Origin: Fibrobacter succinogenes
GTDB taxonomy: Bacteria > Fibrobacterota > Fibrobacteria > Fibrobacterales > Fibrobacteraceae
NCBI GenBank assembly: GCA_902756345.1
Contig: CACVQR010000016.1
Location: forward strand, 1 to 64,000
Direction: 5' to 3'
DNA length: 64,000 nucleotides
Every line of letters begins with the position of its first letter. The first letter of the stretch is position 1. The notes beneath the pieces are model-generated. The model saw only the letters and a program-made list of their open reading frames with translations, was not told where the DNA came from and ran no database searches. Below, piece after piece: positions 1 through 64,000 of the stretch. A program made the translations under genes and the position numbers.

Positions 1-20
1 TCAGTCGTACCGGGAAAATG

Positions 21-100
21 GTGTAAACCAAAACAGTGAAACTGTCAACCCGGTCAGTAAAATCACCTAAAAAGTGTCAACCTTTTTCAGTGATGGTCAG
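21..100. repeat. Short degenerate repeats, possible IS end
   Basis: Three related units can be read on the plus strand: GTGTAAACC...CAGTGA from 21, CTGTCAACC...CAGTA from 42 and GTGTCAACC...CAGTGA from 74. Multiple short repeats of this kind are typical of the ends of IS21-family elements, and the units stop just before the ATPase gene region. No transposase gene is visible; it would lie left of the window. The assignment is therefore only a guess from repeat structure. Confidence 0.3.
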
Positions 101-157
101 AGTTTTTTGATGAAAAATGGCGAAAAACCGCTAAAATCGCCTTTTTTGAATTATTTC

Positions 158-237
158 TTTGGAAAATATCCAAAAATGACGAATTATTTGTTTGGAAAAT
201 ATCCAAAATTGATTATATTTTTCTTTGGAAAATGTCC
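158..237. repeat. Three-copy 33-bp-period array of a short inverted repeat
   Basis: The 17-mer TTTGGAAAATATCCAAA, itself an inverted repeat (TTTGGA/TCCAAA), occurs at 158-174 and 191-207. A truncated third copy (TTTGGAAAATGTCC) lies at 224-237 and runs into the ribosome binding site of the ATPase gene. The period is exactly 33 bp. It could be an operator array for that gene. The period is also 11 codons, and one frame reads a repeated FGKYPK-type peptide, so a small coding origin is possible. Confidence 0.7.
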
Positions 238-252
238 GGAGGCGGTTCTAGA

Positions 253-1617
253 ATGTATTTTGAGCGAAAAATTGACAAATTCTTGTTGGAATGGTCCAAG
301 CAAAAAAGCCACAAGCCGCTACTGCTACGTGGGGCACGCCAAGTAGGGAAATCTAGTTCTGTTGAACACCTGGGTGAGCACTTCGAAAATTGCGTCAGCA
401 TCAATTTTGAAAAAAATCCGGAATACAAAGAGGTTTTTAACAAAAATCTGGATGTGAATAGAATCGTTGCTGAAATTTCCGCTATAAGTGCCAGGCCTAT
501 TATTCCTGGACGGACGCTCCTTTTTCTAGATGAGGTTCAGCTCTGCCCCGAAGCGATCATGTCGCTCCGTTTTTTCAAGGAGGATTTGCCCTGCTTGCAC
601 GTGATTGCCGCCGGATCACTGCTTGAATTCGCCCTACAGGAACTCCCGACTTTTGGCGTGGGCCGCATCCATTCCATGTTCATGTACCCCATGACCTTTG
701 ACGAGTTTGCGCAGGCAAACGGTTTTGACGAGCTTCTAAAAATCCGCGACCAGGCATCGAGCGATAAGCCGTTGCCGGAAACGATTCACAATAAATTCGT
801 GGAACTTTTCAGAACCTACCTCATGGTGGGCGGAATGCCAGAAGTAGTCGCCAAATGGGTTGAAAGCAAGGACTATCTACAGTGTCAATCTATCCAAGAC
901 GACATTCTGATTTCGTACGAAGATGATTTTGCCAAATACAAGAAGAATGTCGACCCTACTTTACTCAGGTCTGCATTCCGAAGTGCGGCATTGCAAATCA
1001 CAAAGAAATTCACGTATGCAAAGGTAGGGAACGGTTACAAAACAGAAAAAATCCGTGAAGCCATGCAGTTGCTTACCCTTGCGGGAATTGTCACTCCCGT
1101 AACACGTTCTGCAGCAAACGGACTCCCTTTGGGGAGCGAAGCGGATCCGTCTTACCAAAAATACCTGCTTCTCGATTCCGGTTTGCAATTACGGCTAATG
1201 AATATGTCCCTTGGCGACATTTCCGAGACAATCTCTGCGATTCTCACGGCAAGTGCCGCGGATCTTGTGAACAAAGGCTCGTTGGCAGAAATGGTTGCCG
1301 GGCTTGAACTTTTACGGAACAAGACGCCAAATATGCGGCACGAATTGTTCTATTGGACGCGGATGCAAAAGAATAGCCAGTCCGAAGTGGATTATGTGGA
1401 TTCCCTTGGTGGACATGTCATGCCTATCGAGGTCAAGGCAGATACCCAGGGGGGCATGAAGAGCCTATGGAATATGATGCGCGAGAAAAAACTTTCGAAC
1501 GCTTATCGTATTTCTCTTGAAAACTTAGGGCAATTCGACTATCATGATTCCGAAGCGGAAAATGCAATTCGCCACGTTCAAATATGTCCGCTTTACGCCA
1601 TATCGCAGATAAAGTAA
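253..1617 (+). CDS. AAA ATPase with C-terminal DUF4143
   Basis: This is a 454-residue protein of the AAA_14/DUF4143 family, whose members are common, often horizontally spread and of unsettled function. The Walker A is GARQVGKS (residues 27-34) and the Walker B is LLFLDEVQ with D93-E94. The C-terminal half carries the DUF4143 region with a conserved basic stretch (about 370-420, DYVDSLGGHVMPIEVKAD) that resembles a nuclease-like E-x-K patch. The start at 253 is chosen because GGAGG lies 11 nt upstream; an in-frame ATG at 232 has no such site. The gene stands alone, with a repeat array directly upstream and a convergent ohrR gene 22 bp downstream. Family membership is secure; the cellular role is unknown. 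Confidence 0.85.
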   Translation: MYFERKIDKFLLEWSKQKSHKPLLLRGARQVGKSSSVEHLGEHFENCVSINFEKNPEYKEVFNKNLDVNRIVAEISAISARPIIPGRTLLFLDEVQLCPEAIMSLRFFKEDLPCLHVIAAGSLLEFALQELPTFGVGRIHSMFMYPMTFDEFAQANGFDELLKIRDQASSDKPLPETIHNKFVELFRTYLMVGGMPEVVAKWVESKDYLQCQSIQDDILISYEDDFAKYKKNVDPTLLRSAFRSAALQITKKFTYAKVGNGYKTEKIREAMQLLTLAGIVTPVTRSAANGLPLGSEADPSYQKYLLLDSGLQLRLMNMSLGDISETISAILTASAADLVNKGSLAEMVAGLELLRNKTPNMRHELFYWTRMQKNSQSEVDYVDSLGGHVMPIEVKADTQGGMKSLWNMMREKKLSNAYRISLENLGQFDYHDSEAENAIRHVQICPLYAISQIK

Positions 1618-1638
1618 AATTGGTTGAGTAAAAGTTCT

Positions 1639-2073
1639 TTAAGGAGCCCCAAACCCTTCCAGCACTTTATACAGCAGGGTGTAAAGCGTCTTTGCTTCGG
1701 TGTCGGAGAGGTTCACGCAGCTGGCCATGGACTTGGGGACGCTTGCGGCCTTGCGCTTGAGCGATTCGCCTTCGGCGGTGAGGCTTACGGAAAGGCAGCG
1801 TTCGTCGCTCTGTTCGCGGGTGCGCTGGATGTAGCCCTTGGCTTCGAGTTTTTTCAGGAGCGGGGTGAGCGTGCCCGAATCGAGGAACAGCTTTTTGCCG
1901 AGTTCAGAGACGTTGCACTTCTTTTCTTCCCAGAGCACGAGCATCACAATGTACTGCGTGTACGTGAGGTCGAGCGGTTCCAGGTACGGGGCGTAGCGGC
2001 GCGTGATCTCCTTGGACGCGGCATACAGCGGGAAGCACAGCTGATTTTCGAGTTTTAACTGGGGGCAGTTCAT
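1639..2073 (-). CDS. ohrR: OhrR-type MarR-family peroxide sensor
   Basis: This 144-residue winged-helix MarR-family repressor closely resembles Bacillus OhrR. The N-terminal KLENQLCF motif places the redox-sensing cysteine at residue 13, and the wing/HTH region reads LDSGTLTPLLKKLEAKG. In known OhrR proteins, oxidation of this cysteine by organic hydroperoxide releases the DNA. The start at 2073 is used because the protein then begins MNCPQLKLENQLCF, matching family length. The gene begins 8 bp after the gpx stop, so the two form one operon. An OhrR-like operator sits in the promoter upstream of gpx, implying autoregulation. The usual partner, ohr, is not adjacent. Confidence 0.9.
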   Translation of the reverse strand: MNCPQLKLENQLCFPLYAASKEITRRYAPYLEPLDLTYTQYIVMLVLWEEKKCNVSELGKKLFLDSGTLTPLLKKLEAKGYIQRTREQSDERCLSVSLTAEGESLKRKAASVPKSMASCVNLSDTEAKTLYTLLYKVLEGFGAP

Positions 2074-2081
2074 GGCCGCTC

Positions 2082-2627
2082 CTAGAGCAACTTTTCTACG
2101 CAGGCGCGCACGGCGTCCATGTCGGCGGTGGGTTCGAAGCGCGCGACCACGTTGCCTTCGCGGTCCACGACAAACTTGGTGAAGTTCCACTTGATGTCGG
2201 GATTTTTCTTGTAGTCCTTGTCGATGCTCTTGAGGAGTACTGCCATGGCGGCGGCCTTCACGCCAAAGCCGAAACCTTCGAAACCTTTCTGCGATTTCAG
2301 GTAGGTGTAGAGCGGGAGTTCGTCGGGGCCGTTCACGTCGGACTTTTTCATTTGCGGGAATTCAGTGCCGTAGTTGAGCGTGCAGAATTCGTGGATTTCG
2401 TCGTCGGTGCCGGGGGTCTGGCCCTTGAACTGGTTGCAGGGAATGTCGATGACTTCGAAGCCCTTGTCGTGGAAATCGGAATACATCTGTTCGATGGGCT
2501 TGTAGTGCGGGGTAAAACCGCAGCCGGTCGCGGTGTTCACGATGAGCATCACCTTGCCCTTGAAGTTTGCAAGCGGGACCTGGTTGCCCTTGCCGTCGAT
2601 GAGGGTGAAATCGTAGATGTTTGCCAT
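2082..2627 (-). CDS. gpx: Glutathione peroxidase-family thiol peroxidase
   Basis: This 181-residue protein of the GPx family reduces hydroperoxides. The peroxidatic residue is C36 in NTATGCGFTP; Q66 (CNQF) and W147-N148 (KWNFTKF) complete the family's catalytic tetrad. A cysteine at residue 82 (EFCTLNYG) matches the position of the resolving cysteine of yeast Gpx3, suggesting thioredoxin rather than glutathione as reductant. No signal peptide is present, so it should be cytoplasmic. It is the first gene of the gpx-ohrR operon, and its promoter carries an OhrR-like palindrome, which predicts induction by organic peroxide. Confidence 0.92.
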   Translation of the reverse strand: MANIYDFTLIDGKGNQVPLANFKGKVMLIVNTATGCGFTPHYKPIEQMYSDFHDKGFEVIDIPCNQFKGQTPGTDDEIHEFCTLNYGTEFPQMKKSDVNGPDELPLYTYLKSQKGFEGFGFGVKAAAMAVLLKSIDKDYKKNPDIKWNFTKFVVDREGNVVARFEPTADMDAVRACVEKLL

Positions 2628-2688
2628 AATGAGCCTCCGTTTTTTAGGTGTCGGCGTTTTATTGGTTTATTGGTTTTCGCTGTATTTG

Positions 2689-2732
2689 ATTGTATACAAT
2701 TAAATTTTATAAAATTAATTCTCAAAAGTCAA
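2689..2732 (-). promoter_or_regulatory. gpx-ohrR promoter with OhrR-like operator
   Basis: On the minus strand a -35 TTGACT (2727-2732) and a -10 TAAAAT (2704-2709) are separated by 17 bp. Overlapping and following the -10 is an AT-rich palindrome around GTATACAATTAAATTTTAT (plus strand 2693-2711). This is very like the Bacillus ohrA operator core TATACAATTAAATTGTA. Binding there would block RNA polymerase, fitting repression by the downstream OhrR. Confidence 0.75.
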
Positions 2733-2773
2733 TAGGTTTAAGCAAAAAAAATTCTTAACGGCCGTTTTTTTTT

Positions 2774-2809
2774 ACAAAAAAAAGCCACCCGGAAGGAATC
2801 CCAGGTGGC
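2774..2809 (-). terminator. Rho-independent terminator of the GH141-like gene
   Basis: Stem GCCACC/GGTGGC (2784-2789 with 2804-2809), with a run of T residues on the minus strand side (2773-2783). It lies 20 bp after the stop of the GH141-like gene. Confidence 0.85.
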
Positions 2810-2829
2810 AATTAGGCAAGGAGTAAACT

Positions 2830-5448
2830 CTACTTGAGCTGCACGCGGAGCGCCTTGGCGCCAGAGCCGCGTACCATGTAGATACCCTGGGCAAAGCCAG
2901 CTGCCTTGAGCGTTTCGGTGAGGGCGAGGCCTGCACGCGGTTCTACGCTACCCATAAAGCGACCGTTTGCGCCATAAACTTTGAGCGAACGCTGCATATT
3001 GGGCATAAAGTCCATGCTGTAGGTCGGCACCTTGCGAATTCCGGTGGTGTTAAGTTCTTCCTTGGTAAGTGCGAACTGGATCCAGTCCAGATTCACGTAG
3101 CTACCGGTAAACTGCACGCGCAGCACATGGTCGCCCTTTTCGATTTCGCTAGTTTCGCCGTCCATGAGCGTATAGGTGTTCCAGTCTTCGGTTTGCGGCA
3201 CCGCAACGGTATCGGTCACGGCCTTACCGTCGATAAACAGGCGAATACTACCGCCTTCAAGGCCGTCTGCAACGCTTGCGCGGAACACGAACTTGCTTGT
3301 AGTCACTACGTTCACGCTGTATTCGAGCCATTCGCCTGCCTGGGTGTAACCAATCGCGTAACCCTTGCTGGCGTCAGCAGAATCGATCTGCACAATGTCG
3401 ACACCGTCTTCGCGGTAGGCGCCACCTTCGTTCACAAAGTCCTTGTCGTAGAACGATACGCTCTGGCCGCCCATATCGTAGTCTTCGAGCTGCACAAAGC
3501 CCGGTACGCTAAAGATGGCCTTGTAAGGTTCCTGGGTCACAGCACCGTTAAAGTCGGCGAGCGGGATTTCCTTGATGTCGCGGATATAGCGGAAGGCCTT
3601 TTCGATACCGGCATTGTTCACGACGTCATCGCTGTAATAGTTATTGGACTGTTGCAAGGTATTCTGACCCGCCTGATTCTGGCCCACGCCTGCAGGGGAA
3701 TTCTTGAACACGTTTTCCTTCACGGTAAAGCCGCTAGAGCCTTCGTCCAGGTAGATGGGCACATTCCAGTAATCCGCCCACTTGGACGTTCCGTTATCGT
3801 GGATATAGTTGTGTTGGATTTCGCTGCCGGTACCCTGGTTAGAGAGCGTGTAAATCGGGCCGGAGTCGCAAAGCAAGCGGGCAATATGGTGAATTTCGTT
3901 CCAGTTCACATGGTTATTGGTCATGGCAGTCTGCTGCTTTGTCCAGCCAAAACCAATAGAAATGCCGGAGTAGTAAGTGTAAGAGACTTCGTTATGCTCA
4001 ATCACCACGTAGCGGGGGTAACCGGCGCCAATACCTACGGCACCTTGATGTTCGTTCGTCACGTTGGTGACCAGGTTGTTCTTGACCGTATCGCGGGTGC
4101 TGATTTCGTCCTTGTCGCTCGGATTGTAGGCGATATGGATTTCAGTCGTGGAATCCTGATAGAACTTGCCCAGCATAATGCCCGCGGCACCGATTTCGAA
4201 GAAGGCGTTACCCTGGATCATGTCATCGTTAGTGCCCGAGACAAAGTCGAGGCCCGTAGCCGCAATCTGCGAGAACACGTTGCCCTGCACCAAAAAATGA
4301 TGCGCATTTTCGACGCGGAAAGCCGCATCGGGGCGCCACAGCAGGTACTTGTTGCTATTCAACTTTTCCCAGTTCCCGCGACTAGGATCCGGAAGCACGT
4401 CTACGTTGAAGTTTGCGGCCTGCAAATCCAAGAAGCCCTCTTCGCTCGGGCGGGTATAGTTGGAATGGGCAAAGATCAGGCCTTCGAAGCTCATGTAGCC
4501 CACCTTGTTCTTGGTGTCTTTACCCAAAACGCTGAACAAAGTATTGAGGTGGGGCGCAACCACGTGGGCAGTCGCCATGCTTTCGCCTTCACGGGGCTTG
4601 TAATAAAGCGTTTGATTCTTTTCGTCCAGGTACCATTCACCCGGAGCGTCAATCAAGTCGTAGGAATTTTCCAGATAAAAGACCTGCTGCTTGGGCGGAT
4701 TGCTCATGAAGGCGGTGCCGAGCATGGGGAAAGCGCGGTGGAACAGCTTGGTGCGTTCAGGATCCTTGGGGATGAGCTTTGCGGTGCCGCCGTTCACCTG
4801 GGCCTTTTCCAGGCGCAAAATGTTTTCGGACCAGGCAATCATCAAGTGGATTTCGACGTCTTCGATGTTCTTGATATTCTTGATGTAGTCGGCAGAGACA
4901 TCGAAGGCGCGGCCCGAAGAGTCCACCTTCGTGAGGCGCACAAAGTCGTGGTCGAAACCGCCGTTGCCTTTTTCCTTTGCATCAATCACGTTGGGGAAAC
5001 ATGCGCGGACAGCCTTGCGGTTGTTCACGTAAAGCTGGCGGAAACGGCCATCGACGCCTTCGGCTTTCCAAATGTTATTCGCCTCGTCGTGGATGGTCCA
5101 GCCGGTAATCTGCATGCCGCCGGTAATGAGCGGCTTTTCGCCATCGGCCGCCTTATAGCGCACGTAGTGGCCGTCTTTACCGCCGTCGGCTTCAGTGAAG
5201 TTGACTGTAGACGGAAGTACATAGGTGCCTTCGCGGAGAATGACTTCGATGTCGCCTGTCATAGAACCGTTAATAGCGCGCACAGCTTTTTGTGCCTGCG
5301 TGATCGTCTTGAACGGAGCATCTTTTGTACCCGCGGCAGCATCATTGCCAGAGGGCGAAACATAGAATGTCGCTTGAGTGGCGGCAGCGGCGGCACCGGC
5401 AAAAGCGAGCGTGCTGCCAAACACCAAAGAAAGAATCTTTGCATTCAT
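2830..5448 (-). CDS. Secreted beta-helix glycoside hydrolase (GH141-like) with CBM6
   Basis: This is an 872-residue secreted enzyme. After a signal peptide (to about residue 25) the chain starts FYVSPSGNDAAAGTKDAPF and continues through right-handed beta-helix repeats, including ...ITGGMQITGW near residue 110. This layout is typical of GH141 and related beta-helix hydrolases; known GH141 members include a xylanase and an RG-II fucosidase. A CBM6 spans about 650-793 (QLEDYDMGG to NLDWIQF), and a Fibrobacter-type tail ends GIYMVRGSGAKALRVQLK. The start at 5448 follows GAGG by 6 nt; an in-frame GTG 12 nt upstream is less likely. It is the last gene of the island, with its own operator/promoter. 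GH141 is inferred from the N-terminal pattern only. Confidence 0.75.
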   Translation of the reverse strand: MNAKILSLVFGSTLAFAGAAAAATQATFYVSPSGNDAAAGTKDAPFKTITQAQKAVRAINGSMTGDIEVILREGTYVLPSTVNFTEADGGKDGHYVRYKAADGEKPLITGGMQITGWTIHDEANNIWKAEGVDGRFRQLYVNNRKAVRACFPNVIDAKEKGNGGFDHDFVRLTKVDSSGRAFDVSADYIKNIKNIEDVEIHLMIAWSENILRLEKAQVNGGTAKLIPKDPERTKLFHRAFPMLGTAFMSNPPKQQVFYLENSYDLIDAPGEWYLDEKNQTLYYKPREGESMATAHVVAPHLNTLFSVLGKDTKNKVGYMSFEGLIFAHSNYTRPSEEGFLDLQAANFNVDVLPDPSRGNWEKLNSNKYLLWRPDAAFRVENAHHFLVQGNVFSQIAATGLDFVSGTNDDMIQGNAFFEIGAAGIMLGKFYQDSTTEIHIAYNPSDKDEISTRDTVKNNLVTNVTNEHQGAVGIGAGYPRYVVIEHNEVSYTYYSGISIGFGWTKQQTAMTNNHVNWNEIHHIARLLCDSGPIYTLSNQGTGSEIQHNYIHDNGTSKWADYWNVPIYLDEGSSGFTVKENVFKNSPAGVGQNQAGQNTLQQSNNYYSDDVVNNAGIEKAFRYIRDIKEIPLADFNGAVTQEPYKAIFSVPGFVQLEDYDMGGQSVSFYDKDFVNEGGAYREDGVDIVQIDSADASKGYAIGYTQAGEWLEYSVNVVTTSKFVFRASVADGLEGGSIRLFIDGKAVTDTVAVPQTEDWNTYTLMDGETSEIEKGDHVLRVQFTGSYVNLDWIQFALTKEELNTTGIRKVPTYSMDFMPNMQRSLKVYGANGRFMGSVEPRAGLALTETLKAAGFAQGIYMVRGSGAKALRVQLK

Positions 5449-5481
5449 AAGAAACCTCACGAAAAATCCACACCAGTAAAA

Positions 5482-5545
5482 AAAATACCTTTTGCCATCA
5501 AAAAAAGAACTCCCTTTTCGGGAGTTCTCGTTGACAAGTTGTCAA
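5482..5545 (-). promoter_or_regulatory. 15-bp operator and -10 hexamer for the GH141-like gene
   Basis: Reading toward the gene, TTGACAACTTGTCAA (5531-5545) is followed after 43 bp by TATTTT (5482-5487); the ATG is 33 bp further on. The upstream gene's terminator lies between the two elements. This is one of ten matching sites in the window. Confidence 0.75.
5500..5527 (-). terminator. Terminator of the GH5 gene
   Basis: Perfect stem GAACTCCC/GGGAGTTC (5507-5514 with 5520-5527), loop of 5, then a T run on the minus strand. It lies inside the promoter of the next gene, between operator and -10. Confidence 0.88.
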
Positions 5546-5556
5546 TGCCGAAACAC

Positions 5557-7218
5557 TTATTTGATACGGTGTCCGGTCAAGTCAAAGCGCACGCCGTTCT
5601 TTTCGACAAAGAGCTTGCCGCCTTGCTTGCGCAGGCGCGGAGCCGCCTTAGAAACAGCCGTCGGAGCGATTGCGCGGATTCCCATTTTGTCTTCGCAAGT
5701 TTCTTTTTCGCAGAACTGGAGCCAGTCTACATTCACATAGCTGCCTGCAATGACAAGCCTTAGAATGTGTTCGCCTGCCGTAAGGTTAGCGGTTCCGATA
5801 TCCATTTCTTTGTATACATTCCAGGTCGTGTCAACCTTGTCAATCGTGATAGTATCAAGAAGCACCTTGCCATCGACAAGCAGCTGGATTTTTGAAGTCT
5901 CGGAAGCAGTCGCTACATTCGCGCGAACGCCGTACTTGCCATCGGCAGCGACTTTCACGCTGTATTCAAGCCACTCGCCCGCTTCGGTGTAACCAATCGC
6001 GTAACCCTTGCAAGCGTCACCATTGCAAGTCGCACCATCCAGGGTAACGACATCCACAGCGTCTTCGCGGTAGATTTCGCCCTTGTTTGAAGCATCTTTG
6101 TCATAGAAACTGAATCGGTTCCCGCCCTTGTCGTAATTCTCGGCCTCGATTACGCCCGGAATCGCCGCGGGTTCGCCGTTATACGCCTCGCGGACGAGCG
6201 GAGTCGTCTCGACGGTGTCTGCCCAAGCCATTTTCATGCGGTCTACGCCCGACTGGTTCACGATTTCGAGCTTGATGTTTGCGCCTTCGCCGCTGCGCTT
6301 GGTCATACTATACCAGTCACCATCACGCAATCCCGGCCAGTAGAAGCTACCCATTTCCCATTCGCGCAATTGATCGGACATGCCGCGAATGTAGGCCATA
6401 AAGTAGTTGGTCGGAGTAGAATTATAGTCCATGTAGTCGTAATGCACGCCCGCCTTGTCACCAGGGCTCATGGCACCACCCCATTCTGTACACACGGTGC
6501 GGTCAATGTACTTGCCCACCTTACCCTTGAAGCTGTTTTTCCAGCCCTGCTCGGTGGTAATGCTCATGTTCCAGAACGTGTATTCGTGCACCGCGAAAAG
6601 GCAACCTTCGAAACGCGGGTCGTCGGCAATGTCGGGCACATTCCACGCAAGGCCCGAGCCGTCAAGCAGAATATGGTCGCGCGGCACATTCGGGAACTTG
6701 CTCAGCCACTGGGCGTAAAGGTCGCGCAGCTCCGTTTTGCTGTACATGTGCGGCTCGTTGAAAATTTCAAAGTAGGCATTCGGGTGGTCGCCGTATTTTT
6801 CGACGATTTTTGCCCACATGCTCCACCAATCATTCATATTTTTCGGGCCTGAAGGCTGTGCGGGGCCCCAATAGCCCATCACGATACGGCCCTTGGAAAG
6901 GCCCATGTCGATAACGCCCGTGTAGGTATCCCAGAACTTGAGAATCGTGGGTTCGTTCACCGGAATTCGCACGCTGTTGGTGCCGAAAAGCTCCTGGAAC
7001 TGCCCGATAACGCGGTCTGCCACCACAGATGCCGACTGGTAATTATCCGAAAGGCTCATGCCCGAAAGCACCAGCACGTCTGACACGAAATTATCGCGTT
7101 TATCTGCCCAGTTCACACCACGGAACTGACTTGTGACAGCGAAAGAATTCACTGCCGAAATAGCTGTAGCCGCCAAAACGATGCAGGCGGCACGCCTGAC
7201 CTTAAAACCAAACTTCAT
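5557..7218 (-). CDS. Secreted GH5 glycosidase with CBM6
   Basis: This 553-residue enzyme has a signal peptide (about 1-27) and a GH5 (clan A) barrel with acid/base E155 in YFEIFNEPH and nucleophile E245 in CTEWGGAM. A CBM6 occupies about 351-501. The C-terminus is of the short tail type, ending VRFDLTGHRIK, shared only with the GH27 gene in this window. The GH5 subfamily, and so the substrate (xylan-, mannan- or arabinan-type), cannot be settled by eye. The start at 7218 has GGAAGG 8 nt upstream, whereas an in-frame ATG 21 nt earlier lacks one. It has its own operator and terminator, so it is probably monocistronic. Confidence 0.85.
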   Translation of the reverse strand: MKFGFKVRRAACIVLAATAISAVNSFAVTSQFRGVNWADKRDNFVSDVLVLSGMSLSDNYQSASVVADRVIGQFQELFGTNSVRIPVNEPTILKFWDTYTGVIDMGLSKGRIVMGYWGPAQPSGPKNMNDWWSMWAKIVEKYGDHPNAYFEIFNEPHMYSKTELRDLYAQWLSKFPNVPRDHILLDGSGLAWNVPDIADDPRFEGCLFAVHEYTFWNMSITTEQGWKNSFKGKVGKYIDRTVCTEWGGAMSPGDKAGVHYDYMDYNSTPTNYFMAYIRGMSDQLREWEMGSFYWPGLRDGDWYSMTKRSGEGANIKLEIVNQSGVDRMKMAWADTVETTPLVREAYNGEPAAIPGVIEAENYDKGGNRFSFYDKDASNKGEIYREDAVDVVTLDGATCNGDACKGYAIGYTEAGEWLEYSVKVAADGKYGVRANVATASETSKIQLLVDGKVLLDTITIDKVDTTWNVYKEMDIGTANLTAGEHILRLVIAGSYVNVDWLQFCEKETCEDKMGIRAIAPTAVSKAAPRLRKQGGKLFVEKNGVRFDLTGHRIK

Positions 7219-7259
7219 AAGAACACCTTCCTTTTCCACCTTTCAAACAACCTGATTAT

Positions 7260-7323
7260 AAATTACCTTTTGGGCACAAAAAAAAGAACCCCCTAAAAGG
7301 AGATTCTATTGACATAATGTCAA
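7260..7323 (-). promoter_or_regulatory. 15-bp operator and -10 hexamer for the GH5 gene
   Basis: Oriented to the gene: TTGACATTATGTCAA (7309-7323), 43 bp, TAATTT (7260-7265). The slime gene's terminator lies between the two. Confidence 0.78.
7278..7306 (-). terminator. Terminator of the fibro-slime gene
   Basis: An imperfect hairpin, AGAATCTCCT/AGGGGGTTCT on the minus strand, is followed by a long T run. It lies 24 bp beyond the stop of the fibro-slime gene. Confidence 0.8.
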
Positions 7324-7330
7324 TGGGGAA

Positions 7331-10300
7331 TTAAAAACCCGATTTTCCGCGGCGTACGCCCCATAGGTAATCGTGCGTGCGGTGCACCGTATTCTTGCCG
7401 TCTACCACAATTTTGACTTCGAGACGCGCAATATAGACGCCTGTACCCACCAAACGCCCGTTTTTGGAGCGCATGTTCCAGGCAAGGAACACTTTCCCCT
7501 TGTTTTTGAGGCAGCCTTCGTCGCCGTACACTTCTTTGTCGGAACACTTGATGGAACCCGACGTTCCGCCCACATACTGGCCAAATTGGCTAAAATAATG
7601 CGTGCGGTAGTAAAGTTCCACTGCATTGTCGGCCACAACCGTCTTTTCGCCGCTGCGGTATTCTTCGAGGTTGTATTCGGTCACATCGCCCCGCTTGATT
7701 GCCTCGACCAGTTTTTCGCTCACCCCCGCCTCGGCAAGTTCGGCATCCAGTTTTCCGCTACGGATCAATTCGAACATGTCGCCCTGCGTTACTGTCGTAA
7801 CCCCGCCTATGGTAATGGTCGTGTCGCGGCTCGCTTCGATATTGGCTTCGGTCATGGTCGCAATCACGCCAAGTTCCTGTTCGCCCACAAAGGCCTTGTA
7901 GTTTTCTTCGGTAATGGAACCGTCCAAAATACCATTGATGGTCTGTTCGCTAAAGCCGTACGACGTATCCAACAGATTCACGCGGATATCGTTGAACAAC
8001 TGCGCAAGCGCTTCTTGTTCGCTAATGCTCGTAATAGTCGTGTCGTAATCGGTTTCGCTCCCTATGCGCGATTTGATAAAGGCGTCAAGAGCATCGACCG
8101 CATTTTTCGTCTGTTCCACCATGATTTTTGCGATATCGAAATCAAGAAGAGTCCCTTGCACGCCCAGCGAATCCGCAATCTGCTGGGCAGTCTGCGTCGT
8201 GCCCGTTATGAGTTTCGGCTGCGTTACAGAATTATTCTTGATAATGTCGTACGGGTCTTCGCCGAGAGCGACAACGCCCGGATTTTCTACGCCGAGGTCT
8301 TGGTTTCCGGTAATTACGACCCACGGGTTTTCGGCATGTGGCGCATTGCCGACCAAATCACGAGCAGAGCCGCGAGGCGCAAAGCGGATCATGTCCCCGG
8401 CATTCGGGAGCACCGCATCCATTTCGCTTACGGCATAAACCAGCATCATTTGCGTACCCAAACCGCTCTGCAATACAGGCTTTTCGGGCTCCTGATTCGA
8501 GCCTGAACGTACGCAGGTGAATTCATACATCTCGGCAAAGGCGGCCCTAGATTCATCTGTAATCGCTTCGCTAAAGGTAATGTTCAAGATTCTGCTTCCG
8601 TCTTTGCTTTCGGTTTTCGAAGCTGCAAGAATAATGGGGCCAATGCCATCGCTTACCGGTTCATTTTCGATATAGAAACTGCTAACTTCGCCTTCGTTTT
8701 TGTAGGTGAACCAGTTATTCAAAGTCCCTGTGTAAACACCGGACGCATCGCCCGTAAATTGCCTGCTGCCAAAGCCGCAAACGCTCTTGCTGCAACCTTC
8801 GCCGGCCATGTCTTCGGCCGTGATCACGATATCGGTTTCGTTTATCAACTTGAACTTCGATGTCGGTTGGAACGATTCGCCAAAGGTAAACTGGATCGAA
8901 TCAAGTCGGCTATTGCCCATGATAGAGCGCTCGAAATGCACATACAAACTATCTGCACGGCCGTCACCGTTTCGGTCAATCATAATCGCATGCTCTACGC
9001 GAGGTGCAGGCGGTTCGGCAAATTTCAAGTTACTCCAAACCGAAACACCCGCTGCAGCGCCCTTGGCCGTAAGGTTCACGCCCGACACAGGGGAATTCGC
9101 ATGTACGTAGAACGTGGCGCGACCGTTTTCGTCGAGAGTCACGGCATTGATTTTCTTGCCGCCCACCGTATCTAAAATATCGATATCCGGGTTCGAGAAA
9201 GAAAGGTTAATCTTGCGGTTGTAATTGTTGACCTTCGCCCATTCTTCAAAGAAGGTAATGTTCACCTGGTAAGTCGCATACGCCCAGGGGCCAATTTGGG
9301 CGGTGTCGCCCGAAACCTCTTTACCGAGAATCGTCCAGTCCTCTTTTGCAAACGCGACACTCGGCACAGAATAAGAGGGTACCGTAATTTCGACTTTTAC
9401 CATTTGGCTCGGGTCCGCCTTGAGCGTGATCTCTAAAAAGTAATGGCCGGGGGCAAGCGCAAAGCTAGAAACAATCGCCGCAGAGTCAATAGAGAACGTA
9501 GAATCGCTCGTAATCTTGATACCTTCGTAATGGGTGCCAATGCCCAAAATTTCTGGCCCTGCGAGGTTACCGCCCGTAAGCTTGAAGGTAGACACGCCAC
9601 CGGTCGTATCGAGCTCGGTAGAATTTGCATCAAAGTTGCAAGATAGTTTGTTCTTCTTGTTTATCTGCCAGACTTCGTAAGTGGTGCCGCCGTCACGATT
9701 GTCCGACGACAAGAAGATTGACGCATCGACCTGCAAATCGATCGAGGTACGCATGCGGAAATTCGAAGAGCCCGTATGGCGTTCCACATAGAAAATATGG
9801 AAGTCGTAGATTTTGCCGGGAACAAGCTTGTCACCCGTGTTCTGCCCGATGGTATCGAGATCCACAGCACCCGCTACCTGACCGTGCTGCCCGCCAATGT
9901 CTACCGCCAGGCGGTGGTCGATAAACACCCACACATCGTCGTCGCCGTAAAAATCAAAATACTGCCCCGGAACGTATTCAAACGTCGCCTGGATTTTTGC
10001 GGCATAGCCGAAGTTATGCTTTCCGATTTTTGTTCCCTTCAGTTGGTCGTAATAAGGGTTCGGAACCGTCTTCGCTTCGTCGAGAAATTCAAAATCGTCC
10101 AGCAGGAACATGCCATCCGAATTGGCCTCGTTGCCTTTAGAAATCTGGTCTTTGGAAACTTCAGCAAGCCAGAAACCTTCGTCGTCCATGGACACGTAAA
10201 GGTCGCGGCAAGTCATGTTGGTATACTCGTTGCCTTCGTCGTCTTTGGCAATGACTTCGGGCAAGAACCAACTGTCGAGATGTTCCGTAATCTTGCATTT

Positions 10301-10921
10301 TTCGGGGAACGGGTCTGCGCGCACGGGGACTCCGTTTTCGCCGAGGTTGTATTCGACCATGCCTGTGACGGCCTTGTCCTTGCCGGAACATCCGCCCGAA
10401 CCAAAGTCGGCACTGACTCCGTTTGCGGGGTCGCCATTTTTGCCGCTACCGTCGCCGTCGCCCTTGGTACCGTGCAGCCAGTCGTAAACGGTCACGGGGA
10501 TTTTCTTGAGCGGGCAATCGCCGAGTACGCCAGGGTAGCTCGAAAACTGCGCCGGAACGTCGGTCTTGTAACCCTGCACCCAAATGGTGTCCGAAAGTGC
10601 CGCCACGGAATCGAGCGAAATTTCGCCCGCGGTCATGGGTTCTTCGGTCACCATGCCTTCGGCACCCACGTAATTCAGGCCAACGGTCTGCTTAAAGTAG
10701 ACGTTGAAATTCTTTTCGGGAGCGTCGACGGTCGCCTTGAACCAGCCACAATAATTGTCAAGCGCAGTCATTGTCGCCACGGAATCACCGTTCATGAACA
10801 AGACTGCATTGGTATTCGACCACGGCGTAAAGAACACCACTGTCTTTTCTGCCGAGGCAACGCCTGTGCCCAAAGCGGCGGCCAAGGCCGCCATTTTGAA
10901 CTTATTCACCCAATTTACCAT
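7331..10921 (-). CDS. Fibro-slime domain surface protein
   Basis: This 1196-residue exported protein has a signal peptide ending near residue 24 (GVASA). From about residue 105 to 400 it carries the fibro-slime domain known from Fibrobacter (TIGR02148), with the hallmark segments FYGDDDVWVFIDHRLAVD and YDFHIFYVERHTGSSNFRM. This fold resembles PA14. Further beta-rich modules follow, one with a calcium-loop-like IDRNGDGRADS. A helical region about 900-1080 precedes a C-terminal segment containing AWNMRSKNGRLVGTGVYIAR, similar to a sorting or assembly tail. Fibro-slime proteins are abundant outer-surface proteins of F. succinogenes implicated in adhesion to cellulose. It lacks the 15-bp operator found at the neighbouring enzyme genes. 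Confidence 0.88.
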   Translation of the reverse strand: MVNWVNKFKMAALAAALGTGVASAEKTVVFFTPWSNTNAVLFMNGDSVATMTALDNYCGWFKATVDAPEKNFNVYFKQTVGLNYVGAEGMVTEEPMTAGEISLDSVAALSDTIWVQGYKTDVPAQFSSYPGVLGDCPLKKIPVTVYDWLHGTKGDGDGSGKNGDPANGVSADFGSGGCSGKDKAVTGMVEYNLGENGVPVRADPFPEKCKITEHLDSWFLPEVIAKDDEGNEYTNMTCRDLYVSMDDEGFWLAEVSKDQISKGNEANSDGMFLLDDFEFLDEAKTVPNPYYDQLKGTKIGKHNFGYAAKIQATFEYVPGQYFDFYGDDDVWVFIDHRLAVDIGGQHGQVAGAVDLDTIGQNTGDKLVPGKIYDFHIFYVERHTGSSNFRMRTSIDLQVDASIFLSSDNRDGGTTYEVWQINKKNKLSCNFDANSTELDTTGGVSTFKLTGGNLAGPEILGIGTHYEGIKITSDSTFSIDSAAIVSSFALAPGHYFLEITLKADPSQMVKVEITVPSYSVPSVAFAKEDWTILGKEVSGDTAQIGPWAYATYQVNITFFEEWAKVNNYNRKINLSFSNPDIDILDTVGGKKINAVTLDENGRATFYVHANSPVSGVNLTAKGAAAGVSVWSNLKFAEPPAPRVEHAIMIDRNGDGRADSLYVHFERSIMGNSRLDSIQFTFGESFQPTSKFKLINETDIVITAEDMAGEGCSKSVCGFGSRQFTGDASGVYTGTLNNWFTYKNEGEVSSFYIENEPVSDGIGPIILAASKTESKDGSRILNITFSEAITDESRAAFAEMYEFTCVRSGSNQEPEKPVLQSGLGTQMMLVYAVSEMDAVLPNAGDMIRFAPRGSARDLVGNAPHAENPWVVITGNQDLGVENPGVVALGEDPYDIIKNNSVTQPKLITGTTQTAQQIADSLGVQGTLLDFDIAKIMVEQTKNAVDALDAFIKSRIGSETDYDTTITSISEQEALAQLFNDIRVNLLDTSYGFSEQTINGILDGSITEENYKAFVGEQELGVIATMTEANIEASRDTTITIGGVTTVTQGDMFELIRSGKLDAELAEAGVSEKLVEAIKRGDVTEYNLEEYRSGEKTVVADNAVELYYRTHYFSQFGQYVGGTSGSIKCSDKEVYGDEGCLKNKGKVFLAWNMRSKNGRLVGTGVYIARLEVKIVVDGKNTVHRTHDYLWGVRRGKSGF

Positions 10922-10933
10922 ATATCCATCCCG

Positions 10934-11085
10934 GAGAACTTTTAAAATGTTCTCAAATTTTATATGGTAAATATAGCTCTATATTAGTAAAATATCCTAT
11001 ATTAACTAAAATTTAACAGAATTAAGCACAAAACCAAGCATTTCGCAGAATTCATGTTCTCAAATTCCGCGAAATGTTCTCAATT
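10934..11085. promoter_or_regulatory. GAGAAC/GTTCTC repeats upstream of the fibro-slime gene
   Basis: An inverted repeat GAGAAC-N9-GTTCTC lies at 10934-10954, immediately before the slime gene's start. Two further copies of ATGTTCTCAA occur at 11054-11063 and 11074-11083. The AT-rich stretch between them contains several possible -10 boxes. The arrangement suggests an operator different from that of the hemicellulase genes. Confidence 0.5.
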
Positions 11086-13770
11086 TTATCGGTTTTTTCT
11101 GAAAATCGTCGTGCCGTAGCTAAAGCCGTCGCGTTGGATCTTCAAAATGTACATGCCGTTTTGCATGTCGCCAAGGCCGATGCTGAAGCTGGATTGCCCC
11201 GCCGCAAGCGCCTGCGACTTTACCAAGCGACCGTTCATGCTGAAAATTCTGGCGGTATAGCCCTGCGAAAGCGCCGTACCGGCATCAATCTGCAATTCTC
11301 CGCCATAAACGCGGGCCTTCAATTTGAGCGAAGACTTGACCTTGGCCACCACATTCTGCGGGGGTTCCGGCTTGGGCTTGTTGCGCAGCAGGCGCACGCC
11401 GTAGAGGCCACCCACCATGTTGCCCGCACCCGCCTTGAACGTCACGCGGACTTCTTTTTTGCCCTTGATCATGGCGTCGGGAATCGCGTAGACTTCGTTC
11501 ACGAATTCCTTCTTGTTCCACTTACCTTCGATGCTTTCGGTCGCAAGTTTTTCGCCATCGATCATGATGTCAAAGGTACGCGAGCAGGATTCGTTGCCCC
11601 AGTAGCGAACCATTAGGCTCAAGGAATCTTCGCTATTGGTTTCGAGCACGTAGCTAATGGAGCCACCGTCGCCCGCATTGCACTTGCCTGCGTCGCGGTA
11701 GAATTCACCGTTTGCCGTGCCGGAGGTCGTATTTTCGGTTTTCATCTGGTGGTCCACTTCGGGCTGCTGCTCGCCAGGGGCCACCTTGTCAACCGTTTTC
11801 TCGTCGAGCGCCAGGGCTTCTTCCTGTTCCTTTTTCAGGCGTTCCAGAATCGAGGGGTCCGTAAGCACCATCCAATACATCATGTAGCGCGCGTCATGCA
11901 CCTCGTAGAAGGGTTCCAAAAGCAAGCTGCCGTCTTTCTTGTTCGCAAACAGGTATGGTGCCTTGAAGTGCAGCGGTTCGCCCTTGACAGGTTCTAGCTT
12001 CGAAGGAATGTCTTCTTTCTTGCTCGCAAGCATGGGGGCCTGATCAAGGGATTCGAGCGCGCCCGAGGCAATATGGCTCCAGCGACCGTCATCGGCCACG
12101 AGGCCGTTCAGGTTAGCGGTTCCCGTTTTTGCCGAAAGCACGATCGGGCCATGCAAAAGCGCCACGTAGTCAGACACGTTGGGCAATTCTTCGACATGCG
12201 TGTACATCGGGTAAAGTACTTCGATCACATCGCCGCTCTTCCAAGATTTTCCGGCCGACACGTAGCTCGAAGGGTCAGACTTTTTCACCACAGTGTCACC
12301 GTTGACGATCACCTTGAATTCGCCTTCTTTGACCCAGTATGGGTGACGAATCTGCATGTCAAAAGAGCCGGAGCCTGTAACGGTGAACTTGGAACTTTCA
12401 CCCTTCGGGAATGCGGTCTCTTGCTTGATTTGCACGTTCTTCGCCTTCCAATTCAAAATGGATGCAGCAAAGAGGTTCACGTAAAGTTTGTCGCCGTCTT
12501 TGGTGTAAATAAACTGGTTGTACTTGGCCGGGTTTTCCATGCCCGAACCCACGCAGCACCACATGGCTGCATTCACCTTGGAATACACGCGGTAATGGCG
12601 GGGACGTGCAGGAGTGAAGTACACGTACCCGCCATGTTTTGGATGTATTGTGGATAAGATATGGTTAAAGAGCGCGCGTTCATAGAAATCCGCCTGCTTG
12701 GCGCTATGGTCCATATTGAACAGGCGTTCCGTCAACTTGAGCATGTTATAAGTATTGCAAGATTCCGGTCCTTCGCGTTCTTCGACAAACTTTTTATGGT
12801 TGTTGAGCGCCGGGAAATGTTCCGAAATGCTGTTACCGCCAATAGCGATACTGCGCTTGTTCACAACCGTCTGCCAAAAGAACTCGGAGCCTTTCTTGTA
12901 CTTTTCATCGCCAGAGAGTTCCGCAATTCGCGCAAAACCGACGACTTTCGGCACCTGTGTATTCGCATGCACGTTCGTCAAGTTGTCATTGCCTTGCGAC
13001 ATCGGATTCAAAAGCCACTGGTGCGACCACTTCTTAGCCGCATTCAAATACTTCGTATCGTTCGTGAGCTTGTAGGCGTCGGCGTAAACTTCGGGCATGC
13101 CGCCGTGTTCAGTGCCGAGCATCTGCTGCATCTTGGAATCGTCGAGGCCGTTCGTAATCGTAATGCCCCAGTCGCAAAGAGCCAAGAACATGGTCTTAGC
13201 CTGTTCATAGCCTGCATAAATGTAGGCATCGCGCAGGCCCGCGTAAAGCTTGTGAATGTTGTACCACGGCACCCAATAACCATTCTGGGCGCCGGCATTT
13301 CCGCTCTTCATGCTGAGCCACATCTTTTTGCCGTTGGGCACGCCGCTAATGTAGCCCTTGAAGTTATTGTCCTTGGAATTCTGGTCCTGAATGGTTTTGA
13401 GTTCTTTCAAGACATATTCCAACCGTTCTTTAACCTGAATGTCGTCATTGTCGGCGTAATGCATCGCAAGTGCACTCAGGTAATGCCCGAGCACATGCCC
13501 GTCCAAACCAGCCCAGTTCGGGAACTTGGATGCTTTCGGCCGCATGCCCGCTTCTTCGTAGAACGGCGCCAGAAGGCGGTCCACGTCGTAACTCAGCAGG
13601 GTTTCTACGTTCAAGTCTTGGCGTTCTTTTAACGGACCGTCAAGCAGTTGAACTTCGTTCAACGCGAACATATCAGGATAAAGAACGTCTTGCGAATACC
13701 CTTGAGTGACGAGACCTCCTACCACAGCAAGGGTAACGCAAGCGATTTTTTTTGTATTGATTCCAAACAT
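11086..13770 (-). CDS. Secreted GH146 beta-L-arabinofuranosidase
   Basis: This 894-residue protein has a signal peptide (about 1-26) and an (alpha/alpha)6 catalytic domain of the GH127/GH146 type. The zinc-thiolate active site of this group is visible as E336-x-C338 (EGPESCNTYN) and C405-C406 (MWCCVGSGMEN); one cysteine is the nucleophile. Family members release beta-L-arabinofuranose from plant polymers. A beta-sandwich extension and a possible carbohydrate-binding region follow (about 680-800), then a sorting-like tail (ARIFSMNGRLVKSQ to ILKIQRDG). There is no CBM6, unlike most neighbours. Upstream, TATAAT lies at 13811-13816 on the minus strand and only a half copy of the 15-bp operator (TTGACTATT, 13871-13879). 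Confidence 0.88.
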   Translation of the reverse strand: MFGINTKKIACVTLAVVGGLVTQGYSQDVLYPDMFALNEVQLLDGPLKERQDLNVETLLSYDVDRLLAPFYEEAGMRPKASKFPNWAGLDGHVLGHYLSALAMHYADNDDIQVKERLEYVLKELKTIQDQNSKDNNFKGYISGVPNGKKMWLSMKSGNAGAQNGYWVPWYNIHKLYAGLRDAYIYAGYEQAKTMFLALCDWGITITNGLDDSKMQQMLGTEHGGMPEVYADAYKLTNDTKYLNAAKKWSHQWLLNPMSQGNDNLTNVHANTQVPKVVGFARIAELSGDEKYKKGSEFFWQTVVNKRSIAIGGNSISEHFPALNNHKKFVEEREGPESCNTYNMLKLTERLFNMDHSAKQADFYERALFNHILSTIHPKHGGYVYFTPARPRHYRVYSKVNAAMWCCVGSGMENPAKYNQFIYTKDGDKLYVNLFAASILNWKAKNVQIKQETAFPKGESSKFTVTGSGSFDMQIRHPYWVKEGEFKVIVNGDTVVKKSDPSSYVSAGKSWKSGDVIEVLYPMYTHVEELPNVSDYVALLHGPIVLSAKTGTANLNGLVADDGRWSHIASGALESLDQAPMLASKKEDIPSKLEPVKGEPLHFKAPYLFANKKDGSLLLEPFYEVHDARYMMYWMVLTDPSILERLKKEQEEALALDEKTVDKVAPGEQQPEVDHQMKTENTTSGTANGEFYRDAGKCNAGDGGSISYVLETNSEDSLSLMVRYWGNESCSRTFDIMIDGEKLATESIEGKWNKKEFVNEVYAIPDAMIKGKKEVRVTFKAGAGNMVGGLYGVRLLRNKPKPEPPQNVVAKVKSSLKLKARVYGGELQIDAGTALSQGYTARIFSMNGRLVKSQALAAGQSSFSIGLGDMQNGMYILKIQRDGFSYGTTIFRKNR

Positions 13771-13942
13771 CTTATACCATCCTTTTTTAAACCAATTTAT
13801 CCTTTATAAAATTATATCTTGCACCAACGATTTTCATCCCTTCAAAGCCAAATACCTTTGCAGAAATTTCAATAGTCAAAGATGTAATCAAGTCGCAAAA
13901 ACGATGCCAACAAAACGCGACAACAACGCGAGTGAGACGCAT

Positions 13943-13978
13943 AAAAAAAGCCCCGCTATCGCTAGCGGAGCCTCTTTT
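13943..13978 (-). terminator. Bidirectional terminator after the GH27 gene
   Basis: Stem CCGCTA/TAGCGG (13953-13968, loop TCGC), extended by GCCC/GAGCC flanks, with T runs on both strands. It terminates the GH27 gene. Confidence 0.85.
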
Positions 13979-14004
13979 TCTTAGGAGTATTTTGGAGTAG
14001 CAAA

Positions 14005-15828
14005 TTACTTGATGCGGTGTCCCGTCAAGTCAAAGCGCTTGCCGTTCTTCTCGATGAACATCACATTGCCCTTCTTGAGGAGTCGCGGAGAATTGGTGTT
14101 GCGCACTGCCGCGGGAATTGACTTGTGCAAGCCCGTGGTATTGCAGGTTTCGCCTTCACAGAACTCGATCCAGTCGATATCCATCCAGTCGCCGGTAACC
14201 GTAAAGCGGAGAATGTGTTCGCCTTCGGTCAGGCTGACCTTGGCTTCGACCGTATTGTATTCGTCGTAGTTGTCTTCGCCGGCAGTGGCTGCAGGCACAG
14301 CGATTTCTTCGGTAATATCCTTGCCGTCCATAGAGAGCTTAAAGCTTGACGTACTGTTGGCAGAGGCAACGGAGGCGTTCATGGCGTAAGTTCCGGTCTT
14401 TGCCACCTTCACGGTGTATTCAAGCCATTCGCCCGCCTGGTTATAACCGACAATGATGCCAGACGCCTTCTTGTAAAGATCCACGCCTGTACCCGGGCGG
14501 TAGTCAGAATCACCGTGATTTTCGGTATCGCTTTCGTTGTAGGTGGTGTTGCCCTGGCCTACGCCGTTAATGTCAAAGTCTTCCACTTCGATCTTGCCCG
14601 GAATGGCGAGAGCTTCGCCCTTGAACGGAGCGCGCGGAACCGGCTTTAAAACCAAGCGGAGGAGTGCCGAGCCGTGAGCAGGAAGTTCGATAGAAACGTG
14701 CGAAAGCGGGCCCAGATCCTTCTTTTTCCAGGCATCGCGAACTTCCACTTCGCCTTCTACGCCAATGTCTGCAAAGTTGCATTCCACAGTCTGAGTAGAG
14801 TTGTTGTTATTGAGGAGTGCCACGGCAAGGTCGCCATTCTTCAAGGGCTTGGTCCAAACCTGCTTACCCTGCTTGTCAGAGATGCGGTGGCCCTGAACGC
14901 CCAGGGAATCCTGGTTGATGGCAATCATGTCCTTGTTCAGGTAGAGTTCCTTAGTCTCGTTACTCATGCTGCGCACGTCAGAACTGATCATGATGGGAGC
15001 GGCCATAATAGACCACATCGTCATCTGGGAGCGTTGTTCTTCGTAAGAGAGGCCCCTGTTGCCCACTTCGAGCATGTCCGGGTCATTCCAGTGGCCGGGT
15101 TTTGCAATCTGCCAGTACTTGTTGTTGGCATCGATAATTTCGTAGACGCCGCGGTACCAGGAGGTAGAAATCCATTCGGGGCCAATGTCGAAAGTGGTAC
15201 GCCAGAGGTTGGCGATTTTCGGCATCCACTCCTTGTATTCCCACATGCAAATGCTGAACACGATGTCGCGTCCGGAATTGCGGAGGGCCTTGGACATGGC
15301 GGTGTAATCTTTTTCCTGGGTATTCGGGTCAGAATCGCAGTTGTCGTACTTCCAGTAGTCAACGCCCCATTCGGCGAGTTTCTTAGCATCCTGTTCTTCG
15401 TGACCGTTGGAACCGCTCTGGCTATCCCATTTGCTGTTGTAATGGTGGCAAGTACGTTTGCCGCGGTCGCCGTAAAGGCCGAACTTAAGGCCCTTCGCAT
15501 GCACGTAATCGGCAATGGCCTTCATGCCACTCGGGAAGGTTTTCGGATTATTCTGGAGGTTACCCTGGGCATCGCGCTTGGTATCCATCCAGTTGTCGTC
15601 GAGGTTCAGGTAAATGTAGCCCGCGTCCTTCAAGCCAGAAGACACCATGGCATCGGCGATTTCCTGAATCTGTTTTTCGTTGATGTTTTCGTGGAATACG
15701 TTCCAGCTGTTCCACCCCAGCGGGGGTGTAAGCACCAAACTATCGGGATGCGCAAAGGCCTGAGAGGCCAAACCACAAAAAGCAAGGGCGATAGCCCCGC
15801 CGAACGAGTATTTTTTTAAGCCAAACAT
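14005..15828 (-). CDS. Secreted GH27 alpha-galactosidase with CBM6
   Basis: This 607-residue enzyme of clan GH-D has a signal peptide (about 1-26), then the GH27 signature TPPLGWNSWN. The nucleophile is D162 in WKYDNCDSD and the acid/base is D251 in WNDPDML. A beta-domain follows to about 400, then a CBM6 (about 409-557) and the short tail ending KRFDLTGHRIK as in the GH5 enzyme. It would remove alpha-galactose (or, in some relatives, beta-L-arabinopyranose) side chains. The start at 15828 (MFGLKK) has GGAG 8 nt upstream; ATG and GTG codons 6 and 9 nt earlier lie too near that site. It is monocistronic with its own operator. Confidence 0.92.
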   Translation of the reverse strand: MFGLKKYSFGGAIALAFCGLASQAFAHPDSLVLTPPLGWNSWNVFHENINEKQIQEIADAMVSSGLKDAGYIYLNLDDNWMDTKRDAQGNLQNNPKTFPSGMKAIADYVHAKGLKFGLYGDRGKRTCHHYNSKWDSQSGSNGHEEQDAKKLAEWGVDYWKYDNCDSDPNTQEKDYTAMSKALRNSGRDIVFSICMWEYKEWMPKIANLWRTTFDIGPEWISTSWYRGVYEIIDANNKYWQIAKPGHWNDPDMLEVGNRGLSYEEQRSQMTMWSIMAAPIMISSDVRSMSNETKELYLNKDMIAINQDSLGVQGHRISDKQGKQVWTKPLKNGDLAVALLNNNNSTQTVECNFADIGVEGEVEVRDAWKKKDLGPLSHVSIELPAHGSALLRLVLKPVPRAPFKGEALAIPGKIEVEDFDINGVGQGNTTYNESDTENHGDSDYRPGTGVDLYKKASGIIVGYNQAGEWLEYTVKVAKTGTYAMNASVASANSTSSFKLSMDGKDITEEIAVPAATAGEDNYDEYNTVEAKVSLTEGEHILRFTVTGDWMDIDWIEFCEGETCNTTGLHKSIPAAVRNTNSPRLLKKGNVMFIEKNGKRFDLTGHRIK

Positions 15829-15861
15829 CTTCATCACTCCATGATGATATTTACACCTAAA

Positions 15862-15925
15862 AAAATATTCTTAAAAAAAGGGAAAACTCACCCAGAAAAG
15901 CAAAACGGCGTTGACTATTTGTCAA
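15862..15925 (-). promoter_or_regulatory. 15-bp operator and -10 hexamer for the GH27 gene
   Basis: Oriented: TTGACAAATAGTCAA (15911-15925), 43 bp, TATTTT (15862-15867). Here the palindrome also sits in the loop of a longer inverted repeat, AACGGC/GCCGTT, that may serve as the terminator of the CE1 gene. Confidence 0.77.
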
Positions 15926-15994
15926 TGCCGTTTGTCATATTATTTCTGAATTTAAGCGAATTTCAGCAATTTTTACCGATAAAAGCGACCGTTT

Positions 15995-17494
15995 TTATTT
16001 AACATGGAACAAGGTCTTTTTGCCGTTCTCGCTACGGAGCATGTAGACGCCCTTCCCGAATTTGGCCTTCAACAAAGTCTCCGTTTCCGTCGCATGGCGA
16101 ATTTTTACCGTTCCGAGGCGTTTGCCGGAGAGGCTATATACCGCATATTCGGCGGTAGCAGCGACAACCGAGCCCATTTTCGGTGCAATGCCAGTCAATT
16201 CCGGATCCGTCGGGGCATCGATCTTTTTAAGCACCACATTATCCAAGGTGAGCGAGCCCGTTGCAGCGCCTGCGTTAAAGCTCAAGCGGCTGTTGGTATC
16301 CGTTGCGGCTGTCATCTGGAAATTGAACTTGAAGTTCTTTACATCTGTTCCAATTTCAAAATTCTGCTTTTCCTTGAGGTAGCTTTCCCACGGGTCATTA
16401 TGCTGTTCCACATTCACTTCGAGCGTGCGGGCAGCGCTTGCGCTGGCGTCAAAACTGATTTCGTACCACTGGTCCTTTACAAGGCGCAAGTCGTGCTGAA
16501 TCAGCTGCACCTGGTAATTCTGCGTGCCGATTGCCGAAATATCGAGCTTGTACTTGCCGTCTTTTGCATCGCCGCTGGCCTGAGCGTCACCATGCAATTG
16601 CAAGTCCCAAGCCACGGCGCTCGAATCAAAGCCTCCGTTAAAGACTTCTTCGCGGTTCGTGGGAACGACAATCGCAGGGGTCGGCGGAGTAATGTTCGAA
16701 CCGTCCAGCGAGTAGTTCTTCACAAAATTCCAGATTTCCACGCTTGTGTTCACGCTCACGGCTTCGTCCATGGAATACCAGTGGCCCTTGCCATCAATAG
16801 TCAGCAGGCGAACTTCGACGCCATCGGTGCAACCGCTCCAAATTTCAAGCGATGCGGCAGAGCCCGGCTTGGTCGACGGATACGGCTTAATCTTCTGCGA
16901 ATTGCTGGAGCACTTCTGTGCATTGACCCAGCCCTTGAGGGTATTCACGGTGCTATTGTAGTTCACCACGTCGTCGGTGGTGCCGTGCGTATGCATAATC
17001 GGCATGGCGCGCTTGGGCGAATTCACTCCACCCCCGCCCGAAACAGGAGCAATGGCCGCAATCTGGTCGCCCATCTTGTTTGCCACATGGTAGCTCATCA
17101 TGCCGCCCATCGAAAAGCCTGAAACGTACACGCGGTTCTTGTCGATACCGTACTTGCTATACATCTCGTTGATGATGGCCTTGATAAAATTGATGTCTTT
17201 ATTGCCACCGATGTCCCAGGCCTTATTTTCGCCGTTGGGGAACACCACCACAAAGCGCGCGGTATCGGCAATGGATTCCCACTTCGCCGCATTCTTCTGG
17301 TAGGGGGCATCTTGGTTCATGCCGTGCATCTGAATGATGAGCGGGCGATTCTTTTCGATTCCCGACGGAGCATACACGAGCATGCTGCGGGATTTTCCGT
17401 CAACAGTTATGTTGTCAGCAACAGCATGACCCGTAAGCAGCGCAACACTTGCGAAGGCAAGCACCACCTTGCCCAAATTTTTCATACCAAACAT
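15995..17494 (-). CDS. Secreted CE1-type esterase with carbohydrate-binding module
   Basis: This 499-residue alpha/beta hydrolase of the polyhydroxybutyrate-depolymerase/feruloyl-esterase type (CE1-like) has a signal peptide (about 1-26). The likely triad is S128 in GFSMGG, D174 or D175 in HGTTDDVV and H238 in GKGHWY. From about 285 to 425 there is a CBM4/9-like beta-sandwich (NGGFDSSAVAWDLQLHG to SLTLDNVVLK), and then a sorting-like tail (AVYSLSGKRLGTV to GVYMLRSENG). It probably cleaves feruloyl or acetyl esters on arabinoxylan. It starts 24 bp after the GH43 stop with GGAG before the ATG, so it is the second gene of a GH43-CE1 operon. Confidence 0.85.
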   Translation of the reverse strand: MFGMKNLGKVVLAFASVALLTGHAVADNITVDGKSRSMLVYAPSGIEKNRPLIIQMHGMNQDAPYQKNAAKWESIADTARFVVVFPNGENKAWDIGGNKDINFIKAIINEMYSKYGIDKNRVYVSGFSMGGMMSYHVANKMGDQIAAIAPVSGGGGVNSPKRAMPIMHTHGTTDDVVNYNSTVNTLKGWVNAQKCSSNSQKIKPYPSTKPGSAASLEIWSGCTDGVEVRLLTIDGKGHWYSMDEAVSVNTSVEIWNFVKNYSLDGSNITPPTPAIVVPTNREEVFNGGFDSSAVAWDLQLHGDAQASGDAKDGKYKLDISAIGTQNYQVQLIQHDLRLVKDQWYEISFDASASAARTLEVNVEQHNDPWESYLKEKQNFEIGTDVKNFKFNFQMTAATDTNSRLSFNAGAATGSLTLDNVVLKKIDAPTDPELTGIAPKMGSVVAATAEYAVYSLSGKRLGTVKIRHATETETLLKAKFGKGVYMLRSENGKKTLFHVK

Positions 17495-17518
17495 CCTTCG
17501 CTCCTTTTTTATGGGTCC

Positions 17519-19843
17519 TTACTTCGTTACCGTAAAGCGACGAACCATCCCATTCTTCGCTCTAATCAGGTACACGCCCTTTTCCGAAACCATGGCGCGA
17601 ACTTTAGACTGAGCCTCGCTTGCACTTGTCGCAAACACGGAGCCCACAAAGTTTCCGTTCAGGCCATACACGCGGTAAACCTGTTCGGCCTGCACATCGT
17701 AGCGCACTGCATTTGCGATACCCGTCGGATCAATCGGTTCCGGGTCCGTAGCGTTTGCGCCCTTCACGAATGTGAAGTAGTCAATATCGAGCCAAGCGCC
17801 AGTAACCGTAAAGCGGAGCACATGTTCGCCAGCAGGGAGCGTTACATTGGCCTTCACCTTGTTGTAATCGTCGTAATTCTCTTCGCCGGAGCTTGCTGCC
17901 GGCACCGCGATTTCTTCGGTAATGTCCTTGCCATCCAAGGAGAGCTTGAAGCTCGAGGTAGAGCCAGCCGCAGCAACAGCCGCGAACATGGTGTAATCAC
18001 CTGCATCCTTTACGTTCACGGTGTATTCGAGCCAGTCGCCTTCGCTGTTGTAGCCCACAATGACGCCGGTCGCCTTCTTGTAAAGGTCAACGCCCGTGCC
18101 CTTGCGGTAATCGCTATCGCCGTGGTTTTCGGAATCGGCGTCATAGTAAGAGGTGCCATCTTTACCCTTGCCCGGAACGTCGAAGTTTTCTGCTTCGATC
18201 TTGCCCGGGAGCGCAACGGCAGGGCAATTTTCACCAGCAGCGCAGAACGGAGTCTGCGGAACAGGTTCAGAGCCAGCGCCATCGAGATAAATTTCATCGT
18301 TCACGTCGGTACCGACCTTGAACCAGTCAAAGTCTGCGTAACCACCGGCCTGCTTGGTCGCAAAGTTGAAGAGGCCCCAACGCACGCCCACGAACATGTG
18401 CAAGTCGTAATTGAGCTTTACGTCGCTACCAATCTTTGTCCAGGTATTGCCATCGGTACTGTAATAGAAGTATGCGGTACCGCGGTCAATCGGCAAGTCA
18501 AAATCGATACGCAAGTAAACCTTGGAACCCGAAATCGCCTTGCTATCCTTCAGGCTTTCACCATTCTTGTTTCCGGTGTACATCACCACCTTGTAGCTAC
18601 CGCCATCTTTAGCGAGCGCCACAAAGCCCTTGTCGTCCTGCAGGGCAACGAGGCCAGCCATATCGCCATCCTTCATGCCGGTGCCATCCACAAGCGTACG
18701 GCCAGAGCACTTGGGGCCAAAAGAGCGCTGGGTCAAGGTGTTCTTCGCATTCACCACTCGACTATCAGTGCGGCTCGTAGTAATGCGGTAGAAGCCCGGA
18801 TTTGCAGACAAGCTCCAGTTCTTGTTATCGGGGTTATGGTTGAACTGCCATTCGAGAGCAAGTTCGCTAGATTCAAAGTCATCAGAAGTCACCATGCCGT
18901 AGCCCGGCAGCGGAGATTCCGGCAAGTCAATTGTAGAGGGGGCCTTGGAGCCGCTCGTGGGCACGGGCCAGCCGTCTTTCCATTCCATCGGAACCAAGTG
19001 CGACATACGGCCAACCGGGCCGGAATCGCGGAACAAAAGTGCATACCACTTGCCATCGGGAGTATCAAAGATGCCACCCTGCGCCACACCGTTGTCAGAA
19101 AGGAAGTACCTTCCGCTGTAACCAGAGAGCAAGTTCTTGGAACGGTAAACAATTTCACTGCGGCTCTTGCCAGCCGGCCAAGAAATCGTAAACAGGTAGT
19201 ATTCGCCGTTCACCTTTTCCATGTGCGAGCCTTCTTGCTGCACATAGTAATTGCTGGTGCCGGTCACCTGGTTCACGCTCACGCCGCCAACCTTACCGCT
19301 CTTGCCGCCAGCCTTCACGCCGCTAGCGTCATCGTTCAACTGCACGTAGCTAATCTGGTCGCCGCTACCGTAGAACACCCAAACGGTGCCGTCGTCATCG
19401 AAGAAGAGGGAGGGGTCATGATAGAACGGGAGCTGCACTTCGCTCCACTGGCCGCTTTCCACGTCGGCGGTCTTGTACAAATGCGTCTTGCCTGTCGTGT
19501 AGGACGGGGTCAGCACGTAGAAAAACCCCTTGTGATAACGAATGCTCGATGCCCAGGAACCCTTACCGTAGGCGTCCTTGCCGCCATTCAGGTTTTGCTG
19601 GTCATTGTTGGTGAGCGTCTGGTAAGCATACCCCACCGTGCGCCACTGGGCCAAATCCGTGCTCTTGAAAACGGGCACGCCCGGGGCAAAGTGCATGGTC
19701 GTCGTCACCATGTAATAGGCGTCGTCAACACGGACAATCGAGGGGTCCGGGCTATCGACGTACATAATCGGATTGTTGACTGTTACAGCGTAAACTGCAC
19801 AAGAACTAGCGAGGGCAATGCCCAAACTTTTAAACCATCCCAT
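17519..19843 (-). CDS. Secreted GH43 xylosidase/arabinofuranosidase with CBM6
   Basis: This 774-residue enzyme has a GH43 five-blade propeller with the expected acids: D33 in SPDPSIV, D143 in YHDPSLFFDDDG and E204 in QQEGSHMEK. A concanavalin-like C2 domain (about 325-525) follows, as in beta-xylosidase-type GH43 subfamilies. Next come a CBM6 (about 544-691) and a sorting-like tail (VYGLNGNFVGSV to GVYLIRAKNG). A hydrophobic N-terminus serves as signal peptide. The start at 19843 (MGWFKS) has AGGAG upstream; a longer in-frame start lacks one. It is first in the operon with the CE1 gene, which couples removal of ester groups to removal of pentose side chains. Confidence 0.88.
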   Translation of the reverse strand: MGWFKSLGIALASSCAVYAVTVNNPIMYVDSPDPSIVRVDDAYYMVTTTMHFAPGVPVFKSTDLAQWRTVGYAYQTLTNNDQQNLNGGKDAYGKGSWASSIRYHKGFFYVLTPSYTTGKTHLYKTADVESGQWSEVQLPFYHDPSLFFDDDGTVWVFYGSGDQISYVQLNDDASGVKAGGKSGKVGGVSVNQVTGTSNYYVQQEGSHMEKVNGEYYLFTISWPAGKSRSEIVYRSKNLLSGYSGRYFLSDNGVAQGGIFDTPDGKWYALLFRDSGPVGRMSHLVPMEWKDGWPVPTSGSKAPSTIDLPESPLPGYGMVTSDDFESSELALEWQFNHNPDNKNWSLSANPGFYRITTSRTDSRVVNAKNTLTQRSFGPKCSGRTLVDGTGMKDGDMAGLVALQDDKGFVALAKDGGSYKVVMYTGNKNGESLKDSKAISGSKVYLRIDFDLPIDRGTAYFYYSTDGNTWTKIGSDVKLNYDLHMFVGVRWGLFNFATKQAGGYADFDWFKVGTDVNDEIYLDGAGSEPVPQTPFCAAGENCPAVALPGKIEAENFDVPGKGKDGTSYYDADSENHGDSDYRKGTGVDLYKKATGVIVGYNSEGDWLEYTVNVKDAGDYTMFAAVAAAGSTSSFKLSLDGKDITEEIAVPAASSGEENYDDYNKVKANVTLPAGEHVLRFTVTGAWLDIDYFTFVKGANATDPEPIDPTGIANAVRYDVQAEQVYRVYGLNGNFVGSVFATSASEAQSKVRAMVSEKGVYLIRAKNGMVRRFTVTK

Positions 19844-19896
19844 GTTAGTACTCCTTTTGTGGGCGCACCACCGCCCATGCAAATTTCTTCATCATA

Positions 19897-19960
19897 AAAT
19901 TACCCTAAAAAAACCAAAAAAAGCCTATTCACACCCCATAATCCTTTGACAAATTGTCAA
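19897..19960 (-). promoter_or_regulatory. 15-bp operator and -10 hexamer for the GH43-CE1 operon
   Basis: Oriented: TTGACAATTTGTCAA (19946-19960, perfect apart from its centre), 43 bp, TAATTT (19897-19902) within AGGGTAATTTTA. The same decamer core GGGTAATTTT recurs at the CE6 and second GH43 promoters. Confidence 0.8.
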
Positions 19961-19980
19961 TCCCCCCACCCTAAAAAAAC

Positions 19981-20007
19981 AAAAACCCCTGATTTTGCAA
20001 TCAGGGG
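19981..20007 (-). terminator. Terminator of the CE6-small peptide transcript
   Basis: Perfect 9-bp stem CCCCTGATT/AATCAGGGG (19986-19994 with 19999-20007) followed by T residues on the minus strand. It lies after the small ORF that overlaps the CE6 stop. Confidence 0.88.
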
Positions 20008-20034
20008 TAATTCAAAAGAGAGAGAGTTTAAGTC

Positions 20035-20118
20035 CTAACCGTAAAGGAATCCGAGCACGACCGCGACTACCGAGAAGAACGCAATCTGCTTGACAATTGT
20101 AATTTCATTACTTTTCAT
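20035..20118 (-). CDS. Putative 27-residue membrane peptide downstream of CE6 esterase
   Basis: A 28-codon frame starts with an ATG inside the last codons of the CE6 gene (overlap ATGAAAAGTAA) and ends before the terminator, so it lies within the same transcript. It begins MKSNEITIVKQ and continues with a wholly hydrophobic stretch, IAFFSVVAVVLGFLYG, the length of one membrane helix. GGTGGTGA precedes the ATG by 3 nt, and the overlap suggests translational coupling. No function is recognised. It is too short for statistical support, so the call rests on position, start overlap and hydrophobicity. Confidence 0.45.
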   Translation of the reverse strand: MKSNEITIVKQIAFFSVVAVVLGFLYG

Positions 20119-21781
20119 AGGTCACCACCTTTTGCTTAATGCCCATCTTGCCGGCAGAGCGAACCAAATACACTCCCCGACGGATACCCTTGACACCTTC
20201 CTTGATCATGCGGACTGCAGCATCCATGCCAGAGGCCTTGAAGCTTGCCACATGCTTGCCCTGCATATCGAACAGGTTAAAATTGCTTTCGGCTTCGGTC
20301 ATGCTCAGGCGAATCGCATCAATCCCGCTCGGAGGCTCGTCACTCTGGACTGCCTTGAATTCAATATTGTCGATATCGATCCAGTCGCCTACGATTTCGA
20401 GTTTCAGCTCGTGCTCGCCCGCCTTCAGGCTAGCCTTGCCGCCGCTCACCGTCGTAAAGCTGGTAAAGCCCTTGCCTTCGCTCACGATCTTTTCTCCGAT
20501 GCGGGTATCGTCCATATACAGCTCGAAGCCGCCCGTCGTATTGTCGCTAGCCACAAGCGCAGAAATTTCGTATTCGCCATCGGCTTCCACCTTCACGGTG
20601 TACTTGAGCCATTCGCCCTTCTGGCAGTGGCCAACGACTAGGCCCATGTTCGGCTGGTAAATGTCCACGTCGTTCTTGCGGAACTTGCCGCCTTCGTTGC
20701 CCTTGCTCAAATCGTAGTAGCCCTTGTCGGCACCACCCTTGTTGTATTCTTCGACTTCAATGGTACCCGGAATCTTTGCCGGCGCTTCGCCATACGGGCC
20801 ATATTCCTCAGGCGGCTCGTCCGGAACGGTTGACTGACTCGGGTCAACCAAGTTCACTTCCGGAGCATCCGGGTCAATCGTCTTGTCGATCAACTTGAGC
20901 ATTTCGGAACAGTAACGCTTGCCGAGTTCAATCACGCCTTCACGGCCAAAGTGGTAGGGGTCCTTGCCGTTACCCTTCAGCCCCTGGGAAGATGCCAGAC
21001 CGAACTTCTTGAACTTGCTCTTCAGCTGGGCAATACCGCCGTTCTTGCTGCTGCAGCAGCTGCCCTGGCCGGAGTTACCCGTGGGGTCGTTCATCATTTC
21101 GCCGGCAACAAACGGGACTTCGTTTTCGTCCAGTTCAAGAGCGTTTACAATGTCCTTGTAGGTCTTGTATACATTGTTCTGCCATTCGGTACCAGATCCA
21201 TCGGTTTCGCCCTGGTGGAAAATAAAGCCCTTGATGACGCCCACTTCCTTAGCCTTCTTGCCCAGGTCCACAATTCTCTGGTAAGGGTTGGAATCATAGT
21301 CTTTCGCCCAGTTCTGGATATAACTTGCCGCAGAACTGAAGTAGGCCCGGTACTGGTCCTTGTCAAAAGCCTTGATGCTCACCGCACCGATAGCGACCGG
21401 GATAATGCCCACGGTAACACCCGGCAGGGAATCAACCATGGCGCGGCCGAAGTAGTCCGCCGGGGAAAGATTTTCGAAGGGGTGGAACATCGGCGGGATT
21501 GCCGGGTACCATTCGCCCGTCTTGATAGACTGATTCGTCTTGCCGCTACGCTGGCTTGCATTGGCGTTGTGCGAAGCGAGCATAAGGAAATTCTTGGGAT
21601 TCGTGGCCTGGTCCACGGAAGGCACGATTTCGCCGTTACCGGCCATGTTCGACTGGCCGTAAGCGATATAAATATGGAAATTGGGGTTCGGCGCCGCACT
21701 GGCAAGCGACGCAAGCATCATGAGCCCGCCGACAAGCCACAGGGCCGGGGTCAAAAATTCAGAGACTTTTTTAAGGTCCAT
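20108..21781 (-). CDS. axe6: Secreted CE6 acetyl xylan esterase with CBM6
   Basis: This 557-residue protein has a signal peptide (about 1-29) and then an SGNH/SASA hydrolase domain of carbohydrate esterase family 6. The nucleophile is S44 in YGQSNMAG, the catalytic pair is D274-x-x-H277 in DPYHFGREG, and HQGE (189-192) is the family's third block. A CBM6 lies at about 335-477 and a sorting-like tail follows (LFDMQGKHVASF to GVYLVRSAGK). The order CE6-CBM6-tail is that of F. succinogenes Axe6B. The start at 21781 follows AGGAGT. It would deacetylate xylan, opening it to the GH30 and GH43 enzymes next door. Confidence 0.92.
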   Translation of the reverse strand: MDLKKVSEFLTPALWLVGGLMMLASLASAAPNPNFHIYIAYGQSNMAGNGEIVPSVDQATNPKNFLMLASHNANASQRSGKTNQSIKTGEWYPAIPPMFHPFENLSPADYFGRAMVDSLPGVTVGIIPVAIGAVSIKAFDKDQYRAYFSSAASYIQNWAKDYDSNPYQRIVDLGKKAKEVGVIKGFIFHQGETDGSGTEWQNNVYKTYKDIVNALELDENEVPFVAGEMMNDPTGNSGQGSCCSSKNGGIAQLKSKFKKFGLASSQGLKGNGKDPYHFGREGVIELGKRYCSEMLKLIDKTIDPDAPEVNLVDPSQSTVPDEPPEEYGPYGEAPAKIPGTIEVEEYNKGGADKGYYDLSKGNEGGKFRKNDVDIYQPNMGLVVGHCQKGEWLKYTVKVEADGEYEISALVASDNTTGGFELYMDDTRIGEKIVSEGKGFTSFTTVSGGKASLKAGEHELKLEIVGDWIDIDNIEFKAVQSDEPPSGIDAIRLSMTEAESNFNLFDMQGKHVASFKASGMDAAVRMIKEGVKGIRRGVYLVRSAGKMGIKQKVVTYEK

Positions 21782-21806
21782 AACACACTCCTTATGCAAT
21801 ACCCTA

Positions 21807-21870
21807 AAATTACCCTCAAAAAACGACCAAATCACGCTAAAAACGCCAAAATTTATGGATAAATAGTCAA
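21807..21870 (-). promoter_or_regulatory. 15-bp operator and -10 hexamer for the CE6 gene
   Basis: Oriented: TTGACTATTTATCCA (21856-21870), 43 bp, TAATTT (21807-21812) within GAGGGTAATTTTAG. Confidence 0.77.
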
Positions 21871-21895
21871 CAAAAGGTAATGAAAAATAAACAAG

Positions 21896-21919
21896 AAACC
21901 CGCCTAAAAAGGCGGGTTT
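21896..21919 (-). terminator. Terminator of the GH30 gene
   Basis: Perfect stem AAACCCGCC/GGCGGGTTT (21896-21904 with 21911-21919), followed by a T-rich stretch on the minus strand. Confidence 0.9.
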
Positions 21920-21951
21920 CAGCATTCAAATCTTAAAACCGTCCAAAAAGA

Positions 21952-24042
21952 CTATTTTGCCACCTGAATCATCATCGTGCGGCCACTCATGGACTTCGCC
22001 ATGTAGGATCCTCCACGCTTGACCAGGCTTGCGGCATTCTTGCGGAGTTCCGCCTTGCCCGTTGCAGAAACCACACCGAGATAGCTTCCGTTCATATCGA
22101 AAATGCGGTAGCTTTCGGTTTCGGTCGGCATGTTCAGGCGAGCATCAGCAATACCCGTATTGCAATCGTCGCACGGCTTTTCGAACTTGAGGTAATCAAT
22201 ATCGAACCAAGAGGTCGTCACTTCGAGGCGGAGAATGTGTTCGCCTGCCGGGAGCGTCACCTTGGCCGTGACGTCCTTGAAGTCATCCCAGCTGGAACCA
22301 GAAACCGGAACCTCGGCAATGGCCTTTCCATCAATCGAAAGCGTAAAGCCCGGATCCGAATTGGCCGTCGCGACAGAAGCGGTCATGGTATATTCGCCGG
22401 CTTCCTTCACGTTCACGGTATATTCGAGCCATTCACCAGCCTGGTTGTGGCCCACCACGACAGCGCCAGAGGACTTCTTGTAAATATCGACGCCCGTATC
22501 TTCACGAACCTTGGAGCATTCGGCAGTCTTGCCTTCGTCGGTGCAGGCATGGTTTTCGGAATCGGAGTCGTAATAGGTCTTGTTTTCCTTGCCGGTACCC
22601 GGAACGTCAAAGTTTTCGGCTTCGATCTTGCCCGGGAGTTCCACAGCCTTGCCGCCGAACGGTTCGCGCGGTACCGGTTCTGCAGGAGTACCCACGCCCA
22701 CGAGCGTCACGATGCAGTCCTTGAATTCCGAGTTGCCCGCATCCAGGGTGACCGTCACAGAGCCGTTCTTCACTTCGACTTCACCTTCATACTTGGCATT
22801 CTTCGCCTGGCTCGTGGTGTACACGTGGAATGTTTCCACATCGGCACCCTTCACGTTAACCGTTACGGTCTTGGAATTCTTGTAATCGCGGTTCACGAGC
22901 ACCACAATCACGGAGTCGCCTTCGGAACTCTTGTAAGCACTGGCAAAAACTTCCTTCTCGGGATTTGCCGTAGCACCCACGCGCACGGCACCCGGGCGGA
23001 TGAATCGGGCGAACTGGCTCATCACGTAACCGCGCTTAGAAATCTTGCCGATTTCGTTGCTCGGAATCTGGAGCTTGTTGCCAAAGTCCTTTTCCATGAT
23101 CAGGCCATAGCAACGACGGATGTACCACCAGGTGTACTGATTGAAATTGCCCACGACCATGGCGCGGTGGATTTCGTAAGCCACATCCATGGCGTTCACG
23201 GTATCGCGCTTGTTGGCGTTTGCCTGGTCGCCCGTATTCATAATCGTGCGCCAGTAGTTACCGCTGCCCTGGCTTTCGGTGTAGTGTTCCGTCATCCAGC
23301 GTTCCACGCCCTTCTGGTCAGCCAAAGAATACTGGAAGAAGTTGTCCCCGGTCCTTCTGTCGCTGGCGTAGAAGTGCGCACCGAGAATGTCCCAGTTCTT
23401 GAGGGCATTGGCATCGTTCAAGACCTTGTTGTAAAGATTCTTGTCGTAGCGGAACGATTCCGTCGAAATCACCTTCACACCATTCTTGCGCATTTTATCG
23501 GCGTAGCCCTTGGTGAAGTTGTAGATTTCGTCAGCGCTCCAGCAAGCCCATTCACCGCACCAGTCCGGTTCGTTACTGATGGAGATGGCGTACAGGGGAA
23601 CGCCCTGGTTCTTCATGTAATCGTTGAAGTTGTTCAGGTGGTCCACGTACTTCTGGTAGTTCGAAGAAGACATGTGCTGGTTCGCACCCGCATACGGAGA
23701 AGTCCACGGCGTCGCATACAGAATAAAGTCGTCGCCGGCGTACTTTTTGGCATACTTTGCGGCTTGAACTTCCTTGTTGAAGTCACTGGAATTTGCATAC
23801 ACCGGAATACGCAGCGTATTCAGGCCAAGTGTTCCATCGCCCGTACCAAAGGCAATTTTCGCATCGGCTTCAGAAAGGCCACCACCGCCCTGCCACTGGT
23901 TATGCACCATGCCGCCAAAACCGCGAATGACCTGGTGTTCTTCCGTTACGTCGACATTGACCGTCGAGGCCATTGCCGAACTCCAAAGGCCAACCACTCC
24001 AAAGGCTAGGCCCACACTCTTTGCAATTTTTTGGATTGTCAT
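21952..24042 (-). CDS. Secreted GH30_8 glucuronoxylanase with CBM6
   Basis: This 696-residue enzyme has a signal peptide (about 1-25). The GH30 barrel begins VIRGFGGMVH, with acid/base E158 in SISNEPDW and nucleophile E252 in WMTEHYTES. The segment YTWWYIRRCYG (303-313), containing R309-R310, is the signature of subfamily 8, where an arginine binds the glucuronosyl side chain that directs cleavage of the xylan main chain. A CBM6 (about 465-617) and a sorting-like tail (RIFDMNGSYLGVV) follow. The start at 24042 has GGAGT upstream. Unlike its neighbours it has an ordinary two-element promoter (TTGATT, 17 bp, TATTTT) and no 15-bp operator. Confidence 0.92.
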   Translation of the reverse strand: MTIQKIAKSVGLAFGVVGLWSSAMASTVNVDVTEEHQVIRGFGGMVHNQWQGGGGLSEADAKIAFGTGDGTLGLNTLRIPVYANSSDFNKEVQAAKYAKKYAGDDFILYATPWTSPYAGANQHMSSSNYQKYVDHLNNFNDYMKNQGVPLYAISISNEPDWCGEWACWSADEIYNFTKGYADKMRKNGVKVISTESFRYDKNLYNKVLNDANALKNWDILGAHFYASDRRTGDNFFQYSLADQKGVERWMTEHYTESQGSGNYWRTIMNTGDQANANKRDTVNAMDVAYEIHRAMVVGNFNQYTWWYIRRCYGLIMEKDFGNKLQIPSNEIGKISKRGYVMSQFARFIRPGAVRVGATANPEKEVFASAYKSSEGDSVIVVLVNRDYKNSKTVTVNVKGADVETFHVYTTSQAKNAKYEGEVEVKNGSVTVTLDAGNSEFKDCIVTLVGVGTPAEPVPREPFGGKAVELPGKIEAENFDVPGTGKENKTYYDSDSENHACTDEGKTAECSKVREDTGVDIYKKSSGAVVVGHNQAGEWLEYTVNVKEAGEYTMTASVATANSDPGFTLSIDGKAIAEVPVSGSSWDDFKDVTAKVTLPAGEHILRLEVTTSWFDIDYLKFEKPCDDCNTGIADARLNMPTETESYRIFDMNGSYLGVVSATGKAELRKNAASLVKRGGSYMAKSMSGRTMMIQVAK

Positions 24043-24075
24043 CTTATACTCCTTTTTAACACAACTCCCGATATT

Positions 24076-24104
24076 AAAATACATTCTCGTAATTTCAAAA
24101 TCAA
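24076..24104 (-). promoter_or_regulatory. Likely promoter of the GH30 gene
   Basis: On the minus strand -35 TTGATT (24099-24104), 17-bp spacer, -10 TATTTT (24076-24081). A hairpin of CCCCC/GGGGG (24130-24143) lies further upstream, after the preceding GH43 gene, but it has no T run. Confidence 0.6.
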
Positions 24105-24174
24105 GCGTTTTTTCCCGGAAGGAAGGGCACCCCCATTCGGGGGCGTCCTCCTGGTTGGATGTGTTTATGGGAAA

Positions 24175-26433
24175 CTATTTGGTAGTACGCACCTTTGCAA
24201 TCATGCCGTTTGCGCGATTACGAATCAGGCATATTCCCTGAGCCTTTTCGCTACCCTTAATGGAACCGTTCTGCCACATCTTAGACGCTTCAGTCATGTT
24301 GCGGGCCGTAAAGCTTGCCACCTTCTTGCCCGTCAAATCGAACACGTCAAAGCTTGCGGTAGAAGCGCTTGCAAGTTTCACGCCCTTGATTGCCGTCGTA
24401 CCTTCGAGCGGGTCGGAATCAGCGGCATCCTTGCCTGCAACAAAGTTGATGTAATCGATATCCATCCAGTCGCCGGTGACGGTAAAGCGGAGGATATGTT
24501 CGCCCGCCGGGAGCGTTACGTTCGCCTTGACCTTGTTGTAGTCATCAAAGTTTTCTTCGCCGTCATTCTTAGGCACAGCAATTTCTTCGGTGATGTTCTT
24601 GTCGTCAATCGAAAGCTGGAATCCGGAGGTCGCATTGGCAGACGCCACGGCGGCATACATGGTGTAGTCACCAGCTTCCTTCACGTTCACGGTGTATTCG
24701 AGCCATTCGCCGGCCTGGTTGTAGCCCACGACATAGCCAGTCGCCTTCTTGTAGATATCGACACCGGTGCCTTCGCGATAGCTCTTGCCGCCATTGCTTT
24801 CGGCGCCATGGTCGTCGGAATCGTTGTCGCTATAGGAATCGACTCCAGCGCCGCGGCCTGTACCCGGTTCGTCAAAGTTTTCCATTTCAATCTTGCCCGG
24901 AATTTCCCAAGCCTTGCCGCCAAAGGGTTTCTGCGGTTCCGGCGGCGTCGTGCCGCTGCCTTCGAAGCCCCAAGCCTTCACGTACATGGTCGAATCCTGA
25001 TTGCCCTTGAACACGAGGAACAGCTGGTTCACAATGCCCTTGAGGCCAGAAACTTCGCACTTGTTTTCGGCATAAGTGTTCTTGCTGCCGGTATTCTTCA
25101 AGGTACAAGTGCCTGCGAGCGTTCCCGATGCAGAACCCGTGCGGATTTCAATCTTGTTGCCGTCGGCAGCACTCGAAGCCTCGACCGTAAAGCCCGTTGC
25201 CGCAGTACCGAAATCCACGCCAGAAACGCGAATCCAGGATTCCTTGCTCGAAAGCGGAATCAGCACATGTTCAGCCCTCTTGCCCACGACAAAGTTGGAG
25301 CGGCTGCGAATGCCCTTCTGCTTGGAGCTCGTGAGAGCCGGATACCAGTCGTACGGATCGAAGTTTTCAATCTGCTTCGGGCCTTCGTTGGTGCAAACCA
25401 CCTGCTTAATCGTACCGTCGGCGTTGTAGAACATTTCGTCTACGGAAACGCTGCGGTGGTAGCCTTCGTTCGGTTTCGGCTGACCATCATCTGCCGGAAT
25501 AATTTCCAGGCCGTTGTGGCCCTTCGCGATACGGCGGTCATGGTAAACCACGTAGGAGTGGCCCTTGAATTCGGCAATACCATGGTGATTGTTGTTGCCG
25601 TTAATGCTACGACCATTCATGCTCGGGTCGCCAAGAATGGTGCCCTTCCAGGTGTACGGGCCCATCACATTGTTGGACATGCCGTAGTCAATGGTAGGCG
25701 CACCCTGCTGCCAGCCAGTACTGTAAGAGAAGTAGTAAGTACCCTTGTGTTTGTGGATGTAAGACGCTTCGAGCATCTTGCGGGTCGGCAGGTTGTTCAC
25801 CTTCACGTGGCTGCCGTTACCCACCGGAGCATTCTTCGCGTCGTTCAACTTGACGATATCGAAGTTATCGGTATTCGGGCGGCTGTTGCTTTCGCCACCA
25901 CCCCACGTCACGTAGGTCGTACCGTCGTCATCGATAAAGATACCCGGGTCAAAGCACCACGAAACGCCATCGCAGCCAATAATGCCGCGGCCGCCGACCA
26001 GTTTGTCCTTGCCGTTACCCACGGCGTTTGTCCACGGGCCGTCGATTGCAGGCGCCTTGATGTAGCCAATGCCGCCGCCACCGCCATCGGGGAACACGAT
26101 GTAGAACGTGCCGTTATGCACCGCAATACCGGATGCCCAAATGTCGTTAATGCCGTTCACCTTGCGGGCATCGTAAATAATGCCGTAGTCAGTCCAGTTC
26201 TGCATATCCTTACTGCGGAATGCATAGAGGGCGTAAATCTTGTAACCGTTAGAATTGTACGGAGCCGGGTCATCGGAGTCCGTGATGATATAGAAGTACT
26301 CATCGTCAGCGGCAGCACCCGGGTCTGCCAGGTAATGGTAAGTAGAAATCGGGTTGTCGGCAAGGCCGAAAGACGCCAAGCCCATGACCAAACACGCGGC
26401 CTTCTTCAGGCCTTTCACATTCCAAACATCCAT
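24175..26433 (-). CDS. Secreted arabinoxylan-type GH43 with two CBM6 domains (copy A)
   Basis: This 752-residue enzyme has the GH43 acids D37 (LADPGAA), D162 (CFDPGIFIDDDG) and E222 (LEASYIHK). It resembles arabinoxylan arabinofuranohydrolases. A first CBM6 (about 375-500, SGVDFGTAATGFTV to LFLVFKG) follows the propeller directly, and a second CBM6 spans about 506-664. The tail reads FDVFDLTGKKVASFTARN. The N-terminus GLKKAACLVMGLASFGLA is the signal peptide. Its catalytic domain and first CBM6 are closely related to those of the next upstream gene, but its second CBM6 is more like those of the GH27, GH43-CE1 and GH30 enzymes, suggesting module exchange. Confidence 0.9.
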   Translation of the reverse strand: MDVWNVKGLKKAACLVMGLASFGLADNPISTYHYLADPGAAADDEYFYIITDSDDPAPYNSNGYKIYALYAFRSKDMQNWTDYGIIYDARKVNGINDIWASGIAVHNGTFYIVFPDGGGGGIGYIKAPAIDGPWTNAVGNGKDKLVGGRGIIGCDGVSWCFDPGIFIDDDGTTYVTWGGGESNSRPNTDNFDIVKLNDAKNAPVGNGSHVKVNNLPTRKMLEASYIHKHKGTYYFSYSTGWQQGAPTIDYGMSNNVMGPYTWKGTILGDPSMNGRSINGNNNHHGIAEFKGHSYVVYHDRRIAKGHNGLEIIPADDGQPKPNEGYHRSVSVDEMFYNADGTIKQVVCTNEGPKQIENFDPYDWYPALTSSKQKGIRSRSNFVVGKRAEHVLIPLSSKESWIRVSGVDFGTAATGFTVEASSAADGNKIEIRTGSASGTLAGTCTLKNTGSKNTYAENKCEVSGLKGIVNQLFLVFKGNQDSTMYVKAWGFEGSGTTPPEPQKPFGGKAWEIPGKIEMENFDEPGTGRGAGVDSYSDNDSDDHGAESNGGKSYREGTGVDIYKKATGYVVGYNQAGEWLEYTVNVKEAGDYTMYAAVASANATSGFQLSIDDKNITEEIAVPKNDGEENFDDYNKVKANVTLPAGEHILRFTVTGDWMDIDYINFVAGKDAADSDPLEGTTAIKGVKLASASTASFDVFDLTGKKVASFTARNMTEASKMWQNGSIKGSEKAQGICLIRNRANGMIAKVRTTK

Positions 26434-26476
26434 AAAGGACTCCTCTGAAGGTAAAACACCACACCTTCCATCTTTA

Positions 26477-26540
26477 AAACTATCTTCATAAGCACAAAAA
26501 AAAGTGCCCCGGAGGACACTTTTCTTTGACTTTTTGTCAA
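26477..26540 (-). promoter_or_regulatory. 15-bp operator and -10 hexamer for GH43 copy A
   Basis: Oriented: TTGACAAAAAGTCAA (26526-26540), 43 bp, TAGTTT (26477-26482). It is the weakest hexamer of the set but lies at the same position. Confidence 0.72.
26495..26523 (-). terminator. Terminator of GH43 copy B
   Basis: Imperfect stem AAGTGTCC/GGGCACTT on the minus strand, followed by a long T run. It lies between the operator and the -10 of the next gene. Confidence 0.82.
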
Positions 26541-26559
26541 CGGTTTTGTTTATAAATTT

Positions 26560-28788
26560 TTACTTCGCAGTGCGGATTTTGGAGACCATTCCGGTGGTAC
26601 GGTTGCGGATCAGGTTCACGCCGCGGGCCTTTTCAGAACCCTTCACGGAACCGTCACGCCACATCTTAGTGGCTTCAACCATGTTGCGGGCCGTAAAGCT
26701 TGCGAGCTTCTTGCCGCTCAGGTCGAACACGTCGTACTGGGCAACCTTGGAGGCGTTCAGCTTGACATCCTGATGGATACCCGTGGTCACTTCGCCAATC
26801 GAGAACCAGTCCACATTCACGTTGTCGCCGGTAATCACCAGTCGGACAATGTGTTCGCCCTTGGTCAGGGTCGCCTTGCCGGCATCGAATTCTTCGTAGA
26901 CGCTCCAGTCTTCGCCAGTCTGCGAAACCTTCACGGTATCGCCCACAGCCTTACCATCGACAAGCAGGCAGAAGCCTGCGCCGTTTTCCATACCGGTAGA
27001 AGCCGATGCCTTCAAAGCGTATTCGCCATCTTCTGGAACCACGATCGAGTATTCCAGCCATTCACCAGCAGCGGTGTAACCAATAGCCTTGCCGGTACCA
27101 CCGAGCACGATATCGACTCCCAAGTCGGTACGGAATTCGGCATCGCCCTGGTTTTCGGACTCGTTGTCGCTATAGGATTGCGCTTCTTCACCGCGGCCCG
27201 TGCCCGGAACGTCATAGTTTTCGGCTTCAATCTTGGCCGGAATCGTCACGGCCTTGTCGCCATAAGGAGTCTGCGGAGTCGGCGGAGTAGAGCCGCTTCC
27301 TTCGAAGCCCCAAGCCTTGATTGCCATGGTCGAATCCTGCGAGCCCTTGAACACGAGGAACAAGGATTCCACGATACCCTTCAGGCCTTCCACTTCGCAC
27401 TTGGTTTCAGCAAAGGTAGACTTGTTGCCGGTATTCTTGAGCGTGCATGTGCCCGCCAAGGAACCGCTTGCAGAACCGGTATGGATTTCAATCTTGTTGC
27501 CGTCGGCAGTGCTTGCTGCCTGCACGGTAAAGCCAGTGGCTGCCGTACCGAAGTCAACACCCGACACGCGAATCCAGGATTCCTTCGTGGAAAGCGGGAG
27601 CAGCAGGTGCTCAGCGACCTTGCCCGGGCTCCAGTTGGAACGGCTACGGATGCCCTTCTGCTTGGAACTCGTGAGAGCCGGGTACCAGTCGTACGGATCG
27701 AAGTTCTCAATCTGCTTCGGGCCTTCCTTCGTGAAGGTCAGTTCCTTCATGGTGCCATCGCCATTGTAATAGAATTCATCGACACTCACGCTGCGGTGGA
27801 ATGCCGGTACCGGATTCGCCTTGCCGTCATCGGCAGGAATCTTTTCGAGGCCGTCGTAACCGTTTGCAATGCGGCGGTCATGGTATGCCACATACCAATG
27901 GCCCTTGAATTCGGCAATGCCATGGTGGTTGTTGTTGTTCGCATTGATGTTCTGGCCGTTGATGTTCGGGTTGCCCATGAAGATACCCTTGTATTCATAA
28001 GGGCCCATCGGGTTCTTGGACATACCGTAGGCAATGCGCAAGTCAGCCGTACTGTAAGACAGGTAGTAATTGCCTTTGTACTTGTGGATGTAAGAAGCTT
28101 CCATCGCCTTCGGGCCACCAATCTTCAGGTGAGTCTTGGTGCTCACATCGAAGCCCTTCATGTCCTTGTTGAGCTTGTAGATGTTGAAAATGTCGTTGTT
28201 GTTGTTATTTGCCGGGCGGCTATCGCTGCTGCCGCCACCAAACGTGAAGTAGCCCGTACCGTCGTCATCGAAGAAGATTGCCGGGTCAAAACACCAGCCG
28301 ATGCCGTCGCAGTCCGAAATACCGCCGCCCCAGTTGTTGATGAGCTTCTTGTTGCCCGAAACAGGGTTCGTCCAGGGGCCAGCAATGCTGTCGGCGCCGA
28401 TGAGGCCAATGCCGCCACCACCGCCATCGGGGAACACGATGTAAAGCCTGTGATCGTTGGGGTTCACTGCAATGCCGGATGCCCAGATATCGCCGATACC
28501 GTCAACCTTGCGGGCATCGTAGATAATGCCGAAGTCGGTCCAGTTCTTCATGTCCTTGGTGCGGAAACCGTAGAGGGCCTTGATGTTGTAGCCGTTGGCA
28601 TTGGCTGCCGCCGGGTCGTCAGAGTCGGTAATGACGTAGAAGTAGGTGTCATCGGCAGCGGCACCCGGGTCTGCCAAGTAGTGATAACTCGAAATCGGGT
28701 TGTCGGCCAAGCCAAAAGCGGCAAGCCCGGCAACTAAGCACGCAGCCTTTTTCAGGCTCGTCAATTCCCATACTTTTCTGTAATCCAT
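26560..28788 (-). CDS. Secreted arabinoxylan-type GH43 with two CBM6 domains (copy B)
   Basis: This 742-residue paralogue of copy A has the same order: signal peptide (SLKKAACLVAGLAAFGLA), GH43 propeller with LADPGAA, CFDPAIFFDDDG and MEASYIHK supplying the three catalytic acids, first CBM6 (about 380-500), second CBM6 (about 506-666) and a sorting-like tail (YDVFDLSGKKLASFTARN). The second CBM6 (AENYDVPGTGRGEEAQ to NVDWFSIGE) resembles those of the GH5 and GH141-like enzymes rather than copy A's. The likely activity is removal of arabinose from arabinoxylan; the exact regiospecificity cannot be read by eye. It has its own operator and terminator. Confidence 0.9.
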   Translation of the reverse strand: MDYRKVWELTSLKKAACLVAGLAAFGLADNPISSYHYLADPGAAADDTYFYVITDSDDPAAANANGYNIKALYGFRTKDMKNWTDFGIIYDARKVDGIGDIWASGIAVNPNDHRLYIVFPDGGGGGIGLIGADSIAGPWTNPVSGNKKLINNWGGGISDCDGIGWCFDPAIFFDDDGTGYFTFGGGSSDSRPANNNNNDIFNIYKLNKDMKGFDVSTKTHLKIGGPKAMEASYIHKYKGNYYLSYSTADLRIAYGMSKNPMGPYEYKGIFMGNPNINGQNINANNNNHHGIAEFKGHWYVAYHDRRIANGYDGLEKIPADDGKANPVPAFHRSVSVDEFYYNGDGTMKELTFTKEGPKQIENFDPYDWYPALTSSKQKGIRSRSNWSPGKVAEHLLLPLSTKESWIRVSGVDFGTAATGFTVQAASTADGNKIEIHTGSASGSLAGTCTLKNTGNKSTFAETKCEVEGLKGIVESLFLVFKGSQDSTMAIKAWGFEGSGSTPPTPQTPYGDKAVTIPAKIEAENYDVPGTGRGEEAQSYSDNESENQGDAEFRTDLGVDIVLGGTGKAIGYTAAGEWLEYSIVVPEDGEYALKASASTGMENGAGFCLLVDGKAVGDTVKVSQTGEDWSVYEEFDAGKATLTKGEHIVRLVITGDNVNVDWFSIGEVTTGIHQDVKLNASKVAQYDVFDLSGKKLASFTARNMVEATKMWRDGSVKGSEKARGVNLIRNRTTGMVSKIRTAK

Positions 28789-28833
28789 GAAGACTCCTTC
28801 GAAGGCATAAACACAACCAAACCTTCTATTCCA

Positions 28834-28897
28834 AAATTACCCTCAGAAACACAAAAAAAAGTGTCCCGGAGGACACTTTCCATTGACATTTTATCCA
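28834..28897 (-). promoter_or_regulatory. 15-bp operator and -10 hexamer for GH43 copy B
   Basis: Oriented: TGGATAAAATGTCAA (28883-28897), 43 bp, TAATTT (28834-28839) within GAGGGTAATTTTGG. Confidence 0.78.
28852..28879 (-). terminator. Terminator of the regulator-lipoprotein operon
   Basis: Stem AAAGTGTCC/GGACACTTT with loop TCCG on the minus strand, followed by a T run. It overlaps the promoter of GH43 copy B. Confidence 0.85.
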
Positions 28898-28909
28898 TTG
28901 GATTAAAGG

Positions 28910-30232
28910 CTATTCAAGATTCTTGACACCGTAAATCGTGATGTCGTCGAGCCACATTTCGTAAGGAGTCCCTTCCGTAACGCCACCACCGAAGAAGTTC
29001 AGGTTCGTCACGTGTTCCTTGACGGCATCCCAACCGATGTTGCCACCGATATTGTGTTCGTCAGGTTCAATCAAGTCTTTCGGAGTCACCACGAAACGCT
29101 GCCAGGTGGTATCAAGTTCCAAGTGCACCCAAGCCTTACCGTTTTCGTAACCGGTAGAATCGAGAGCAATCGAATCGAGAAGCACATCGAACGAGACGCT
29201 GATCCACTGGGAAGAATCGCTGAGTCCAGAACGAGCCCAGAACACCACTGAATCAAGCTCACTCATATCAGTCATTTCGTTCAAGGCGCGTCCCATCAAG
29301 GCCCAGTTGGCGTTGGAATCGTTCTGGTACACGAAGTGGGCAACCATGCCTTTACGGCCAGCCACGTTCTTTTCGGCATCCAGTTGTGCCTCGGCATACT
29401 TGGACCTAGAAATATACCAGCCATAAGTGCTGTCTTCAAAGTCGGCAAAAAGCACAACCGGGTAGACATCTTCCTTGACCATCGTATCGGAAGCGGGCAC
29501 CTGCTTCTGACCAATCGTCACGTTCTTCGAGGTCTTGCCGGACTCCACCTTCGTATTGCTGGAGCCGACCGTCATCAGGTTGCTGATCGCCGACGGCTTG
29601 CCGTCCATATCGAGAGTCTTGTAAGTACGGAACGTGAATCCGACCAGGGTAAGCAATCCCTTCGGCAGGCTCTTAAATTCAAACTTGCCCTCTTCGTCCG
29701 TTTCAACAAAGTAATCAAGTCCCTTGACGCCCACCGTCACGGACGATTCGTTTTCAGGCAAGTACACCTGGCCCGAAACAGCGCCAGTCGGTTCAAGCTT
29801 GATCGACACAGAATCACGGGACACATCGGTCACCACCACGCGCACAAACGCCTTGGTAGTATCCTGACGTGCTTCCACATTATAAGTACCAGGTTTGAGT
29901 CTCTTGAGGTTCAACCGGCCCTGCTCGTCGGTTTCAAGATTCAAGATGCCCAAAGTAGAATCGGATACGACCACCGGGGATTCCCCCTTTTTGTGGTCCT
30001 TGACAACATCCATATTATTCGCACCCGCCAAGAAGTCGACCGGGCGCACCAAGACCTTGGTACGGGCAGCAGGCGAACCATCGCTCTGCTTCACAGCGAG
30101 CACCACGGCAACCGAGTTCTCTGTCTCAAGCGACGTTCCCGCACTCGGATCAATGCCGTTGCTACTGGAACACGCCGCAATGAGCGCTCCCACTGCAGCT
30201 GCAAAACCTATATGCCACACCCATTTCTTCAT
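28910..30232 (-). CDS. Surface lipoprotein with CBM11/CIA30-like domain
   Basis: This 440-residue lipoprotein has a lipobox ending at C21 (ALIAACSSS). Two carboxypeptidase-regulatory or SpaA-like beta-sandwiches follow (about 40-150 and 150-215, e.g. TDEQGRLNLKRLKPGTYNVEA and TDEEGKFEFKSLPKG). The C-terminal domain (about 262-440, FADFEDSTYGWY to LDDITIYG) resembles CBM11/CIA30 galactose-binding folds. It overlaps the upstream TIGR02147-type regulator by 4 bp (ATGA), so the two are translationally coupled. The pairing suggests that the lipoprotein senses or binds polysaccharide at the cell surface and reports to, or is co-controlled with, the regulator. That role is an inference. Confidence 0.8.
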   Translation of the reverse strand: MKKWVWHIGFAAAVGALIAACSSSNGIDPSAGTSLETENSVAVVLAVKQSDGSPAARTKVLVRPVDFLAGANNMDVVKDHKKGESPVVVSDSTLGILNLETDEQGRLNLKRLKPGTYNVEARQDTTKAFVRVVVTDVSRDSVSIKLEPTGAVSGQVYLPENESSVTVGVKGLDYFVETDEEGKFEFKSLPKGLLTLVGFTFRTYKTLDMDGKPSAISNLMTVGSSNTKVESGKTSKNVTIGQKQVPASDTMVKEDVYPVVLFADFEDSTYGWYISRSKYAEAQLDAEKNVAGRKGMVAHFVYQNDSNANWALMGRALNEMTDMSELDSVVFWARSGLSDSSQWISVSFDVLLDSIALDSTGYENGKAWVHLELDTTWQRFVVTPKDLIEPDEHNIGGNIGWDAVKEHVTNLNFFGGGVTEGTPYEMWLDDITIYGVKNLE

Positions 30233-31092
30233 TTGGACTCCCTTTTGTCGCCCTCCACAGAATCAACGGTACGGACACCGCCCTTACGCGCAATCGGATA
30301 AAACGCCATAGAAAGCTGCATTACCCGGTCGGAGTTTTTGGCACTGTCCACCCTCTTCTGGACCAGACGCCTAAATTCCCTAAGCATATCACCCAAGTCA
30401 TCGAAGCAGGACTGGTCTACGGACAATGTAAGAGTAGAAATATTTCTTTCGTCAACAGGAATATTGTCCAGTGCATCACTAGCCAAAGAGAGCACTTCTT
30501 TCTGGAAATGACGAACAGCCTGCTTCTTTTCGGGGCCACCCACGGTCAAATGGGCGTCCGTAACAGCCAACTTGCCCGAAGCCATCTTCTTGACCAAGCC
30601 GACTTCCAGCAAGGTATCGATCGCTTCCTGGGCCTGGGCCTCGGTAATCGGGGGGCACAGGTCCCTAGAAATCTGCTTGACGTTAACCACGCCACCGTTC
30701 AGTTCGAGGTAGGCACGCACGGCCGGAATCCACCAGTTCTGAAGCAGCTTGAGTTCGGCTGCCTGCAGGCTGTGGCGGTCCACATCCCGAAGATCGAGGG
30801 CTTTTGCCATCAGCTCTTCGCGCTTGGCCTTGTCCTTGGTTACTGCTGCGGAGAACAGCAAGTCAAAGTATTCGGCCTCACGACCGGACAGATCAAGGAT
30901 TTCTTTCGCGGCAGGGAGTGCATGAGCCGGCAAGTGCTGCTTTTTCTGCAACACGCGATAAAGGTAGCTGGAATCCAACCCCAGCTTGTCCCCCATCATA
31001 CGGTACGAGTAGAAAGGCATTTCGGCTTTCCTACGGTCGTAGTACTCCTTCAAGAAGTCGCGATAATCCGATATGTCAGAAAACGTAACCAT
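30229..31092 (-). CDS. TIGR02147-type (Fibrobacter paralogous) regulator
   Basis: This 287-residue protein of the TIGR02147/DUF4423 family, a large paralogous family in Fibrobacter, has an N-terminal helix-turn-helix (about 25-55, with DKLGLDSSYLYRVLQKKQ) that looks like a lambda-type DNA-binding domain. A helical middle and a winged-helix-like segment (about 140-190) follow. No signal peptide is present. The gene heads an operon with the CBM11-like lipoprotein and stands at the upstream end of the hemicellulase island. Its own promoter carries the same 15-bp palindrome as the enzyme genes, plus a CRP-type palindrome, which makes it the best local candidate for the island's regulator. Confidence 0.82.
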   Translation of the reverse strand: MVTFSDISDYRDFLKEYYDRRKAEMPFYSYRMMGDKLGLDSSYLYRVLQKKQHLPAHALPAAKEILDLSGREAEYFDLLFSAAVTKDKAKREELMAKALDLRDVDRHSLQAAELKLLQNWWIPAVRAYLELNGGVVNVKQISRDLCPPITEAQAQEAIDTLLEVGLVKKMASGKLAVTDAHLTVGGPEKKQAVRHFQKEVLSLASDALDNIPVDERNISTLTLSVDQSCFDDLGDMLREFRRLVQKRVDSAKNSDRVMQLSMAFYPIARKGGVRTVDSVEGDKRESK

Positions 31093-31120
31093 AATTATTT
31101 ACCCGTATATTTACAATAAT

Positions 31121-31184
31121 AAAATAGACTTTGCAGGTAAAGAAACATATACCGAGGGTGAAATTCGCATGGACGTTTTATCCA
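31121..31184 (-). promoter_or_regulatory. 15-bp operator and -10 hexamer for the TIGR02147 regulator gene
   Basis: Oriented: TGGATAAAACGTCCA (31170-31184), 43 bp, TATTTT (31121-31126). It shows the same architecture as the hemicellulase promoters and implies shared control or autoregulation. Confidence 0.75.
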
Positions 31185-31191
31185 AGTGCAT

Positions 31192-31207
31192 TGTGACACT
31201 GGTCACA
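31192..31207. promoter_or_regulatory. CRP-like palindrome
   Basis: TGTGACACTGGTCACA is a perfect TGTGA-N6-TCACA site. It lies 7 bp upstream of the 15-bp operator of the regulator gene, centred about 85 bp before that gene's expected transcription start. No CRP-family gene is in the window. Confidence 0.55.
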
Positions 31208-31269
31208 AAAAGGCCAAAATGGGGCAAATTCCCCAAAAAAAGGAATTTAGGCTTTTGCCAACTCACAAA

Positions 31270-31314
31270 TTGCAAATCATTCGCAATTTTACTATATTTG
31301 CGAATCGTTCGCAA
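31270..31314 (+). promoter_or_regulatory. Zinc-operon promoter with two Fur/Zur-type palindromes
   Basis: Two 17-bp palindromes, TTGCAAATCATTCGCAA (31270-31286) and TTGCGAATCGTTCGCAA (31298-31314), begin 28 bp apart. A promoter fits between and over them: -35 TTGCAA (31270-31275), 17 bp, -10 TATATT (31293-31298, in TATATTTG). Occupation of either site would block transcription, so the downstream Fur-family protein probably represses its own operon. Confidence 0.72.
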
Positions 31315-31328
31315 TTTCGGCGTTGAAA

Positions 31329-31721
31329 ATGGAATACAAAACTCAGACCCGACAGATGATCATGGATTACATGGCTGAAAATCCCGACCGGATTTTCAAG
31401 GCCTCCGAGTTGGCCCAGAGTCTGTCCGAGGTTTCGCTGAGTACCATTTACAGGAACCTTTCCAGGCTCGAAAAAGCAGGAATGATCCAGATTGTCGGAG
31501 CTGCCGAAAACAACGAGTTGCAATACCGCTACACGGGCCCAGGCCAATGCGAAGAAAAGATGCACCTCGTATGCAAGGAATGCGGCAAGTTTTTCCACCT
31601 GGAAGGCCCCGCCCTCAAGGTTCTGCAGCTTTCGGTACAGCGCAGCGGATTCGAGCTGGACCAACAACAGTCCGTGCTGCTCGGGCGCTGTTCCGGCTGT
31701 TCGCGGAGGCGCCATGGTTAA
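31329..31721 (+). CDS. zur: Fur-family metal regulator, probably Zur
   Basis: This 130-residue Fur-family repressor has an N-terminal winged helix (LSEVSLSTIYRNLSRLEKAG) and two CxxC pairs (CKEC about residue 84 and CSGC near the C-terminus) for the structural zinc. H and E residues after CKECGKFFHLE probably bind regulatory metal. It is the first gene of an operon with a His/Cys-rich small protein and a znuACB zinc importer, so zinc is the likely signal; Fur or Mur identity cannot be excluded by sequence reading. The ATG at 31329 gives normal family length, although an in-frame TTG lies 6 nt upstream. It is preceded by two palindromic operators. Confidence 0.82.
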   Translation: MEYKTQTRQMIMDYMAENPDRIFKASELAQSLSEVSLSTIYRNLSRLEKAGMIQIVGAAENNELQYRYTGPGQCEEKMHLVCKECGKFFHLEGPALKVLQLSVQRSGFELDQQQSVLLGRCSGCSRRRHG

Positions 31722-31980
31722 CGCCCTGTTAAACAAGCTGCTCATAGCGTTTGCATCGCTCTACGTCGCGAGGCACTTGGAGCACCATTGCCACGGCGAG
31801 CACTGCCACGTGTGCCACCACATCCACCGCTGCCTAGAACTGATTTCGGTTTGCATGGAACTGGTGGTAGCGCCGTTCGAACTTGCGTTACGGTTTTTCT
31901 ATTTCAAATTAGTTTGCTTTAAGGCGGCGGTTTCGCCGTCGACAACTCTTGTTTCACAGAAAGTCCTGCTGCTGAATTGA
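31714..31980 (+). CDS. Small His/Cys-rich protein of the zinc operon
   Basis: This 88-residue protein's ATG overlaps the zur stop by 8 bp and has a strong GGAGG six nt upstream. Residues 21-40 contain nine histidines and four cysteines (core HHCHGEHCHVCHHIHRC). Hydrophobic stretches flank them on both sides (NALLNKLLIAFASLYV and LVVAPFELALRFFYF), so the metal-rich loop may sit between two membrane segments. No known family is recognised. Its position between regulator and importer points to zinc binding, delivery or sensing, but this is inference. The GGAGG, the start overlap and the composition argue that it is a real gene. Confidence 0.75.
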   Translation: MVNALLNKLLIAFASLYVARHLEHHCHGEHCHVCHHIHRCLELISVCMELVVAPFELALRFFYFKLVCFKAAVSPSTTLVSQKVLLLN

Positions 31981-32060
31981 TGGCTACCCTCGGCACGACA
32001 AGTGCCACGAACAATAAAGCATCAATTCAAATTTTGGCCCGATTGGGCAAAGGACTTATT

Positions 32061-33161
32061 ATGAAGAAATTTGCAGCATTTGCAATGTTTGTTTTGGCGA
32101 CGGCGCTGATGTTTGTCGCTTGCAGCGCGGAATCGAACGAAAAAGCCCCCGCACAAAAGAAAGTTTCTATTGTCGCAACCATCTATCCGCAGTACGACTG
32201 GCTGAAGAACATCCTCGGAGACCGTCTGGACGCCGTGAACCTGAAACTGCTTATCCAGAACGGTACCGACTTGCACAGCTACAAGCCCTCGGCACAGGAT
32301 ATCGCAGCGATTGCAAGCGCCGACATGGTGGTGTTCGTAGGTGGCGAATCGGACGAATGGATCGAGAAAGCGCTGAAAGCAACGCCGAAGGATGGCCGCG
32401 TACAAGTGAACCTGATGGAAGCTTTGGGCGACCGAGTCAAGGCCGAAGAAGTCGTGGAAGGCATGCAGGAAGAGACGAAAGACGAAAAGCCTGCCCTGAG
32501 CTTGCCGAAGGGACGAGAGACGAAAGAAATCGCAGAAGAGAACCATGAACACGGCGAAGAAGCCAAAGAGCACGAACATGCCGAAAAACACGAAGACGGG
32601 CATCATCACCACGAAGAAGTCGAAAACGATGAACACGTCTGGCTCTCGCTGAAGAACGCAGAACTGCTGGTGATGAACCTTGCCGATGCCCTCTCGAAAG
32701 TAGACACGGCGCACGCTACGGAATACCACATGAATGCGGGCCTTTACATCGCAAAGATTAGCGCACTGGACGCCCAATACCGTGCAGCAACAGACAGTGC
32801 CCATTTCAAGACCATTTTGTTTGGCGACCGTTTTCCGTTTCGCTATCTGGTGGATGATTACGGCATTAAGTATTTTGCCGCGTTTGTTGGCTGTTCCGCC
32901 GAAAGCGAAGCGAGTTTCGAGACGGTAGCCTTCTTGGCCGGCAAGATGGATTCGCTCGCGCTCCCCGCGATTTTCACGATTGACGAAAGCAACGGGAAGA
33001 TTGCCCGCGCGATTCTTGACGCCAGCAAAAAGTCAAAGGAAACGCCTGTGCTGACGCTGAATTCGATGCAGTCGGTGACGGATGCGCAGATGCAATCTGG
33101 CGTGGACTACCTGAGCATGATGCAATCAAATTTGGAAGTTTTGAAGAAAGCAATTAAATAA
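32061..33161 (+). CDS. znuA: Zinc ABC transporter substrate-binding lipoprotein
   Basis: This 366-residue periplasmic binding protein of the ZnuA/cluster 9 family has a lipobox ending at C21 (LMFVACSAES). Family motifs include IYPQYDWLKNILGD and the metal ligand region NGTDLHSYKPSAQDI. A long acidic, His-rich loop (about 155-195, with HEHGEEAKEHEHAEKHEDGHHHH) is typical of zinc-specific members, followed by DEHVWLSLKNA. The start at 32061 is chosen for its lipoprotein signal and AGGA site. A widespread mini-repeat is inserted in frame just before the His-rich loop, adding PALSLPKGRETK. It is encoded with znuC and znuB. Confidence 0.9.
   Translation: MKKFAAFAMFVLATALMFVACSAESNEKAPAQKKVSIVATIYPQYDWLKNILGDRLDAVNLKLLIQNGTDLHSYKPSAQDIAAIASADMVVFVGGESDEWIEKALKATPKDGRVQVNLMEALGDRVKAEEVVEGMQEETKDEKPALSLPKGRETKEIAEENHEHGEEAKEHEHAEKHEDGHHHHEEVENDEHVWLSLKNAELLVMNLADALSKVDTAHATEYHMNAGLYIAKISALDAQYRAATDSAHFKTILFGDRFPFRYLVDDYGIKYFAAFVGCSAESEASFETVAFLAGKMDSLALPAIFTIDESNGKIARAILDASKKSKETPVLTLNSMQSVTDAQMQSGVDYLSMMQSNLEVLKKAIK
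32488..32516. repeat. Dispersed mini-repeat within znuA
   Basis: The stretch containing CTGCCCTGAGCTTGCCGAAG and the following GGGACGA matches a common dispersed bacterial repeat type, usually intergenic and able to form a hairpin (CCCT/AGGG ends). Here it is read through in frame as PALSLPKG, in the variable linker of ZnuA where an insertion would be tolerated. Confidence 0.6.
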
Positions 33162-33174
33162 TGTGGAATGTGTG

Positions 33175-33831
33175 ATGAGTAATGCGAAGACCCTTATCAA
33201 GTGTCGCCAGTTGACTCTCGGATACGGGAGCAAGGACCTGGTACGCGATTTGGACTACGATATAAACGCAGGTGACTACCTGTGCATCGTGGGGCGCAAC
33301 GGTTCCGGAAAGACGACTTTCTTGAGGGGTATCGCGGGGCTACTCAAGCCGAAATCGGGAGTCATCGAGCTCTGCGATGGTTTAAGCCGAAATCAAATCG
33401 GCTATCTGCCGCAAATGACGATTGTGCAGAAAGATTTTCCGGCCTCCGTCGAAGAAATCGTGCTGTCGGCATTCCAAGGAAAGCATCGCTTGCTGCCCTT
33501 CTACAGGAAGGCGCACCGGGATCGCGCCATGGAATGCATGGCGCTAACCCGTACCGAAAGCCTCGCAAAATCTTGCTTCCGCGAGCTTTCGGGGGGCCAA
33601 AAGCAGCGCGTGCTTTTAGCGAGGGCCCTGTGCGCCGCCGAACGCCTGCTGCTTCTCGACGAACCGGTGACAGGCCTCGATCCGGAATCTACGGAAACCA
33701 TGTACCGCATCATCGAAGAGCTGCATCAGAAGGGAATGACCGTCGTCATGGTCACTCACGATGTAGATACAGCCCTCGACGATGCCACCCGCGTGCTGGA
33801 TTTCAATACCATTTCAACCAAGGAAAAATAA
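33175..33831 (+). CDS. znuC: Zinc ABC transporter ATPase
   Basis: This 218-residue ABC ATPase has Walker A GRNGSGKTTF (about 38-47), signature LSGGQKQR, Walker B LLLLDEPVTGLD and switch histidine in VTHD. It follows znuA with a 13-bp gap. The start at 33175 (MSNAKTLIK) is used; an in-frame GTG 12 nt upstream abuts the znuA stop. It powers zinc import with ZnuB and ZnuA. Confidence 0.9.
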   Translation: MSNAKTLIKCRQLTLGYGSKDLVRDLDYDINAGDYLCIVGRNGSGKTTFLRGIAGLLKPKSGVIELCDGLSRNQIGYLPQMTIVQKDFPASVEEIVLSAFQGKHRLLPFYRKAHRDRAMECMALTRTESLAKSCFRELSGGQKQRVLLARALCAAERLLLLDEPVTGLDPESTETMYRIIEELHQKGMTVVMVTHDVDTALDDATRVLDFNTISTKEK

Positions 33832-33842
33832 ACCCTCTACCA

Positions 33843-33876
33843 TCTACTTCCTACTGTCTACTTCCTACCGTCTACT
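33843..33876. repeat. 14-bp tandem repeat between znuC and znuB
   Basis: TCTACTTCCTACTG (33843-33856) and TCTACTTCCTACCG (33857-33870), then a partial third unit TCTACT. It fills most of the 50-bp znuC-znuB gap inside the operon and leaves no evident ribosome binding site before znuB. Confidence 0.75.
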
Positions 33877-33881
33877 AAACT

Positions 33882-34733
33882 ATGCCTGACCTTATCGAAA
33901 AACTTTCGTTCTATCTAGATTTCCCTTTCGTTCGCTATGCGATTATCGTGGGCGTTCTCGTATCGCTCTGTTCGTCGCTCCTAGGCGTGACCTTGGTGCT
34001 CAAGCGTTACTCCTACATCGGTGACGGCCTTTCGCATGTCGCCTTCGGAGCGCTCTCTATTGCAGCGGTACTCAAGATTACGAACAACATGCTGCTTATC
34101 TTGCCGGTGACGGTCGCGGTGGCAGTACTCTTGTTGTGTACAGGGAAAAATGCCCGCATCAAGGGTGATGCAGCTATTGCCATGGTCTCGGTCGGAGCCC
34201 TTGCCATCGGTTACTTGCTGATGAACGTGTTCTCGACTTCGGCGAATATTTCGGGTGACGTCTGCACGACGCTTTTCGGCTCTACTTCTATTTTGACGCT
34301 CCGGGTAGAAGAAGTCTACCTTTGCGTCGCGCTCTCGATTACAGTCCTCGCCGTATTCATTCTTTTCTACCACAAGATTTTCGCCATCACCTTCGACGAG
34401 AATTTTGCGCAGGCGACCGGCGTCAACACGACGATTTTCAATTTGCTGATCGCTGTCATCGTGGCCGTCATCATCGTTCTCGCCATGAACTTGGTAGGCG
34501 CCCTCCTGGTGTCGGCCTTAGTGGTTTTCCCGTCGCTTTCGGCCATGCGAGTATTCAAGAGTTTCTTTGCGGTGACGGTTGCATCGGCCATCATCTCGGT
34601 CGTGTGCTCGCTCATCGGAATCGTCGTCGCAATCCTCGCAGGCACTCCCGTGGGTTCTACCATTGTGGCGGCAGATATTGTGGCATTCGGCCTCTTCTAT
34701 TCCATCAGCCTGATTCAGGGCAGAGGTGTTTAA
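33882..34733 (+). CDS. znuB: Zinc ABC transporter permease
   Basis: This 283-residue integral membrane protein of the ABC-3 family (ZnuB/MntB/TroC type) has about eight hydrophobic segments. The motif LKRYSYIGDGLSHVAFGALS near residue 40 is typical of the family, and a conserved NLVGALLVSALVVFPS segment occurs near 205. It forms the import channel with ZnuC. Its 3' end overlaps or touches the next small gene, keeping the operon compact. Confidence 0.92.
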   Translation: MPDLIEKLSFYLDFPFVRYAIIVGVLVSLCSSLLGVTLVLKRYSYIGDGLSHVAFGALSIAAVLKITNNMLLILPVTVAVAVLLLCTGKNARIKGDAAIAMVSVGALAIGYLLMNVFSTSANISGDVCTTLFGSTSILTLRVEEVYLCVALSITVLAVFILFYHKIFAITFDENFAQATGVNTTIFNLLIAVIVAVIIVLAMNLVGALLVSALVVFPSLSAMRVFKSFFAVTVASAIISVVCSLIGIVVAILAGTPVGSTIVAADIVAFGLFYSISLIQGRGV

Positions 34734-34734
34734 A

Positions 34735-35157
34735 TTGTTCAAAGTAGTTCTTGCCGTTCTGCTTGCCTTTGCGGCCTTGTTTGCAAAGGAACCCGGCGGT
34801 AAAGAGAAATACGACATTGACATTTCCCGTATGAGCGGGACCATGGTCTACGGACAAGTTTACCAAATGGTTATGTACCCGAGCAAGTATCTCGGAAAGC
34901 ATATCAAGATGAAGGGAATCTTTTCGAGCTATTACGACGAGGAAATGGAACGGCGTTTTTACGGTTGCGTCATTCAAGACGCTCTCGCCTGTTGTTCGCA
35001 AGGGCTCGCCTTCGAACTTGCAAAACCGCGCGAATTTCCCAAGGAATACCCCGCCGAAGGGGACGTGATTACGATTACAGGCGACTTCGATTTTGAAAGC
35101 GATGAAGGGGGCGGTGGTTTCCCCATCATCCGCAATGCTGAAATGCAGACTAAATAA
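34735..35157 (+). CDS. Small exported protein with CC motif at the end of the znu operon
   Basis: This 140-residue exported protein has a signal peptide (FKVVLAVLLAFAALFA). The mature part contains KYLGKHIKMKGIF, FYGCVIQDALACCSQGLAFEL and EGDVITITGDFDF. That order (GK...G...CC...V.v.G.f) resembles the OB-like C-terminal domain of DUF1980/TIGR03943 proteins, a group often found near metal-transport genes. The start is a TTG at 34735 with AGAGG 8 nt upstream; a GTG at 34726 overlapping znuB is the alternative. It is the last gene of the zinc operon, and a metal-related envelope role is inferred from context only. Confidence 0.65.
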   Translation: MFKVVLAVLLAFAALFAKEPGGKEKYDIDISRMSGTMVYGQVYQMVMYPSKYLGKHIKMKGIFSSYYDEEMERRFYGCVIQDALACCSQGLAFELAKPREFPKEYPAEGDVITITGDFDFESDEGGGGFPIIRNAEMQTK

Positions 35158-35225
35158 AAACTTTTCTATATTTATGCATAAAATTAAATAAATGCATAAC
35201 AAATACAAGTACGGCGGTTCGTGCC

Positions 35226-38200
35226 ATGGAAAAGAAAATGACTTTACGCGAAGCTTTTGAAAGCAAGATGATGCTGCTCGATGGCGGCATGGGTTCTGTC
35301 ATTCAGACTTACGGAATCAAGGGTGCGAACAACGACATGCTTTCCATTGAGAAACCGGAAATCATTCTCGATATCCAGCGCCGCTACGTGGATGCGGGCG
35401 TGGACTGTCTGACGACGAATACGTTCTCGAGCCAACGCGTGAGCCAGCACGAATACCATCAGGAACACCGCATTGCCGAAATGAACCGCGCCGCGGTGAA
35501 GATTGCGAAGCAGGCCGCGGCAGAGGCTATGGAAAAGTACGGCCGCCAGGTGTACATCCTGGGTGACGTGGGCCCCACCAGCAAGATGCTTTCGATGAGC
35601 GAAGACGTGAACGACCCCGCAAGCCGTAGCATTACTTTTGACGAGCTGGAAGATGCCTACCTGGAACAGATCCAGGTGCTGGTGGAAGAAGACGTCGATG
35701 CCATCCTGATTGAAACGATTTTTGATACGCTGAACGCGAAGGCTGCCGCAAGCGCATTCACCAAGGTGATGGAAAAACGCACTGCCGACGCAACCGCCGC
35801 CGGAAAAGCCGACGACCTCAAGCCTGTGGAAGTCATGTTCTCGATGACGGTGAGCGACGCCTCGGGCCGTACGCTTTCGGGCCAGACGGTAGAAGCTTTC
35901 GCCGTGAGCGTGATGCACATGCACCCGCTTTCTATCGGCCTCAACTGCGGGCTCGGTGCCGACGGCATGGTGCCGTACTTGCGCCGCATGGGCAAGGTTG
36001 CGCCCTGCTACATTAGCTGTCACCCGAATGCGGGGCTCCCGAACCAGTTCGGCGGTTACGACGACACGCCCGAAGACATGGTGCGACTCATGGGCGTTTA
36101 TCTGGACGACAAGCTCGTGAATATGATTGGCGGTTGCTGCGGTACCACACCGGAACACATCGCCGCCATGCGCAAGATGCTAGATGCGCTACCCGCCGAT
36201 TACGAACGCCGCAAGCCCGCACCCAAGTATGCCACAAGCCCGCTGCTCCGCCTCGCCGGTTTGGAACCGCTGTTCAAGGAACAGGTGCGCCCGAGCAATG
36301 GCGCCAACAGTTGCAACGCCGAAGACTTCGTGAAGGTCGGCGAACGCTGCAACGTGGCAGGCTCCAAGAAGTTCCTCCGCCTCATCAACGAAAAGAATTA
36401 CGAAGAAGCACTCGACATCGCACGTAAGCAAGTCGAAGACGGCGCCGATGTGATTGACGTGAACATGGATGACGGCCTGCTCGACGCTACCGCCGAAATG
36501 CAGACCTTCCTGAACCTGCTCGCATCGGACCCCGCCATCAGCCGCGTGCCGATTATGGTGGACTCCTCCCGTTTCGAAGTCATCGAAGCGGGCCTCAAGT
36601 GCGCCCAGGGCAAGTGCATCGTGAACTCCATCTCTTTGAAGATGGGCGAAAAGGCTTTCATTGAACATGCGCTCACTATCAAGCGCCTCGGCGGTGCCGT
36701 CATCGTGATGCTCTTCGACGAAGAAGGCCAGGCCACCAACTACGAGCGCCGCGTGCAAATTGCCGCCCGCGCTTACGACATCATGGTGAAGAAGCTCGGC
36801 TTCGACCCCTCCGATATTATTTACGACCCGAACGTCTTGACGGTCGCTACGGGCATGGCAGAACACAATGCCTACGCCATTGACTTTATCCGCGCGGTCC
36901 GCTGGATTATGGACAACCTGCCCGGCGTGCGCATTTCGGGCGGTCTTTCGAACCTTTCCTTCGCCTTCCGCGGCAACAACTACCTGCGCGAAGCGATGCA
37001 CACCACCTTCTTGCATTACGCGATTCCGAACGGCATGGGCATGGCCATCATGAACCCGAGCGCGATTATCGAATACAAGACGATTCCGCTCGAACTCCGC
37101 ATGGCCATTACCGAAGTCATTTACAACACGGAACCGGACGCGAGCGAAGCGCTCATCGAAATTGCAAGCCGCATGACCGCGGCAGCCGCAGCCGCCAAGG
37201 AAGCAGGCACCAAGTACGACCCGAAGGCGATTTTCGCCATGAGCACAGGCGCAAGCAACTCTTCTGACGACAACGCTAACGCTGCCGCCGAAGCAAAGCC
37301 CACCACGCCCGAAGAACGCTTGCAAGAAGCACTGCTCAAGGGAACTTCGACAACACTTCAGCCCGACTTGATGGAACTCATCAACCGCGGCGATAGCCCG
37401 GTGGGAATTATTTCTGGCCCGCTCATGGACGGCATGAACGAAGTCGGTCGCCGCTTCGGTGAAGGCAAGATGTTCTTGCCGCAAGTAGTGAAGACTGCAC
37501 GCACCATGAAGAAGGCCGTGGAAATTTTGCAGCCCTACATCGAGGCGGGCAAAGATGCCAACGCATCGAGCCGCGGCAAAATCGTGATTGCGACCGTGAA
37601 GGGCGACGTGCATGATATCGGCAAGAACATCGTCTCCGTGATTATGGCCTGTAACGGCTACGAAATGGTGGACCTCGGCGTGATGGTTCCCGAAGATGTC
37701 ATCGTGAAGGCGGTCATCGAGAACAAGGCCGATATCTTGAGCCTTTCCGGGCTGATTACGCCCTCCCTTGAAGAAATGTGCACTGTGGCTAAAGCCATGC
37801 AGGATGCAGGCCAGCGCATCCCGATTATCGTCGGCGGTGCCACCACCTCGCCCACGCACACTGCCGTAAAGATTGCCCCGTGCTACGAAGGCCCCGTATT
37901 CCACGTGCGCGACGCCGCCAGCAATCCGGGCCTCGTGCAAAAGCTCCTGGACCCCGCGACCAGCGAGCAGACCATTCAGGAAAACCGGGTCGAACAGCAG
38001 CGCATTCGCGACAAGCAGAACGGCATCCAGACCGAAGCCGCAAGCGCCATGGCCGCAGCAGAGAAGACTCCGCTCGAACGCCGCTACCTTTGCGACTGGA
38101 GCAAGTACCAGCCCGTGGAGCCGCCGTTCATGGGAGAAAGCAAGCTCCCGCCGATTCCGCTCGAAAAAGTCATCCCGCTTATCAGCTGGGAATACTTCTT

Positions 38201-38888
38201 CTTCACCTGGAAAATCAAGCCGGACCAGGAAGAAGCAAAGAAACTCAAGGCCGACGCCGAAGAACTTATCAAGTCGCTTACAAAGCCCGAATATGCATTG
38301 CGTGCCGTGCAGGCGTTCTACCCTGCAGCCGGTACGGAAAGTACAATCAAGTTCAACACGGGCCGTACCGGCACCGACTCCGACCTTGTCGAAGTCGCCA
38401 CGGCACGCCAGCAGAACCCGGAAGGCACTTGCCTTGCCCTCTGCGACTACGTAGCCCCTGCCAATGCGAATACCGCAAGCGTCTTCGCCGCCCCCGCTGG
38501 TAAGGACGTATTCCGCGACATCGTGGGCGCCTTCGCCGTCACCGTGAGCGACGCCTTCGTCAAGCGCCTCGAAAAAATGAAGGCCGAACAGGGCGGCAGC
38601 GACTACGACGTTCTCCTGATGCAGACTGTCGCCGACCGCCTGGCCGAAGCGGGCGCCGAATACCTAAGCCAGGAACTCGCCCGCACCAACAGCTGGAAGG
38701 GCATCCGCCCGGCCGTCGGCTACCCCGTACTCCCGAACATCAAGGAAATCTTCAACGTCGCAAAACTCATCGATTTCGGCAGTGTCGGAATATCGCTCAC
38801 CGAGAACGGCGCCATGTACCCGCAAGCATCCGTGAGCGGTCTCTACATCAGCCACCCCGAAATTGACTACTTCCACGTGAAGGCGTAA
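35226..38888 (+). CDS. metH: Cobalamin-dependent methionine synthase
   Basis: This 1220-residue full-length MetH transfers methyl from methyltetrahydrofolate to homocysteine. Domain order: homocysteine-binding barrel (about 1-330) with zinc cysteines C241, C304 and C305 (GGCCGTTPEH); pterin-binding barrel (about 360-630, VGERCNVAGSKKF); cobalamin cap and B12 domains (about 680-930) with ligand H796 in DVHDIGKNIV; and the AdoMet reactivation domain (about 950-1220). No cobalamin riboswitch is visible in the 68-bp upstream gap, which contains TATATTTA and a repeated ATGCAT. Its zinc-dependent N-terminal domain fits the neighbouring zinc operon, but no shared regulation is seen. Confidence 0.97.
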   Translation: MEKKMTLREAFESKMMLLDGGMGSVIQTYGIKGANNDMLSIEKPEIILDIQRRYVDAGVDCLTTNTFSSQRVSQHEYHQEHRIAEMNRAAVKIAKQAAAEAMEKYGRQVYILGDVGPTSKMLSMSEDVNDPASRSITFDELEDAYLEQIQVLVEEDVDAILIETIFDTLNAKAAASAFTKVMEKRTADATAAGKADDLKPVEVMFSMTVSDASGRTLSGQTVEAFAVSVMHMHPLSIGLNCGLGADGMVPYLRRMGKVAPCYISCHPNAGLPNQFGGYDDTPEDMVRLMGVYLDDKLVNMIGGCCGTTPEHIAAMRKMLDALPADYERRKPAPKYATSPLLRLAGLEPLFKEQVRPSNGANSCNAEDFVKVGERCNVAGSKKFLRLINEKNYEEALDIARKQVEDGADVIDVNMDDGLLDATAEMQTFLNLLASDPAISRVPIMVDSSRFEVIEAGLKCAQGKCIVNSISLKMGEKAFIEHALTIKRLGGAVIVMLFDEEGQATNYERRVQIAARAYDIMVKKLGFDPSDIIYDPNVLTVATGMAEHNAYAIDFIRAVRWIMDNLPGVRISGGLSNLSFAFRGNNYLREAMHTTFLHYAIPNGMGMAIMNPSAIIEYKTIPLELRMAITEVIYNTEPDASEALIEIASRMTAAAAAAKEAGTKYDPKAIFAMSTGASNSSDDNANAAAEAKPTTPEERLQEALLKGTSTTLQPDLMELINRGDSPVGIISGPLMDGMNEVGRRFGEGKMFLPQVVKTARTMKKAVEILQPYIEAGKDANASSRGKIVIATVKGDVHDIGKNIVSVIMACNGYEMVDLGVMVPEDVIVKAVIENKADILSLSGLITPSLEEMCTVAKAMQDAGQRIPIIVGGATTSPTHTAVKIAPCYEGPVFHVRDAASNPGLVQKLLDPATSEQTIQENRVEQQRIRDKQNGIQTEAASAMAAAEKTPLERRYLCDWSKYQPVEPPFMGESKLPPIPLEKVIPLISWEYFFFTWKIKPDQEEAKKLKADAEELIKSLTKPEYALRAVQAFYPAAGTESTIKFNTGRTGTDSDLVEVATARQQNPEGTCLALCDYVAPANANTASVFAAPAGKDVFRDIVGAFAVTVSDAFVKRLEKMKAEQGGSDYDVLLMQTVADRLAEAGAEYLSQELARTNSWKGIRPAVGYPVLPNIKEIFNVAKLIDFGSVGISLTENGAMYPQASVSGLYISHPEIDYFHVKA

Positions 38889-38900
38889 TTTTTATATATT

Positions 38901-38927
38901 CCCTTTAAGTTCATACAACTTAAAGGG
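38901..38927 (+). promoter_or_regulatory. Perfect hairpin covering the ribosome binding site of the DUF975 gene
   Basis: Arms CCCTTTAAGTT (38901-38911) and AACTTAAAGGG (38917-38927) pair perfectly over 11 bp with a 5-nt loop. The 3' arm contains AAAGGG, the Shine-Dalgarno of the gene starting 7 nt later. There is no T run, so it is not a normal terminator for metH. It could hide the start site in mRNA or be a DNA operator. Confidence 0.7.
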
Positions 38928-38933
38928 ATTAAT

Positions 38934-39713
38934 ATGGAAAACAAAGAAGATATTCAGGTCGAGCAGCAAGAGACCGAAGTTTTCGAAGGCCGCGAAGAAG
39001 CAATGGCGGCATCCGCTGCAGATATCAGGGCCTACGCCCGCGAAGCCTTGCGCGGCAAATGGGGTTACGGCATCATCGTCTGGCTCTTGTTGATGCTACT
39101 CGACACACTTTTCTCCCTACCAGAATATATCGCAGACGAAGGAAGTTCTTTCGGCGACATTTGGGGCATTATTTCAACAACCTTTAGTTGGTGCATGTGG
39201 TTTGGTCTCATGGCGTGTTTCCTCGACGTCGCCCGAAAAACACACCTATCCTATAAACGACTTTTCACGGCATTCCGTAACGTCGAATTCTTTTTCAAGT
39301 TTGTCATTACGGAGATATTACAGACAATATTCCTTATCTGCTGGTACCTTCTCCTCATCATCCCCGGCATCATCAAGTACTATTCTTACGCCATGACCGA
39401 ATTCATTCTCATGGACCACCCGGAATACGGCCCCCTGCAAGCAATCACCGAAAGCCGAAAGATGATGTACGGCCACCGCATGCAACTTTTCATTCTCGGT
39501 CTTTCTTTCATCGGCTGGTTCTTACTTTGTATTATCACGCTCGGCATAGCCTCCTTATGGGTAGTACCATACTACAGCACGGCTAGAGCCAAATTCTACT
39601 TAGATATCAAAAAAGAGTACGAAAAGAAACTCGCCGCTGCCCCCATCCAAGAAGCAGAGACGATTCCTACCGAACCCGTTGAAGAAGAAAAAGAATTTGA
39701 AGTCGAAGAATAA
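38934..39713 (+). CDS. DUF975-family membrane protein
   Basis: This 259-residue integral membrane protein has an acidic N-terminal tail (to about 40) and the family's opening segment AYAREALRGKWGYGIIVWLLL. It has about four to five hydrophobic helices, a central motif YYSYAMTEFILMDHPEYGPLQ and ITESRKMMYGHRMQLF, and an acidic cytoplasmic tail. These are hallmarks of DUF975, a family of unknown function. It stands alone between metH and a convergent flavodoxin-like gene 9 bp downstream. Translation may be controlled by the hairpin over its ribosome binding site. Confidence 0.8.
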   Translation: MENKEDIQVEQQETEVFEGREEAMAASAADIRAYAREALRGKWGYGIIVWLLLMLLDTLFSLPEYIADEGSSFGDIWGIISTTFSWCMWFGLMACFLDVARKTHLSYKRLFTAFRNVEFFFKFVITEILQTIFLICWYLLLIIPGIIKYYSYAMTEFILMDHPEYGPLQAITESRKMMYGHRMQLFILGLSFIGWFLLCIITLGIASLWVVPYYSTARAKFYLDIKKEYEKKLAAAPIQEAETIPTEPVEEEKEFEVEE

Positions 39714-39722
39714 AGTTTATAA

Positions 39723-40628
39723 TTACTTTTCTACAATAATCAATTCAGCCGCACCGCGCCCCGGGAGCGGCTTAAATATTTTCACGTTTGTCTGAACCGC
39801 CGGGCCACCGAAGGCTTTCATTTCGCAAACGAACAAGTAATTCGTGCCGGCCACAATCTGCGTCGCAACACTCAACGGTTTAAGGCTCAGGTAAGCGTAG
39901 TCCTTGGTCGCCTCGGCAAATACGGCAGAATCTTCTGCAGTAAGCGGGCGCTGTTCCGAAAATCCTCCCATGAGCATTTCATCTGTCTTGCCCGTTTCCA
40001 AATTTGCAAAGAAAGTTTCCACTTCGGCGCGGGCAACGGAATCGCCGGTTTCGGCCGTCATGCGCTTGTTCGAGATACCGAAGGCAAGCGTCACGTTCGC
40101 ATTCGGTTCGAGTGTCTTGAGTTCTTCGGCAGAAGCCTTACGGCCACCGCTACCATACGTGCAGAACGGCACCACCACCTTGCCGCTCAGCTCGTTCGAA
40201 TCGAGGAAGGTGTAAATCGGCGGAGCGAAACTCCCGAACATAATCGGGTAACCCAAGTAAACCGTATCGTACTTGGCAATATCCACCTTCGCGTTTTCAA
40301 GAGCAGGCCACTGCTTGCTTTCACGTTCGGCACCAACTGCGGCAACAGTGCTGTCGTAAGTCGAGGGGTACGGTTTCATAAGCTTGAGTTCCACCGCATC
40401 GGCATTTTTCGCCTTCGTGAAAATTTCGGCAAGTTTTTTAGTCGCGCCAGTCTGCGAAAAATACACCACCACGGACTTCGAGGGCGCACTCGCCGCGACT
40501 TCGGCGGATTTCGCAGCTTTAGCCGCTTCAAGAGAATCTTTCTTTGCATCCTGCTCGTTGCAGGCGGTAAACACCATCGAAACCGCCAATACAGACATAG
40601 CAGCGGTCCACTTCATCTTGTTAAACAT
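39723..40628 (-). CDS. Flavodoxin-like lipoprotein with an extra C-terminal domain
   Basis: This 301-residue protein has a lipobox ending at C23 (MVFTACNEQ). A flavodoxin domain (about 50-205) includes the FMN phosphate loop SQTGATKKLAE and YLGYPIMFGSFAPP. A C-terminal domain of about 80 residues (GGFSEQRPLTAEDSAVFAEATKD to FVCEMKAFGG) resembles a cystatin-like fold. An exported, lipid-anchored flavodoxin is unusual and would need cofactor loading before export or in the periplasm. The start at 40628 has GGAGA 5 nt upstream. It follows the HD-GYP gene stop by 13 bp on the opposite side, in the same direction, so they may share a transcript. Confidence 0.8.
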   Translation of the reverse strand: MFNKMKWTAAMSVLAVSMVFTACNEQDAKKDSLEAAKAAKSAEVAASAPSKSVVVYFSQTGATKKLAEIFTKAKNADAVELKLMKPYPSTYDSTVAAVGAERESKQWPALENAKVDIAKYDTVYLGYPIMFGSFAPPIYTFLDSNELSGKVVVPFCTYGSGGRKASAEELKTLEPNANVTLAFGISNKRMTAETGDSVARAEVETFFANLETGKTDEMLMGGFSEQRPLTAEDSAVFAEATKDYAYLSLKPLSVATQIVAGTNYLFVCEMKAFGGPAVQTNVKIFKPLPGRGAAELIIVEK

Positions 40629-40641
40629 AGGTTTCTCCTAT

Positions 40642-42864
40642 TTAACTTTTAGACTGTTCCGGAGCGGCACCAGCATCAGCATTCGCCATCACTCCTTCTG
40701 GCTGCGGGGGCAGCTTGGTTCTTGCACCGTATAGTCTTTCCGAAATATGCGTAAAGGCTTCCACGATATCCGGGTCAAAATGCTTACCCGCACCTTCGGT
40801 AATAATCGCCATCGCCTTTTCGTAGGTAAACGGTTTCTTGTACACGCGTTCTGCCACCAAGGCGTCGAACACGTCGGCCACCGCCATGATTCTTGCAGAC
40901 AGCGGAATTTCTTCGCCCTTGATGTGGGTCGGATAGCCGGAGCCGTCCCACTTTTCGTGGTGATAATGCGCCATGTCAATCGATTCGACCATGTAGTCCG
41001 CATCGATCGTATCGCCGGCATCTTCCACCATCTTGGTCAAAATTTTCCAACCTTCGGTGGTATGGCTCTTCATGATGGAAAATTCTTCATCGGTGAGCTT
41101 ACCCGGCTTGTTCAAAATCAAGTCCGACACGGCAATCTTGCCGATATCGTGCAACGGAGCGGCACGTTTCAGTTTTTCAATGTAGGCATCCGTGAGCACA
41201 TCCTTGAACTTGCCTTCGGCCTTGAGCTGCAAGGCAATCGCCTCCACGTATTCGGCCGTTTTCTTAATGTGGTTACCCGTACTCTTGTCGCGGGCTTCAA
41301 CCACTTCAGCGAATTCCATAATAATGATTTCCTGCATGCGCCGGATACGTTCGTTCTGTTCCTGCACACGCTGGATAAAGTTATAGGTATCGCTCGCCAT
41401 CGTATAGATGGACTCGTACAAGTGCTCAATTTCGTCGCTAGTTTTGACCCCGATTTTCCCGAGGCGTTCCACGCTATCCCTAATGCTTTCAAGGTCCACC
41501 TTTTCGGATTCAAGCATGCTGGCGCGAGTCGTATTGGCGGCAATCTTCATTGCGGCCAACGACATCTGGTTCATGGGAATCACAACGCCGCGCTTCACCA
41601 GTTCAAGCACGATACTCATGATGATAATCGAAAGACCAAAGAACAGCGAAAGCATCTTGATAAAGAAGATTGCTTCGTCGTGAATGATATTTTCCATCGA
41701 GATATCAGCCGCAACATAGGCAACCGTCTTGTTCGACGAATTGCGGATCGGTCGATATACTGTCAACAACCATCCGTACTTGTCATCCGAGATAATCGGT
41801 TCAATCTCGCCGCCGGCCAAAAGAGTCGACAAATACGGTTCAAAACTCGGATCGAATTCCACAACGTCGCCCGGAGAACTTCCCGGTTCATCTTCGGTAT
41901 CCAAGTCGAATACCACATGGCAACCGTCTTCCCGAATCTGGTACACGTACAGGTACTTGGTCTGGGGGAAGCTTTCTCTAATAGAGTACAGGACCTTCCT
42001 CACAAACGCATAGTCATCGACCTCGTAGCCGCGGGCTATATAATCTTCGACCTTTTCAGGATCAATTGCCGTAGACGCCGCCTTGGTCACACCATTTGCA
42101 ATACCGATAAAGCTATTGACAGAGTTTTCGCGGTACAAGAAAAAGCCAATCGTACAGGCGAGGCCGCCCAAAAGAACTTCAGCCGCAATCACCATGTACA
42201 CCACCTTGCGGAGCAAGGAATGACGTACCATCTTCTTCATGACATCGTTGCTGTTGACGCGCAGGAACACCCTATTCAAGTGGTTCTTGATGAAGCGGGG
42301 AATAAAGCGGAAAAGGAACACCGCAAAAATAACGACAACGCCCTTGTCAAAAAAGTCGAGGACAATGTCGGCCCAAAGCTGCGAAGTAAATTTGCTCCAG
42401 CCAAGGACTTCGTGGAATGCAATCGAGAACGGAGCCGAAATGCCTTCGCCAAAATTGAATCCGTACAGGAAATAGGTAAATACAGATCCGATTCCGCCGC
42501 CGATCAAGGCAAACGAAAGGATCACGACAAACAGGCGCGGAATGTTCTTGAAAAAGCGCTGGTGGTAAAAGAATGTTGCAAGGGCTGCAATAAAAATACT
42601 GATCACCCCGTAGAACATGGTCACGGGTTCCGAAATACCGTTAATCGCATTCGAGGTAAAACCGACGATGACTGCCGGCAGGTTTCCGCCAAGCATGGCG
42701 GTAATGATGGTACCCAGGCAGTCCAAGTAAAGCGGCAAATGGAGGGCGAGAGCCATCTTCGCCGGAATGATGTTCAATAACAGGCCGGCAATAATGAGCA
42801 ATACCACGCTTTTTAAGCTGGAGCCGTTTTCAAAATCAAAAAACTTTTTGAGAGCCGTTTTCAT
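40642..42864 (-). CDS. Membrane HD-GYP domain phosphodiesterase
   Basis: This protein of about 740 residues has six or more N-terminal membrane segments (about 20-200) resembling an ECF/transporter-like sensor region. A periplasmic sensor segment (about 245-385, between two helices) and a linker coiled coil come next. The HD-GYP domain has APLHDIGKIAV and HHEKWDGSGYP, the catalytic motifs of cyclic-di-GMP phosphodiesterases, both intact. The ATG at 42864 is given; an in-frame TTG 9 nt upstream sits closer to an AAGGAT site and may be the real start. It precedes the flavodoxin-like gene in the same direction. Confidence 0.88.
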   Translation of the reverse strand: MKTALKKFFDFENGSSLKSVVLLIIAGLLLNIIPAKMALALHLPLYLDCLGTIITAMLGGNLPAVIVGFTSNAINGISEPVTMFYGVISIFIAALATFFYHQRFFKNIPRLFVVILSFALIGGGIGSVFTYFLYGFNFGEGISAPFSIAFHEVLGWSKFTSQLWADIVLDFFDKGVVVIFAVFLFRFIPRFIKNHLNRVFLRVNSNDVMKKMVRHSLLRKVVYMVIAAEVLLGGLACTIGFFLYRENSVNSFIGIANGVTKAASTAIDPEKVEDYIARGYEVDDYAFVRKVLYSIRESFPQTKYLYVYQIREDGCHVVFDLDTEDEPGSSPGDVVEFDPSFEPYLSTLLAGGEIEPIISDDKYGWLLTVYRPIRNSSNKTVAYVAADISMENIIHDEAIFFIKMLSLFFGLSIIIMSIVLELVKRGVVIPMNQMSLAAMKIAANTTRASMLESEKVDLESIRDSVERLGKIGVKTSDEIEHLYESIYTMASDTYNFIQRVQEQNERIRRMQEIIIMEFAEVVEARDKSTGNHIKKTAEYVEAIALQLKAEGKFKDVLTDAYIEKLKRAAPLHDIGKIAVSDLILNKPGKLTDEEFSIMKSHTTEGWKILTKMVEDAGDTIDADYMVESIDMAHYHHEKWDGSGYPTHIKGEEIPLSARIMAVADVFDALVAERVYKKPFTYEKAMAIITEGAGKHFDPDIVEAFTHISERLYGARTKLPPQPEGVMANADAGAAPEQSKS

Positions 42865-42925
42865 TTGACCCAATACATCCTTCTTAATACTTCTAAAATA
42901 AATAAAAAAAGGACTCCCAAGAGTC

Positions 42926-43147
42926 CTACTTTATAATTTCCACTATTTTTTTGTTGTTTGTAGCGCCCGAAACTACCGAAACATCCCTTTTGTGCACTCC
43001 AAAATAGTCTGCCAGGAGTTCACAGATGGCTTCGTTCGCCGCCCCATCTACCGGAGGAGCCTTGACTTCGACCTTGTAGCTCCCGTCCGGGAGTTCACTC
43101 ACGCTTTCGCGCTTGCTCCGGGCATGTACCTTGATATTTATTCGCAT
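42926..43147 (-). CDS. DUF167/UPF0235 (YggU-like) protein
   Basis: This 73-residue protein of the DUF167 family has the core KVEVKAPPVDGAANEAICELLADYF. The function is unknown, though homologues exist widely. It starts 6 bp after the divIVA-like stop, so it is the second gene of that operon, an arrangement also common in other bacteria. Confidence 0.9.
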   Translation of the reverse strand: MRINIKVHARSKRESVSELPDGSYKVEVKAPPVDGAANEAICELLADYFGVHKRDVSVVSGATNNKKIVEIIK

Positions 43148-43153
43148 AAAGTA

Positions 43154-43663
43154 CTAGGCGAGCACGTTCCCCGGTGCTGCCGGGCGAGCTTTCAGCTCTT
43201 CCTGCATGCGCTGGTCATTTTCCATGGCCGTCAAGAGCTCTTCCTGGCCCCTAATCAAGGCACGGCAACGGATAAAATAGTTTGTACGTAATTGTTTAAG
43301 CTGTTCAATTTCCATGCGGAGTTCTTCAGCCTCTTTCTTGGTGGACTCCACCTCGCGGACCGCTCTCGCCTTTGCTTCGGCAACAATAATTTCAGCTTCC
43401 TTTTCGGCGGTAGCCTTGACTTCGTCAACAGTCTTCTGCATGGTGACTACGGCGTCTTGAATCGTCTTTTCGATCTGGCGATAGTAATTCACGCGTTCTT
43501 CGGCAACCTTCAGGCGTTCCGTAAGGTCGGTCTTGTCTCTGGACATCTGTTCGAATGCGTTGGCAGCTGTTTCCAAGAAAGCCTTGACCTCTTCGGGATC
43601 GATTCCCCCGAAATTCTTCTTGTGGAAGTTCTGGTTTCGGATATCCAAAGGTGTAAGTTCCAT
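43154..43663 (-). CDS. DivIVA-domain protein
   Basis: This 169-residue protein begins with the DivIVA lipid-binding segment (MELTPLDIRNQNFHKKNFGGIDPEEVKAFL region) and continues as a long coiled coil (about 45-145). DivIVA-type proteins mark curved membrane at poles or division sites; in this phylum the role is not established. The start at 43663 gives the normal N-terminus and has an AGG-type site. It is followed by the DUF167 gene. Confidence 0.88.
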   Translation of the reverse strand: MELTPLDIRNQNFHKKNFGGIDPEEVKAFLETAANAFEQMSRDKTDLTERLKVAEERVNYYRQIEKTIQDAVVTMQKTVDEVKATAEKEAEIIVAEAKARAVREVESTKKEAEELRMEIEQLKQLRTNYFIRCRALIRGQEELLTAMENDQRMQEELKARPAAPGNVLA

Positions 43664-43822
43664 ACTAAACCTGCAAAAAATTGAAATTTGCCGTTCCTGG
43701 CGTTGACAGAAATATAACAACTTGCACAGGATGACACCGTTGATATCAAAAAATAAGATATAAAAAGCCCACTAGCCCATTCCGATTCAAATTATATCAA
43801 GTTATATTTGTTTTACATCCAT

Positions 43823-44911
43823 ATGATAAAGTCCTTTAAACAATTCTGGGGGAATCAGGACACGCTGGAACGTAAAATGTTCTGGTCAATACTAGTGGTC
43901 GTCACTTTGGTAGCGACCTGTTCTGCTCTTTTTACCATTTACGAGGGGCTGAACTTTTCAGCATCGCTTGCAAGTCTCGGTTGCGCCGTACTTTGCTTCG
44001 TAATCGCCTTTGTCGCCGTAAAAACAACACTCTACAACCAGTGCTACCTGGTCATGTGTTGTGCGCTTAGTTGCTTTCTAATGCCCATGCTGTTCCTATT
44101 TTGCGGCGGCATCACCAGCGGCATGCCCCTTTACTGCATCACCTCGCTTGCGCTGATTGCCTTTGCAGTCCGCGGACGCGCCAAGAACATTTCTTTTATC
44201 GTTTCGCTGTTGATCCAGGCTACCATCATCTACTTGTCCTGGAAAAAACCGGACATGCTCTACACCACGCTTGACCGCGACGGAGCCTTCCTCGACATTC
44301 TGGTCACCCATATTCTGACCGGCATTACGCTTTTTGCAGTCGGTTCGTTCTCGCTCATGTCTTACGTGCAGGAACGCGAAAAAAGCGAAAAGCTGGTGGC
44401 TCGACTCGACTACCTGTCGGTCAGGGATTCCCTTACCGGCCTTTACAATCGCAGGTACTTGCTCAAGTTCCTAGACGAAACCGTCTGGAAACACCGCAAT
44501 GACTACTTTATCGCCATGTTCGACATGGACGATTTCAAACAAATTAACAGCAAGTACGGACACAGCTTTGGCGACACCGTCATTTGCACCGTCGGCAAGC
44601 TCATTCAAAAAAGCGAAGACGAAACGTCGGGCGAAATCGTCACCCGTTACGGCTGCGAAAAGTTTATCTACCTTATCAACGCAGGTTCCGAAGTAGAAGC
44701 TTACGCGAAGGTCGAATCCATTCGCAAGGCCGTGCGCCTGATTTCTTTCGAAGAACACCCGGAACTGCAACTTACCATCAGCGGCGGGCTGCTCCCCTGC
44801 AGCACCAAGTCCGTCGTCGATGTCAACCAACTCCTTTTCCGAGTAGACGAACTCGTGGTTTCCGCCAAAAAACAAGGCAAGAACCAGATTCGCAACATGG
44901 TCGAAAACTAA
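43823..44911 (+). CDS. Membrane protein with degenerate GGDEF domain
   Basis: This 362-residue protein has six hydrophobic helices (about 20-190), a short coiled linker and a GGDEF-fold domain (about 200-360; RDSLTGLYNRRYL, FDMDDFKQINSKYGHSFGD). The catalytic signature is GCEKF at residues 277-281 instead of GGDEF, so cyclic-di-GMP synthesis is unlikely. It may act as a GTP or partner-binding sensor. The ATG at 43823 is given; a TTG 15 nt upstream is possible. It is divergent from the divIVA operon and followed by hisE. Confidence 0.85.
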   Translation: MIKSFKQFWGNQDTLERKMFWSILVVVTLVATCSALFTIYEGLNFSASLASLGCAVLCFVIAFVAVKTTLYNQCYLVMCCALSCFLMPMLFLFCGGITSGMPLYCITSLALIAFAVRGRAKNISFIVSLLIQATIIYLSWKKPDMLYTTLDRDGAFLDILVTHILTGITLFAVGSFSLMSYVQEREKSEKLVARLDYLSVRDSLTGLYNRRYLLKFLDETVWKHRNDYFIAMFDMDDFKQINSKYGHSFGDTVICTVGKLIQKSEDETSGEIVTRYGCEKFIYLINAGSEVEAYAKVESIRKAVRLISFEEHPELQLTISGGLLPCSTKSVVDVNQLLFRVDELVVSAKKQGKNQIRNMVEN

Positions 44912-44955
44912 GTTTTTCTATCTTTACCTCTGAAAAAAAATTAAAGAGGTCCATT

Positions 44956-45216
44956 ATGACATTCGAAGAAATGTACGCACTGGCCTGCCAGCGCAAGAAA
45001 GATATGCCCGAAGGTAAAGGCACTACGGAACTGTTCAAGAAAGGTCCGCACGGCATCGGCAAGAAGCTTGTCGAAGAAGCTGCCGAAAGCTGGATGGCCG
45101 CACGCTTTGAAAGCCGCGACGCCCAGTGCCTCGAACTTTCGCAGGTTCTTTACTATGTGGCCGTGATGATGGCCGAAAAAGGTCTCACCCTCGAAGAAGT
45201 GTACGCTAAACTATGA
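44956..45216 (+). CDS. hisE: Phosphoribosyl-ATP pyrophosphatase
   Basis: This 86-residue MazG-fold enzyme performs the second step of histidine synthesis, hydrolysing phosphoribosyl-ATP to phosphoribosyl-AMP. The acidic metal-binding helices read KKLVEEAAESWMAA and LELSQVLYYVAVMMAEKGL. AGAGG precedes the ATG by 6 nt. It overlaps hisG by 4 bp (ATGA). A TATCTTTA box upstream (44921-44928) may be its promoter. Confidence 0.93.
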   Translation: MTFEEMYALACQRKKDMPEGKGTTELFKKGPHGIGKKLVEEAAESWMAARFESRDAQCLELSQVLYYVAVMMAEKGLTLEEVYAKL

Positions 45217-46052
45217 TTAAGGTAGCTCTCCCCAACAAGGGCATGCTCTTTGAGCCCACCCAGGAACTTTTGAAGGCTTGCGGTTACAAGGCCTCCAAGC
45301 CCTACAAGACTTTGACCCAACTCGATACCAAGAACGGAATCGAATTCTTCTTCCTGCGCCCCAGCGACATCCCCATGTACGTGGGCCGCGGCATTATCGA
45401 TGCCGGTATCACAGGTATCGACTTTAACGCCGAAGCCAAGAGCCCGGCGGTCAAGGTTCTCGACCTGCCTTATGGCGCCTCCAAGATGTGCGCCGCCGTG
45501 CCGAACGAGAGCCCGGTGCAGTCCCTTGACGAACTCAAGAATTCGACAATTGCCACCAGCTTCCCGAACATCGTGGAAGGTTTCTACAAGAAGCCGATGG
45601 ACTTCGTGGTGCTCGAAGGCGCCGTCGAAATCTCGGTGAGCCTCGGCGTGGCAGACGCCATTGTCGATGTGGTCGAAACCGGCACGACGCTTAAGCAGGC
45701 TGGACTTCGCATTGTGGGCGAACCGCTCTTCCGTAGCAACGCCGCCCTCTTCTGCAACCCGCAGAAGACCGAACTCGAAGAAGTCCACACGCTAATCCGC
45801 CGCATCGAGGGCAAGCTCGTTGCCCAGTCGTACATGATGATCGAATACGACTGCCCCTCCGAACTGCTCCAGAAAGCATGCGAACTCACGCCGGGCCTCG
45901 ACGCCCCGACGGTGACCAAGCTCCACGGCCGCGAATGGTACTCCGTGAAGGCCATGGTCCCGCAAGACGAAGCAAATGCCATCATGGACAAGCTTTGGGA
46001 CGCAGGCGCACGCAGCATTCTCCTGTTCGGGATCAAGAGCGCTCGTATTTAA
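45213..46052 (+). CDS. hisG: ATP phosphoribosyltransferase (long form)
   Basis: This 279-residue enzyme performs the first step of histidine synthesis. The catalytic domain begins IKVALPNKG and carries the PRPP-binding segment VADAIVDVVETGTTL. The C-terminal ACT-like regulatory domain (about 205-279) identifies the long, histidine-inhibited form that needs no HisZ. It is translationally coupled to hisE and followed after 3 bp by the EAL-HDOD gene. Confidence 0.96.
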   Translation: MIKVALPNKGMLFEPTQELLKACGYKASKPYKTLTQLDTKNGIEFFFLRPSDIPMYVGRGIIDAGITGIDFNAEAKSPAVKVLDLPYGASKMCAAVPNESPVQSLDELKNSTIATSFPNIVEGFYKKPMDFVVLEGAVEISVSLGVADAIVDVVETGTTLKQAGLRIVGEPLFRSNAALFCNPQKTELEEVHTLIRRIEGKLVAQSYMMIEYDCPSELLQKACELTPGLDAPTVTKLHGREWYSVKAMVPQDEANAIMDKLWDAGARSILLFGIKSARI

Positions 46053-46055
46053 GAC

Positions 46056-47291
46056 ATGCAAACACTCGCCTACTTAGCACGCCAGCCTATCCTCGACCGC
46101 GAGGGTAAGATTTACGCGTATGAGCTTCTGTTTCGCGATTCGCCCGAAAGCGACATCGCCATCATTGCAAGCGACGTGCTCGCCACCGCGCAGGTGCTTG
46201 AAAACGTTCTGAACAATATCGGCATCGAGCGCCTGATCGGAAACAACAAGGCCTTCGTGAACTGCAGCCGCAACATGCTGCTCGACAACCTGTTCGGACT
46301 TTTGAACCCCAAGTACTTTGTACTCGAGGTTCTCGAAGACGTGGAAGTCGACGAGGCAATCGTCAAGGCCGTCCAGCGCTACAGGGCCCTAGGCTTTGAA
46401 CTAGCGCTCGACGACTTTATTTTCAACGACGAATTCATCACGCGATTCAAGCCGCTGTTCCCGTACGTAAGCTACGTCAAGATGGACGTGGTGGATAATT
46501 CGCAAGAATCCATGAACGCAGCCGCAGTCTTCTTCAAGACCATGGGAATCAAGCTCCTGGCCGAAAAGGTGGAAGACGAAGCCACATTCAAACGCTGCGA
46601 AGAAGCGGGCTACGATTACTTCCAGGGATTCTTCTTTGCAAAGCCCGAACTGGTGACCGGCCGTAAAATCGACGCGACCTCGGCAACGCTTCTGCAACTG
46701 CTGCTCCGCATCAAGTCGAGACCCAGCCTCGAAGACATGGTCGAAAGCCTTACCAAGCACGAAGACATCGCCCAGAACCTGCTCCGGTTCGTGAACTCCG
46801 ACTCCGAGACCCGCCATAGCCGCATCGACAACGTCAAGGACGCCATCGTGTGGGTCGGCATGCGCCGCATCCAGGAATGGCTCATGCTTATGCTGTACGC
46901 CCGCCCGGAACTCGGTATGACGCCGCAGGCCTCGCCCTTGTTCCAGAACGCAAGCCACCGCGCGAAGTTCATGGAAAGCCTCGCCCGCACCATCGACGAA
47001 AACAACGACGACTTCTGTGCCAAGGCATTCATGGTCGGGCTCATCAGTCGCATGGACGCTCTCGTGCGCGCCCCGCTCGAAACGATCTTGCCGGACGCCC
47101 CTGCCGACGACGAAATGCAGGACGCCCTCCTCAACCGCACGGGCCGCCTCGGCACGCTGCTCCGCCTCGCAGACGCTGTGGAACTCGACGACCGCGAAGC
47201 CATTCAGGCATGTCTCAAGGAAGAAGGCATCCATTTTGCACAACTGAAACTCTGCCTCAACGAATCCTATAGTTTTGCCAATGAACATTGA
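46056..47291 (+). CDS. EAL-HDOD (YuxH-type) signalling protein
   Basis: This 411-residue cytoplasmic protein has an N-terminal EAL-like domain starting LARQPILDREGKIYAYELLFRD, where the ExLxR motif is degenerate (ELLF), and a C-terminal HDOD domain (about 200-400; LLRFVNSDSETRHSRIDNVKDAIVWVGMRRIQEW). Proteins of this type are usually non-enzymatic regulators, some linked to motility or surface attachment. It begins 3 bp after hisG and overlaps recR, so it is co-transcribed with them. Confidence 0.88.
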   Translation: MQTLAYLARQPILDREGKIYAYELLFRDSPESDIAIIASDVLATAQVLENVLNNIGIERLIGNNKAFVNCSRNMLLDNLFGLLNPKYFVLEVLEDVEVDEAIVKAVQRYRALGFELALDDFIFNDEFITRFKPLFPYVSYVKMDVVDNSQESMNAAAVFFKTMGIKLLAEKVEDEATFKRCEEAGYDYFQGFFFAKPELVTGRKIDATSATLLQLLLRIKSRPSLEDMVESLTKHEDIAQNLLRFVNSDSETRHSRIDNVKDAIVWVGMRRIQEWLMLMLYARPELGMTPQASPLFQNASHRAKFMESLARTIDENNDDFCAKAFMVGLISRMDALVRAPLETILPDAPADDEMQDALLNRTGRLGTLLRLADAVELDDREAIQACLKEEGIHFAQLKLCLNESYSFANEH

Positions 47292-47877
47292 GCCGCAAAG
47301 TCTTGAAGCGTTAATCGGGGAATTTTCATCGCTCCCCGGAATCGGGCAGAAGACCGCCCGAAGGCTTGCGTATCATATTCTTTCCAAAAACGAAGGCGAT
47401 GTAGAACGGTTCTCGGAGAACTTGCTGAACGCCAAGAAGAACGTACACCCCTGCCCGCGCTGCTACGCATTCACCGACGAAGACCTGTGCCCTGTATGCA
47501 AGGCAAGGCCCGACTCCAAGTGCATTTGCGTAGTCGAAAAAAGCTCCGACATTGTCCCCTTTGAACGCTCGGGCATTTACAAGGGCACCTATTTTGTTCT
47601 GGGCGGCGTGATTTCGCCCCTCGACGGCATCGGCCCCGAGCACCTGCACCTGCCCGAACTGGTAAAGCGCATTAAGGACGAAGGCATCGAAGAACTTATA
47701 TTTGCATTAGGTTCTAGCCCCGAAGCCGACAGCACCGCGCTCATGCTCGACCACATGCTTCAAGGCGTAAACGTCAAGCGCACGCGCCTTGCCCGCGGAA
47801 TCCCCATGGGTTCGGACCTGGAATTTGTCGACGAAGTCACCATGCTCCGCGCATTCGAAGGGAGAGTCAGCTTATGA
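47281..47877 (+). CDS. recR: Recombination mediator RecR
   Basis: This 198-residue protein has a helix-hairpin-helix (SLPGIGQKTARRLAYHIL), a four-cysteine zinc finger (CPRCYAFTDEDLCPVC) and a Toprim domain (VVEKSSDIVPFERSG...). It works with RecF/RecO to load RecA. The ATG at 47281 overlaps the previous gene by 11 bp; an in-frame TTG lies 6 nt upstream. Its stop overlaps the engB start (ATGA). Confidence 0.96.
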   Translation: MNIEPQSLEALIGEFSSLPGIGQKTARRLAYHILSKNEGDVERFSENLLNAKKNVHPCPRCYAFTDEDLCPVCKARPDSKCICVVEKSSDIVPFERSGIYKGTYFVLGGVISPLDGIGPEHLHLPELVKRIKDEGIEELIFALGSSPEADSTALMLDHMLQGVNVKRTRLARGIPMGSDLEFVDEVTMLRAFEGRVSL

Positions 47878-48557
47878 TGGAAAAATCACCGAAAGGGACA
47901 AAGGCGAATTTACCGCCCAAGACCGTTCATCACGGCCCTGTCACGGTAGGCGACTATAAAATCGTCTCCGCTGAATTTGTCAAAGGTTCGACAAGCATCA
48001 AGCACCTTCCCGAAGAACGCTTACCGCAAATAGCCTTCCTTGGACGCTCCAATGTGGGCAAATCTTCGCTCATGAACGCCCTGATGGGCCGAAAAGACCT
48101 GGTAAAAGTAGGCAGAACCCCCGGAAAAACCCGCGAATTGAATTTTTTCAAAGTCAACGGGCAGTTTTTTCTAGTAGATTTACCAGGTGTAGGCTTTGCA
48201 AAAGTCAGCAACGCCAAACGCGACCAAATGGCAGACTTTATCCGCGAATACGTGGAAAAGTGTAAAGACCTGAAAGGACTCGTATATTTGGTAGACGTGC
48301 GCCACGGCGGCCACGCTATCGACATCGAGACGGTCGAAGCCATTCGGGCCAGCGGTTGCCCCATACTGATCGTTGCAAGCAAACGCGACAAGGCAAACCA
48401 GTCGGAACTCGCCAAGGGACTCCGCAGCATCAAGGAAAAATTCGGGCTCGACCAGAATCCTTTGAGCGTGAGCTCTTTCAAGAAATTCGGACTCGGCGAC
48501 TTGTGGCACCAAATTTTGGAAGCGATCGAACAGAAGAATGAGAGTAAGGAGCCCTAG
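47874..48557 (+). CDS. engB: Ribosome-biogenesis GTPase EngB (YsxC/YihA)
   Basis: This 227-residue GTPase has G1 GRSNVGKSS, G2 T in GRTPGKTRE, G3 DLPGVGFA, G4 SKRDK and G5 SVSSFK. It acts in large-subunit assembly. A 35-residue extension precedes the G domain. It is coupled by start/stop overlaps to recR upstream and mlaE downstream. Confidence 0.95.
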   Translation: MMEKSPKGTKANLPPKTVHHGPVTVGDYKIVSAEFVKGSTSIKHLPEERLPQIAFLGRSNVGKSSLMNALMGRKDLVKVGRTPGKTRELNFFKVNGQFFLVDLPGVGFAKVSNAKRDQMADFIREYVEKCKDLKGLVYLVDVRHGGHAIDIETVEAIRASGCPILIVASKRDKANQSELAKGLRSIKEKFGLDQNPLSVSSFKKFGLGDLWHQILEAIEQKNESKEP

Positions 48558-49437
48558 AAACTGGCAGCGATTCACAGCCCCCGCAAAGGCATTCCATTTG
48601 CTGGGCCTGTTCTTGTTGCGCCGTCCCTTCGGCCAACAAATCGCCTTGTTCTTCAGGGCCATCTCCAGTATATTCGCCAAAAACCGTAGTTTAAAGACCG
48701 ACTCCCGTAATATCATCATGCAGACGTATTTTACGGCCGTCGAAATTTTCCCGATTCTTATTGTCGTCGCTACCTTGTTCGGAACCATCACCATTATCGA
48801 AGTGATTTCGATGATGGGCAAGATGGGCTTTGCAGACTTCGTGGGCAGCATGATCGTGGTAGTCGTCATCCGTGAACTAGGCCCTGTCCTTACAGCGTTC
48901 TTGATTGCAGGCCGAAGCGGTTCTTCGCTCACGACCTATATCGGCAGCATGGTGATCAACTACGAAGTCGACGCGCTTGCCACCATGGGCGTAAACCCGA
49001 TCCGTTTCTTGGTCATGCCGAGCCTGATCGGCGGCTGTATCGCCATGTTCATCATGAACATCTTCTTTAGCGCAAGCGCCATTTGCGGCGGATACATTCT
49101 TACCAAGTGCGCGATTTTCATGAGCGGTATGAGCGGCGTCATGCAAAGCGAAATGTCCAGCATTCAGCTGACTTGGACTTATCTGACCGATGAAATCCTG
49201 AAAGCGCTTACTCTCGATGACTTCCTCTTTATCGTCGTAAAGCCCCTTGTCTTTGGTGCCATCATTACCACCAACGCCTGCTACCAGGCCCTGAACATTC
49301 CGCGTGACGTGCGCCAGGTGCCCAAGGCCGTTTCGCGCTCCGTGATTAAATCGTTCCTGTACGTTGTCATTGCCGATGTGATTATTTCGATATTCTACTT
49401 AGTGGACTACATGAACAACCTCAACCAGCTGATCTAA
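48538..49437 (+). CDS. mlaE: MlaE-family lipid ABC transporter permease
   Basis: This 299-residue permease of the MlaE family has about five hydrophobic segments and the conserved central block ELGPVLTAFLIAGRSGSSLTTYIG (about 120-145), followed by ALATMGVNPIRFLVMPS. It moves phospholipid or related lipid between the membranes with MlaF and an MCE protein. The start overlaps engB by 20 bp. No MCE gene (mlaD) follows here. Confidence 0.92.
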   Translation: MRVRSPRNWQRFTAPAKAFHLLGLFLLRRPFGQQIALFFRAISSIFAKNRSLKTDSRNIIMQTYFTAVEIFPILIVVATLFGTITIIEVISMMGKMGFADFVGSMIVVVVIRELGPVLTAFLIAGRSGSSLTTYIGSMVINYEVDALATMGVNPIRFLVMPSLIGGCIAMFIMNIFFSASAICGGYILTKCAIFMSGMSGVMQSEMSSIQLTWTYLTDEILKALTLDDFLFIVVKPLVFGAIITTNACYQALNIPRDVRQVPKAVSRSVIKSFLYVVIADVIISIFYLVDYMNNLNQLI

Positions 49438-50252
49438 TGTTTGACGAAGCCTTAAGAATGGAAGATATCCACCTCGCCTATAGGGACCTCGTAGGAGCGA
49501 TGTTCTCTAAGCCGAGAATTTTGGGGTATTTCAGAGGCATCGAAATGGACCCGCAAAAGGAGTTGTTCTCGAACGTCAACCTTTCGGTAAAACGCGGCGA
49601 AACCATTTGCATTGGCGGACCTTCCGGTCAAGGAAAGAGCGCTCTGCTCCGAGTCATTGCCGGGCTTACCCGCCCCACCCGCGGAAACATCTACTATTTC
49701 GGCGAATATATCCCGCCCGAAAAGTTAACAGCCTTGGAAGTCGCCAAGCGTCAGGTGGGCATGGTGTTCCAAAACGGAGCCTTGATTTCGAATCTGCGCG
49801 TGCGCGACAATATCGCGCTCCCGCTTCGTTACCACAAGATGGGAACAGCCGCCGAAATCGAAGAAAAAATCAACATGGCCATGGACTTGATGCGCGTGCG
49901 CGACGAAGCCGACTTGTTCCCGCACATGCTCAGTATGGGCATGCAAAAGCGTGTGGCAATCGCCCGCAGCTGGGCCATGGACCCGAAGCTTTTGTTGATG
50001 GACGAACCGACAGCTGGTCTTGACAACTATAACCGCCGTAACTTGCTGCCGCTGATCGACAACATGCGTACGCTGTTTAAAACCACGATCCTTATCGTGA
50101 CTCACGACTTGATGATTTCCAAGGAACTCGGCTGCAACATTTGCTTTTTGCACCGCAAGACTTTGACGGAGCCCAAGCCCTTCGATTACTGGCTCAACTC
50201 CGACAGCGAAATTTCCAGGGAACTGTTCCGCGACCTCCGCAATAGCGGGTAG
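49437..50252 (+). CDS. mlaF: MlaF-type lipid ABC transporter ATPase
   Basis: This 271-residue ATPase has Walker A GPSGQGKSALL, Walker B LLLMDEPTAGLD and switch VTHD. The signature helix reads LSMGMQKRVAIAR instead of LSGGQ, an unusual form that keeps the serine and the second glycine. An extra N-terminal insertion (LVGAMFSKPRILGYFRG) precedes the Walker A. It shares one base with the mlaE stop (TAATG) and pairs with that permease. Confidence 0.9.
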   Translation: MFDEALRMEDIHLAYRDLVGAMFSKPRILGYFRGIEMDPQKELFSNVNLSVKRGETICIGGPSGQGKSALLRVIAGLTRPTRGNIYYFGEYIPPEKLTALEVAKRQVGMVFQNGALISNLRVRDNIALPLRYHKMGTAAEIEEKINMAMDLMRVRDEADLFPHMLSMGMQKRVAIARSWAMDPKLLLMDEPTAGLDNYNRRNLLPLIDNMRTLFKTTILIVTHDLMISKELGCNICFLHRKTLTEPKPFDYWLNSDSEISRELFRDLRNSG

Positions 50253-50264
50253 AGCGGCGAAGCC

Positions 50265-50350
50265 GCGATGTGAAATGTGAAATGACAAATGAATAATTAA
50301 CCATTACACACTACACATTCCACATCCCACACTACACATTTTACAAAAGG
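50265..50350. repeat. Low-complexity repeat between mlaF and pyrC
   Basis: The 106-bp gap holds GATGTGAAATGTGAAATGAC and, further on, ACACTACACATTCC and ACACTACACATTTT, variants of a short repeated word in opposite senses. No gene or clear promoter is seen here. A ribosome binding site AAGGA precedes pyrC. Confidence 0.6.
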
Positions 50351-50358
50351 ATTTCAAA

Positions 50359-51360
50359 ATGTTTCTCCCTCTACCCGACGACTTTCATGCGCATTTGCGC
50401 CAGGGCGATTTAATGCCCGGTTATGTACGCGACTTGGTTCAGCAATTTGGCCGAGCCATCATCATGCCGAACACGGTGCCTGCAATGACATCTGCGAAGG
50501 CGATTGCCGATTACAAGACGCAGATCTTGGATGCGGCAAAGGCCGTACGCCCCGACTTTGTCCCGCTCATGACGTTCAAGCTGAATCCGAATTACACCGA
50601 GCAAGATCTGAAGGACATGATGGCGGTCGGCGTTGTGGCGGGCAAGTATTACCCCGCCGGAGTCACCACCAACAGCGCCGACGGCATCAGCGATTTCGAG
50701 GGAATCTTCCCCGTGGTCGCCATGATGGAGCATCTTGGCCTTGTGCTGTGCGTGCACGGCGAAGAACCGGGCGAATTCTGCCTGGACCGCGAGAGCGCCT
50801 TCATCAAGCGCGTAGAGACCTTGGCCGAAAAATTCCCGAAGTTGAGAATCGTCTTTGAGCACCTGAGTTCGGCGAAGTCGGTCGAGGCAGTCAAACGCCT
50901 GCCTGCAAACGTGGCAGCCACCTTTACCGTGCACCACCTGATGATGACTCTTGACGATATCGTCGGGGACGCCTTACGGCCGCACCATTTTTGCAAGCCC
51001 TTACCGAAGCGGCCGGAAGACCGTGCCGCCATCCGCGAAGCCGCCTTCAGCGGCAACCCCAAGTTCTTTCTCGGCACGGACTCTGCGCCGCACCAGCTCG
51101 GCAAAAAGGAATGCCCCTGCGGCGCAGCCGGCGTCTACAGCGCCCCGGTCGCCATTCCGCTTCTGGTGCAAGAATTCGAACGGGCTGGCCACCTCGACAA
51201 GCTCCCGAATTTCATTGCCGGCTACGGCGCCGACTTCTACGGCCTTCCGCGCACGACTAAGCAAATCGAGGTCGTCCGCGAAAAATGGACCGTGCCATCA
51301 ATCGTAAACGGCGTGGTCCCGCTCGCCGCCGGCCAGGAACTCGACTGGAAACTCGCATAA
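50359..51360 (+). CDS. pyrC: Dihydroorotase (class II)
   Basis: This 333-residue amidohydrolase of pyrimidine synthesis has metal-binding H10 and H12 (DDFHAHLR), carbamylated lysine K96 (AGKYYPAG) and histidines in VCVHGEEPG and FEHLSS. The aspartate is in FLGTDSAPH. It interconverts carbamoyl-aspartate and dihydroorotate. It has an AAGGA site. The aroD gene follows after 16 bp. Confidence 0.95.
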   Translation: MFLPLPDDFHAHLRQGDLMPGYVRDLVQQFGRAIIMPNTVPAMTSAKAIADYKTQILDAAKAVRPDFVPLMTFKLNPNYTEQDLKDMMAVGVVAGKYYPAGVTTNSADGISDFEGIFPVVAMMEHLGLVLCVHGEEPGEFCLDRESAFIKRVETLAEKFPKLRIVFEHLSSAKSVEAVKRLPANVAATFTVHHLMMTLDDIVGDALRPHHFCKPLPKRPEDRAAIREAAFSGNPKFFLGTDSAPHQLGKKECPCGAAGVYSAPVAIPLLVQEFERAGHLDKLPNFIAGYGADFYGLPRTTKQIEVVREKWTVPSIVNGVVPLAAGQELDWKLA

Positions 51361-51364
51361 TTTT

Positions 51365-51372
51365 TATATTTG
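51365..51372 (+). promoter_or_regulatory. TATATTTG box just before aroD
   Basis: TATATTTGCGCC directly precedes the aroD ATG and equals the -10 region of the tRNA-Val gene in this window (52833-52844). If used, it would start transcription at or very near the ATG, giving a leaderless mRNA. The gap has no ribosome binding site. Confidence 0.4.
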
Positions 51373-51376
51373 CGCC

Positions 51377-52141
51377 ATGCCATCCGATTCCCGCAAATAC
51401 CTTGTTGGCCTTGTAGGCCCAGACGTTCTCGAAGCCGCCGAAAAGGACTTGTTCCACCCCGTGCGTCTCGACCTCGACAATTGCGACGCGATCGAAATCC
51501 GTTACGATTTCTTCGACGAATCGGAATGGCCCGCGCTCTCGGAAAGAGTCCGCCGCATCGTCGGCAACAAGATCCAGATCGGCACCATCCGCCTGCAACG
51601 CGACGGCGGCAAATTCCCCGACGCCCGCGCCGTAGAACGCCTGGAACTCTGGCAGCGCATTCTTTCGGGCAAGCAGGTTCCCGAATGGCTCGACCTCGAA
51701 CGCGACTGCCTGAACGATTTTAAGGCATTAAACCTTATGGCCAACCCCATCGGCGTAAGCTTGCTCATTTCGGAGCACAATTTCGTGCGCATTCCGACCG
51801 ACATGGAACTCGATACCTTTGCCGCCGACATCAAGCGCGTGGGCGCCCAGGGGCTAAAGATTGCCGCCATGAGCAATTCCGACAGCGACTGCGACCGCCT
51901 ATACAAGTTCGCAAAAAAATACGGCAAGAAATTCCAGCTGTTCGCCGCCTTCGGCATGGGCGAAACAGGCAGGGTCAGCCGTCTCTGGTCCTTAAGCGAA
52001 GGCGCCAACCTCACCTACGGCTCTATCGGGCATTCCGAGGCTCCCGGGCAAATCGAAGTCTCCATTATGCGCCGCGCCCTCGAACAAGCCGAAAATTTGC
52101 ACTCCCAGATGGAAATTTTGGCATTTTTGAACCAATTTTAG
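51377..52141 (+). CDS. aroD: 3-dehydroquinate dehydratase, type I
   Basis: This 254-residue type I enzyme of the shikimate pathway has EIRYDFF (about 40-46), catalytic H134 in SEHNF and the Schiff-base lysine K161 in LKIAAMSNS. The closing SEAPGQ segment is also present. It follows pyrC by 16 bp with no visible ribosome binding site and a TATATTTG box close to the ATG. Confidence 0.93.
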   Translation: MPSDSRKYLVGLVGPDVLEAAEKDLFHPVRLDLDNCDAIEIRYDFFDESEWPALSERVRRIVGNKIQIGTIRLQRDGGKFPDARAVERLELWQRILSGKQVPEWLDLERDCLNDFKALNLMANPIGVSLLISEHNFVRIPTDMELDTFAADIKRVGAQGLKIAAMSNSDSDCDRLYKFAKKYGKKFQLFAAFGMGETGRVSRLWSLSEGANLTYGSIGHSEAPGQIEVSIMRRALEQAENLHSQMEILAFLNQF

Positions 52142-52240
52142 TCATTTTTGATATTTTTTCGTTTCAAAGGGCATATTTTTGTCCAAACGGCGCTTTTTTT
52201 TGCTAAATATCCATATTGAATATCATAAAAGGAAAACAAT

Positions 52241-52705
52241 ATGCGTCTTTCCGAAAGATTTGTCGACAATTGCATCTTGATCAACTCCAAGAGCACGTCC
52301 AAGGAAGAGATCCTGAACGAACTCGTGGATACGCTTTGCAGTGCCTACAAATTGGAACACCGCGACGAAATTTTCAATGCCGTCTGGACCCGCGAACAGA
52401 GCCGTTCAACCGGTATCGGTTGCGGTCTTGCCGTTCCGCACGCCAAGATTGACTGCGTGGACCGCATGTGCATGGCAGCAGCCACTATCGAAGGCGGCAT
52501 CGATTTCGCCTCGTTCGATGGCGAACCGGTTTACCTGATTATCTTGATCGTGAGCCCGGGCAATACCGTTGGCCCGCACCTCAAGGCACTTTCCTCTGTC
52601 AGCCGTCTTTTGGCCGACGGTGGCGTCCGCAAGGACCTGATCGCCTCCAAGGACCCGGCCGAATTCCTGACCATTCTCCGCGCCGCCGAGGACAAATACC
52701 TGTAA
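52241..52705 (+). CDS. ptsN: PTS EIIA (PtsN/fructose-type) domain protein
   Basis: This 154-residue single-domain EIIA of the mannitol/fructose/Ntr class has phosphorylatable H67 in LAVPHAKID and the conserved GGIDFASFDGEPVYLIILIVSP. No sugar permease domain is attached, so a regulatory role like that of PtsN is more likely than sugar transport. AAAGGA lies 8 nt before the ATG. A GGGGC/GCCCC hairpin follows the gene (52714-52726). Confidence 0.88.
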   Translation: MRLSERFVDNCILINSKSTSKEEILNELVDTLCSAYKLEHRDEIFNAVWTREQSRSTGIGCGLAVPHAKIDCVDRMCMAAATIEGGIDFASFDGEPVYLIILIVSPGNTVGPHLKALSSVSRLLADGGVRKDLIASKDPAEFLTILRAAEDKYL

Positions 52706-52713
52706 TCTAGAGC

Positions 52714-52790
52714 GGGGCTCCGCCCCTCTTAGAGCTTAGAACTTAGACCGCTTCGCTCTTAGAAAAACAACTAAGCTCTAAGTTCTTCCA
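52714..52790. repeat. Hairpin and inverted low-complexity repeat after ptsN
   Basis: A GGGGC-TCC-GCCCC hairpin is followed by AGAGCTTAGAACTTAG (52731-52746) and its imperfect inverse CTAAGCTCTAAGTTCT (52771-52786). A further copy, CTAAGTTCTAGG, ends at 52803. It fills the gap before the tRNA promoter; no gene is seen. Confidence 0.65.
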
Positions 52791-52809
52791 ACTAAGTTCT
52801 AGGAATCCC

Positions 52810-52838
52810 TTGACAAACTGATTTAGATTTTATATATT
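52810..52838 (+). promoter_or_regulatory. tRNA-Val promoter
   Basis: -35 TTGACA (52810-52815), 17 bp, -10 TATATT (52833-52838, extended to TATATTTG). The tRNA begins 12 bp after the -10. Confidence 0.85.
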
Positions 52839-52850
52839 TGCGCCTACCTC

Positions 52851-52925
52851 GGACGGTTAGCTCAGTTGGTTTAGAGCGCTGCTTTCACACGGCAGAGGTC
52901 ACTGGTTCAAATCCAGTACCGTCCA
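52851..52925 (+). tRNA. tRNA-Val (anticodon CAC)
   Basis: A cloverleaf can be drawn: acceptor GGACGGT/ACCGTCC, D arm GCTC/GAGC, anticodon stem CTGCT/GGCAG with loop TTCACAC (anticodon CAC, reading GUG), T arm ACTGG/CCAGT with TTCAAAT, and discriminator A. CCA is not encoded. Confidence 0.93.
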
Positions 52926-52935
52926 CGTTTTAGAA

Positions 52936-52963
52936 AGGCTTCCTACCCCGGAAGTCTTTTTTG
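52936..52963 (+). terminator. Terminator after tRNA-Val
   Basis: Stem CTTCC/GGAAG (52939-52943 with 52950-52954) followed by TCTTTTTT. Confidence 0.75.
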
Positions 52964-53045
52964 TTTCCTGGGCACTCCGGGCGAGTAATTTTGTTATCTT
53001 GTCTCCACAACGCAACTTTTTTAAGTCTGTAGGCATCTAAAAGGC

Positions 53046-54347
53046 ATGATTAACACCAAAGTCCTCATCAATGCATTCTTCGCCATGGCCGCCTTTACGA
53101 CGGTTTTTGCCGAAGGCACCTGGACCTTAGAAGACTGCCTCAAGCAGGCCAAAAAGTCTAGCCTAAAGCTTGAATCCGCAAAGCTCCGCGAGCAGTCCGC
53201 CGACATTTCCGTTAAACAGGCCAAGACGGGCAACTACCCCACCGTAAGCGCCAACATCCAGAACACGCTTTACGACCACCCTTACGTCTATAACGAAGAC
53301 CATTACCGTTTGAACCTCGGCATTTCCGGTTCCTACACCCTGTGGGACGGCGGCGCCACGAGCCTGAACGTAGAATCCAAGACGCTCACCAAGGAAGCGA
53401 CGGCCCTTGCCACCCAGCAGACCGAACGCAGCGTACAGGAAAGCGTGCTGAACGCCTACATGAGCCTTTTGGCCGCAAGCGAGAACCTACGCACCGCAGA
53501 CGCCTCGGTCGAACTGGCGCAAGCCGAATTCGAGCACTACACCAAGCTTTACGAAGCGGGATCCATCACCAAGAAGGACCTGACCCAGTCGCAGTCCAAC
53601 GTGCTGCAAAAGCAGACCTCGCAGCTCACGGCCCAGCTCTCCGTCAGCACTGCCAAGACAACGCTCCGCCAGCTTCTGGAACTGGACGACAATGTCGAAT
53701 TCCAGATTTCCGCTCCCGAAACCAATATCGAAAATCCCGACTCTCTCGAAGCGCTCCCGACATACGAACAGCTGAAGGCTGACGCCCAGAACGCACACCC
53801 CGGACTCAAGTCCGACAGCGTATCCATTCGCGCCGCCCAAAAGAACACGCAAGTCGCCGGCAAGGGCAGTTCCATTACCGTGACCCTGGGCGCCAATTCC
53901 AGCACGGGTTTGCAGGCCTGGCAGTCCAAGGCTTACAAGGACCAGCTCAAGTACGGCTGGCAAAATTCCATTACGCTCGGCATCAACATCCCGATTATCG
54001 ATGGCGGCGCCACCGCAAGCAAGGTCCTGCAGGCCCAAGTCAGCGAAACCGAATCGCAGGTCAGCCTCAAGGAAGACTTGAAAACCCTCGAGAACAACCT
54101 CGAAAAGCTCTACCTGAACGCCATGAGCGCCGACATGCAATGGAAGGCAGCCATCCTCCAAGTGCAAGCCGAATCCGAAGCCCTCGTCGTTGCCGAAGAA
54201 CAGCGCAATGCAGGCGCGCTCACCTACACGGATTTCTTGACCCAGAAGAACAATCTGGAAAAAGCCCAGATCACGCTCACCAACGCCAAGTACACGAGCC
54301 TGCTTTCACGCAAGCTTCTGGAACTTTATCAGGGCAAGCTGGACTAG
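53046..54347 (+). CDS. TolC-like outer membrane efflux protein
   Basis: This 433-residue protein has a signal peptide (to about 22) and two repeats of long alpha-helical hairpins typical of the outer membrane efflux (OEP/TolC) family. The opening motif is WTLEDCLKQAKKSSLKLESAK, the strand segment LGISGSYTLWDGGAT, and its second-half counterpart LGINIPIIDGGAT. Helices contain the repeated LQKQTSQLTAQLSVS and LEKAQITLTNAKYT patterns. Partner inner-membrane and adaptor genes are not adjacent. Its stop lies in an 18-bp tandem duplication shared with the end of the convergent MATE gene. Confidence 0.88.
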   Translation: MINTKVLINAFFAMAAFTTVFAEGTWTLEDCLKQAKKSSLKLESAKLREQSADISVKQAKTGNYPTVSANIQNTLYDHPYVYNEDHYRLNLGISGSYTLWDGGATSLNVESKTLTKEATALATQQTERSVQESVLNAYMSLLAASENLRTADASVELAQAEFEHYTKLYEAGSITKKDLTQSQSNVLQKQTSQLTAQLSVSTAKTTLRQLLELDDNVEFQISAPETNIENPDSLEALPTYEQLKADAQNAHPGLKSDSVSIRAAQKNTQVAGKGSSITVTLGANSSTGLQAWQSKAYKDQLKYGWQNSITLGINIPIIDGGATASKVLQAQVSETESQVSLKEDLKTLENNLEKLYLNAMSADMQWKAAILQVQAESEALVVAEEQRNAGALTYTDFLTQKNNLEKAQITLTNAKYTSLLSRKLLELYQGKLD

Positions 54348-54376
54348 TCTCGCGTTCCGGACTAGTCATGCGTTCC
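54341..54376. repeat. 18-bp tandem duplication across two convergent stops
   Basis: GGACTAGTCTCGCGTTCC (54341-54358) is followed directly by GGACTAGTCATGCGTTCC (54359-54376). The first copy holds the TolC-like gene's TAG and the second holds the MATE gene's TGA. Confidence 0.85.
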
Positions 54377-56087
54377 GGTCAAAACGGAAGACATGACGGT
54401 TGTAGTTGGAAGTCAGCAGGTAGCATTTGTCTTCCTGCACCGTCATAAACATATTGACAAGGTACATGCGCAAATCGGTCACGCGCTGTTCAAAGTCGGT
54501 CAAGTCCATCAGGACTCCGTCGTCTTTAATGACCATCGTCAGGCTATCGGGTTTCAGGTTCACGTCGATTTCGACAAAGACCTTCTTGCCCTTGTTCCGT
54601 TCGTAAACCACCATTCCCAATTCTTCTAGAATCAGCATGGCCTTGATTCGAACGTCCCCGCTCACGCCGCGGTGAGTCAAGAGCTTGCTGATACTGTTTC
54701 GGTAAAGAATCAGGTTCTTGGGCGTAAGTTCCATGTCATGCATGAACCAGTAATTTTCGATCGAGAATTCCTCGAGTTCAAGCGGGAAATGCCTCTTGCC
54801 ATGAAGCAGCAAATGGACGGCGACACTCGCGCCAAGCGCCACATAGGGCGCGACACCGAAGGCGCTCCACATGGCCTGTTCGCCCACGAAGGCATATATG
54901 CCGAGAACACCCGCGAAGGGGCAAATGAACATCACCAAAGAAATAAAGACGAACGAAAGCAGCGGCAGTTCGTGCACATGGTAACTGGCGTAAGTCTTGA
55001 CCAGGGCGAGCGGGAAAAGCCCCACCGCGCAAGCACGAATGGCAAACGCAGTTTCGTCGGCAAGCGATTCGGAATGAATGCCGAACAGATGCGTCATGAC
55101 GGGCGCAAAAATCACCAGGAACGCGGTAAAGAACACGCCCTCCTTGACAAGCGCCCAGTTGACAAACCGCATGGTCTGCAAGATACCCTTGCCGTTCCTT
55201 TCGCCGCGGTAAATATTGATGAGCGGTTCAGCCGCAAGCCAGATCCCGTTGAATATGACGCTCACCTCCACGATTTCGTACACAATGGAAAGCACCGTCA
55301 ACTTTTCAACGGCGAAGTGTTCGACAAAGTAGAAGTTCAACAAGGCCGTCAGCAAAGAGAAATAAAGGTATTCGCAGGCCTCCGCCATGCTAAAACGGAA
55401 CGTACGCCCCACGTCGGCAATCTTGAAATGCCATACAAAGCGAAGGCTGTTGTTCTTCCTGAAGAAGTGCAGGCAGAGTACCGCGATACTCAACACAATC
55501 GAAAGCAGGGTGCCAAGCGCAATTCCCGACATGCCCATGCGCGTGCAGAGCAAGCAGGAAAGCACAATGTTTCCGACAAGAAGCATGGCATACGACGCGT
55601 TGCATATCCTGGTGTCGCCATCGGCAAAAATCATCTCTTGCAAGACATTGCAGAGCGGCATGAAAAACGCGATTCCCAGGAACCAGACATAGAATTCGTC
55701 GACATACTGCAACAGTTCCGGATCCACGTGCATAAAGTGGAACATGAATCCCTTTCCGAAGGTAAAGAGGACCACCATCAAGATCCCGACCACAAACGAC
55801 AGCAGAATGCTCTGTCCAAAGAACCTGTTTGCGCGGTCACGATCCATGCGGCCAAGCTCTATAGAATAGCAGGCGAGGCTACCCACGGCGACAAGCGCGT
55901 TCAGGAAAAAGATGAACGAGAACAGGGGCGAGAAAAACGAAATGGAGGCCAGCGCCTTTTCGCCAAGAAGCTGGGCGGCTACAATTTTATCAATAAAAAC
56001 GTTCGCGATTTCGGCACACACCGAAATCGAGGCCGTCATGAGCATTGCGCGAAACCGCTGCCCGGAGAATGTCTTCTTGATAAGCAT
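54366..56087 (-). CDS. MATE-type transporter fused to an anti-sigma-like ATPase domain
   Basis: This 573-residue protein has residues about 1-430 as a twelve-helix MATE/MOP-type transporter (GQRFRAMLMTASISVCAEIANVF region; QEMIFADGDTR in the loop after helix 4). The remaining 140 residues (ISKLLTHRGVSGDVRIKAML to the end) look like an RsbW/HATPase_c_2 domain: ILEELGMVVYERN at the N-box position and MVIKDDGVLMD at the G1 box. The N-box asparagine is not at its usual place, so nucleotide binding may be altered. A transporter joined to such a domain suggests gating or signalling. No sigma factor or anti-anti-sigma gene is near. Confidence 0.8.
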   Translation of the reverse strand: MLIKKTFSGQRFRAMLMTASISVCAEIANVFIDKIVAAQLLGEKALASISFFSPLFSFIFFLNALVAVGSLACYSIELGRMDRDRANRFFGQSILLSFVVGILMVVLFTFGKGFMFHFMHVDPELLQYVDEFYVWFLGIAFFMPLCNVLQEMIFADGDTRICNASYAMLLVGNIVLSCLLCTRMGMSGIALGTLLSIVLSIAVLCLHFFRKNNSLRFVWHFKIADVGRTFRFSMAEACEYLYFSLLTALLNFYFVEHFAVEKLTVLSIVYEIVEVSVIFNGIWLAAEPLINIYRGERNGKGILQTMRFVNWALVKEGVFFTAFLVIFAPVMTHLFGIHSESLADETAFAIRACAVGLFPLALVKTYASYHVHELPLLSFVFISLVMFICPFAGVLGIYAFVGEQAMWSAFGVAPYVALGASVAVHLLLHGKRHFPLELEEFSIENYWFMHDMELTPKNLILYRNSISKLLTHRGVSGDVRIKAMLILEELGMVVYERNKGKKVFVEIDVNLKPDSLTMVIKDDGVLMDLTDFEQRVTDLRMYLVNMFMTVQEDKCYLLTSNYNRHVFRFDRNA

Positions 56088-56261
56088 TCATCCCTAATTT
56101 AACAAAAAACGGGAAATTTCCAAAAATAAACACCCGATGTTGCGCCCCTGAAACAGAGGGCGTTTCTTTTTGTACCCAAAGTCATGCCGGAGCGGGGACG
56201 ACACCTCCTTTTCGCCCCAGAAAAGCCCGTTTCTTCTTTCACGGCCAAAACTCCTGCAGAA

Positions 56262-56279
56262 TTGGCACGGTCTTTGCTA
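56262..56279 (+). promoter_or_regulatory. Sigma-54 promoter of the hsp20 gene
   Basis: TTGGCACGGTCTTTGCTA matches the sigma-54 consensus TGGCACG-N4-TTGCW, with GG (56264-56265) and GC (56276-56277) exactly 10 bp apart. It lies 83 bp upstream of the hsp20 ATG. Confidence 0.78.
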
Positions 56280-56361
56280 TTAGGTGGGTGTAAACAAAAA
56301 CAGGGTGCCAAGCCGAGGCAAACCGCCAAAGATTGGCCCCACATCCAAAGAGGTTAAAATT

Positions 56362-56733
56362 ATGACACAGTTTATTCCGAGCACTTTCTACGGTATCCAG
56401 AACTTCCTTGACAACTTGAACGCCTGCAACGCCCAGAACGAATGCTGCTACACGCCTAAGGCCGACTACTATGAAGTCGACAACGGCTTCATGCTTGAAG
56501 TGGAACTCCCGGGCGTTAAAAAGGAAGACTTGGACATCCAGGTCGAAAAGAACATTATCACCGTCAAGGCAACCCGTGCCCGCAAGGAAAGCAAGTGCAC
56601 TTACGAGCGCAGCTTCCGCCTGACCGACGACATCGACACCGAAAATATCAAGGTCTCCCTTGAAAACGGCGTGTTGTCATTCCAGCTTGCCAAAAAGCAG
56701 CAGGCGGCCGCCCGTAAATTGACGGTCGATTAA
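56362..56733 (+). CDS. hsp20: Small heat-shock protein (Hsp20 family)
   Basis: This 123-residue alpha-crystallin-domain chaperone has the motifs YYEVDNGFMLEVELPGVKKEDLD, ITVKATR, YERSFRL and the closing ENGVLSFQLAKK. It holds unfolded proteins for refolding. The ATG at 56362 has AGAGG upstream; an earlier in-frame start lacks family similarity. It is monocistronic, with a terminator downstream and a sigma-54 type promoter upstream, which is unusual for this family. Confidence 0.93.
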   Translation: MTQFIPSTFYGIQNFLDNLNACNAQNECCYTPKADYYEVDNGFMLEVELPGVKKEDLDIQVEKNIITVKATRARKESKCTYERSFRLTDDIDTENIKVSLENGVLSFQLAKKQQAAARKLTVD

Positions 56734-56827
56734 GGCCTAAAACGGGGCCAAAAACGCGAAAAACGCCCTCAAAATGGGCGCAATTCGTGTAAAAATTTCT
56801 CTTTTTCATCATACTCCTTCCCCCAAA

Positions 56828-56851
56828 AGACCCCGAAAGGGGTCTTTTTTG
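56828..56851 (+). terminator. Terminator of the hsp20 gene
   Basis: Stem AGACCCC/GGGGTCT (56828-56834 with 56839-56845), loop GAAA, followed by TTTTTT. Confidence 0.92.
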
Positions 56852-56867
56852 TGTAAACTTTTTGTTA

Positions 56868-56931
56868 TGGACAGTTTGTCAATGAGCCCTTTGCTTTTTT
56901 CGGAACAATACATCCCGCGGAATATATTTTA
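56868..56931 (+). promoter_or_regulatory. 15-bp operator and -10 hexamer for CE1 esterase A
   Basis: TGGACAGTTTGTCAA (56868-56882) is followed by TATTTT at 56925-56930, a 42-bp gap (one base shorter than the other nine sites). The gene's ATG is 49 bp further on. Confidence 0.72.
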
Positions 56932-56979
56932 AGGGCAATGAGGCTTAAAGAGTGTATTTGGGCCAAAAAAGGAGTAAGT

Positions 56980-58536
56980 ATGGGAAAGCAGTTCTCTACG
57001 CTGTTGTCAGCAGCACTTGTCGCTGCATTGTGCGGCACAGCATCAGCATATACATTGAGCGGAACCGTTACCGATAAGGATGGCAAGGCTATCCAGGGTG
57101 CAGACGTCAAGCTCATCAAGAAAAACAAGTCCACCACCACGGACGCCCAGGGAAAATTCACCTTCAAGGAAGAAACGATCGGCCTTACGCAGGCTCGTAG
57201 CGCCGGCGGCTTCAGCGTCACCAACGGTGTCTTGAATTTCACCCAGAACGGCAGCAATCCGGTTCAAGTCAAGATTTTCGACATGGTCGGTAACCAGGTA
57301 TTTGCCCAAACCTTCCAGGGTTCCGGCGCCGTGGACCTGAATTCCGTTATCGAAGCCCAGGGCACCTACCTCGCCCGCGTCAAGCTCGGTTCCGCACAAG
57401 AAACAATCCGCTTTAACGCTTCGGGCAACTTCTCGGGTTCCGCCGTGCAGGGCCACAAGGCTCTCGCAAGACTGTCTAACGACAAGGACACCTTGAGTGT
57501 CGCTTTCGAAGGCTTCGATACCTACAAGACGTACCTTCCGAACCTCGACACAACTGTGAGCATCAAACTCACAGAAGCTGGTTCCTCCGTGAATCCGGGC
57601 TCGGGTGACGAAGAAACATTCGCCTTCGGTTACGCCTTGAAGAACACTCCGCGTCCGAGTAAGGGTTGCGGCAAGAATTCTTCCATCAACTCGATCGGTT
57701 CCGTCGAAAACGGTCAGAAGTTCCAGATCAACGTCGGCGGCAAGAACCGTATCTTCTTCCTCACCTTGCCGAAGAACTACGACAACTCCAAGCCGCACAA
57801 GGTTCTCATTGCAAACCACTGCATGGGTTCCAAGGCCGAAGACTTCGTGCACCATTCTCCGGACTATGACCATCCGACTCCGTACTATGGCCAGCAGAAC
57901 CTGGACAAGAACGGCGATTACATATTCGTAGCACCTCAGGGTAACGACAACGGTACTTGGAACGGCAAGGAAGACCACCAGTTCGTTGACGAAATGATTA
58001 CCGCGATGTTCGACAACTACTGCGTTGACACCACCCGCGTGTTCGCCACAGGATTTAGCTTCGGCGCCATGTTCACGAACTCTCTCGCTCAGGACTTGCA
58101 AGAAAGACTCCGCGCTGTAGCAGTCTATGCAACCGCCGACTATAACATCTGGCTCCCGTCTGCAGGATCGGGTCGTTACGACGCCAAGAACTTGCCGATC
58201 GCCTGGATGGGCGTGCACGGCAAGAGAGACGGTGTGTGCAACTACGACCGCGCAAAGACCAGCGCCCTCCCGAGAATCCTCAAGCGTAACGGCAAGGCCG
58301 ACGCCAATGGCAACTTCACCGATGCCAGCAGCGAAAAGCCGCAAGAATTCAACGGCACAGCGGGCCACCTCTGCTATGACTTCAAGACTGTTGACGAACG
58401 CTTCCCGGTCAAGTGGTGCAGCTGGAACGGAGAACACCAGTGGACGGCACACGACGGCTCCAACACGAGTACCGGACAGGGCTGGCAGAACACCTGGGTT
58501 CCTGAAGAAGTCCACAAGTTCTTCGAACAGTTCTAG
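56980..58536 (+). CDS. Secreted CE1-like (feruloyl-type) esterase A
   Basis: This 518-residue protein has a signal peptide ending ASA (about 24). A carboxypeptidase-regulatory beta-sandwich (YTLSGTVTDKDGKAIQGADV) comes next, then a segment resembling a sorting tail (VKIFDMVGNQVFAQTFQG to GTYLARVKLG) placed before the catalytic domain, not after it. The esterase domain (about 220-518) has the nucleophile motif GFSFGAMF and DHPTPYYGQQ. The end reads WTAHDG...WVPEEVHKFFEQF. It is CE1-like, with likely activity on feruloyl or acetyl esters. The start at 56980 follows GGAG. It is a paralogue of the next gene and carries the 15-bp operator of the hemicellulase island. Confidence 0.83.
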   Translation: MGKQFSTLLSAALVAALCGTASAYTLSGTVTDKDGKAIQGADVKLIKKNKSTTTDAQGKFTFKEETIGLTQARSAGGFSVTNGVLNFTQNGSNPVQVKIFDMVGNQVFAQTFQGSGAVDLNSVIEAQGTYLARVKLGSAQETIRFNASGNFSGSAVQGHKALARLSNDKDTLSVAFEGFDTYKTYLPNLDTTVSIKLTEAGSSVNPGSGDEETFAFGYALKNTPRPSKGCGKNSSINSIGSVENGQKFQINVGGKNRIFFLTLPKNYDNSKPHKVLIANHCMGSKAEDFVHHSPDYDHPTPYYGQQNLDKNGDYIFVAPQGNDNGTWNGKEDHQFVDEMITAMFDNYCVDTTRVFATGFSFGAMFTNSLAQDLQERLRAVAVYATADYNIWLPSAGSGRYDAKNLPIAWMGVHGKRDGVCNYDRAKTSALPRILKRNGKADANGNFTDASSEKPQEFNGTAGHLCYDFKTVDERFPVKWCSWNGEHQWTAHDGSNTSTGQGWQNTWVPEEVHKFFEQF

Positions 58537-58565
58537 AATTTCCTACACACACACTCCAACCTCAA

Positions 58566-58594
58566 GGGTTCGCCATCAACGGCGAACCCTTTTG
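58566..58594 (+). terminator. Terminator of CE1 esterase A
   Basis: Perfect stem GGGTTCGCC/GGCGAACCC (58566-58574 with 58581-58589), followed by TTTT. Confidence 0.88.
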
Positions 58595-58645
58595 GTACAA
58601 CTTGTTATAGCAGCCCACGGGCACCCTTCGGTAAAAAACATTTTG

Positions 58646-58709
58646 TAGATAAATCGTCCATAAGCAAGGCGATTCTCCATGTAATATTTATCACATTTCA
58701 GATTAATTT
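58646..58709 (+). promoter_or_regulatory. 15-bp operator and -10 hexamer for CE1 esterase B
   Basis: TAGATAAATCGTCCA (58646-58660), 43 bp, TAATTT (58704-58709). It matches the regulator gene's site (TGGATAAAACGTCCA) at 13 of 15 positions. Confidence 0.7.
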
Positions 58710-58739
58710 ATAAGAAGGTCTGGTGAAAAAGGAGTCATG

Positions 58740-60257
58740 ATGAAAGCACCTAATCTTTTTACGGCAGCATGCCTTTTGGCCTTCTGCGGCTACGCATCTG
58801 CATACACTTTAAACGGCACTGTTACCACTAAAGACGGCAAGGCCATTCAAGGGGCCGACGTAAAGCTCGTCAAGAAGAACAAGGCCACCACCACCGACGA
58901 ACAAGGCAAATTCACCTTCAAGGAAGAATCGGCCCATTTGAACGTGGTCCGTAGCGCCGGTAGCTTTAGCCTTAGCAACGGTGTCTTGAATTTCTCCCAA
59001 AACGGGTACTCCCCGGTGCAGGTCAAGATTTTCGACATGGTCGGAAACCAGGTATTCGCACAGACCTTGCAGGGTTCCGGCTCCATGGACTTGAATTCCG
59101 TCATCGAGTCGCAGGGCACCTACCTCGCCCGCGTCAGACTCGGCTCGGCGCAAGAATCCATCCGCTTTAACGCCACAGGCAACTATTCGGGATCTTTCAG
59201 GCAGAATCGGAATGCCCTCATGAAGGTCGACGGCGTCGATAAAGACACCTTGAGTGTCGCGTTCGAAGGCTACGAAACCGTAAAGGTCTACCTTCCGAAT
59301 CTCGATACGACTGTCGCAATCAAGATGAACGAAGTGTCTACCGAAGAAACTTTCAAGTTCGGTTACGCTCTCGGCAACTCGCCGACCCCGAGTAAGGGCT
59401 GCGGCGCCAATTCAAAATTGCAAAAAGTCAAGAGCGTCGAAAATGGCGACCAGTTCGAAATTAAGGTCGGCAGCGACTCCCGCAAATACTTTATCACCCT
59501 GCCCAAAAACTACGACAACAAGAAGCCGCACAAGGTGCTTTTCGCGCTGCACTGCTACGGCAGCAATGGCGAGGACTTTGTACACCACAAGGCCGACTAC
59601 GATCACCCTACTCCGTACTACGGCCAGCAGGTGCTTGACAAGAACGGCGACTACATCTTTGTCTCTCTCGATGCGATTGGAGGCCTGTGGAGCAAGGGCC
59701 AGGCCGACCATGACTTCTTCGCCCAGACGCTCACCACCCTGAACGAGAACTACTGTATCGATACGAGCCGCGTATTCATCACGGGCTTCAGCTACGGCGC
59801 CATGTTCAGCTACTCGCTGATGCAGGACATGCAGACCCGCGTGCGTGCCGCGGCCACCTACGCCGTAGCCGATTACAACATCTGGCTCCCCGAAGGCAAC
59901 AACATGAAGAACCTGCCTATCGCCTGGATGAACGTCCATGGTGTAAATGACGGCCGCTGCGATTACAACCGTGCCAAAAACAGCGCCCTCCCGCGTATTT
60001 TGAAGCGTAACGGCAAGGCCGACGCCAACGGCGACTTCACCGACGCAAGTAGCGAAAAACCCAAGGAAGTCAGCGGCAATACGGGACACGTCTGCTACGA
60101 CTTTACGACGGTCGACGAACGCTTCCCCGTCAAGTGGTGCAGCTGGCCGGGTGACCACCAGTGGACTGCTCACGACACCGGTAACATGGGCGTGGGCTGG
60201 AACTGGGAAAGCACCTGGGTGCCCGAAGAAGTCCACAAATTCTTTGAACAATTCTAA
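58740..60257 (+). CDS. Secreted CE1-like (feruloyl-type) esterase B
   Basis: This 505-residue paralogue of esterase A has the same order: signal peptide (to about 21), CarboxypepD_reg-like domain (YTLNGTVTTKDGKAIQGADV), internal sorting-like module (IFDMVGNQVFAQTLQG to GTYLARVRLG), and a CE1-type alpha/beta hydrolase with GFSYGAMF as nucleophile motif. The C-terminus FFEQF is identical to that of A, so no extra tail follows the catalytic domain. The ATG at 58740 leaves 5 nt after GGAG; an ATG one codon earlier is nearer. Its own operator and terminator indicate a separate transcript. Confidence 0.83.
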   Translation: MKAPNLFTAACLLAFCGYASAYTLNGTVTTKDGKAIQGADVKLVKKNKATTTDEQGKFTFKEESAHLNVVRSAGSFSLSNGVLNFSQNGYSPVQVKIFDMVGNQVFAQTLQGSGSMDLNSVIESQGTYLARVRLGSAQESIRFNATGNYSGSFRQNRNALMKVDGVDKDTLSVAFEGYETVKVYLPNLDTTVAIKMNEVSTEETFKFGYALGNSPTPSKGCGANSKLQKVKSVENGDQFEIKVGSDSRKYFITLPKNYDNKKPHKVLFALHCYGSNGEDFVHHKADYDHPTPYYGQQVLDKNGDYIFVSLDAIGGLWSKGQADHDFFAQTLTTLNENYCIDTSRVFITGFSYGAMFSYSLMQDMQTRVRAAATYAVADYNIWLPEGNNMKNLPIAWMNVHGVNDGRCDYNRAKNSALPRILKRNGKADANGDFTDASSEKPKEVSGNTGHVCYDFTTVDERFPVKWCSWPGDHQWTAHDTGNMGVGWNWESTWVPEEVHKFFEQF

Positions 60258-60313
60258 GACCGCTCAGCTCTATCGCATAAACCAGAATGTGATATCGCCT
60301 CGCTCTCGCAACA

Positions 60314-60340
60314 GCCCCAGCTTAACGCCTGGGGCTTTTT
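60314..60340 (+). terminator. Terminator of CE1 esterase B
   Basis: Stem GCCCCAG/CTGGGGC (60314-60320 with 60329-60335) followed by TTTTT. Confidence 0.88.
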
Positions 60341-60369
60341 GCTCACAGAAGACCGCTCTGCCCTAACGC

Positions 60370-60393
60370 AAAAAAGCCCGCATAAAGCGGGCT
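60370..60393 (-). terminator. Terminator of the phosphohexomutase gene
   Basis: On the minus strand GCCCGC/GCGGGC (60376-60381 with 60387-60392) followed by TTTTTT. Confidence 0.85.
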
Positions 60394-60450
60394 CTAAATT
60401 ATCACATACATGAATCAAAGAAAAACTTAGAGAGTCAAGCTAGGCCAGGC

Positions 60451-60490
60451 GCGAGCCCCCGTAGCGTACTAAGTCGTACGTGAGGGGGCG
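60451..60490. repeat. Intergenic inverted repeat
   Basis: GCGAGCCCCC (60451-60460) and GGGGGCGAG (60483-60491) flank a second nested pair, GTAC...GTAC. The GC-rich dyad lies between two genes' ends, beyond both terminators, and looks like a dispersed intergenic element. Confidence 0.55.
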
Positions 60491-60511
60491 AGTAACGCCG
60501 CATAGCGAAGA

Positions 60512-61852
60512 CTATATAAGTTTTTCGACTTTAGAGCAGAGGGCTTCGGCCTCAGCCGCAGTCGGTGCTTCTGCAATCACGCGAATAACCGGTTCCGTAT
60601 TGCTTGCGCGCACATGCACCCAGGACTTTTCGGAACCGAGCCACAGGCCGTCGCGTTCATCCATGGTCCAGCCGGCAAATTCGGCCTTCACCTTGGGCAA
60701 GATGTCTGCGACCTTCTTGTCGCCAAGTTCAAACTTTTTCTTGGGCATGGCATAAGACGGATTTTCGGCAACGAACTTTTCCGGGCCGCCGTCATGGTGA
60801 GCCATCCAGCTAAGCACGAGTGCTGCCGCCACGAGACTGTCGCGACCATAGTGGAGTGCCGGCAGAATCACGCCTCCGTTACCTTCGCCACCGATGACAC
60901 AGCCCTTTTCGATCATCTGCAGGCTCACGTTGATTTCGCCGACCTTGGCACGGCTGAATTCGCAGCCGTACTTTTCGGCGACATCCTGGTTCATGCGACT
61001 TGTAGACAAATTAACGCAAACACTGCCCTTCTTCTGGCTAAGCACTTCATCGGTTGCAATAGCGAGCGTGTATTCTTCGCCAATGCTCTGGCCAAGGCCA
61101 TCGACAAGGGCGCAGCGGTCCGCATCCGGGTCCACGGCAAAGCCTACAGCACAGCCGTTATCCTTCACTGCCTTGCGCAAATCGCCCAGGTTTTCGGGAA
61201 TCGGTTCGGCGCCACGCGGGAAGGTGCCATCGGGTTCGCAGTGCACGCGCACCACTTCGCAACCGAGCTGTTCCAACAAGCGCGGCACAATGTACGACCC
61301 CGCACCATTCACGGCATCCACAGCCACCTTAAAGTGCTTGGCCTTAATGGCTTCGACATCCACGAACGGGATCTTCAAGGTGCCATCGACGTGAACGCCA
61401 TCGGCATCCTTCATGAATTCATACTTGCCCATGCCGCGGTAATCCGGATACTGGAAGTTATCGGCATCGGCCAATTCGAACAACTTCTTCACGTCATCGG
61501 GCCCCAGGAACAAACCCTTGTTATTCAGGAACTTGAGGGCGTTCCATTCGAGCGGATTGTGGCTTGCGGTAATGATGATACCGGCATCTGCCTTGAGTTC
61601 GGTCGTGAGGATTTCAACCGAAGGCGTCGTCGAAAGGCCGACTTCCACCACATCCACGCCCGACAGGCGGCAAATGCCTGCAACGTACTGGCTAATCGCA
61701 TCGCCGGTAGGACGGCTGTCACGGCCAATCACCACACGCTTGGCCTTGGTAATCTGCAAAAAGGCACTTACATGGCTCTTCAAAACCTGGGGGGTAAGGG
61801 TATCGCCCACGATTCCGCGGATACCCGAAATAGAACGCATCAGTTTAGACAT
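60512..61852 (-). CDS. glmM: Phosphohexomutase, probably phosphoglucosamine mutase
   Basis: This 446-residue alpha-D-phosphohexomutase has the catalytic serine S97 in TASHNP, the metal loop DPDADR (about 240-245), the sugar-binding loop GGEGNGGVI (about 315) and the phosphate-binding RASNTEPVIRVIAE near the C-terminus. The GEGNGG loop favours phosphoglucosamine or phosphomannose over phosphoglucose substrates. It probably supplies UDP-GlcNAc for the cell wall; phosphomannomutase is the alternative. Its TATCTTTTG box lies just upstream. It is divergent from the first GGDEF gene. Confidence 0.85.
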   Translation of the reverse strand: MSKLMRSISGIRGIVGDTLTPQVLKSHVSAFLQITKAKRVVIGRDSRPTGDAISQYVAGICRLSGVDVVEVGLSTTPSVEILTTELKADAGIIITASHNPLEWNALKFLNNKGLFLGPDDVKKLFELADADNFQYPDYRGMGKYEFMKDADGVHVDGTLKIPFVDVEAIKAKHFKVAVDAVNGAGSYIVPRLLEQLGCEVVRVHCEPDGTFPRGAEPIPENLGDLRKAVKDNGCAVGFAVDPDADRCALVDGLGQSIGEEYTLAIATDEVLSQKKGSVCVNLSTSRMNQDVAEKYGCEFSRAKVGEINVSLQMIEKGCVIGGEGNGGVILPALHYGRDSLVAAALVLSWMAHHDGGPEKFVAENPSYAMPKKKFELGDKKVADILPKVKAEFAGWTMDERDGLWLGSEKSWVHVRASNTEPVIRVIAEAPTAAEAEALCSKVEKLI

Positions 61853-61923
61853 GATTTACTCCAATTTTTGCCAAAAGATACAAAAATATTATCTATAATT
61901 AAAGCGGTGTCGGGGGGAATGCT

Positions 61924-63084
61924 ATGAATCCTTTATTCAATCTAGAGAGCATCTACGTCACAAATATCATCGGCATTATTTTGCTTGCCGTCATGATTGT
62001 CTGCAACCTTTGGCGCCTGCAAAGTAGGACTCACGCAAACATGAACCTATTGGCGATGATGTTCCTTACCTTGGTCAGTTGCATTGCCGACCCCATCTCT
62101 TACACCATGAAAGGCCTGCCAGGGGTTCTCCCGAAAATCGCCGTCTATGCATCTAGCACTTGGCTCTTTGCAGCCAACATGCTCGCCGTTTTCTGTTGGA
62201 ACCGATTCCTCGCCTACTACCTGAACGGGAGCTTGTCCAAAAAATCCCGGCGTATGTTGAACGCGATTGTATCCTTCGGTCTGCTTCTCCTCGTCATCAA
62301 CTTCTTTTATCCCATCGTATTCTCGATCGACGACGACAACCTTTATTCCCGCGAAAAGTTTTATTCGTTCTTCTTGATTGCCGACTACCTTCTTGTCATC
62401 AACAGTCTCGTTACTTACTACAAAAGCAAGAGAAACGGCGGCATTCTAAAATTCTTCCCTATCTGGGTTTATATCGTTCCCATTTTTATAGGCGGAGTCG
62501 TTCAGGCTCTTTTTTATGGAATCTCCGTCATCCCGACAAGCATCGCCATTTCTATTGCAGGAATTCTCGCTAGCCTGCAAAACGAAATGATATACCGAGA
62601 TGTTCTTACAGGCGTTTTCAACCGAGCCTATCTGGACTACAAGCTCAACAAATTCGCAAAGCATCCTAACAAGCAAAGCATCACGGGCCTTATGCTTGAC
62701 TTGAACGATTTCAAGAAGATCAACGACGACCTGGGACACTCCGTCGGCGACGAAGCCCTGATCGCCACTACAAAAATTCTGCAAAGGGCCATAGGCAGCC
62801 ACGGGCTCGTCACACGCTATGCGGGCGACGAATTCATTCTCCTCATCAACACGCAAGACGATGACGAGATCCAGACCCACATCGACAGAATACAGAACCT
62901 GTTTGACCAATATAACCAAGCTAATGAAAAGCCATACAAGCTAAGCGCATCTATCGGTTCACACAAGCTTAACCTCAAGAAAGAAAGCGTCGATAGCTTT
63001 ATCAACACTATCGATTTCCGTATGTACGAGAACAAGAAGGCTTTTTACGCATCTCATAGGGTTCTAGACCGCAGAAAGCACTAA
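61924..63084 (+). CDS. Membrane diguanylate cyclase-type GGDEF protein
   Basis: This 386-residue protein has six hydrophobic helices (about 10-215) and a cytoplasmic GGDEF domain (about 225-380). The active motif is AGDEF at residues 300-304, a permitted variant, with metal aspartate in LDLNDFKKINDDLGH. It probably makes cyclic-di-GMP. The ATG at 61924 has a G-rich site GGGGGG upstream. A second copy with the same architecture follows. Confidence 0.88.
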   Translation: MNPLFNLESIYVTNIIGIILLAVMIVCNLWRLQSRTHANMNLLAMMFLTLVSCIADPISYTMKGLPGVLPKIAVYASSTWLFAANMLAVFCWNRFLAYYLNGSLSKKSRRMLNAIVSFGLLLLVINFFYPIVFSIDDDNLYSREKFYSFFLIADYLLVINSLVTYYKSKRNGGILKFFPIWVYIVPIFIGGVVQALFYGISVIPTSIAISIAGILASLQNEMIYRDVLTGVFNRAYLDYKLNKFAKHPNKQSITGLMLDLNDFKKINDDLGHSVGDEALIATTKILQRAIGSHGLVTRYAGDEFILLINTQDDDEIQTHIDRIQNLFDQYNQANEKPYKLSASIGSHKLNLKKESVDSFINTIDFRMYENKKAFYASHRVLDRRKH

Positions 63085-63184
63085 AAAGCTCTCTTTGTAT
63101 TACACCGCATCACAAGAACGCGGGTTCTTACATATTTATTACCTTTTTTGCGAAAAAGATATTATATTAAGGGTGGGGAATCGT

Positions 63185-64000
63185 ATGGAACCGACTTTTC
63201 AACTTACAGCGGTTTACGCAACAAATATTTTCGGGATTGTGTTACTTGCCGTTCTGATGGCAGGCAACGCCTGGCGCTTTCGTGAAAAAGGATCCGAGAA
63301 CGCCTACCTTCAGCTATTACTCTTCTTCACGTTCTGCACCTGTGTCCTTGACCCTATCGCCTACACTGCCGACGGTCGTCCCGGAACAATCGCCCGCATA
63401 CTCGTATACGGCGGCAACGACCTCCTCTACCTCACCAATATGTTCAGCAGTTTCTTCTGGCTTCTGTTTCTTTCAGAACACCTGAACTACCGCTTTTCGA
63501 ACGCCCACCGAAACATTCTCGGTTTCATCATCGTGCTCGGGGTAGTCCTTGTCATCATCAACAATTTCGTCCCGATTATTTTTGACATCTCTGCAAACAA
63601 TGTCTATACCCGCAGATACTTCTGGATCTACACCATTATAGATTACGGGCTCATGCTGGACAGCCTTATCATCTACTTCATTTGCAAGCACAAGGGTGGT
63701 CCTCTCAAGTCCTTCCCCATCTGGATTTTCTTCGCCCCGATTATTGCAGGCACTGTCGCCCAATCCCTCTTTTACGGAATCTCCGCGATTTCTTCGTGCA
63801 CGGCCATTGCGATTGCGGGAGTGTTCTCGTCCATTCACGGCGAACGCGTCTATAGGGACAAGCTCACCAACGTTTACAATTACGCCTACCTCGCCATTCT
63901 CGGCCGCGCATACAAGAAAAAGAAAGAACTGCATGTCACAGGCATTCTCGTAGACATCAACGGTTTCAAAAAAATCAACAACGACTACGGCAGGGTCACA
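63185..64000 (+). CDS. Membrane GGDEF protein, paralogue (truncated by window end)
   Basis: The frame is open from the ATG at 63185 to the window's last base. The protein starts MEPTFQLTAVYATNIFGIVL and follows the same pattern as the preceding gene, with six hydrophobic segments and then the start of a GGDEF domain (YRDKLTNVYNYAYL, VDINGFKKINNDYG). The catalytic motif lies beyond the window. GGGG precedes the ATG, and TATTATATTAAG about 20 bp earlier may be its -10. It is a tandem duplicate of its neighbour. Confidence 0.85.
   Translation, partial: MEPTFQLTAVYATNIFGIVLLAVLMAGNAWRFREKGSENAYLQLLLFFTFCTCVLDPIAYTADGRPGTIARILVYGGNDLLYLTNMFSSFFWLLFLSEHLNYRFSNAHRNILGFIIVLGVVLVIINNFVPIIFDISANNVYTRRYFWIYTIIDYGLMLDSLIIYFICKHKGGPLKSFPIWIFFAPIIAGTVAQSLFYGISAISSCTAIAIAGVFSSIHGERVYRDKLTNVYNYAYLAILGRAYKKKKELHVTGILVDINGFKKINNDYGRVT

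Follow-up and report, generated by a model that had tools for sequence, protein, structure and literature searches.

The window analyzed here, 64,000 nucleotides of DNA from the gut fiber degrader Fibrobacter succinogenes, covers the opening 64 kb of a contig that is 84.8 kb long. Near its middle, a regulator gene of the TIGR02147 family and a lipoprotein gene lie on the reverse strand, behind a promoter with an operator and a CRP-like box whose end, at position 31207, is the right edge of the feature studied. The genes and sites at this locus are as follows.

28910..30232, minus strand: lipoprotein partner gene (440 aa), with lipobox Cys21, an ETEN motif, and a CBM11-like C-terminal domain
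30229..30232, minus strand: ATGA start/stop overlap (4 bp) of the regulator and lipoprotein genes, common to most orthologs
30229..31092, minus strand: TIGR02147/DUF4423 regulator gene (287 aa), assigned by family profile matches; proposed to activate the regulon as well as its own gene
31121..31126, minus strand: -10-like TATTTT for the regulator gene, assigned by its distance of 43 bp to the operator
31170..31184, minus strand: operator TGGATAAAACGTCCA in the regulator's own promoter, kept across orthologs, as is its spacing to the -10
31192..31207: CRP-like box TGTGACACTGGTCACA on the upstream side of the operator, at a distance of 7 bp; the box and its helical phasing are conserved in relatives
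31329-31721: divergent Fur-like gene, assigned by Pfam

The 4-bp overlap of the two genes, reported in the first-pass annotation, is the ATGA at 30229-30232, and the lipoprotein gene starts within the last codons of the regulator gene. The regulator scored 194.3 bits against the TIGR02147 model (curated cut-off, 50) and 100.3 bits against the DUF4423 model (cut-off, 30), which makes it a member of both; DUF4423 is its only Pfam domain. TIGR02147 (Fsuc_second)/DUF4423 is a family without a described function, a literature search by family name found no paper on TIGR02147, and relatives of the regulator are nearly all Fibrobacter or Fibrobacteraceae records. We found an ortholog in 76 of the 80 genomes of the genus at an identity of at least 82%, with the next paralog at no more than 48%. 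Premature stops were considered in the orthologs of G007, G015, G047, and G055 and discounted, because a shorter form of 272 aa seems to end naturally at these points. Pfam gave no match to a cNMP-binding domain or Crp-type HTH and none to kinase or receiver domains, so the regulator falls outside both the Crp/Fnr family and the HTCS and two-component regulators. A sequence search of solved structures found no relative, and the predicted model, which is of moderate confidence, had no significant match to any solved structure. PrgX topped the Foldseek list for this model at scores that are not significant (E 0.025, TM 0.18), so we treat the likeness to PrgX as a lead only.

The operator is a 15-bp palindrome, TKGAY-N5-RTCMA. 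At a spacing of 42 to 43 bp and with one variant half-site allowed, 10 promoters in the window qualify, each with a -10-like TANNTT downstream and oriented toward the gene that it serves; the spacing is 43 bp at 9 of the 10 sites. Besides the site at the regulator, these are as follows.

28883..28897, minus strand: operator of the GH43-CBM6 gene 26560-28788, with the -10 at 28834-28839 (composite pattern, Pfam)
26526..26540, minus strand: operator of the GH43-CBM6 gene 24175-26433, with the -10 at 26477-26482 (composite pattern, Pfam)
21856..21870, minus strand: operator of a secreted esterase-like gene, 20108-21925 (composite pattern; assignment from sequence)
19946..19960, minus strand: operator TTGACAATTTGTCAA of the GH43-like gene 17519-19882 (composite pattern)
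15911..15925, minus strand: operator of the alpha-galactosidase-CBM6 gene 14005-15837 (composite pattern)
7309..7323, minus strand: operator of the GH5-CBM6 gene 5557-7239 (composite pattern)
5531..5545, minus strand: operator of the GH141-type-CBM6 gene 2830-5460 (composite pattern)
56868..56882, plus strand: operator of the secreted esterase-like gene 56938-58536, with the -10 at 42 bp (palindrome search)
58646..58660, plus strand: variant operator TAGATAAATCGTCCA of the secreted esterase-like gene 58737-60257, spacing 43 (spacing search)

The longest ORF of the esterase-like gene 20108-21925 starts at 21925, but the true start of this gene (MDLKK...) lies further downstream. These promoters bear out the earlier suggestion that the regulator and the enzyme genes have both the site and its spacing in common, with the -10 hexamer starting 43 bp past the site. 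Relative to the presumed start site, the palindrome is centered at about -63, a position like that of a class-I activator. We rejected a reading of the palindrome as an RNA hairpin or attenuator because it lies upstream of the -10 and at a fixed distance from it; where a terminator-like hairpin separates a site from its promoter, we take it as the end of the preceding gene. Elsewhere in the window (about 130-231), a repeated palindrome, TTTGGAAAATATCCAAA, was seen upstream of a putative ATPase gene (232-1617).

Across the 3.36-Mb genome, exact TTGACANNNTGTCAA has four copies, three of them in the window. Searched for alone with 3 mismatches allowed, the palindrome did no better than chance and was rejected as a predictor of the regulon, being too common. 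Only the composite of palindrome, N43, and TANNTT was specific, because of its -10 spacing, with 17 matches in the genome versus 0 for a reversed-pattern control. Eight of these matches are in the window, six are on contig C19, and C7, C13, and C22 have one each; nearly all precede genes for secreted enzymes, the regulator's own promoter excepted. Predicted targets include GH43, GH5, GH141-type, and alpha-galactosidase enzymes and a secreted esterase-like protein in the window and GH95, GH43, GH2, and GH10 enzymes outside it.

The arrangement leaves a footprint across the genus. The palindrome is found in the regulator's own promoter at 51 of 52 ortholog loci, with one mismatch at the remaining locus, and it stays while flanks and leader lengths differ. 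Among 163 sites that face the regulator or a secreted protein, taken from the 52 ortholog loci and the window, nearly all -10 offsets are within one base of 58 bp, counted from the first base of the palindrome, and a TANNNT -10 lies at exactly this distance in 37/48 regulator and 84/115 enzyme promoters. Well-assembled genomes contain roughly 6 to 22 composite matches each, versus 0 to 2 in the control. The only genomes without composite sites, G027 and G029, are also missing the regulator ortholog, and among genomes at least 90% complete, the single one without the regulator (G029, 99% complete) has no composite sites. A single event in which the whole island was lost may account for both cases. 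Composite sites are present and no ortholog was matched in G006 (65% complete) and G052 (72% complete), where the ortholog probably falls in missing sequence. Absence of the pair from genomes that retain the regulon, which the first-pass annotation had named as fatal to its proposal, was not encountered in any well-assembled genome.

Several paralogs have operators of their own. The closest one (46 to 48% identity) has a related operator, TTGACATTTTTTCAA, at nearly identical spacing; in some relatives, the closest paralog pair (L203, L204, L206) is inside or near the same hemicellulase cluster. A second, more distant paralog has a different inverted repeat, GTTGT-N8-ACAAC, which does not vary among the 24 orthologs whose start could be read. 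It ends 42 bp before the -10, in the same promoter register. As a composite, this repeat has 11 matches in the genome versus 0 in the control, which include the paralog's own promoter and genes for a GH11 xylanase, an esterase, a deacetylase, and other secreted proteins. This repeat and a predicted GH11/esterase regulon were noted at L256 and L254-L264 as a second TIGR02147 pair. A third paralog group has TGTGGAC direct repeats. Three further TIGR02147 groups therefore carry repeats of their own, a point on which the earlier note had suggested a survey, and operator similarity among paralogs tracks the HTH sequence. The simplest account of these sequences is that each TIGR02147 protein would recognize its own operator and activate its own gene. 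We also observed that many TIGR02147 genes (L001-L029) look leaderless, with a TATATT-type -10 that starts 13 nt before the ATG. On comparative evidence, namely, the kept site, the identical spacing, the joint loss of regulator and sites, and the sister operators, the earlier proposal that this regulator controls the island holds up, and it is very probably an autoactivating class-I activator of the hemicellulase gene set.

The regulator promoter appears to receive an additional input. Of 50 regulator promoters, 31 have a TGTGA-N6-TCACA box on the upstream side of the palindrome, where shuffled sequences predict 0.1; the 115 enzyme promoters have none. The distinct gaps between box and palindrome (7, 16, 18, 27, 28, 37, and 48 bp) keep to the turn of the DNA helix. 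The genome encodes two Crp/Fnr proteins, one of which has a CRP-type recognition helix, TTRETVSR, that fits this box. In strain S85, expression of hemicellulase genes increases when cells grow slowly on soluble sugars with no polymer present, and a CRP-like input at the regulator would fit this response to growth rate and soluble sugars; that transcriptome study mentions no regulator (PMC6204037). Such an input would also fit the higher abundance of several GH43 proteins of the S85 gene range on cellulose than on glucose (PMC6851124). From gene content, we infer that the window genes are the S85 range Fisuc_1762 onwards.

The presence of two Crp/Fnr proteins, together with a position at -63 that is typical of class I and a palindromic form that fits the class, could also mean that a Crp/Fnr-family protein, and not the TIGR02147 protein, binds the TTGAC palindrome. 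However, an odd length of 15 bp is unusual for Crp/Fnr palindromes, the CRP-type helix of one of the two proteins fits the separate TGTGA-N6-TCACA box instead, and no TTGAC-type palindrome lies near either Crp/Fnr gene, while the TIGR02147 promoter always carries the site. Sister TIGR02147 genes, moreover, have different repeats, one of them in the same register, a diversity that a single Crp/Fnr protein common to all would leave unexplained, and we consider such a binder improbable. Published views of control point elsewhere: Suen et al. (2011) called how Fibrobacter regulates its fiber-degrading genes unanswered and attributed control of the S85 cluster to two metal-dependent regulators (PMC3079729). 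The presence of the Fur-like gene at 31329-31721 agrees with that proposal. Before this divergent gene, at 31265-31320, lie TTGCGAAT/ATTCGCAA-type repeats, probably the Fur-like gene's own operator. The TTGCGAAT-type repeats differ from the enzyme operator, and most ortholog loci showed no Fur-like gene beside the pair, yet keep the operator; control of the cluster by the Fur-like gene or by metal-dependent regulators is thus very improbable.

The lipoprotein partner has a signal peptide that ends in LIAAC, with Cys21 invariant in 34 aligned sequences, which identifies it as a bacterial lipoprotein. It contains two carboxypeptidase-regulatory-like beta stretches with scores slightly below the Pfam cut-off. 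In the predicted structure, the nearest folds to its C-terminal domain are CBM11, CBM4, and CBM30 modules, with Clostridium thermocellum CBM11 as the best Foldseek match (E=1.8e-8, TM 0.69 over the target) and a TM of up to 0.72 over the target for the CBM11 fold. Pfam CBM models gave no match to the lipoprotein at E<=0.01. Since there is no Pfam CBM match, the CBM11/CIA30-like domain of the first-pass annotation stands at the level of predicted fold and not of sequence model, and we call the protein CBM11-like by fold only, not CBM11. The ETEN motif (residues 36-39) is invariant in the window group and falls in the most conserved octapeptide of the protein, with a mean column identity of 42% elsewhere; the motif region is predicted to be disordered.

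The pairing of regulator and lipoprotein genes is nearly universal. At this locus, the lipoprotein gene is downstream of the regulator in all 52 ortholog loci. Of the 29 TIGR02147 genes in this genome, 28 have a lipoprotein gene no more than a few tens of bases downstream, and the last lies beside a divergent one, so that all 29 are paired. In other families of the phylum, a lipoprotein-like gene follows 26 of 29 readable TIGR02147 genes, and two of the three exceptions belong to genome G087, for which no other TIGR02147 gene is listed. The survey that the earlier note had suggested thus extends the pairing across the phylum; no such pairing was seen in the two non-Fibrobacterota relatives examined. 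In G139, a genome of the same class, a first look gave 88 TIGR02147 candidate places.

The partners also share a motif, loosely AG-x-[ED]-x-x-N, about 5 to 25 residues past the lipobox Cys, which was not seen in the other lipoproteins of a 314-kb sample. Its form differs by group, with GSITTNG/GSETTNG throughout the second group and TEAES in the third. The octapeptide analysis of the second group is circular because its sequences were chosen by motif, and the GSITTNG/GSETTNG finding rests on an unbiased listing. Across paralogs, motif similarity is weakly correlated with regulator similarity (r 0.28, Mantel p 0.004), and no single regulator domain tracks the motif, as all domains correlate similarly. 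With a correlation this weak and no particular domain involved, direct contact between regulator and motif is hypothetical. The approximately 30 pairs in the genome point to a previously undescribed control system, in which the lipoprotein would be a likely sensory partner of the regulator.

These pairs resemble several known systems in part. The SigI-RsgI systems of C. thermocellum are polysaccharide-sensing sigma/anti-sigma pairs, present as multiple paralogous pairs, each with an extracellular partner that has a carbohydrate-binding module and with its own plant-wall-enzyme promoters. The Fibrobacter pairs are likewise multiple and paralogous, with a predicted carbohydrate-binding partner outside the cell and, for each pair, putative promoters of its own. 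In contrast to SigI-RsgI, the regulator would be a soluble DNA-binding activator and the binder is a separate lipoprotein, with no membrane-spanning anti-sigma factor to join them; the pair contains only DUF4423 and lipoprotein, with neither a sigma factor nor a membrane-spanning anti-sigma, and does not belong to that class. Regulators of Bacteroides PULs (HTCS, ECF-sigma/anti-sigma, and SusR) also control polysaccharide-degradation clusters with surface-binding lipoproteins, but HTCS and SusR are single membrane-spanning proteins, and the Fibrobacter system is without SusC/SusD, a sensor kinase, or a sigma domain. Pheromones of PrgX/ComR-type (RRNPP) regulators can derive from lipoprotein signal peptides, as those of PrgX do. 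A lipoprotein-derived ligand is conceivable here as well, and the moderate-confidence model of the regulator similarly shows an HTH and a helical region, with a winged-helix-like segment where RRNPP proteins have TPR repeats.

We consider it likely, from sequence comparison, that the system combines an activating regulator, CRP gating, and a lipoprotein with a sensory or feedback role. The TIGR02147 protein would be a cytoplasmic DNA-binding activator whose dimer binds TKGAY-N5-RTCMA, with the site centered at about -63, and activates its own operon together with no fewer than 16 other promoters, most of which serve secreted enzymes directed at xylan. Just upstream of this site and in helical phase with it, a CRP-type protein would gate the regulator promoter, such that nutritional state reaches the regulator first and then the enzymes. 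The co-translated lipoprotein would display a CBM11-like polysaccharide-binding domain, and the motif beside its lipid anchor would be a likely specificity tag for the cognate regulator. Because the regulator is soluble, it could meet this motif directly only before export or through a returning peptide; the tag would be most economically read on the cytoplasmic precursor or as such a peptide, and the gene overlap would favor contact at synthesis. A signal from lipoprotein to regulator is speculative. In its fullest form, which we hold only tentatively, TIGR02147-lipoprotein pairs would be a new class of transenvelope signaling, with about 30 pairs per genome, in which cognate tag reading selects the enzyme set, so that polysaccharide capture or export traffic at the surface would determine which set is made.

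The lipoprotein might instead be merely a regulated surface binder of a true activator whose signal is internal, such as cAMP-CRP or a metabolite. The CRP-like input at the regulator promoter would suit this, as would a regulator without an evident membrane segment and the rise of S85 hemicellulase genes at slow growth on soluble sugars (PMC6204037). Obligate pairing across 29 paralogs and the phylum, and a partner-only motif that is more conserved than the binding domains, are hard to explain for a mere target, and we rate this account as possible but somewhat doubtful. The motif could also serve as an export or surface-anchoring signal of this lipoprotein class, unrelated to the regulator. 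Its position beside the lipid anchor resembles that of known lipoprotein export signals, and its loose consensus is common across the phylum. Against this, other lipoproteins in the 314-kb sample are without the motif, and it is group specific (ETEN, GSITTNG, TEAES) and weakly covaries with the regulator; we judge an export role possible but rather doubtful. A sensory or feedback partner remains our preferred reading of the lipoprotein.

This work names a regulator, operator, promoter geometry, and predicted regulon for one hemicellulase set of Fibrobacter and a second regulator for a GH11/esterase set. It also provides a first functional hypothesis for the TIGR02147 family, which, in this phylum, may number as many as about 88 candidates in a single genome.
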